The notes under the pieces are model-generated. The model was not told the DNA's origin. It saw only the letters and a program-made list of their open reading frames with translations, and searched no databases. Source: Actinomycetes bacterium (GTDB lineage Bacteria > Actinomycetota > Thermoleophilia > RBG-16-64-13). From it: DNA of 33,125 bases. The stretch covers positions 1 through 33,125 of the forward strand of contig JAJZQZ010000009.1 of NCBI GenBank assembly GCA_021802965.1. The letters run 5' to 3'. The position numbers and the translations under genes are program-made. This document shows positions 1 to 33,125 of the stretch, piece after piece. Position 1 is the stretch's first letter. Every line of letters starts with the position of its first letter.

Positions 1-10
1 GTCCTCGGTC

Positions 11-35
11 GCACACGTGGCGCTGCCACGTGTGC
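11..35. terminator. Perfect 11-bp hairpin, probable terminator (possibly bidirectional)
   Basis: GCACACGTGGC-GCT-GCCACGTGTGC, perfect inverted repeat with 3-nt loop, followed by a pyrimidine-rich stretch, upstream of the hdrA start. Confidence 0.6.
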
Positions 36-111
36 TCCCTGCGTCCTTCTCTCGCCTCGCCCACCGCGCCCTGGTGGCAAAGCGTCACTTTTCAGTAGCC
101 TGCGCGCCACA

Positions 112-3100
112 GTGAAGATCGCGACCACCCAGCACGAGGATTTCCAGCCGCACGCCGAAGCCAACTTCGGCGACGTCATGGTGGTCGGCGGAGGCATCAG
201 CGGCATCCAGGCCGCCCTCGACCTCGCCACGGCCGGGTTCAAGGTCTACCTGGTCGAGAAGAAGCCCACGCTGGGCGGCAAGATGGCCCAGCTCGACAAG
301 ACCTTCCCCACCAACGACTGCTCGATGTGCATCGAGTCGCCCAAGTTCATCGAGTGCAACCGGCACCCGAACATCGAGATCCTGAGCTACACCGAGGTCG
401 ACCACGTCAAGGGCGAGGCCGGCGACTTCACCGTCACCCTGACCCGCAAGCCCCGCTACGTGAACGAAGACGTGTGCACCGGCTGCGGCACGTGCGTGGA
501 GTACTGCCCGGTCAAGATCAAGAACGAGTACAACCAGGACCTGGGCGAGACGAAGGCCATCCACCTGTACTTCTCGCAGGCCGTGCCCCTGGTCACCTAC
601 ATCTCCGACGAGTGCCTCTACCTCAAGGAGAAGAAGTGCGGCATCTGCGAGGGTGTCTGCAAGAACAAGGCCATCGACTTCTTCCAGAAGCCCGAGGAGA
701 TCGAGATCAACGTGGGGGCCATCGTCTTGGCTCCGGGCTACGAGACCTTCGATCCCAAGATCCGCGGCGACTACGGCTACGGCACCGTGCAGAACGTGGT
801 CACCAGCCTCGACTACGAGCGCCTGCTCTGCTCCACCGGACCCTTCGAAGGCGAGATCCTGCGTCCCTCGGATGGCAAGCATCCGCACAACATCGCCTGG
901 ATCCACTGCGTGGGCTCGCGCCAGGTCATCCCCGGCGGCAACACCTACTGCTCGGCCGTCTGCTGCGCCTACACCCAGAAGCAGGTGATCCTGACCAAGG
1001 ACCACGACTCCGAGGCGCGGGCCACCGTCTTCCACAACGACATCCGGGCCTACGGCAAGGACTTCGAGCGCTTCTACCAGCGGGCGGCCAACTTACCCGG
1101 TGTGCGCTTCATCCGCAGCTACGTCTCGCTCGGCCGGGAGGACCCCGAGACCCACAACGTCTCCATCCGCTACGACACCCCCGAGGGCGTCGTGGAGGAG
1201 GAGTTCGACATGGTGGTGCTCTCGGTGGGGATGAACCCTCCGGCGGGCGCCGAGGACATGGGGCGCACCTACGGCATCGAGCTCGACTCCTACGGCTTCT
1301 GCAAGACCGACCCGGTCAACCCCATGCAGACCACTCGCCCGGGGGTGTTCGTCAGTGGAGCCTTCCAGGGCCCCATCGACATCCCCGAGTCGGTGATGAG
1401 CGCCAGCGGGGCCGGGGCCCAGTGCGGAGCGCTGCTCGACTACCGGCGGGGCAAGCTCGCCAGGGAGCGGGTCTACCCCGAGGAGCGCGACACCACCGAG
1501 GAGGACCCTCGGGTGGGCGTCTTCGTCTGCCACTGCGGGTCCAACATCGGCCGGGTGGTCGACGTGCCTTCGGTGGTCGACTACTCCCTCGGCCTGGAGA
1601 ACGTCGTGCACGCCGAGGAGGGCCTGTTCATCTGCTCCACCGACGCGGCGGCCGGCATCGCCGACACGATCCGCGAGAAGAACCTCAACCGGGTGGTCAT
1701 AGCCGCCTGCACGCCGCGCACCCACGAGCCCCTGTTCCGCGACACCCTGCGCGAAGGCGGCATCAACCAGTACTTCTGCGACATGGCCAACATCCGCGAG
1801 CACTGCTCCTGGGTGCACTCCCGGGAGAAGGAGCTGGCCACGGCCAAGGCCAAGGACATCGTGCGCATGTCGGTGGCCCGCACCTCGATGCTAGAGCCGT
1901 TGGAGGAGTTCGACCTCCCGGTCAACCACGCCTGCCTCGTGGTCGGCGGCGGCATCGCCGGCATGACCGCCGCCCTCAGCGTGGCCGAGCAGGGCCTCGA
2001 GGTCTACCTGGTCGAGAAGGGGCACGACCTCGGCGGCACGGCCCGCCGTATCCGCCACACCCTCGAGGGGCTCGACGTCCCGGCGTACCTGGCCGGCCTC
2101 GAGCGCTCGGTGTACCAGCATCCGCGTATCCACGTCACCACCGACGGCGTCATCGTCGAAGCCGCGGGCTACGTGGGCAACTTCGTCACCAGGGTGAAGT
2201 CGCGGGGCCGAGTCAAGGAGATCCAGCACGGGGCCACCATCCTCGCCACCGGCGCCGACGAATACCGGCCCACGGAGTATCACTTCGGCGAGGATCACCG
2301 CGTCCTGACCCAGCTGGACCTCGAGGAGAGGCTGGCCGACGACCCCGAGTGGGCCGCGGGTCACGAGAGCCTGGCCATGATCCAGTGCGTCGGCTGCCGC
2401 AACGAGGAGCGCAACTACTGCGCCCGGGTCTGCTGCAGCCACGCCATCAAGAACTGCCTGACCCTCAAGGAGCACAACCCGGAGATGGACGTCTTCGTCC
2501 TCTTCCGGGACATCCGCACCTACGGCTACCGGGAGGACTACTACCGCGAAGCCGCCGAGAAAGGCGTGCGCTTCATCCGCTTCGAGGCCGAGGCCGCGCC
2601 GGTGGTCGAGCAGGTCGACGAAGGCGGCCGCCACTGCCTACGCGTGACCGTGACGGACCCCGTCCTCGAGAAGCAGCTGGCCATCGACGCCGATGCCCTG
2701 GTGCTCTCGGCGGCGGTCATCCCCTCCGAGGGCAGCCAGGAAGCTATGCGCATGTTCAAGGTCTCGAGCAACCCAGACGGTTTCTTCCAGGAGGCCCACG
2801 CCAAGCTGCGCCCGGTGGACTTCGCAGCCGACGGCATCTACCTCTGCGGCGCGGCCCACTATCCCAAGCACATCGCCGAGGTCATCAACCAGGCCTACGG
2901 CGCCGCCGGGCGGGCGGTCACCTTGCTGTCCCAGGAGACGGTCACCGCCTCCGGCTCCGTGTGCACGGTGAACGAGCCGGCCTGCATCGGCTGCGGGGCC
3001 TGCGTCGAGGCCTGCACCTACGGGGCCGTCGACCTGCGCGAGACGCGGCAGGGCGATAAGGCCGGGGTCAACCCCGTGCTCTGTAAGGGCTGCGGTCTCT

Positions 3101-3207
3101 GCAATGCGAAGTGCCCTACGGGAGCCATCTCCCTGAAGCACTTCACCGACGACGTCGTGATGGGGCAGCTGAACGCGGCCATCCCCGACACGGTGGAAGT
3201 ATGCTGA
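112..3207 (+). CDS. hdrA: HdrA-like CoB-CoM heterodisulfide reductase subunit A homolog with two FAD modules and ferredoxin domains
   Basis: GTG start; two GGGI(S/A)G FAD motifs (VVGGGISGIQAALDLATAG and VVGGGIAGMTAALSVAEQG); internal HdrA segment VFVCHCGSNIG...ACTPRTHEPLF; ferredoxin motifs CTGCGTCVEYCP, CIGCGACVEAC, CKGCGLCNAKCP. Confidence 0.93.
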   Translation: MKIATTQHEDFQPHAEANFGDVMVVGGGISGIQAALDLATAGFKVYLVEKKPTLGGKMAQLDKTFPTNDCSMCIESPKFIECNRHPNIEILSYTEVDHVKGEAGDFTVTLTRKPRYVNEDVCTGCGTCVEYCPVKIKNEYNQDLGETKAIHLYFSQAVPLVTYISDECLYLKEKKCGICEGVCKNKAIDFFQKPEEIEINVGAIVLAPGYETFDPKIRGDYGYGTVQNVVTSLDYERLLCSTGPFEGEILRPSDGKHPHNIAWIHCVGSRQVIPGGNTYCSAVCCAYTQKQVILTKDHDSEARATVFHNDIRAYGKDFERFYQRAANLPGVRFIRSYVSLGREDPETHNVSIRYDTPEGVVEEEFDMVVLSVGMNPPAGAEDMGRTYGIELDSYGFCKTDPVNPMQTTRPGVFVSGAFQGPIDIPESVMSASGAGAQCGALLDYRRGKLARERVYPEERDTTEEDPRVGVFVCHCGSNIGRVVDVPSVVDYSLGLENVVHAEEGLFICSTDAAAGIADTIREKNLNRVVIAACTPRTHEPLFRDTLREGGINQYFCDMANIREHCSWVHSREKELATAKAKDIVRMSVARTSMLEPLEEFDLPVNHACLVVGGGIAGMTAALSVAEQGLEVYLVEKGHDLGGTARRIRHTLEGLDVPAYLAGLERSVYQHPRIHVTTDGVIVEAAGYVGNFVTRVKSRGRVKEIQHGATILATGADEYRPTEYHFGEDHRVLTQLDLEERLADDPEWAAGHESLAMIQCVGCRNEERNYCARVCCSHAIKNCLTLKEHNPEMDVFVLFRDIRTYGYREDYYREAAEKGVRFIRFEAEAAPVVEQVDEGGRHCLRVTVTDPVLEKQLAIDADALVLSAAVIPSEGSQEAMRMFKVSSNPDGFFQEAHAKLRPVDFAADGIYLCGAAHYPKHIAEVINQAYGAAGRAVTLLSQETVTASGSVCTVNEPACIGCGACVEACTYGAVDLRETRQGDKAGVNPVLCKGCGLCNAKCPTGAISLKHFTDDVVMGQLNAAIPDTVEVC

Positions 3208-3297
3208 GCCGCGCCACCCTGTGCGGACGACTCACGGTTGCTCCGCCCGTCGGCCGGCGCGGCGAAGCGACAGAAGCAACCCTCGAGTGAGGACTGA

Positions 3298-4152
3298 GTG
3301 AGCAACGGACTAGAGTTCAAGCCCAGGATCGTAGGCTTCCTCTGTAACTGGTGAGGTTACTCCGCCGCGGACCTGGCTGGAGTTTCCAGACTACAGTATA
3401 GCCCCGAGATCAAGATCGTCCGGCTGATGTGCACCGGGCGCGTCGACCTGCGCTTCATCCTGCGGGCCCTTGCCAACGGCAACGACGGGGTGTTCGTCGG
3501 CGGGTGCTGGCTGGGCGAGTGTCACTACATCACCGAGGGCAACTACGATGCCCTCAGCCTCATGCACCTGGCCAAGAAGATCCTCGAGTACCTGGGCCTG
3601 AACCCGGACCGTCTGCGCATCGAGTGGCTCTCGGCCTCCGAGGGGGTCCGCTTCGCCGAGGTCATGAACGACTTCTCCGCCCAGATCAAGAGCATCGGCC
3701 GGCTGGGGGAGGCCGAGGGGCTCGACCACATGGAGCTCTGCCGCCGGCTCGACCAGGCCACCCAGCTGGTGCCCTACATCAAGATAGCCAAGCGCGCGAA
3801 GCTGGCCATGCGCCTCTCGAAGGAGGAGGAATACCTCAGCCTCTTCTCCACCGAAGAGGTGGAGCAGATGTTCGACGAGGCGCCTAGCTACTACATCGAT
3901 CCGGAGAAGTGCTACGCGTGCATGATCTGCCGCAACCGCTGCCCGGTGCAGTGCATCTCCGGAGATCGCAGCCGCATCCACGTGATCGACCAGGAGGCCT
4001 GCATCCGCTGCGGCACCTGCCTCAAGGTGTGCCCGCCGCGCTTCGGAGCGGTCCAGAAGCTGATCGGCGAGCCCGCCCCGCCGCCCCTCCCCGAGGAGCG
4101 GCGCCTGCTACGGAAGGGCAAGGGCGAGAAGTCGGAGGAGCCGGCCGCGTAG
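3298..4152 (+). CDS. mvhD: MvhD-like (methyl-viologen-reducing hydrogenase delta / HdrA-associated) protein fused to a C-terminal 2[4Fe-4S] ferredoxin; putative selenoprotein, TGA at 3352-3354 read as Sec
   Basis: GTG start at 3298; in-frame VSNGLEFKPRIVGFLCNW-(TGA)-GYSAADLAGVSRLQYSPEIKIVRLMCTGRVDLRFILRAL matches MvhD CNW(C/U)xYxxADLAG; C-terminus CYACMICRNRCP...CIRCGTCLKVCP. The track ORF 3427..4152 is the same frame, truncated at the TGA. Confidence 0.88.
3355..3387 (+). promoter_or_regulatory. Candidate bacterial SECIS element immediately 3' of the Sec TGA
   Basis: GG-UU-ACUCC-GCC-(GCGGACCU)-GGC-U-GGAGU-UU-CC: 5+3 bp stem with bulged U, outer GG/CC closure, 8-nt apical loop beginning with G. 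Confidence 0.65.
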
Positions 4153-5209
4153 GGCGGGCCGCCGTTCCTAGTACTGCCCGATGCCTCGCGGCCTTCAGCA
4201 TGGTGAAGAGGTTGTTGGACGCGGCGCCGATGGGCACGGAGCAGCCGGTCATAAGTATGTAGCCCAGGGGAGCGTCGCGGCCGGCGAGCACGGCCAGGCG
4301 GGTGGCCTCCCAGACCTCCTCGGCCGAGCCGAGCTGCAGGAGCGTCGGTTCGACGTTACCGGCGACGATCACGCGATCGCCCAGCGTCTCGACGGCTGCC
4401 CGCAGCGTCACCTCATGCCCGAAGCTGATGATGCCCGGCGGCCCTCCCGGCCGGCCGAACTCGATCTCTCGGTAGGCCCGCAGGTTACCGTTCTGCTCAC
4501 CGCAGGCGTGGGTGTGGAAGAGCGTGACACCCAAGGCCAGGGCCTTCTCGTGCAGCTCGCGGGAGTAGGGGAGGGCGAAATCTCGAAAGTGCCGGGGCGA
4601 GATGAGGGCGTTCGCCTCGCTCGGGGCCATGTCCAGGCCGATGATGGTGCGACCCGGGAAGAGCTCGACCCAACGCTCCGCCACGCGGAGGAAGAAATCG
4701 GTGATCAGCCGCAGCAGGTGGTGGGCCAGGTCGGGCCGCTTGATCATCCAGCGCATGAAGGTGCTGATCTCTACCAGGTTGGCGGCTCCCGTGAAGACGC
4801 TCCCCAGCTGCACGGTCACCGGTCGCCCGGCGCGGTCCTGCAGGCGCGAGAACTCCAGCATCAGGGGGATGGCGCCCGAGCTGAGGACGTCGTCCGGTGG
4901 GCGGAGGCGGTCGACATCGTTCTCATCCCTTACGGGGAACCGCACGACGGAGGTGGCCTGCATGGCCTCTCCTGTCGGAAAACGCAGCTCACCGCCGAAC
5001 TCCCAGGCTCCGATCGTCCCCAGGGCCAACGAGGTCCACTCGTCCCAGCCGAACTGCTCCTGAGTGCGAGTCTGCGTCAGGAATGCGGCGCGGGCTTCGC
5101 GCCGCGCCACCCCTGCGGGCACGCCGCAATTCCGGGCCGAGAAATCGGTGGCGAAGGGGACGAAGGGGACCCGGTCCGGGCGCCGGCCGGGATTCAGCAG
5201 CGCGCGCAT
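4022..5209 (-). CDS. Uroporphyrinogen decarboxylase family / MtaA-CmuA-type methyltransferase-like protein (both ends uncertain)
   Basis: SAERMRALLNPGRRPDRVPF...GLDMAPSEANALISPRHFRDFALPYSRELHEKA...LFHTHACG...VIVAGNVEPTLLQLGSAEEV...GYILMTGCSVPIGAASNN typical of the UroD/MtaA family. Real N-terminus probably lies upstream of 5209 and real C-terminus probably near 4168. Confidence 0.8.
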   Translation of the reverse strand: MRALLNPGRRPDRVPFVPFATDFSARNCGVPAGVARREARAAFLTQTRTQEQFGWDEWTSLALGTIGAWEFGGELRFPTGEAMQATSVVRFPVRDENDVDRLRPPDDVLSSGAIPLMLEFSRLQDRAGRPVTVQLGSVFTGAANLVEISTFMRWMIKRPDLAHHLLRLITDFFLRVAERWVELFPGRTIIGLDMAPSEANALISPRHFRDFALPYSRELHEKALALGVTLFHTHACGEQNGNLRAYREIEFGRPGGPPGIISFGHEVTLRAAVETLGDRVIVAGNVEPTLLQLGSAEEVWEATRLAVLAGRDAPLGYILMTGCSVPIGAASNNLFTMLKAARHRAVLGTAARPTRPAPPTSRPCPSVAGAAPRGGAAGRARRSASGPLRSAAGTP

Positions 5210-5334
5210 ACGCTCCGCCGAGGTGTGGCGGTCGGCAGGCAGGTCGGCGAGATGGGGGATCGGTGAGGTCAGCTCGTGTTCCTGGGTCTGGGTGCGTCCA
5301 AGGGCGGCATGGCTGGTCGATGCTCGACGAATGG

Positions 5335-5363
5335 AGTCTATGAGCGTGTCGCTCGACTTTCAA
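5335..5363 (-). promoter_or_regulatory. Candidate sigma70-type promoter for the UroD-like gene
   Basis: On the minus strand TTGAAA (5363-5358) - 17 nt - TAGACT (5340-5335). Confidence 0.45.
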
Positions 5364-5378
5364 GTTACAATAGCGGCT

Positions 5379-7469
5379 ATGCCTCGCAGCAGCACATCGT
5401 CCCTCCGCGCCGGCACCCGCCGGTCGGTGGCCTGCGGTCTGTGCACGGCCAACTGCGGCCTCATCGTGACCGTCGACGACAACCGCATCGTCGCCGTGCG
5501 TGGCGACCGCGACCACCCGGTGAGCCGAGGGTACATCTGCCCGAAGGGGGCGGCGCTGGGTCAGATACAGACCGCCTCCGATCGTGTCCCCTGCCCTCAG
5601 CGCCGCCTCCCGGATGGGGGTTGGCAGGACGTCTCCTGGAACTCCGCTCTCGACGAGATCGCCTCTCGCCTGGCCGCACTCCGCCAGAGCCACGGCGCGG
5701 AGGCGGTCGCGTTCCACGTGGGTCGCGCCGGCATCGGCAAGGAGTTCATCGGCTGGGCGGAGCGCTTCGCCCACGTCTTCGGCTCGCCCAACTTCTCCTC
5801 CTGCGGAAGCCAGTGCAAGTGGGCCTACGAGATGGCCAACCACATCACGTACGGCAAGCTCGCCATACCCGATATCGTCCGAAGCCGGTGCCTGCTCTTC
5901 TGGGGGGACAACCCGGAGCAGTCGATGCCGGTGCGGAAGCGGCTGATCGCGGAGGCCCGCTCGCAAGGGGCGAAGCTGATCGTCGTCGACCCGAACCGCA
6001 ACCGCATGGCCGCCGACGCCGACTTCCACCTGCAGCTGCTGCCCGGTACCGACGCTACCCTGGCCCTGGGCTTCTTGCACGTGGTCATCGCCGAGGGCCT
6101 GTTCGACCGGGACTTCGTCCAGGCCTGGACCGTCGGCTTTGACGCCTTGGCGGCCCGTGCCGCCGAGTTCCCGCCCGACCGGGTGGCGGCCGTCACCGGG
6201 GTGCCCGTTGACCTCCTGGTGGCCGCGGCGCGCGCCTACGGCAGCACGAGGCCGGCCTGCCTTGCCATGGGTAACGGCATCGAGCTACACCACGACGGAG
6301 TGCAGTCGGCGCGCGCACTCGCCTGCCTGCAGGCGATCTGCGGCAACCTGGATGTCCTCGGGGGATCGGTCCTCACCCTCAAGAACAGGTTGACCCCTCT
6401 TGTCCCTCCGGTCTCGCCCGGGCCGAATGGCGAAGTCCCCGCTGCGATCGGGGCTCGCGAGTTTCCCTTCTTCCACGAGCTCCGGGGCCAGGCGCAGGCG
6501 AACCTCCTGGCGCGCGCGGTGCTGGACGAGGATCCCTACCCCGTGCGCGGTCTGGTGATCTCGGGCAGCAACCCTCTGCTCCAATGGCCTGGAGTCGAGC
6601 GCCTGGGAGAGGCCTTCGCCCGGCTGGAGCTGCTGGTGGTCATGGATACCTCGTTCACCGAGACCACCCGCGTGGCCGACTACGTCCTGCCTGCCACGCT
6701 GCCCTTCGAGCGGGACGAGATCTGGGACACCATCCTGGTGGGGGGCGAGCCGAGGCTCGGGCTGTCGGCTGCGGCGGTCGACAGAGCCGACGCCCGGGAT
6801 GACCGTTATCTGTGGAGCGAGCTTGCGCGTCGCCTGGGCCATTCGGAATGGTTCCCCTGGGAGACGACCCGTGACGCCCTCGATCAACGTCTGGCGCCGT
6901 TGGGCGTGGACGCCGAGGAGCTCGCGCGTCGCGGACCACAAGGGATCATCTATGCCGACCGCGTCGAGCGGGCCTACGAGGCGGCGGGCTTCAAGACGCC
7001 GAGCGGCAAGGTCGAGCTTTCGAGCGGGGTCATGGCTTCCCGAGGCTACGATCCGGTCCCTGGGCCGGTCGTGCCTGAGTCGGGCCCTGACTTCCCCCTG
7101 ATCTTGACCTCGGGGGCCCGCTCGGTGGGCTACACGCACTCGCGCTATCGCAACGTGCCCGCGCTGCGCCGGCTGCAGCCGAAGCCCCTTCTCAGCGTGC
7201 ACCCGGACACCGCGGCTGCTGCCGGGCTGTCCGACGGCGATATCGGGGTGGTCGTGTCCTCCGAGGGGCGGCTGCGGGTAGAGGTGACCCTGGCCGACGA
7301 TCTCGTGCCCCGAGTGTTGCGGATGCCGCACGGCTGGGAAGAAGCAAACGTGAACCGGCTCAGTAGCGCGCGGCTCGATGATCTCGACCCTGTCTCGGGC
7401 TTTCCGTGCTTCCGTTCCTTGCCCGTACGCCTCGAGGCCGCACCTCCCCTGTCGCCGGCGGGTCACTGA
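5379..7469 (+). CDS. Molybdopterin-dependent oxidoreductase catalytic subunit with N-terminal [4Fe-4S] domain
   Basis: N-terminal SVACGLCTANCGLIVTVDDNRIVAVRGDRDHPVSRGYICPKG; LLFWGDNPEQSMPVRKRL, LVISGSNPLLQWPG, MDTSFTETTRVADYVLPAT; C-terminal HPDTAAAAGLSDGDIGVVVSSEG. Alternative in-frame ATG at 5340. Confidence 0.88.
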   Translation: MPRSSTSSLRAGTRRSVACGLCTANCGLIVTVDDNRIVAVRGDRDHPVSRGYICPKGAALGQIQTASDRVPCPQRRLPDGGWQDVSWNSALDEIASRLAALRQSHGAEAVAFHVGRAGIGKEFIGWAERFAHVFGSPNFSSCGSQCKWAYEMANHITYGKLAIPDIVRSRCLLFWGDNPEQSMPVRKRLIAEARSQGAKLIVVDPNRNRMAADADFHLQLLPGTDATLALGFLHVVIAEGLFDRDFVQAWTVGFDALAARAAEFPPDRVAAVTGVPVDLLVAAARAYGSTRPACLAMGNGIELHHDGVQSARALACLQAICGNLDVLGGSVLTLKNRLTPLVPPVSPGPNGEVPAAIGAREFPFFHELRGQAQANLLARAVLDEDPYPVRGLVISGSNPLLQWPGVERLGEAFARLELLVVMDTSFTETTRVADYVLPATLPFERDEIWDTILVGGEPRLGLSAAAVDRADARDDRYLWSELARRLGHSEWFPWETTRDALDQRLAPLGVDAEELARRGPQGIIYADRVERAYEAAGFKTPSGKVELSSGVMASRGYDPVPGPVVPESGPDFPLILTSGARSVGYTHSRYRNVPALRRLQPKPLLSVHPDTAAAAGLSDGDIGVVVSSEGRLRVEVTLADDLVPRVLRMPHGWEEANVNRLSSARLDDLDPVSGFPCFRSLPVRLEAAPPLSPAGH

Positions 7470-7522
7470 CTACATCCTTGTCGGCGCCCGCGCATGTCGG
7501 GCGCGCTTCGGCCAAGAACAGA

Positions 7523-7550
7523 AACAGGGCTGCCAAGCGGCAGCCCTGTT
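7523..7550. terminator. Strong rho-independent-type hairpin, tail best for minus strand
   Basis: AACAGGGCTGCC-AAGC-GGCAGCCCTGTT perfect 12-bp stem; minus-strand continuation TCTGTTCTTGG is T-rich; lies between convergent genes. Confidence 0.85.
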
Positions 7551-7578
7551 CGCTCAGCTGGCGTTGTCGGTGTGAGTG

Positions 7579-8745
7579 TTACTGACCCAGCGCCTCGAAG
7601 GCAGCGTCGAGCATCGCTTTGGTATAGGCGGGGTTGTGGACGCCCTTGCTCTTGTCTTCGTGGGCGATGTACAGCCAGTTGTAGAGGGCGACAGCCTGGT
7701 TCTCCGGGGCTTCGGTCACGGCCGGGTGGCCGTCGATATTGCTGGTGGCGGCGGGATCCTCGAGTTCGAGCAGACCTTCAGCAGCCAGCAGCTTGGCGAG
7801 TGCGTCCAGGCGGGTCTGGGTCTCAGTCTGCACGCCGTTGATGTCGAAGTTTTCGGCACCCGGATGGCATGTCTTGCACACGCTCAGGTCCGCGCCAAAC
7901 AGGTGGCTGCGTACGGCGGGCGTGTGGCAGCCGACGCAGGTGTCGGCGACCCCGGTGTAGTGGAACATGGGAGAGCCGTCAAGCGTTCCGCCATCGGCAG
8001 CGGCACCGGCGGTACCAAGGAGCGTCGCGGACTGGGGACCATGGTGGGGGCCCCAGTGGGTGCTGATGCCCGTGATGATGCCATCAGCGTTGGGTGCGGG
8101 GAAGGTGCGACGCGGCTGATGGCAGTTGGCGCACAAGTTGCCCTTGCCGCCGTCGAAGGTCTCACCTGGGGCGGCGAAGAGCGCTACCGCTGCGGTCGTC
8201 TCCAGGGCCCAGTCAGCGCCAGTGCCGGTCTCGTGGATCTGGTGGCATGCGCGACAGCCCTGGCGGGTCGGGTCTGGATCGCCCGCGGAAACCGTGCTCG
8301 GGTTCTGGCCCGCTGCGATCATCTTGCTGAATGCCCCACCGGAGTGGCAGCCGGCGCAGCCTGCGCTGGTGGCCCGCACGAATGATTCGTTTTCTCCGTG
8401 GTTGGACTCGGCCCACGTGGCCTGCTTGCCCGTTATCAGCGTCGTGTCGTTGTGGCACTCTTTGCAGCCCGCGGTTCCGTCAGCGGCGCCCTGGTTGGCG
8501 AAATCGTCGTAGTTCTTGAACATCGAAGCGGCCTGGCCCCTGGTGATGTTGTCGTATGGGCCGAAGTTGCCGTTCGTGTAGCCGTTGACGACGCCATTGT
8601 CCGCGGCCCACTGGATGTCGGCAGCATGGACGTCGCTCGGGTCCACATCCGGGAATGCGCCTGCGGCATACGCGACTCCTACCGCGATCAGCAGCGCGGC
8701 GACCGTGAGCGACACGATCAAAGTCGTCCGTTTACGTCTGGTCAT
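7579..8745 (-). CDS. Secreted six-heme c-type cytochrome with N-terminal S-layer homology (SLH) domain
   Basis: Signal peptide MTRRKRTTLIVSLTVAALLIAVGVAYAAGA; SLH motif FPDVDPSDVHAADIQWAADNGVVNGYTNGNFGPYDNITRGQAASM; six CXXCH motifs (CKECH, CAGCH, CRACH, CANCH, CVGCH, CKTCH); RBS-like GGAGGGA. Confidence 0.9.
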   Translation of the reverse strand: MTRRKRTTLIVSLTVAALLIAVGVAYAAGAFPDVDPSDVHAADIQWAADNGVVNGYTNGNFGPYDNITRGQAASMFKNYDDFANQGAADGTAGCKECHNDTTLITGKQATWAESNHGENESFVRATSAGCAGCHSGGAFSKMIAAGQNPSTVSAGDPDPTRQGCRACHQIHETGTGADWALETTAAVALFAAPGETFDGGKGNLCANCHQPRRTFPAPNADGIITGISTHWGPHHGPQSATLLGTAGAAADGGTLDGSPMFHYTGVADTCVGCHTPAVRSHLFGADLSVCKTCHPGAENFDINGVQTETQTRLDALAKLLAAEGLLELEDPAATSNIDGHPAVTEAPENQAVALYNWLYIAHEDKSKGVHNPAYTKAMLDAAFEALGQ

Positions 8746-9030
8746 CCTATCCCTCCATCAGTCTGGTGACCCCCCCCGGAACCCCCGACTGCCGAACGTT
8801 GCAGGCAATGAACAAGGTGAGGCCTGCGCGCGGTTCATGGCAGCCACGTGGACCCTCATTCCAAGCGCATCCCTCCCTTCGCCGAGCACGCCACGGGACG
8901 TGTACGCGTCTCGATCCGTTAAACCGACCTACCCCCATTTCGGGGGAACGATCAACGTTCGCCTGACACGAGAGGAGCAAACCGCCGCATCGGTTGATGT
9001 GGCCGGATGCTAATCGGCAGATCGGGCCCG

Positions 9031-9046
9031 TGTGATTAGCGTCACA
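9031..9046. promoter_or_regulatory. CRP/FNR-superfamily-type operator (perfect TGTGA-N6-TCACA)
   Basis: TGTGATTAGCGTCACA in the divergent region between the cytochrome gene and ku. Confidence 0.6.
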
Positions 9047-9101
9047 ATAACATGGTGCCCGCCACGCCGAAAGTCTTTTGGTCGCCAAGAGGCTCAGAAA
9101 T

Positions 9102-9137
9102 CCAGCCGCTCAAGCCAAACCAGCCGCTCACGCCAAA
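9102..9137. repeat. 18-bp tandem repeat, two copies
   Basis: CCAGCCGCTCAAGCCAAA / CCAGCCGCTCACGCCAAA, 17 of 18 identical. Confidence 0.8.
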
Positions 9138-9497
9138 GCTTCCGTAGTCTCACGCCGATACCCATTTTGGCCTCCTTTGCCGTATGTGCCGTTGGGCGGG
9201 CAGATGGGAGGCGCCCGGGTAGGATAGCGGTCCTGTGAGGAGCGGCCATCCCTGCGCCACCATGGGGTGTTGATACCCCCGCGGGACCACGACCTGCCCG
9301 CAGGAACGGTCGACCCGACGGACGAGAGTTCAACTGAGCCTGGTGTCCGAACTCGCACCCGCGGGCCGGTCCGCACAAGCGACGCGCCAAACCGTCAGGC
9401 CACTCGCCCCCCGAGCTTCCCGGCGGCGGGGGCCGTTCGACGAAGGCATGGGATTGGGTAACGTATCTATGACACGAATAGATCGAGGAGGCCTGCC

Positions 9498-10400
9498 ATG
9501 GCGCGCCCACTATGGAAAGGGGCCATCAGCTTCGGCTTGGTCACGATCCCCGTTTCGCTGTACCCGGCTAAGAGTGCCCGCGAGGACCTGAGCTTCCATA
9601 TGCTTCACAAGACCGATCTGAGCCGCATCCGTAACCAGCGGGTCGACGAAGAAGGTCATGAAGTCGCATACGACGACATAGTCAAGGGATACGAGTACGA
9701 GAAGGACCAGTACGTGGTTATCGGGGAGGCCGAACTCGAAGCCGCCAACGTGGAGGCCACTCAGAGCATCGACATCATGAGCTTCGTCGACGGCGACGAC
9801 ATCGACATCGCGTACTTCGACACGCCCTACTACACCGAGCCGGCGAAGGCGGGGCGCAAGGCATACGCCCTGCTTCGGGAGACCCTGAAGAACACGGGAA
9901 AAGTGGGCGTGGCCAAGCTGGTCATCCGCGAGCGGCAGCATCTCTGCGCGCTCGTACCCGACGGGAACGCCCTGATCGCCTACACCCTGCGGTGGGCGTA
10001 CCAGCTGCGAGACGTGTCCGAGTTCGACCTGCCGGGCGATGACCTGGAGGCCCTGGGTGTGAGCGCGCAGGAGCTGAACATGGCCGAGCAGCTGGTGAGG
10101 GCGATGCGGGCCACGTGGGAACCTGCCCAGTATCGCGACACCTATCGGGACGACCTCCTTGAGCTGATCCACAAGAAGGTCGAAAGCGGGGACACTTCGA
10201 TGATCACTGAGCCCCCCAGGCGTGAGGCGCCTGAGAGCAACGTGGTCGACATCATGTCGCTCCTGAAGAAGAGCATGGAGCAGCGAAAGCCGGCCAAGAC
10301 CGACTCCGCCAGCGATGACGGGATCGGCGGTGACCCGGAGTCGCGCGCGGCCGGCGCCAAGAAGCGGAGCACACACGCGCGCGGCAAGAAGTCCGCGTAG
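9498..10400 (+). CDS. ku: Non-homologous end-joining protein Ku
   Basis: MARPLWKGAISFGLVTIPVSLYPA...LSFHMLHKTDLSRIRNQRVDEEG...VVDIMSLLKKSMEQ; RBS GAGGAGG. Confidence 0.96.
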   Translation: MARPLWKGAISFGLVTIPVSLYPAKSAREDLSFHMLHKTDLSRIRNQRVDEEGHEVAYDDIVKGYEYEKDQYVVIGEAELEAANVEATQSIDIMSFVDGDDIDIAYFDTPYYTEPAKAGRKAYALLRETLKNTGKVGVAKLVIRERQHLCALVPDGNALIAYTLRWAYQLRDVSEFDLPGDDLEALGVSAQELNMAEQLVRAMRATWEPAQYRDTYRDDLLELIHKKVESGDTSMITEPPRREAPESNVVDIMSLLKKSMEQRKPAKTDSASDDGIGGDPESRAAGAKKRSTHARGKKSA

Positions 10401-10410
10401 GGAGGCGACC

Positions 10411-13062
10411 GTGGGACTGGAGACCTACCGCAAGAAGCGGCGTTTCGAGAAGACTCCTGAGCCATCGGGTCAGGCGGGCGAGCCGACGCCGTCGGGGGGC
10501 GGGGAGCGCGAGCCCCGGGACGGACCTCGTCTTCTGTACGTCATCCAGAAGCATGCCGCGACCAGGCTTCACTATGACTTCAGGCTCGAGCTCGACGGAG
10601 TGCTCGTCTCGTGGGCGGTGCCCAAAGGACCTTCGCTCGACCCTCACGATCGTCGTCTGGCCGTGCACGTCGAGGATCACCCCGTGGAATACGGCAGCTT
10701 CGAGGGGACCATCCCCAAGGGAGAGTACGGGGGCGGGACCGTGGAGCTCTGGGACCGGGGCACCTGGGAGCCCGAAGTCGACCCCCGGAAGGGCCTCGAG
10801 AAAGGCGAACTCAAGTTCACGCTGCACGGTGAGAAGCTGAAGGGCAGCTGGGTGCTCGTACGGACAAAGGGCCGCCCCGGTGAGGACAAGGAGCAGTGGC
10901 TGCTCATCAAGCACCGGGACGACTATTCGGTCGACGGTGACGGACAAGCGGTCCTGCGTGAGCAGGCAGCTTCGGTCGCGAGCGGCCGCACTCTGGACGA
11001 GATCGCGGCCGAGGGGGAGGCCAGCGTCTGGCACGGAGACCAGCCCCCCGATCGTCAGGCCGATGTGCGGGCCGCTGAGGAGTTCCTCATCGACCCCTCC
11101 GCCCTGCCGGGCGCGCGGCGCGCGCCGGAGTTGCCGCGCTTCGTCAGCCCAGAGCTGGCCACACTGGTCGAGCGCGCTCCGGAAGGGCCCGGGTGGCTGC
11201 ACGAGGTGAAGTTCGACGGGTACCGCGCCCTCGCGCGGATCGAACAGGGCTCCGCCGTCATGTACTCGCGCAACAACAAGGACTGGACCGGCAGGTACCA
11301 GGTGCTGGTGGATAGTTTGGCCGCCCTGCCGGTGGAGAGCGCGATGCTGGACGGCGAGGTCGTCGTGCAGCTGCCCGACGGCACCACGAGCTTCCAGGAG
11401 TTGCAGAACCTCGCCGGCGCAGGGGAGCGTCCGGCCAACGGGCGACTCGTGTATTTCGCCTTCGACCTGCTCTACCTCGACGGGTGGGAGCTTCTGGCGG
11501 TCGCCATCGAGGATCGCAAGAGACTGTTGAAGCGACTCTTGTCGCGGGTCGCGGCCGGCGACCGGATCGTCTATTCGGACGACATCGCGGGTGATGGTGC
11601 GGTCGTCCTCGAGAGCGCCTGCGGACTCGGCCTGGAGGGCGTCGTCAGCAAACGGACGGGTAGCCGCTATCGGCCCGGAGTGCGCGGGACAGAGTGGGTG
11701 AAGGTCAAGTGCCGGCACGAGCAGGAGTTCGTCGTAGGCGGGTACACCGACCCCGCGGGCACCCGCGTCGGTTTTGGGGGCCTGCTCCTGGGAGTGCATG
11801 GGGACGGTGAACTGCGCTACGTGGGCAAGGTGGGCACCGGGTTCAGCGAGCAGCTTCTGCTGCGTCTCGGTGAGCGGCTCCGCGGTCTGCGGACCGACGA
11901 GGCGCCCTTCGCCGATCTGAAGCGCCTACCCAAGGGGTCCCACTGGGTCGAGCCGCGACTGGTGGCCCAGGTGGCCTTCGCCGAGTGGACAGGCGACGGG
12001 CGCATCCGACACCCCAGCTTCAAGGGCCTGCGTGAGGACAAGGCCTCGGACGAGGTCGGCCGGGAACCCGCCGCGCCGGCGGCCGTTTCGGCGGTGACGG
12101 TCGCGGCAGCCGGTACGCCGGCCGCAGTGGCCGGTTCGGTGGTGGCGGTGACGCACCCCGACCGCGTCTTCTGGCCCGCTCAGGGGGTCACGAAGCGTGG
12201 CCTAATCGACTACTACCAGAGTGTCGCTCGCTGGATGATGCCGTACGTCGTCGATCGCCCCGTGTCGATGGTCAGGTGTCCCGACGGGGTCAAGGGCTCC
12301 CCCGACGTCGTTGGTCAAGGAGGCGAAGCCGGAGGACAGTGCTTCTTTCACAAGCACCCGGGCCAGGATTTCCCGGGGCCGTTCCGCCGGATAACTATCG
12401 AGGAGTCCGGTGGCGTCGAGACGTACATAGCCATCACCGAGCCGGACAGCCTTGTGGCCCTCGCCCAGATGGGGGTCCTCGAGGTCCATATCTGGGGCTC
12501 GACCTGGCCCGACATCGAACGACCCGACATGCTCGTGTTCGACCTCGACCCTGATCCGGCCGTGGGATGGCACGACCTCGCCGAGGCCGCCCGCTTGATG
12601 CGGGAGACCCTTCGCGTGCTCGGCCTGCAGAGCTTCGTCAAGACCACGGGGGGTAAGGGGCTGCACGTGGTGGCGCCCATCATCCCGGGCGACGGTTGGC
12701 AGGCGGTGCGCGGCTTCTGCAAGGCGGTGGCGGAGACCTTCGTGTCGGTGGCGCCCGACAAGTACACGGCGAACATGTCCAAAGCCAAACGGCCCGGAAA
12801 GATCTACGTCGACTACGTGCGCAACACCCGGGGAGCAACCTCAATCGCTCCCTATTCGACCCGCGCTCGTGAGAACGCCACCGTCTCGGTGCCTCTGCGC
12901 TGGAGTGAGCTGGGTGGTCGCGTGCGCCCCGACTCGTACACGATAGCCACGCTGCCGAACCGGCTCAGGCGCCTCAAAGGCGACCCCTGGGAGGGGTACT
13001 TCGACGCTCGGGATTCACAACGGATAACTCCACAGATGAAACAGGCTCTGGGCCTGTCATAA
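10411..13062 (+). CDS. ligD: ATP-dependent DNA ligase D, 3'-phosphoesterase - ligase - polymerase order
   Basis: GTG start with GGGAGG RBS just after ku; PE domain YVIQKHAATRLHYDFRLELDGVLVSWAVPKGPS; ligase KxDGxR motif EVKFDGYRALARI; Pol domain VTHPDRVFWPAQGVTKRGLIDYY...FDLDPDPAVGW. Confidence 0.96.
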   Translation: MGLETYRKKRRFEKTPEPSGQAGEPTPSGGGEREPRDGPRLLYVIQKHAATRLHYDFRLELDGVLVSWAVPKGPSLDPHDRRLAVHVEDHPVEYGSFEGTIPKGEYGGGTVELWDRGTWEPEVDPRKGLEKGELKFTLHGEKLKGSWVLVRTKGRPGEDKEQWLLIKHRDDYSVDGDGQAVLREQAASVASGRTLDEIAAEGEASVWHGDQPPDRQADVRAAEEFLIDPSALPGARRAPELPRFVSPELATLVERAPEGPGWLHEVKFDGYRALARIEQGSAVMYSRNNKDWTGRYQVLVDSLAALPVESAMLDGEVVVQLPDGTTSFQELQNLAGAGERPANGRLVYFAFDLLYLDGWELLAVAIEDRKRLLKRLLSRVAAGDRIVYSDDIAGDGAVVLESACGLGLEGVVSKRTGSRYRPGVRGTEWVKVKCRHEQEFVVGGYTDPAGTRVGFGGLLLGVHGDGELRYVGKVGTGFSEQLLLRLGERLRGLRTDEAPFADLKRLPKGSHWVEPRLVAQVAFAEWTGDGRIRHPSFKGLREDKASDEVGREPAAPAAVSAVTVAAAGTPAAVAGSVVAVTHPDRVFWPAQGVTKRGLIDYYQSVARWMMPYVVDRPVSMVRCPDGVKGSPDVVGQGGEAGGQCFFHKHPGQDFPGPFRRITIEESGGVETYIAITEPDSLVALAQMGVLEVHIWGSTWPDIERPDMLVFDLDPDPAVGWHDLAEAARLMRETLRVLGLQSFVKTTGGKGLHVVAPIIPGDGWQAVRGFCKAVAETFVSVAPDKYTANMSKAKRPGKIYVDYVRNTRGATSIAPYSTRARENATVSVPLRWSELGGRVRPDSYTIATLPNRLRRLKGDPWEGYFDARDSQRITPQMKQALGLS

Positions 13063-13073
13063 AAGGAGGAGTC

Positions 13074-13229
13074 ATGCTGCCGCTGATTCTGGTCATCGTG
13101 CTGGTCGTGTTGGCGTTGGCCGTGCTGCCGCTGTTCCCGTACAGCCGAGGCTGGGGCTACTTCCCGGGGGGCACGATCTTCGTGATCCTCGTCGTTCTTC
13201 TGATCCTGTGGTTGATCGGCGTCGTCTGA
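13074..13229 (+). CDS. 51-aa DUF3309-like small membrane protein (not in the ORF track)
   Basis: MLPLILVIVLVVLALAVLPLFPYSRGWGYFPGGTIFVILVVLLILWLIGVV; AAAAGGAGG RBS 12 nt after ligD stop; PYSRGWGY motif. Confidence 0.85.
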   Translation: MLPLILVIVLVVLALAVLPLFPYSRGWGYFPGGTIFVILVVLLILWLIGVV

Positions 13230-13253
13230 CCGCGCCGCGTCGCCGACGTAGCA

Positions 13254-14027
13254 TCAGTATCTGCCGACGGTGAGCCCGCCGTCGACCAGCAGGACCTGGC
13301 CCGTGATGTACCGGGCGTCGTCAGAGGCCAGGAAGACGGCCACCGGGGCGATCTCTTCGGGGCTGCCGACTCTCCCGAGGGGGATGAACGAGGCCGCCGC
13401 CTCTAGGCCCTCCGGCCCCAGGCTGTTCTCGCGCGAGAGCGACTGCGCGGTGCGGACGTAGCCCGGTGCGATGCCGTTGACCCGGACGTTGTCGGAAGCG
13501 AGCTCCACCGCGAGCGCCCGGACCAGGCCGACGACGCCGGCTTTCGCGGCCGAGTAGTGGGCGTGCTCGGACCAGCCGTACGAGACCCCCATGATCGACG
13601 AGAGGGCGATCAGAGAACCGCGTCGCCTCTCGCGCATCGCGGGCGCGGCCGACCGGAACACGCGCATCACGCCTTTCAGGTCGACGTCGAGCAGGCGATC
13701 CCAGACATCGTCAGCTAGCTCCTCGAAAGGCACGCGCCGGGCGATGCCCGCGTTGGCCACGATGACCTCGGGCGGCTGCCACAGGTTGCCGACCGATCGG
13801 ACGACCTCGTCCACCTGACCCGTGTCGGCCACGTCCAGATGGAAGAACTCCGCGATGCCGTTTTCGGTTTCCAGGGCCCGGGCTACGGCCGTGCCTTCGG
13901 CGTCGAGCACGTCAGTCACCGCGACCCGGTAGCCTGCTTCGGCGAAGGCGCGCGCCGTGGCCGCCCCGATGCCTATGCCGGCCCCCGTGATCAGGGCTAC
14001 CGGAGCTTTGCTCTCTGAAGTCTGCAT
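13254..14027 (-). CDS. SDR-family oxidoreductase
   Basis: ALITGAGIGIGAATARAFAEAG; VANAGIA; YSAAKAGVVGLVRALAVELA; C-terminal YITGQVLLVDGGLTVG. Confidence 0.93.
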   Translation of the reverse strand: MQTSESKAPVALITGAGIGIGAATARAFAEAGYRVAVTDVLDAEGTAVARALETENGIAEFFHLDVADTGQVDEVVRSVGNLWQPPEVIVANAGIARRVPFEELADDVWDRLLDVDLKGVMRVFRSAAPAMRERRRGSLIALSSIMGVSYGWSEHAHYSAAKAGVVGLVRALAVELASDNVRVNGIAPGYVRTAQSLSRENSLGPEGLEAAASFIPLGRVGSPEEIAPVAVFLASDDARYITGQVLLVDGGLTVGRY

Positions 14028-14051
14028 GTATCCCCTCGGTGTCCGCTCTTG

Positions 14052-14555
14052 CTAGATCTGGGGCTCGTCGCTGGACCGAGCGCCGATGGCGGTGGCCGCG
14101 AAGGAGCCTGCCGTGCCCGCTGCGAGAGCGAGAAGCGCCCACAAGAAGCCCTTGCGGACGGTCCCCCTGGCCGCGTCAACAGAAACGGGGCCGGGGCCGG
14201 TCTGTGCCAGGGCGAACAGGGTGGCGAGCAGCACCAGGTTGTATTCGTAGCCGCCTTCGGTCGCCCAGGGACCATTCTTCAGGTGCACGGTGCGCGCGCC
14301 GGTGATGACCGCTCCGGCGAGCGAGGCGACGGCCAATGGAGTGGCGAGCCCTAGGGTAAGCAGGGCGCCGCCGCCCACTTCCGCGGCACCGGCTGCCACC
14401 GCGGCCTGCTTTCCCGGCCTCAGCCCGAGAGAGTCGAAGAACTGACCGGTCCCTTCCAGACCATGTCCCCCGAACCATCCGAAGAGCTTCTGCAGTCCGT
14501 GCCCGATCATCAGGACGCCCACGACCAACCGGACGACCAGCTGTGGCAGTCCCAT
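14052..14555 (-). CDS. DoxX family membrane protein
   Basis: MGLPQLVVRLVVGVLMIGHGLQKLFGWFGGHGLEGTGQFFDSLGLRPG...; start chosen at MGLPQ (track ORF start 14588). Confidence 0.85.
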   Translation of the reverse strand: MGLPQLVVRLVVGVLMIGHGLQKLFGWFGGHGLEGTGQFFDSLGLRPGKQAAVAAGAAEVGGGALLTLGLATPLAVASLAGAVITGARTVHLKNGPWATEGGYEYNLVLLATLFALAQTGPGPVSVDAARGTVRKGFLWALLALAAGTAGSFAATAIGARSSDEPQI

Positions 14556-14674
14556 GGGGACCTCCTTCCGTAAAGATGCAGTCGCCATCTAACGTTCCCG
14601 TCCGGCGGCGGAGCCACACCGGCGGGCAACGGGTATGCTTGCGCGGACCGGTGTACGAACGAGGAGGATCGAAA

Positions 14675-15134
14675 GTGGATCGATGAATCGAAGTCAAAGA
14701 GGTCGCGATGGCGCGCTTCCGTGACCCTGGATCGGCGCCCATGAACTGCGCCCAGACGGTGGTCTTGTTCGTCAGCCAGTGTCTCGGGATCGACCTGCAG
14801 GCGATCACGGTCGCACGCTACATGGGCGGCGGCTCGGTGGGTATGGGGGAGACCTGCGGCGCGGTCGAAGGGGCTGTCACGTCGCTGGGCCTGCGCGACT
14901 ACTTCGCTCCCGACGAGCATCCGGCGATGGCTCCGGACGACAAGCAGGCACTCCAGCAACTGATCCGCGACTTCCGCGAGGAGTTCGGGTCCGCGACATG
15001 TCGCGGGCTCACCGGGTGCGACATCAGCAGCGCGGAGGGGTATGCCCCGCTTCAGGCAAGATGAGATCTCGAGGCGGTGCGAAGACTACGTGGCGTGGGT
15101 GTGCGACCGTCTGGCGGCGATCCTCGCGGGCTGA
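14675..15134 (+). pseudogene. C_GCAxxG_C_C family putative redox protein, apparently interrupted (TGA at 14684-14686; +1 frameshift near 15044-15050)
   Basis: Intact core ORF 14708..15064 has NCAQTV...GGGSVGMGETCGAVEGAVTSLG...CRGLTGCD; upstream in-frame GTG-GAT-CGA-TGA-ATC-GAA-GTC-AAA-GAG-GTC-GCG after GAGGAGG RBS; downstream +1 frame gives RFRQDEISRRCEDYVAWVCDRLAAILAG. Confidence 0.65.
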
Positions 15135-15135
15135 G

Positions 15136-15276
15136 CTACTTGGGAAGGCCTCGCCACCAGCGGTAGCCGGCCGTGGCTCCGGCTGCCAGCAGTCCGGCTA
15201 TGATCCAGTAGACGCCCTTCTTCGATGGGCGCTCATCGCGCCTCGGGCGAACTCTTCCTGGTCTCCACGTCGTCAT
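15136..15276 (-). CDS. 46-aa hypothetical single-TM protein (not in the ORF track)
   Basis: MTTWRPGRVRPRRDERPSKKGVYWIIAGLLAAGATAGYRWWRGLPK; AGGAG RBS; basic N-terminus plus one hydrophobic segment. Confidence 0.5.
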   Translation of the reverse strand: MTTWRPGRVRPRRDERPSKKGVYWIIAGLLAAGATAGYRWWRGLPK

Positions 15277-15413
15277 CGATGGCTCCTGTCGTGTCGCGGC
15301 AGTGGGTGGTACCGCCTGTAAACGAGCATATACCCTTCTCGGGGAAAGGCTGAGCGCGTACCATGTTCCGGCGCCACACGCGCGCGCCCCACGTGAACTC
15401 AGGGAAGGGATCT

Positions 15414-16064
15414 ATGAAGGCCATAGCCATCAACGGCAGCCCCCGCAAGACATGGAACACGGCCACGTTGCTCGAGAGCGCCCTGCGCGGCTGCGCGGCC
15501 GGCGGAGCCGAGACCGAGCTCGTGCACCTGTACAGCCACGCCTACCAGGGCTGCACGAGCTGCTTCCGCTGCAAGAAGATCGGTGGCAGAAGCTACGGCC
15601 GGTGCGGCATGAAGGACGATCTGACCCCCATCTTGGAGCGCGCGCTCGAGGCCGATGTCGTGCTGCTTGGATCGCCCATCTACTTCCACACCGAGACGGG
15701 CGAGATGCGCTCGTTCCTCGAGCGCTTCATCTTCCCGAATCTCTCGTACACTCCGGGTCACGCTTCGATCTTTCCGCGCAAGCTGCCCATCGGTCTCGTC
15801 TACACGATGAACGTGACCGAGGCCCAGATGCCCGCCTACAATCAGGACGCGAGCGTCGCCGCCTCCAGCCGCACCCTCGGCCGGATATTCGGCAGCTGCG
15901 AGGTCCTGCTGTGCACAGACACGTACCAGTTCTAGGACTACTCCAAATATCTCACCACCGGGTGGGACGCCGCGGCGAAGGCCCGACGCCGCCAAGAGGT
16001 GTTTCCCAAGGACCTGGAACGGGCCTATGAGATGGGCTCTCGTTTGGCGGCCGCGGCGGGATAG
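15414..16064 (+). CDS. NADPH-dependent FMN reductase / flavodoxin-like family protein with in-frame TAG at 15933-15935
   Basis: MKAIAINGSPRKTWNTATLLESALRG...YQGCTSCFRCKK...LGSPIYFHTETGEMRSFLERFIFP...; after the TAG the same frame reads DYSKYLTTGWDAAAKARRRQEVFPKDLERAYEMGSRLAAAAG. Track ORF stops at 15935. Confidence 0.75.
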
Positions 16065-16118
16065 CCCGACAGCGACACTCTGTTTCGGAGACCTCGGACC
16101 ACGAGGCTTTTCACGCGC

Positions 16119-16754
16119 CTACTGCTGACCGGGAGACACCCGCCGTTGCATGGTGCGTGTCGCGAACCTCATCGCCCACACGAACACGGCGGCGGCCACG
16201 ATGATGACCCCCAGCAGCGAGATCCACATGATGGTCAGCGCCGCAGTCGAGTTCGAGCTGCTGGTGAGCTTCTCGGCGAAGCCGGCCAGGTAAGACTGGT
16301 CCGCTCCCTCGATGGCGAACACCAAGGGGACGTAGTACAAGGTAGCGCCGAGCACCAGGAACACCGTCGACAGCCGGTACGCACCCCTGTCGTCGTCCAC
16401 TCGCCTGAACAGCCTGACCACCAGGGCCAACAACAAGAAGAGCGTCGCCAGCGGTGCCGTCAGGGGCAGGTCCATGCTCTTGACCAGGTTCGGCTGGAAG
16501 AAGATCAGGCTCAGCCCGAGAAGTATGAGGAGAATGCCGTCCCGCAGCAGCAGGTAGGTCATCCACCAGATGTCGGCGCCGAATCTCAGCCCCATGCGCC
16601 GCAATGTGCGAAGGATGTATGGCCGCCCCAGGTGGAAGATCAGCCCGGCCGTCCAGAGAGCGGGCAGGAAGGCCACGATGGTGGCGACCAACCATTGCTG
16701 CCCCCCCTGGTTGAAAGCATCGGCGATAGCTTTGGAGACGTCGTCGGGACTCAT
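16119..16754 (-). CDS. Polytopic membrane protein, paralog of the upstream 16751..17407 gene
   Basis: MSPDDVSKAIADAFNQGGQQWLVATIVAFLPALWTAGLIFHLGRPYILRTLRRMGLRFGADIWWMTYLLLRDGILL...; ATG overlaps the previous gene's stop by 4 bp; multiple hydrophobic segments. Confidence 0.75.
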   Translation of the reverse strand: MSPDDVSKAIADAFNQGGQQWLVATIVAFLPALWTAGLIFHLGRPYILRTLRRMGLRFGADIWWMTYLLLRDGILLILLGLSLIFFQPNLVKSMDLPLTAPLATLFLLLALVVRLFRRVDDDRGAYRLSTVFLVLGATLYYVPLVFAIEGADQSYLAGFAEKLTSSSNSTAALTIMWISLLGVIIVAAAVFVWAMRFATRTMQRRVSPGQQ

Positions 16755-17407
16755 CGCTGCCACTCCTCTCCTCCGCCGACCACGGGTTCCTCCGGCTCGG
16801 GGCGTCCGCCGGTGCTCAGCGTGTATGCCACTGCGACGGCCCCCATGATCCCCATGAGACCCATGGCGACGTACGCGAGGACCACCGCCCAGCCGGTGTT
16901 GGTGCTGCTCACCATGAAGTCGCTCATGCTCTTGAGCCGACCCGTGGCGACTCCGTTGAACTGGACTCCCAGGATGTACGGGACGTAGTAGAGGGCGCCC
17001 CCCAGGCCCAGGAGGTAGGTACACAGCCGGTAGCCGCCGAGGTCGTGATCCGGGTCTCCCATCAGCTTGACGAGCAGCACCCCCATGAGGGTCGCCGTGG
17101 CCAGGCTGCCGGTGATGGGCAACTGGTTGCCGGTCAAGACGTCGGGGAAGAAGAACATGAAGCTCATCACCATGCCGGAGATGATGAGGAAGTCCCGAAG
17201 GATCACGTAGATTATCCACAGCAGGTCCGCGCCGAGCCTGAGGGTGAAGCGCTCGATCATCAGCAGGAAGTAGGGGCGGGCTAGGTGGAGCCCGAGTATC
17301 AGCAACCACACCACCGGGAGGGCCGCGACCATCGTGCCCTCCAGGAAGCCCTCCAAGCCGTCGTTGATCCCCCCGATGATGCTGTTCGTGAGATCAGGTA
17401 CTGTCAC
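16751..17407 (-). CDS. Polytopic membrane protein, tandem paralog
   Basis: MTVPDLTNSIIGGINDGLEGFLEGTMVAALPVVWLLILGLHLARPYFLLMIERFTLRLGADLLWIIYVILRDFLII...; shares HLxRPYxL...R..LRxGADxxWxxYxxLRD and YRLxTxxLxLGxxLYYVP with the downstream gene. Confidence 0.78.
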   Translation of the reverse strand: MTVPDLTNSIIGGINDGLEGFLEGTMVAALPVVWLLILGLHLARPYFLLMIERFTLRLGADLLWIIYVILRDFLIISGMVMSFMFFFPDVLTGNQLPITGSLATATLMGVLLVKLMGDPDHDLGGYRLCTYLLGLGGALYYVPYILGVQFNGVATGRLKSMSDFMVSSTNTGWAVVLAYVAMGLMGIMGAVAVAYTLSTGGRPEPEEPVVGGGEEWQR

Positions 17408-17449
17408 AGGAGCACCCCTTTCCAGAGTGGCCGAGATCCACGTCCACCG

Positions 17450-19411
17450 CTACTTTGTCGTATCCATCGCCTTCTCCCTCTCGACCACTTCGATCGCCGG
17501 GCACAGGTAGTCGAGGTCGCATCGCAGGCACCTCGCTGCCTCCCGGCGGGCCTGCGTTTCGTCGTAGCCACGGGCGGACTCGACCATCCGGTCTCGCGCC
17601 GCGCTCGGGTCGAGCGGCATCTCTTCGCGCGACAGGTAGTCGAGGTCGAGCGCGAAAGAGCCGCCGGGCGGCAAGGTCGACACCGACTGGAACTCATCCG
17701 GGGGCATCTCCGAGACACGGCTGGGTGACACCCCGCGCAGGTAGGCGTGGATGTACCGTGCAGCTTGCCGGCCGTGCGCGGCGGCCTGGATGATCGAGCG
17801 CGGCCCGTATGTCACGTCGCCTGCTGCGAACACGCCGGGGGCGCCGGTCGCCAGTGTCGCCGGATTGATGAGGAGACCCCCCCAGGGGGCCACTCCGATG
17901 CTCGTGCCTTCGGGCAGGAACGAGGGATCCGGCGCCTCGCCGACGGCCACCAGCACCCTGTCGATGGGCAGATCGAACTCGGTGCCCGAGAGAGGGACGA
18001 TGGTGGATCGCCCTGTTTCGTCGGGCTCACCCGGCTCCACGCGCTGGCAACGTATCGCGCTCACGTCTCCCGCCTCACCCAAGATCTTGACGGGTATGAC
18101 CATCTCGTGGAGGCGCACTCCCTCTTCGAGCGCGGCTCGCACCTCTTCGCCCTGGGCCGGCATCTCGGCCTGGCTGCGTCGATACAGCACCTGCACGCTA
18201 CCGGCTCCGGCGCGCAACGCCGACCTCGCCGCATCCATCGCGGTGCTCCCGCCGCCTACCACCACCACGTCGCCTTCGAGCTTCGTCGCCGAGTCCAGAT
18301 TGAACGCCTTGAGGAACGTGGTCGCGGCGATGACCCCGCGCAACTCGCCTTCCCCCGGGACTCCCAACCGTTGGCTCTTCTGGGCGCCCACGGCCAGCAG
18401 GACGGCCGCATTCCGCTTCTGCAGGTCGTCGAGCGACACGTCGCGCCCGACCGCGGTGTTGAGGCGGACGTCGACGCCGAGGTCCCTCATGGCCTGGACA
18501 TCGCGTTCCAGTTCCGAGCGAGGAAGGCGGTAGTGGGGGATGCCGATCGCCATCATGCCGCCTGCGACCGGCATGGCGTCGTAGACAGTCACCCGATAGC
18601 CCCGACGCGCCAGATAGTAAGCGGCGCTCAGTCCGGTGGGGCCGGCGCCCACGATCGCGACGGTCTCGGGATACCGGTGCCGCGGAGGGGTGACTTTGCG
18701 ATGCTTCGGGATGCCGTGATCCATGGCGAAGCGCTTGAGGTCGCGGATCGCGATGGCGGCCTCGAACTCCCCGCGTCGGCACACGTCCTCGCAAGGCGCC
18801 GTGCAGACCCGCCCGCAGATCGCGGGGAAGGGGTTGGGTTCGGATGCCACCTGGAGGGCCTCGTCGTAGCGCCCCTCGGCGATGAGGCCCACGTACAAGC
18901 CCGCGTTCGTGCCCACCGGGCAGGCGGTCTGGCACGGAGCCTGAAGATCCTGACTCAGATCGCCGAGCCAGCTGCGCCAGCTCTGCCAGATCTCCTCGCG
19001 CCCGGCCACGTGCCACGCATGTGCTTCGCCCCAGGGTGTCTCCCCGGGTTGTTCCGGGGTGGCGCGGGTGTAAGCGTCCAGCGGCTGCCACGTCCCCTCA
19101 CGGGGTAGATGCGTAACCAGGCCTCGCTGGGCGAACTCGATATCGGCTATGCCGCTCTCGATCACGATCGCGTTCGTCGGACACTCGTGCGCGCACACCT
19201 GACACCCGACGCACTTGGCCACCTGCACAGGAGACAGCATCATCCACGTGCGGGCGCCCCAGTTCCCCGGCACCAACGTCCGTCGCTCGGAAGCGTCGGC
19301 CGGCGTGCCCTCGCCGGAGGGTCGCGTCATGTCCAGGCAGCGGACCGGGCACAGGTCCATGCATATGCCGCAGTTGATACACCTGTCTTTGCTAACGCGA
19401 AAACGGTACAC
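17450..19411 (-). CDS. Fe-S/FAD oxidoreductase: N-terminal ferredoxin domain plus GltD/NfnB-like NAD(P)H-binding flavoprotein
   Basis: GTG start with AAGGAGG; CINCGICMDLCPVRC and CVGCQVCAHECPTNAI; GltD-like ACQTACPVGTN analog CQTACPVGTNAGLYVGLIAEGRYDEAL, VAIVGAGPTGLSAAYYLARRGYRVTVYD, VVVVGGGSTAMDAARSALRAGA, GVFAAGDVTYGPRSIIQAAAHGRQAARYI. Confidence 0.88.
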   Translation of the reverse strand: MYRFRVSKDRCINCGICMDLCPVRCLDMTRPSGEGTPADASERRTLVPGNWGARTWMMLSPVQVAKCVGCQVCAHECPTNAIVIESGIADIEFAQRGLVTHLPREGTWQPLDAYTRATPEQPGETPWGEAHAWHVAGREEIWQSWRSWLGDLSQDLQAPCQTACPVGTNAGLYVGLIAEGRYDEALQVASEPNPFPAICGRVCTAPCEDVCRRGEFEAAIAIRDLKRFAMDHGIPKHRKVTPPRHRYPETVAIVGAGPTGLSAAYYLARRGYRVTVYDAMPVAGGMMAIGIPHYRLPRSELERDVQAMRDLGVDVRLNTAVGRDVSLDDLQKRNAAVLLAVGAQKSQRLGVPGEGELRGVIAATTFLKAFNLDSATKLEGDVVVVGGGSTAMDAARSALRAGAGSVQVLYRRSQAEMPAQGEEVRAALEEGVRLHEMVIPVKILGEAGDVSAIRCQRVEPGEPDETGRSTIVPLSGTEFDLPIDRVLVAVGEAPDPSFLPEGTSIGVAPWGGLLINPATLATGAPGVFAAGDVTYGPRSIIQAAAHGRQAARYIHAYLRGVSPSRVSEMPPDEFQSVSTLPPGGSFALDLDYLSREEMPLDPSAARDRMVESARGYDETQARREAARCLRCDLDYLCPAIEVVEREKAMDTTK

Positions 19412-19440
19412 CTTGCCTCCTTCTGGTGTGGCCCCGCCTC

Positions 19441-19665
19441 CTACCTCTCAGTGAGACTTCGCGACGCGTACACGTATGTGCGAGGCGAGCGCTCCCCATG
19501 ACGCGCATACAGGGTGGTGGCGAGTCGGCCCGAACGTGGGCGGAGGACGCGGAAGCTGGCTCGTGGCAGGTCCGGAAAGGCGCTCTCGGGGTCGCCCACG
19601 ATGATGTCGAGAGCGTTGAACGTACCGTGGGACATCCCGTCACCGCCGGGGAAGAAGGCTTTCAC
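19441..19665 (-). CDS. Hypothetical 74-aa protein
   Basis: ORF with GC-rich third positions upstream of the Fe-S flavoprotein; no family recognised. Confidence 0.25.
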   Translation of the reverse strand: MKAFFPGGDGMSHGTFNALDIIVGDPESAFPDLPRASFRVLRPRSGRLATTLYARHGERSPRTYVYASRSLTER

Positions 19666-19756
19666 ACGTCATACCCAGAATCTAGCTCTGTGTACCTCGT
19701 GCGGCTCGAACAAGAGACGAAAACACGGATGGAGGGTGGCGTGGGGGAGCCGGTCG

Positions 19757-20485
19757 ATGGCAGATAGGCCGGACACGGGGCAAGCGCCGGCGGCTGAGCC
19801 TGTTCCGCAGAGGGCCAAAGTGGTCCCGTCGTGGCAGCGCTCCACCGAGCCCGAATCGAGGTGGCCCGTCTTCGGGGCGATCGTCATCGTCATCGCCGGT
19901 CAGACATGGGTGGCGAACAGCTTGGCTCTGCGCCCGGTCTGGCTGCTCCCTGTGGTCGCCGGCGTCCTGCTCCTCGCGTCGGTTGCCGTCTACATCCCGT
20001 CGCGGACCGAGCCGAGCCGCACGGCTCGGCTTCTCTCCCTCAGTGTGGTCGGGGTGCTGATCATCGCGAACGTCCTCAGCCTCGCCTTGCTCGTGCGTGG
20101 CGTCTTCTTGGGGTCGACGCTGAGTCCGACGGGGCTGTTGCTCGCCGGAGCGGCCCTTTGGATCGTCAACGTCGCGGTCTTCGCTCTTCTCCACTGGGAG
20201 CTCGACGGCGGCGGGCCGGAAGCTCGGGCCGACGGCTATGAAGACTACCCCGACCTCGTCTTCCCCCAGCAGCAGCAGGACCAACAGGGACTCGCCGCCG
20301 CCGATTGGAAACCCTCGTTTTCCGACTACCTCTTCGTCTCGCTCACCTGCGGGACGGCGTTCTCGCCCACCGACGCGATGCCGTATTCGAAGCAGGCCAA
20401 GCTCGTGATGGGCGTCGAGGCCACCCTTTCATTCGCCATCGCCGCTATGCTGCTCGCCCGCGCCATCAACATCGCTCACGGGTGA
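19757..20485 (+). CDS. Multi-TM membrane protein, DUF1345/ion-channel-like C-terminus
   Basis: MADRPDTGQAPAAEPV...; about five hydrophobic segments; C-terminal FSDYLFVSLTCGTAFSPTDAMPYSKQAKLVMGVEATLSFAIAAMLLARAINI. Confidence 0.7.
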   Translation: MADRPDTGQAPAAEPVPQRAKVVPSWQRSTEPESRWPVFGAIVIVIAGQTWVANSLALRPVWLLPVVAGVLLLASVAVYIPSRTEPSRTARLLSLSVVGVLIIANVLSLALLVRGVFLGSTLSPTGLLLAGAALWIVNVAVFALLHWELDGGGPEARADGYEDYPDLVFPQQQQDQQGLAAADWKPSFSDYLFVSLTCGTAFSPTDAMPYSKQAKLVMGVEATLSFAIAAMLLARAINIAHG

Positions 20486-20535
20486 CCGTTGCCCGAAGGT
20501 ACTGAAGGTGTCCTGATCGGGGGAATACTCCAAGC

Positions 20536-21801
20536 ATGTTGAACGTCTATGCGGTCATCATCCTCGTGGCGCTGCTCGCGACATTCGGCGTGGAGCGCTG
20601 GGCAGACCTGCGCAACCTCCGGGCATTGCGGCAGGGTCTGCCCGCCGAGTTCGAGGACGTCTACGACCGGGAGACCTACGAGCGCTCGCAGGAGTACTCG
20701 CGCGCCCGGCTCCGTTTGGGTTTGCTCACGACCAGTGTCGACCTCGTGGCGCTCCTGCTTTTCTGGTGGCTGGGGGGATTCGGCCGGCTCTTCCGTGGGA
20801 TCGACCTACTCCAATGGGGGCCCATCGCCGGCGGTATCCTGTACATCGGTGCACTGGTCGTGGCACAGTGGCTCATCGGTCTGCCCTTCAGCGTCTACGC
20901 GACCTTCGTGGTGGAGGAAAGGTTCGGTTTCAACCGCACCACCCCGGCCACTTATGTGGCCGACTTGGCCAAGGCGGCGCTGCTGGCGGTGCTGGTAGGC
21001 GTGCCGGTGCTCGCCGCTGTGCTGGCCTTCTTCACCTACGCCGGATCGTGGGCATGGGTCTATGCCTGGGTGGCGGCGGTGGTGTTCAGTCTCGTGATGC
21101 AGTACGTCCTGCCCATCTGGATCATGCCCCTCTTCAACCGTTTCACCCCTCTCGAGTCCGGGGAACTGCACGACTCGATCGTCGCGTATGCCCGCGGAGT
21201 GCGCTTTCCGCTCTCCAACATCCTCGTGATGGACGGCTCTCGCCGATCCACCAAAGCGAACGCTTTCTTCACCGGCTTCGGCCGGAACAGGCGCATCGCC
21301 CTCTTCGACACCCTGATCGCCCGTCACACGACCCCCCAGTTGGTCGCCGTGGTCGCGCACGAAGTCGGCCACTACAAGGAGCGCCACGTGCTCAAAGGGC
21401 TGCTCCTGTCGATGCTGCACACCGGCGTGCTCTTCGCCCTGCTCTCAGTCTTCTTGTCGCAGCGAGGGCTGTTCCAGGCTTTCGGCGTCGACTCGCCCTG
21501 GGTCGCCGCCGGTCTCGTCTTCTTCGCGCTGCTGTTGGCGCCCGTGGAATCGGTGCTGGGCCTCGGCCTGCAGGCCCTGTCGCGCCGTCACGAGTATCAG
21601 GCCGATGCCTATGCCGCACGCACCACCGGCGACGCCGACAGCATGGTGGCGGCCCTGAAGATCCTCTCGCGCGACAGCCTGAGCAACCTGACCCCCGACC
21701 CCATGTACGTAGCCTTGAACTACTCGCACCCACCGGTGCTCGAGAGGATCCGGGCGCTGCGAGGTGTGGCTGTCTCGCCTGTATCCGCGCCTGAGCGGTA
21801 G
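20536..21801 (+). CDS. M48 family metallopeptidase (Ste24/CAAX prenyl protease-like)
   Basis: Zinc motif VVAHEVGHYKERH; Ste24-like FVVEERFGFNRTTPATYVADL; HEYQADAYA. Confidence 0.93.
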   Translation: MLNVYAVIILVALLATFGVERWADLRNLRALRQGLPAEFEDVYDRETYERSQEYSRARLRLGLLTTSVDLVALLLFWWLGGFGRLFRGIDLLQWGPIAGGILYIGALVVAQWLIGLPFSVYATFVVEERFGFNRTTPATYVADLAKAALLAVLVGVPVLAAVLAFFTYAGSWAWVYAWVAAVVFSLVMQYVLPIWIMPLFNRFTPLESGELHDSIVAYARGVRFPLSNILVMDGSRRSTKANAFFTGFGRNRRIALFDTLIARHTTPQLVAVVAHEVGHYKERHVLKGLLLSMLHTGVLFALLSVFLSQRGLFQAFGVDSPWVAAGLVFFALLLAPVESVLGLGLQALSRRHEYQADAYAARTTGDADSMVAALKILSRDSLSNLTPDPMYVALNYSHPPVLERIRALRGVAVSPVSAPER

Positions 21802-21896
21802 CCCTCCACGGCGCTTCGAGGTCGAAGCTGCTATACTGCACGCAAGGAAACCGCCGGGTTCCCCTCTTCCACTTTCCTCCGATAGGGGATGCTAAT

Positions 21897-22091
21897 ATGG
21901 CCGACGCTCACCACGAGCACGACCCGTCCGGGGTGGTGCCCCCCCTCTTCGTAAAGCACGACCGAGTGCGCCACCCGGAGTTCGGGCGCGGATACGTCGT
22001 GGATTCACGAGGCGACAACTGCAGGGTCTTCTTCCTCGAAGACGGCAAGACAAGAGACTTCAAGCAGAGCAAGCTGGAGCCCAGCAGCTGA
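21897..22091 (+). CDS. DUF3553-like small protein (PcrA/UvrD C-terminal-type Tudor-like fold)
   Basis: VKHDRVRHPEFGRGYVVDSRGDNCRVFFLEDGKTRDF. Confidence 0.7.
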   Translation: MADAHHEHDPSGVVPPLFVKHDRVRHPEFGRGYVVDSRGDNCRVFFLEDGKTRDFKQSKLEPSS

Positions 22092-22118
22092 CTTTCCAGC
22101 GGGGCCCGCGGCTATCCC

Positions 22119-22147
22119 GCGCGCCCCGCACTAAGAATGGGGCGCGC
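22119..22147. terminator. Bidirectional-type hairpin between convergent genes
   Basis: GCGCGCCCC-GCACTAAGAAT-GGGGCGCGC, perfect 9-bp stem. Confidence 0.55.
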
Positions 22148-22180
22148 AGCGGGCGCAGGCTCCTTCGAAGCCAGAGCGTC

Positions 22181-22675
22181 CTAGAACGGCTTGCTGGTCA
22201 TGAGGTAGAGCGATGCTCCGATCACGACGACCCCCGTCCCGAGAAGCAGGAACGGGTGCAGCCGGGCGACGGCGTCCTCGATCTCCTCTTGGGTGGCGCT
22301 GACCCCAGTCCCAGGGTAGATCTTGAACCCCTCTCGATATCGGATGCCGAGCGCCTTTCGTACGACGCTGTACTGCCCCCCGCCCACGACGAACATGATC
22401 GCGAAGGCGGCGAGCAGGAGGCCGATCGAGACCCACACGAACCCGGACGACCAATAGGTCCGGCGAAAAGCGCCTGCCACTCCACCCGCGATCAACACCA
22501 GCACGGCGGGATACAGCACCTTGAACGACCCTTCCGAGAGCTCCAACAGCCGCCGCATGCGTTCCGGGTGGCGCTCCCCGCGAAGCGCGAAGGCCAGACC
22601 GGCCGAGGTCCCGTGGGCCACGAGAAAAGCGGCGAGACCCGCCAGGTGGAAGAACAGGGACCAGAGGTCGTGCAA
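22181..22675 (-). CDS. DUF2269-like integral membrane protein
   Basis: MHDLWSLFFHLAGLAAFLVAHGTSAGLAFALRGERHPERMRRLLELS...; four hydrophobic segments. Confidence 0.65.
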   Translation of the reverse strand: MHDLWSLFFHLAGLAAFLVAHGTSAGLAFALRGERHPERMRRLLELSEGSFKVLYPAVLVLIAGGVAGAFRRTYWSSGFVWVSIGLLLAAFAIMFVVGGGQYSVVRKALGIRYREGFKIYPGTGVSATQEEIEDAVARLHPFLLLGTGVVVIGASLYLMTSKPF

Positions 22676-22682
22676 CGCGGTC

Positions 22683-22925
22683 TTACTTCTTCTTGGCGAC
22701 GGTCACGGGCTCTTCGGCGGGGGTGTCACTCGCGGCATCGACTGTCGTCCCGTCATCCTTGATCGCGGCTCGGAACCCTTCTTCACCCTCTTTGACGCCC
22801 TTCTTGAGCCCCACGAACGAGCGCCCGACTGAGGAGCCGATGCGCGGGATCAGCCTGCCCCCAAAAACGAGCAAGATGATGCCGACGACGATAGCGATCT
22901 CCCAGGGTCCCAACCAACCCGGCAT
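22683..22925 (-). CDS. tatA: Sec-independent translocase TatA/TatE-like protein
   Basis: MPGWLGPWEIAIVVGIILLVFGGRLIPRIGSSVGRSFVGLKKGVKEGEEGF: TM, FG hinge, amphipathic helix. Confidence 0.93.
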   Translation of the reverse strand: MPGWLGPWEIAIVVGIILLVFGGRLIPRIGSSVGRSFVGLKKGVKEGEEGFRAAIKDDGTTVDAASDTPAEEPVTVAKKK

Positions 22926-23037
22926 CTAGCACACACTCCTCTTGTCAGTGTCGGCCACGATTCAGTCTATCCGATGTCGAATGAATCGGCGAGGGCCTCT
23001 CATGCGTTGCTTCGCGCATGTCCAGCGCACGTGGCGG

Positions 23038-23114
23038 CGAAACGTGGTCGGTCGCCGGGCTGGAGGCCCGGCAGTGCCGTTTCGGGAAGTTGTCTTGCCG
23101 GTACCTCTGGTAAG
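23038..23114. other. Candidate structured leader: nested hairpin plus a second hairpin (strand ambiguous)
   Basis: CGAAACG (23038-23044)/CGTTTCG (23078-23084) enclosing CCGGGC-TGGAG-GCCCGG (23055-23071); then CTTGCC/GGTAAG (23094-23114, one G-U on plus strand). Confidence 0.4.
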
Positions 23115-23318
23115 GGCGATCAGTAGCGAAAAGGGGATGCCATAGTCTTTCGGGGTTCAAGATCCGCCGAGCACGAGCGGGATGAGTCGGCAGGCGAGTG
23201 GGGCGACCCGGCGCTCCATTCCGAGCTGCTGAGCGCGGACCAACTCAAGCATCATGCCGCGAGCCTGGCCGGCAGCCATCGCGTCGACCGGCGTCCGGGC
23301 AAGGACAGGCTGCTCTCG

Positions 23319-26300
23319 TTGCTGGCCGAGAACGAGCGGTTGGTCCGGGCGGCGCACGATGTGGTCGCCGCCGCGGCGGTGCCGGGACGGCCGGTCCTGC
23401 CCGCCGAGGCCTGGCTGCTCGACAACTTCTATCTCATCGAGGAGCAGATCGTCCTGGCGCGCCGCCATCTGCCCCAGAAGTACAGCGGGCAGTTGCCACG
23501 ACTTTCCGACGGCCCTCTCGAAGGTTTTCCCCGTATCTATCACGTCGCCCTCGAGCTGATCTCCCACCAAGACGGGCGGATCGACCGCGACAACTGCACG
23601 GCCTTTCTCTCCGCGTACCAGAGTGTCGAACCTCTGGATCTGGGGGAGCTCTGGGCGTTCCCCATCATGTTGCGGCTGGCCCTGCTGGAGAACGTACGCC
23701 GCGTCGGAGTGCGGATAGCCGAGCGTCGTGAGGAGCGCGACGCCGCCGTCGTGTGGGCCGACCGCATGCTCGAGATCGCCGACCGCGAACCGAGGCAGCT
23801 CATACACGTGCTCGCGGAGTTCGCCGCGACCGACGCGCCGCTCACCGCCCCGTTCGTGGCGGACTTCTACGCCCGGTTGCAGGCACGCGAGCCGGCCATG
23901 CTGTTCGTCCAGAACTGGCTGGAGCACCGGCTCTCCGAACAAGACGAGACCGCTGCGCAACTTCTCGAGGCCGCCAGCCGCACGGCTGCCACCGACCAGA
24001 TATCGATCGCGAACTCGGTCGGCAGCCTGCGCTTCGTCTCGGCGATGGAGTGGGGCAGGTTCGTCGAGATGTTGAGCCTGGTGGAACTCTGGCTCCACAT
24101 GGATCCCGCTGGCGTCTATCCTTTGCAGGACTTCCCGACCCGCGATCGCTACCGGCATGCGGTCGAAGAGGTCGCCAAGGGCTCCGTCAAGAGCGAGCTG
24201 GAGGTGGCGCGCGCGGCCGTCACTCTGGCGGACCGGGCTGTCGGCAGGGGCGCGAAGGATCGCACCGCCCACGTCGGCTACTACCTCGTCGGCCAGGGTC
24301 GGTCCCTGCTGGAGCAGGAGGTGGACTGCAAGGTCTCCACAGCGGTCCAGGTCGCCAGGGCGACGCGCCGGTTGCGCTTGCCCTTGTACCTCGCGCCGGT
24401 GCTCTTTCTTGCTGTTCTCGCCGACGCCTTCTTGCTCGTGTACCTGGGCTCACTCGACCGGGGCGTCGGCGTGTCGGTGTTCTTCGCCCTGGTCGGTCTC
24501 GTCTCGGCTACCGCCCTCGTCGTTCCTATCGTCAACATGTTCGTGACGATCACCGTGCCCCCGCGGAGCTTGCCCCGGCTGGACTTCTCCCTCGGGATAC
24601 CGCCCGAACACCGGACCATGGTGGTCGTCCCCACATTGCTCGGGAACGAGGAGGACGTATCGGAGCTGCTGGAAGGCCTGGAGATACGCTACCTTGGCAA
24701 TCGCGACCCCAACCTGTACTTCGCTCTGCTGACCGACTTCCGTGATGCCGGGCAACCGGACGCGCCCGGCGACGACACCTTGATCGCGCTCGCGCGCGAG
24801 GGCATCGAAGCTCTGAACGAAGCGTATGGCGAGGACCGTCCTGGGATCTTCTACCTCTTCCACCGTCCGAGAGTGTGGAACCCGCACGAACAGGTCTGGA
24901 TGGGCTACGAACGCAAGCGTGGCAAGCTCGAGCAGTTCAACGCCCTTCTGCTGCAGGCCCGGTCCGATGACCCGCACCCGGGCGACGCCTCGCCGTTCTC
25001 GCACGTCGTCGGTGATCTCTCCGTTCTCGGGTCGATCAGGTACGTCATCACGCTGGACACCGACACGCAGCTGCCCCGGGACGCGGCCTACCGCCTTGTG
25101 GGCAACATGGCGCATCCGCTCAACCGGCCCGTGTACGACGGGGAAAAGGCACGCATCGTCGAGGGCTACGGGATCCTGCAGCCGCGCACTTCGATCAGCA
25201 TCACCAGCACCGGCGGTTCCTGGTTCACCCGGCTGTTCGCGGGCGAGACCGGCATCGATCCGTACACGCGCCAGGTCTCCGACGTGTACCAAGACTTGTT
25301 CGGGGAGGGCTCGTTCGTCGGAAAGGGCATCTACGATGTGGAGGCCTTCTCGCAGGCGGTACACGGACGTTTCCCCGAGAACCTGATCCTGAGTCACGAC
25401 CTCGTGGAAGGCTGTTACGCGCGCTCGGGTCTCGTGACCGACGTCGACCTCATCGAAGAGCATCCACTCACATACCCCATGGAGGCCAGCCGAAGGCACC
25501 GCTGGACCCGTGGCGACTGGCAGCTGGCCCGTTGGCTGCTGCCGCGCGTGCCCGGGGCCGACGAGGTGCTCCGGCGCAACCCGCTCTCGGCGCTGTCGGC
25601 CTGGAAGCTCTTTGACAACCTGCGCCGCAGCCTCGTGCCGGCCGCGCTCGTCGCTTTGCTCGTGGGGGGCTGGTTGTGGGCCGGTGGGCCCTCATGGGTC
25701 TGGACGCTGCTGGCGATCGGTGCGTTGTTCCTACCCGTGCTGCTGAACTGGGCCGTCGAGCTGGCGCGAAAGCCCGAAGGGCGGGGCTGGTTGTCGCACT
25801 TCGAGCAGGCGGCTAGGTCGGGGGCCCGTCCGCTGTTGCGGGCTCTGTTGACGCTCGTCTTCCTCCCCTATGACGCCCTCATCTTCCTGGACGCCATCGT
25901 CCGGGTGAGCGTGAAATCGCTCCACACCCGGCAAGGGCTCTTGCTGTGGCACCTGCCTTCGTACAGCCGCCGCAACGCGAGCCGTACTCCCTGGGACTTC
26001 CTCCGCGAGATGTGGGCCGCTCCCGCTCTGGCCGTCGCTCTCCTGATGGTCACCGTCGTCATCCCCGAGACCCGGATCGGCGATCGTGCGTTCGTCATCC
26101 CGGTGCTTGTGCTCTGGCTGGCGGCGCCCTTCGTCGGCTGGTGGATCAGCAGACCCATCCGGCCGCCGGTGGCGAGACTGAGCGTCGGCCAGCAGGCGTT
26201 CCTGCGGGCGCTCTCGCGTCGGACCTGGCGGTTCTTCACCGATTTCGTCGGACCCGAGCACAATTGGCTGCCGCCGGACAACTTCCAGGAGCACCCTGTT

Positions 26301-29300
26301 CCCACCCTTGCTCCTCGCACATCTCCGACCAACATGGGGATGGCCCTCCTGGCGAACCTGGTGGCGCACGACTTCGGCTATATCTCCACGGGCGAGCTCC
26401 TGCGCAAGACGGACCGGACCCTGAAGACGATGGAGAGGCTCGAGCGCTTTCGAGGTCATTTCTTCAACTGGTACGACACGCGCACCCTGGAGCCGCTGAA
26501 CCCGCGGTACATCTCCTCGGTCGACAGCGGCAACCTGGTCGCAAGTCTTCTCGCGCTGCGCGCAGGCCTGGCCGAGTTGAAGGATCAACCGGTCCTGGGC
26601 CGCCGGCCCCTCCAAGGCCTCGAGGACACCCTGGTGGTACTCGCTTCCCATGTGCCATCGCCTGCTGTGCCTGCCCTGGAGAGCCGGATCAAGTCCATGC
26701 AGAAGGTGGTCGCTTCGGCGAATGCGGACCCGCCGTCAGCGAAGACCACACAGGCCGTCCTGGACGAGCTCCTGGGCACCGCAAAGGAATTGACCGCGGC
26801 GCCGCCGGGAGAGGGCGAAGGCGAGTACCGCTACTGGGCGAACGCTCTGTATCGCCAGTGCCGGCGGCTGCGTGACGACCTGACGTCGTTGACCAAGGGA
26901 TCCGCTGGCTTCGCCGCTCTCCCCACGCTGGGCGAGGTCGCCGCGGCCGACGACGCCGACCGCCCGCTGCAGCCCCACGCCCGCTTGTCGGGGGCGCAGA
27001 AGCGCATGAGGGTCATCGACCGGCTGATCGCCCGCTGCCATGAGCTGTCGGCCATGGATTTCGACTTCCTCTACGACCCGGCCCGCGACCTGCTGAGCAT
27101 CGGTTACGACATGGCCGAACGACGGCGGGATCCCGGCTGGTACGACCTGCTCGCGTCCGAAGCCCGGCTGACGAGCTTCCTCCTCATAGCTGAGGGGCAG
27201 GTTCCTCAAGAACACTGGTTCGCCCTGGGCCGCCTGCTCACCAGTCACGGCGGGGACATGAGCTTGATCTCGTGGAGCGGCTCGATGTTCGAGTACCTCA
27301 TGCCGCAGCTGTTCCTGGCCACATACGAGAACACGCTGCTGGATCAAGCGTGCCGGGCGGCCGTCTCCCGACAGATCGAGTACGGGCACCACCGCCACGT
27401 TCCGTGGGGCATCTCGGAGTCGTGCTACAACGCCGTGGATATGAACCAGATCTATCAGTACCGGGCGTTCGGCGTGCCGGGCCTGGGCTTCAAGCGCGGT
27501 TTGGCCGAGGATCTGGTGATCGCTCCCTACGCGACGGCTCTCGCCTTGACCGTCTCACCCCGGGACGCGTGCCGCAATCTGCAGGTCCTCGCGACCGAGG
27601 GCTTTCTTGGCGGATACGGCTTGTACGAGGCCGTCGACTACACGCCGACTCGGGTGCTCCCGGGCACGGACCGAGCCATCGTCCGCTGCTTCATGGCCCA
27701 CCACCAGGGCATGAGCCTGGTCGCTCTCGCTCATGTCCTTCTCGACGGACCCATACAACGCCGGTTCAGCTCCGATCCGCTGGTCCGGACCACCGACCTT
27801 CTGCTGCAAGAACGCGTGCCGAAGAACGCCCTGGCCCTGCAGCAGCGCGCGGGCGAGGTGGGTGAGGGCCACGTCGTCGTACCCGAGATGGGCGCGGTCC
27901 ATCGCGTGTTGACCGACCCGAGCTCGCCCCTGCCTGAAGTCCACCTGTTGTCCAACGGCCGCTACCATGTCATGGCCACCCACGCGGGCGGCGGCTACAG
28001 CCGCTGGCGCGACCTGGCGGTGACCCGCTGGCGCGAAGATGCCACGTGCGACGCGTACGGGACGTTCATCTACCTCCGCGATCGCAACACCGGGCGGTAC
28101 TGGTCGACCGCCTACCAGCCGACCAGGGCCAAGCCGGATCGGTACGAGGCGGTCTTCGTGCAGGCGCGGGCCGAATACCGTAGGGCGGATCGGGGCATCG
28201 AGGCGCACACCGAGATCAGCGTGTCACCCGAAGACGACGTCGAGGTGCGCCGCGTCACGCTCACGAACCTGACCGACGACCCCCGCGACATCGAGGTGAC
28301 GAGTTACGCCGAGGTCGTCATGGCCCCATTGAACGCCGACCTGGCCCATCGCGCCTTCAGCAACTTGTTCGTGCAGACCGAGGTCATTCCCGACGAGGGA
28401 GCCATCCTCTGCCGGAGACGGCCGCGTACTCCCGGGGAGGAGACGCCGTGGATGTTCCACCTCTTGGTGGTCCCGGGAGGGGCGGCCGGCGAGACCTCGT
28501 GCGAGACCGATCGAGCCCGATTCATAGGGCGCGGCAGGACGGCCGCGGACCCGGCGGCATTCGACGACGGCGGCGGGACGACCCTGTCGAACACCGAGGG
28601 GCCGGTCCTCGACCCCATTGTGGCCGTTCGCAGCCTGGTGAGACTGTCGCCCGACGAGTCGGCGACGGTGCACCTGATCTCCGGAGTCGCCGAGACCCGC
28701 GACGCCGCGCTGGACATGCTCGTGAAGTATCGGGATCGCCGTTTCGTCGAGCGGGCCTTCGAGATGTCCTGGTTCCACAGCCAGGAGGTCCTGCGTCTGC
28801 TCAATGTCACCGAGGCCGACGCCCAGATCTACGGCAGACTGGCTGCTTCGGTGATCCACGCGAACGGTCTCAGGCGGGCGGGCCCCAGCGTCCTCGCCCG
28901 CAATCGCCTCGGCCAGCCGGGGCTCTGGCGCTTCGGTATCTCAGGCGACCTTCCCATCGTCCTCGTGCGCATCGGAGACTCGAGTCGCATCGACCTGGTG
29001 AAGGAGGCGCTGCTCGCCCATGCCTACTGGAGGTTCAAGGGCCTGACGGCCGATCTGGTCATACTCAACGAGGACTTCTCGGGCTACCGCGCGGTGCTGC
29101 AAGACGAGATCACGAGCCTGATCAACACCGGACCCGAGGCGTCCATCGTCGATAAGCCCGGCGGGGTCTTCGTGCGCCGTGCAGAAGGGCTGTCGGAAGA
29201 AGACCGGGTGCTCTTCCAGACCGTCGCCCGCGTGGTGCTCGTCGGCACGGGGGAGACTTTCGCCGATCAGGTGCGCCGCCGCGGCCCGGCCGAGGCCGTT

Positions 29301-31781
29301 CCCAAGGCCTTCGAGCCGTCGCGTCAATCGGCGCCGGAGACGATCAGCCCCCTGCCGTCTCCCGAGCGCATCTTCTTCAACGGGCTGGGGGGCTTCACCG
29401 CCGACGGCCACGAGTACGTCGTCAGCCTGGAGCCGGGCCGCACCACGCCCGCTCCGTGGGCCAACGTCATCGCGAGCCCGTACATCGGCACGGTCGTCAG
29501 CGAGAGCGGAAGCTCGTACACGTGGGTGGAGAACGCGCACGAATCCCGCCTGACCACGTTCCACAACGACCCGGTCAGCGACGGCACAGGGGAGGCCTTC
29601 TACGTCCGCGACGAGGAGACGGGCATGTTCTGGTCACCGACGCCCCTGCCGGCTCCGGGTCGGTCGGGATACGTCGCCCGGCACGGCTTCGGCTACACGG
29701 TGTTCGAGCACGATGAGTCCGGCATCTTCTCCGAGCTCTCGACCTACGTCGCGATGGATGCGCCGGTGAAGTTCGTGTCGGTGAAGCTTCGCAACCACTC
29801 CGGCCGGGCGCGGCGGCTGACTCTTTCGGGCTATTGGGAGCTGGTGCTGGGCGAGTGGCGACACGCGAACCTCATGCACGTCGTGACGGAGAAGGACCCA
29901 CACACCGGCGCCATCTTCGCGCGCAACGCCTACGCCCGTGTCCGGCCTGAGCGCGTGGTCTTCGTAAATTCTAGCGAGGCCATGCGCACCGTCACCGGCA
30001 ACCGGACCGAGTTCATCGGACGCAACGGATCGCTCGCCGACCCGGCCGCCATGCACCAAGCGCGTCTGTCGGGCAAGACCGGCGCCGGCTTCGATCCCTG
30101 CGTAGCCATGCAGACCCGTATCGAACTGGCGGACGGGCAGGAGCGGGTGGTGGTGTTCGTCATCGGGGCCGCGGACGAACCCGAGAGGGCGCGGGAACTG
30201 GTCCAGAGATTCAGCGGCCCGGCAGGCGCTCGCGCGGCCCTGGAGGCTGTCTGGGGGCATTGGAACCACGCGCTCGGGGCGGTGTACGTCGAGACACCGG
30301 ATCGCGCGTTCGACGTCCTGGTCAACGGCTGGCTGGTCTACCAGACCCTCTCGTGCCGATACTGGGGGCGCAGCGGGTACTACCAATCGGGCGGCGCGTA
30401 TGGCTTCCGAGACCAGCTGCAGGATGCCATGGCCCTTCTTCACGCCACGCCCTGGCTGGCGCGCGAGCATCTGCTGCGCTCGGCGGAGCGTCAGTTCCGC
30501 GAAGGAGACGTGCAGCACTGGTGGCATCCGCCCGAGGGACAAGGCGTGCGCACCCATTCTTCCGACGACTATCTGTGGCTGCCGTACGCGACCTGCAGAT
30601 ACGTGCGGACCACCGGGGATACCGGAGTGCTGGACGAGCAGGTGCACTTCCTCGAAGGCCGGGAGCTGAGCCCGGAAGAAGAATCCTACTACGATCAGCC
30701 TCAGCGATCGGCTGAAGCGGCGACATTGTACGAGCACTGTGTCCGTTCCATCCGGCATGGGCTACGCTTCGGCAGCCACGGTCTGCCGCTGATGGGCGCG
30801 GGCGACTGGAACGACGGCATGAACATGGTCGGCCACGAGGGCAAGGGAGAGAGCGTGTGGCTGGCCTGGTTCCTCCTCGACGGCCTGCAACGGTTCGGAC
30901 GCCTTGCCGCGGGCCGGGGAGATGATGAGACGGAGCGACTGTGCGCCGTTCAGGCGGAGGAGCTTCGCGCGAACATAGAGACGCATGCCTGGGATGGCGA
31001 ATGGTACAGGCGGGCCTATTTCGACAACGGTACGCCTCTGGGTTCTTCGACCAATGTCGAGTGCAGGATCGACTCGATCAGCCAGAGCTGGGCCGTGATC
31101 TCCGGCGCCGGAGATCCTCTCCGTGCGCGGCAAGCCATGGCGGCTGTGGACAGGCTCCTGGTCGACCGTGACGCGCGCCTCGTCAAGTTGCTCGATCCGC
31201 CCTTCGACACGTCCGCATTGGAGCCGGGATACATCAAGGGGTACGTGCCCGGCGTGCGGGAGAACGGGGGGCAGTACACGCACGCGGCCCTGTGGGCCAC
31301 GATGGCGTTCGCCATGTTGGGCGACGTCGACCGGGCCTGGGAGTTGTTCTCGATGCTCAACCCCATCCACCATGGGGAGGATCCAGAAAAGGTCGAGCTC
31401 TACAAGGTCGAGCCGTACGTCGTATCCGCCGACATCTACGCGGCCCCACCGCATCGGGGTCGAGGCGGCTGGAGCTGGTACACGGGGGCGGCCGGTTGGA
31501 TGTACCGATTGGGGGTGGAGACTCTCATCGGACTCAGCCTAGAGGTGGACAAGCTGCGCTTTGCGCCTCTGACCCCGCAGGACTGGGAGTCGTGCAAAGT
31601 CCACTACCGCTATCGGGACACCTTCTACCACATCACCATCATGCGGGTCGAGAAGACGCCCGAGCCGCTGGTCCGCGCCGTCCTGGATGGCGTGGAACTG
31701 CACCAGGACGAGTCCGGCCGGGCCACCATCCCATTGGTGGACGATCATCGGGACCACAATGCCGAGGTGCTTCTGAGCTGA
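23319..31781 (+). CDS. ndvB: Cyclic beta-1,2-glucan synthase-like protein (NdvB/ChvB type: glycosyltransferase, glucoamylase-like and GH94 modules)
   Basis: 2820-aa ORF; GT region VVVPTLLGNEEDVSELLEGLEIRYLGNRDPNLYFALLTDF...TLDTDTQLPRDAAYRLVGNMAHPLNRP; GTRGDWQ-like RRHRWTRGDWQLARWLLPRVP; SYxxxGxxxxWRDLAVTRWREDATCDAYGTFIYLRD; C-terminal GAYGFRDQLQDAMALLHATPWLAREHLLRSAERQFREGDVQHWWHPP...GAGDWNDGMNMVG. Homologous-looking coding extends 5' of the annotated TTG. Confidence 0.93.
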   Translation: MLAENERLVRAAHDVVAAAAVPGRPVLPAEAWLLDNFYLIEEQIVLARRHLPQKYSGQLPRLSDGPLEGFPRIYHVALELISHQDGRIDRDNCTAFLSAYQSVEPLDLGELWAFPIMLRLALLENVRRVGVRIAERREERDAAVVWADRMLEIADREPRQLIHVLAEFAATDAPLTAPFVADFYARLQAREPAMLFVQNWLEHRLSEQDETAAQLLEAASRTAATDQISIANSVGSLRFVSAMEWGRFVEMLSLVELWLHMDPAGVYPLQDFPTRDRYRHAVEEVAKGSVKSELEVARAAVTLADRAVGRGAKDRTAHVGYYLVGQGRSLLEQEVDCKVSTAVQVARATRRLRLPLYLAPVLFLAVLADAFLLVYLGSLDRGVGVSVFFALVGLVSATALVVPIVNMFVTITVPPRSLPRLDFSLGIPPEHRTMVVVPTLLGNEEDVSELLEGLEIRYLGNRDPNLYFALLTDFRDAGQPDAPGDDTLIALAREGIEALNEAYGEDRPGIFYLFHRPRVWNPHEQVWMGYERKRGKLEQFNALLLQARSDDPHPGDASPFSHVVGDLSVLGSIRYVITLDTDTQLPRDAAYRLVGNMAHPLNRPVYDGEKARIVEGYGILQPRTSISITSTGGSWFTRLFAGETGIDPYTRQVSDVYQDLFGEGSFVGKGIYDVEAFSQAVHGRFPENLILSHDLVEGCYARSGLVTDVDLIEEHPLTYPMEASRRHRWTRGDWQLARWLLPRVPGADEVLRRNPLSALSAWKLFDNLRRSLVPAALVALLVGGWLWAGGPSWVWTLLAIGALFLPVLLNWAVELARKPEGRGWLSHFEQAARSGARPLLRALLTLVFLPYDALIFLDAIVRVSVKSLHTRQGLLLWHLPSYSRRNASRTPWDFLREMWAAPALAVALLMVTVVIPETRIGDRAFVIPVLVLWLAAPFVGWWISRPIRPPVARLSVGQQAFLRALSRRTWRFFTDFVGPEHNWLPPDNFQEHPVPTLAPRTSPTNMGMALLANLVAHDFGYISTGELLRKTDRTLKTMERLERFRGHFFNWYDTRTLEPLNPRYISSVDSGNLVASLLALRAGLAELKDQPVLGRRPLQGLEDTLVVLASHVPSPAVPALESRIKSMQKVVASANADPPSAKTTQAVLDELLGTAKELTAAPPGEGEGEYRYWANALYRQCRRLRDDLTSLTKGSAGFAALPTLGEVAAADDADRPLQPHARLSGAQKRMRVIDRLIARCHELSAMDFDFLYDPARDLLSIGYDMAERRRDPGWYDLLASEARLTSFLLIAEGQVPQEHWFALGRLLTSHGGDMSLISWSGSMFEYLMPQLFLATYENTLLDQACRAAVSRQIEYGHHRHVPWGISESCYNAVDMNQIYQYRAFGVPGLGFKRGLAEDLVIAPYATALALTVSPRDACRNLQVLATEGFLGGYGLYEAVDYTPTRVLPGTDRAIVRCFMAHHQGMSLVALAHVLLDGPIQRRFSSDPLVRTTDLLLQERVPKNALALQQRAGEVGEGHVVVPEMGAVHRVLTDPSSPLPEVHLLSNGRYHVMATHAGGGYSRWRDLAVTRWREDATCDAYGTFIYLRDRNTGRYWSTAYQPTRAKPDRYEAVFVQARAEYRRADRGIEAHTEISVSPEDDVEVRRVTLTNLTDDPRDIEVTSYAEVVMAPLNADLAHRAFSNLFVQTEVIPDEGAILCRRRPRTPGEETPWMFHLLVVPGGAAGETSCETDRARFIGRGRTAADPAAFDDGGGTTLSNTEGPVLDPIVAVRSLVRLSPDESATVHLISGVAETRDAALDMLVKYRDRRFVERAFEMSWFHSQEVLRLLNVTEADAQIYGRLAASVIHANGLRRAGPSVLARNRLGQPGLWRFGISGDLPIVLVRIGDSSRIDLVKEALLAHAYWRFKGLTADLVILNEDFSGYRAVLQDEITSLINTGPEASIVDKPGGVFVRRAEGLSEEDRVLFQTVARVVLVGTGETFADQVRRRGPAEAVPKAFEPSRQSAPETISPLPSPERIFFNGLGGFTADGHEYVVSLEPGRTTPAPWANVIASPYIGTVVSESGSSYTWVENAHESRLTTFHNDPVSDGTGEAFYVRDEETGMFWSPTPLPAPGRSGYVARHGFGYTVFEHDESGIFSELSTYVAMDAPVKFVSVKLRNHSGRARRLTLSGYWELVLGEWRHANLMHVVTEKDPHTGAIFARNAYARVRPERVVFVNSSEAMRTVTGNRTEFIGRNGSLADPAAMHQARLSGKTGAGFDPCVAMQTRIELADGQERVVVFVIGAADEPERARELVQRFSGPAGARAALEAVWGHWNHALGAVYVETPDRAFDVLVNGWLVYQTLSCRYWGRSGYYQSGGAYGFRDQLQDAMALLHATPWLAREHLLRSAERQFREGDVQHWWHPPEGQGVRTHSSDDYLWLPYATCRYVRTTGDTGVLDEQVHFLEGRELSPEEESYYDQPQRSAEAATLYEHCVRSIRHGLRFGSHGLPLMGAGDWNDGMNMVGHEGKGESVWLAWFLLDGLQRFGRLAAGRGDDETERLCAVQAEELRANIETHAWDGEWYRRAYFDNGTPLGSSTNVECRIDSISQSWAVISGAGDPLRARQAMAAVDRLLVDRDARLVKLLDPPFDTSALEPGYIKGYVPGVRENGGQYTHAALWATMAFAMLGDVDRAWELFSMLNPIHHGEDPEKVELYKVEPYVVSADIYAAPPHRGRGGWSWYTGAAGWMYRLGVETLIGLSLEVDKLRFAPLTPQDWESCKVHYRYRDTFYHITIMRVEKTPEPLVRAVLDGVELHQDESGRATIPLVDDHRDHNAEVLLS

Positions 31782-31816
31782 ACGGGCGTACTAACGGGGC
31801 TTCCCAAACTGGCTAT

Positions 31817-32398
31817 TCAGCGCGCGCCCAGCTCTTTGAGATACGCGATGGTGGCGTCCAAGTCCGGGTCGGTCATCCGCCAGCGCGGCATCGTCTCGTC
31901 CAGGGGCCTGCCGCTCTCATCCAGTCCGTCTCGGATAGCTGTGCGAATAGTCGCGTCCGTGAAGCCGGCTTTGACAAGTGCGTCGTAGGTGATGTCGGGC
32001 GCGTCGATCGCCGTTCCGGTCATCATCTTGATCTTTCCGCCCCGGCCGCCGGCGCCGTGGCATGATCCGCATCCTCGGCCGCCCATCATGAGCGATCCCT
32101 GCGCCACGGGAGAGGCGGAGCGCGAGATGCTCTGACCGTCAGAGCCCACTCCCGTGAGATAGATGCGCTCGCCCGCCGATGAGTAGCTGGTCCCTCCCGA
32201 CCCCCCGCCCATCATGCCCCCGGGGCCGCTGCCCGTCCCGCCGTTCCCCATCATGCCTCCGCCGCTCGAACCGGCGCTCGAACCGCCGCCGTACAAGCCG
32301 CCCGAGCTGCCGCCGGAACTGGAGCATCCCGCCATGCCTGCCGCGACGAGTGCGCCTAGGCAGGCCATCACGACAACCAAGAATGCGTGCCGACACAT
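31817..32398 (-). CDS. Mono-heme c-type cytochrome lipoprotein with Gly/Met/Ser-rich linker
   Basis: Signal and lipobox-like AGMAGC; low-complexity GGGMMGNGGTGSGPGGMMGGGSGG; heme motif CGSCH; C-terminal MPRWRMTDPDLDATIAYLKEL typical of cytochrome c. Confidence 0.88.
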   Translation of the reverse strand: MCRHAFLVVVMACLGALVAAGMAGCSSSGGSSGGLYGGGSSAGSSGGGMMGNGGTGSGPGGMMGGGSGGTSYSSAGERIYLTGVGSDGQSISRSASPVAQGSLMMGGRGCGSCHGAGGRGGKIKMMTGTAIDAPDITYDALVKAGFTDATIRTAIRDGLDESGRPLDETMPRWRMTDPDLDATIAYLKELGAR

Positions 32399-32445
32399 GA
32401 CCGATCCTTTCGCCGAGGCTCAGGAGCTGCCTGTACGCGGGGTTC

Positions 32446-32952
32446 CTAGGTCGCGCCGAGCGCCCGCAACTCCCCGAGTGCCACCTGTGCCCGCGAAGAG
32501 ATGACCTCGCTGGCGTCGGTATCGCCAAGCACGGCCTGCACGGGCTCGAGGATGCCCCGCACGACCGAGTTCCGCTTGGACAGGTCGGCGAAGACGTGGT
32601 GGGAGGCCTCCCGCAGGCCCTTGGACCCTGCCTCCTCGGTCAGCGCCTGCAATACGGCTGGTATGGAACGGTATCCGATGTTGATGAGGCCGATCGCGGC
32701 CAGCCAGCGCATGTCGGATTTGTCATCGGCGAGCAGCGAGACCAGGCCGGGGATCGCCGATCGATCGGGGATCTCGGTCAGCGCCTTGGCGGCCTCCCAG
32801 CGAACCCGGCTCTGAGGACTCCGGAGCTGCTCGATCAACCCCGGCAGAGCGGGGTCCCCCATGGCCGTCAGCGTGTCTCGGGCCCGCTGACGCGTCTTTC
32901 CATCGGAGTCTCCGAGCTGGGCGAGCAGCCGTTCCGTTGTTTCCGAGGCCAT
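32446..32952 (-). CDS. HEAT-repeat domain protein
   Basis: Repeats: ALPGLIEQLRSPQSRVRWEAAKALTEI, AIPGLVSLLADDKSDMRWLAAIGLINI, SIPAVLQALTEEAG. Confidence 0.85.
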   Translation of the reverse strand: MASETTERLLAQLGDSDGKTRQRARDTLTAMGDPALPGLIEQLRSPQSRVRWEAAKALTEIPDRSAIPGLVSLLADDKSDMRWLAAIGLINIGYRSIPAVLQALTEEAGSKGLREASHHVFADLSKRNSVVRGILEPVQAVLGDTDASEVISSRAQVALGELRALGAT

Positions 32953-33125
32953 CCGTCAGCCCCGCGGTGCGCTTGTCATCATGACCTCCGGTCCGGATGC
33001 GGGGCGACCACTCGAAGCGGTCGCCCCCACTGGTTTCGCACCTCACCGACGCTGGTCTGTCTGGTCAGGTTTCTGCGAGGGTGGGCTCGGCCGCTCTACT
33101 GGGACTGCTCGCTGGTGCAGAAGGC

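Follow-up and report, generated by a model that had tools for sequence, protein, structure and literature searches.

The gene at positions 3298-4152 of the window (the whole 33,125-nucleotide stretch of DNA that was analyzed) almost certainly encodes a genuine selenoprotein, as indicated by a conserved TGA codon, a conserved hairpin and the presence of sel genes and tRNA-Sec in the source genome. An earlier note on this DNA had proposed a selenoprotein at this site, and the comparative data bear this out. Translation of the frame revealed a single internal stop codon, TGA 3352-3354, between a GTG start at 3298 and the terminal TAG at 4150-4152, exactly as the note had read it. This TGA lies in the context FLCNW-TGA-GYSAADLAGVSRLQY, and the codon directly 5' of GTG 3298 is TGA as well. 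With the internal TGA read as selenocysteine (Sec; residue U19), 284 residues are encoded. Standard open reading frame (ORF) calling begins at ATG 3427 and yields 241 amino acids, leaving out 43 N-terminal residues, the loss that the note had described. Computed evidence suggests that Sec is incorporated at this codon: SelB, recruited by the hairpin after the UGA, would bring Sec-tRNA(Sec) to UGA 3352-3354, and translation from GTG 3298 through the UGA would produce a 284-residue protein joining an MvhD domain with a CxxU motif to a two-[4Fe-4S] domain. The features of this region are as follows.

112-3207, forward strand: HdrA/BamE-like flavoprotein gene, 1031 amino acids, no in-frame stop (ORF; NCBIfam HdrA2)
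3289-3292, forward strand: putative ribosome-binding site GAGG, 5 nt upstream of GTG 3298 (sequence)
3298-4152, forward strand: probable BamF-type MvhD selenoprotein gene, GTG start, 284 residues with TGA as Sec (domain, structure and comparative matches)
3328-3699, forward strand: MvhD/FlpD domain, residues 11-134 (PF02662, E=2.8e-48; model compared with MvhD 5odh_D and 5odc_D)
3352-3354, forward strand: predicted Sec codon TGA, U19 (TGA kept at the same codon in relatives)
3374-3393, forward strand: SECIS-like hairpin, core CUGG-AGUUU-CCAG at 3377-3389, loop GU at 3382-3383 (conservation)
3889-4056, forward strand: C-terminal two-[4Fe-4S] ferredoxin domain, approximately residues 198-253 (Fer4 matches; CxxCxxCxxxC motifs)

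The extended protein matched the FlpD family of Pfam (PF02662) with 163.4 bits, the curated cut-off being 22.3. Alignment with solved MvhD chains, which the earlier note had suggested with the TGA translated as U, covered residues 6-143 (5odc_D, E=4.8e-42, 147 bits) and placed U19 opposite the second Cys of CNWC, as the note had expected. The AlphaFold model of the 284-residue protein had a mean pLDDT of 86 and superposed on MvhD 5odh_D and 5odc_D with a TM score of 0.88 by target. Structure matches to the MvhD subunits of solved Hdr-Mvh and Fdh-Hdr-Fwd complexes (5odc, 5odh, 7bkb and 8rvu) showed 46-49% identity and TM scores of 0.86-0.91 by target, with the same fold and CNWC/U region. The solved chains aligned by sequence differ from the window protein in carrying Cys opposite U19 and in having no ferredoxin tail; in that tail, both CxxCxxCxxxC motifs were invariant among 20 aligned relatives.

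In the model, residues 1-43 form the first two strands and, between them, a helix that spans residues 17-26 and includes residue 19; the beginning of the MvhD domain is therefore missing from the 241-residue ORF. It is highly improbable that translation ends at TGA 3352 and that this shorter protein is made from ATG 3427. Although that form is the outcome of the standard ORF call, it is predicted to lack the first two strands, the first helix and the CxxU pair. In addition, the region 5' of the TGA is conserved as protein, with synonymous changes, and a real stop would give the downstream hairpin no cause for conservation. Default ORF calling thus drops an N terminus that includes two of the five invariant Cys/Sec positions, and related genes would suffer likewise. 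Through such calls, metagenome-based models of anaerobic aromatic degradation can carry broken subunits.

The TGA was present at the identical codon in five genes from four genomes of the same family, in orthologues of 63-67% identity, well beyond what chance would give, while the other readable FlpD paralogues in the family carried TGC or TGT at that codon. Codons on either side of the TGA showed synonymous changes among relatives, as in coding sequence. The GTDB species collection was then scanned with the part of the protein that follows the TGA. Among the best 80 of more than 500 candidate loci, 73 of the 77 readable loci from other lineages carried TGA, a count that covers close relatives rather than the whole family. 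The remaining four, with TGC or TGT, belonged to two Pelotomaculum, one Peptococcaceae and one Desulfoscipio assembly. The exact CNWU pattern was found only in the source genome among 398 genomes of the phylum; this search says little about the family, most members of which have CHWU, and the three carrier relatives lie outside the 398-genome sample. On the tree, the 65 Sec forms and seven Cys forms grouped on one side with strong support (100/99). Within that side, the branching order of Sec and Cys forms was too weakly resolved (75/83) to show the direction of change.

Since the TGA recurs at the same codon in independent genomes, including those of cultured strains (Desulfonema magnum and Paradesulfitobacterium ferrireducens are cultured carriers), a read error for TGC or TGT, which the earlier note had named as one outcome that would refute its reading, is excluded. 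The source assembly is fragmented (263 contigs, 78% complete), which would favor a sequencing error or a pseudogene mutation at 3352-3354. However, given this recurrence, and with the remainder of the frame from 3298 to 4152 intact and conserved, such an origin of the TGA is barely credible.

In archaeal Sec genes, the SECIS lies outside the coding region. In the window gene, the SECIS-like hairpin, a feature absent from the proposal in the earlier note, begins about 20 nt downstream of the UGA and its core 22 nt downstream; positions 3374-3376 may pair with 3391-3393 as a lower stem. All four core pairs were intact in 63 of 63 distinct Sec sequences, as compared with one of seven Cys forms and none of 19 Cys paralogues. 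Two of the Sec sequences carried a U-A to G-C double change in the core stem, and the loop GU was invariant across all 63. Relative codon entropy at conserved residues was 0.21 for codons +9 to +13 versus 0.82 at 41 other sites (Mann-Whitney p=2.9e-6, a value that serves only as a guide, given related sequences and a choice of codons made after the pattern had been seen). Measured on four other ORFs of the window, the codons GTT, AGA and CTA are rare, making up 1.5-2.8% of their synonymous sets.

No SECIS model of Rfam matched the window, and the lowest-energy fold of the single window sequence was a different hairpin; the case for the SECIS-like hairpin is therefore a comparative one. The minimum-energy hairpin was set aside in favor of the one supported by 63 sequences. 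In Bacillota Cys forms (L102, L103, L105 and L141), the loop GU was kept while the hairpin was mostly broken. A decayed SECIS would look like this, which does not prove the direction Sec to Cys. A hairpin common to 63 sequences, together with natural Cys forms that mostly break it, offers a direct test of why selenium is kept.

The earlier note had called for a search of the same genome for selA, selB, selC and selD, and all four were found. The selA and selB genes adjoin on contig C57, and selD lies on contig C199, itself containing an in-frame TGA in the canonical Sec context GSGUACK. An Rfam covariance search of the genome for tRNA-Sec returned only ordinary tRNAs, below cut-off. A DNA search with the tRNA-Sec of a relative recovered the truncated selC gene at the end of contig C243, where 67 of 93 nt remain and the contig end cuts off the rest; the fragment was identical to the relative's tRNA-Sec at 66 of 67 positions and included the anticodon TCA. 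The genome also encodes a Sec-type formate dehydrogenase with an in-frame TGA in the canonical context CARLUHSAT, and the contig that carries it gave a sub-threshold match to Rfam SECIS_3 (40.9 bits; cut-off 63).

This dedicated Sec system argues against UGA having been recoded as Trp or Cys in the source organism. Homologues do have Cys where the TGA stands, but ordinary genes of the window end at TGA or avoid it, hdrA itself stopping at TGA 3205-3207, and such a recoding has a negligible chance of being correct. Collectively, the independent genomes with TGA, the intact frame, the hairpin and the Sec system led to the rejection of read error, pseudogene, internal restart and another meaning for UGA, and a selenoprotein gene is the reading carried forward here.

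The window protein is closest to the BamF-type MvhD family that bam clusters encode, rather than to a hydrogenase subunit. The selenoprotein start follows the end of the HdrA/BamE-like gene by 90 nt. The window HdrA scored 950.9 bits against NCBIfam HdrA2, under the model cut-off of 1100, and was 60-73% identical to the gene just 5' of mvhD in most fetched loci. In three of the genomes (G003, G005 and G012), the gene order was BamB, BamC, BamD, HdrA, MvhD(U), NuoE-like, NuoF-like and then NuoG-like. The G005 BamB matched solved BamB 4z3w with 830 bits over its length, the next solved enzyme reaching 226. Among the 80 best loci (from more than 500 candidates), most of those with sufficient flank had the BamB-C-D-HdrA-MvhD array, with no BamG-I-like genes adjoining it.

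Just 111 nt of the window contig precede hdrA, a stretch that holds no BamD end, and only hdrA is linked to the selenoprotein gene on that contig. Other contigs of the source genome contain two BamB-like genes, one BamC and one BamA-type hydrolase; no BamD was found in this genome and no BamG-I genes next to the window gene. Since these subunits were not found and bamB and bamC sit on other contigs, the gene is named BamF-type and its complex is inferred. The gene probably encodes a BamF-type MvhD subunit, the Bam role of the window copy resting on its relatives.

The BamB-like genes lie at 340-2241 of contig C155 (reverse strand) and 10606-13102 of contig C198 (forward strand), and one of them is followed by bamC. 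In catalytic BamB of the benzoyl-CoA reductase type, Cys322 is the rule for the tungsten ligand (PMC12096430). Alignment to solved BamB 4z3w located the tungsten-ligand Cys, which is kept in both copies (C155, LKCYSKLTY; C198, AKCFGKLTY). Glu251 of the zinc site is apparently missing from the C155 copy, whose substrate may therefore differ.

The subunit would belong to an electron-bifurcating module driving a tungsten class II benzoyl-CoA (or related aryl-CoA) reductase, in which MvhD would most likely pass electrons between the HdrA/BamE-like flavoprotein and a soluble carrier or partner; we infer both the partner proteins in the source organism and the direction of electron flow. Alternatively, the selenoprotein might serve another HdrA-type electron-bifurcating complex, such as one with a formate dehydrogenase or NADH module. 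In keeping with this, the window contig links it only to hdrA, BamD was not found, the genome has a Sec formate dehydrogenase, and MvhD selenoproteins adjoin hdrA in other Hdr clusters of sulfate reducers (PMC2702500; PMC5736913). We consider this assignment unlikely, however, because, among the 80 best of over 500 loci, most of those sufficiently flanked tie the clade of the window gene to bamB-C-D-hdrA, and because the BamB, BamC and BamA-type genes of the source genome argue for a benzoyl-CoA reductase.

BamF itself has already been reported to contain selenocysteine. BamF of class II benzoyl-CoA reductase, as in Gmet_2083 of Geobacter metallireducens and in Delta proteobacterium NaphS2, is MvhD-like and adjoins the HdrA-like BamE, as does the window gene. 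The annotation of Gmet_2083 gives it a helix-turn-helix tail (PMC1924859), whereas the window gene has a ferredoxin tail. The NaphS2 loci share the TGA, the hairpin and the two-[4Fe-4S] tail with the window gene. In NaphS2, BamB-F reportedly lie together and BamG-I elsewhere (PMC2988823); unlike that cluster, the window contig has no bamBCD adjacent to the gene. Both tail types recur among relatives, the two-[4Fe-4S] tail in the window gene, G005a and most fetched loci, and the helix-turn-helix tail in G005b, G012 and G003 (PF01022 in the G012 copy). At one locus (L061; G005:C1, approximately 5218-6947), two tandem Sec BamF-type genes, one with each tail, stand in a single bam operon.

The earlier note had stated that Sec-containing MvhD/VhuD proteins are known in methanogens and some anaerobic bacteria, and the literature agrees (PMC13188914; PMC2702500; PMC5109826). 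The FlpD domain (PF02662) with CxxU is listed among known selenoprotein families (PMC13188914), MvhD selenoproteins adjoin hdrA in Desulfobacterium autotrophicum (PMC2702500), and Desulfococcus multivorans has a Sec mvhD (PMC5109826). Sec in the MvhD/VhuD family is thus established, and the window gene adds another member. The window protein has the FlpD domain with CxxU in common with the MvhD/VhuD selenoproteins of methanogens and sulfate reducers, and differs from them in its extra ferredoxin tail, its bam-type relatives and a bacterial hairpin just 3' of the UGA. According to a 2026 review, Sec MvhD/VhuD occurs only in sulfate reducers and methanogens (PMC13188914). With the present loci, the carriers also include assemblies of Planctomycetota, Gemmatimonadota, Chloroflexota and Bacillota, as well as the probably actinobacterial source genome.

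As to function, the U19 selenolate could conceivably be a ligand or redox-active neighbor of the MvhD iron-sulfur cluster, tuning that cluster for the very low potentials of aromatic-ring reduction, a proposal that we put forward as tentative and somewhat doubtful. If it is true, selection for such tuning would explain why Sec is kept almost throughout the BamF-type clade, across several phyla, as opposed to Cys in other MvhD proteins.

Other genes of the window include one at 7579-8745 (reverse strand) with an S-layer homology domain and a multiheme cytochrome c region, a candidate for extracellular electron transfer. At 9498-13062 (forward strand), a bacterial end-joining repair pair consists of Ku followed, with an 86-nt overlap, by a full LigD, which has phosphoesterase, ligase and polymerase domains. 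Finally, 23319-31781 (forward strand) encodes a GH94 protein of 2820 residues that has a glucoamylase-like region and resembles cyclic glucan synthases.
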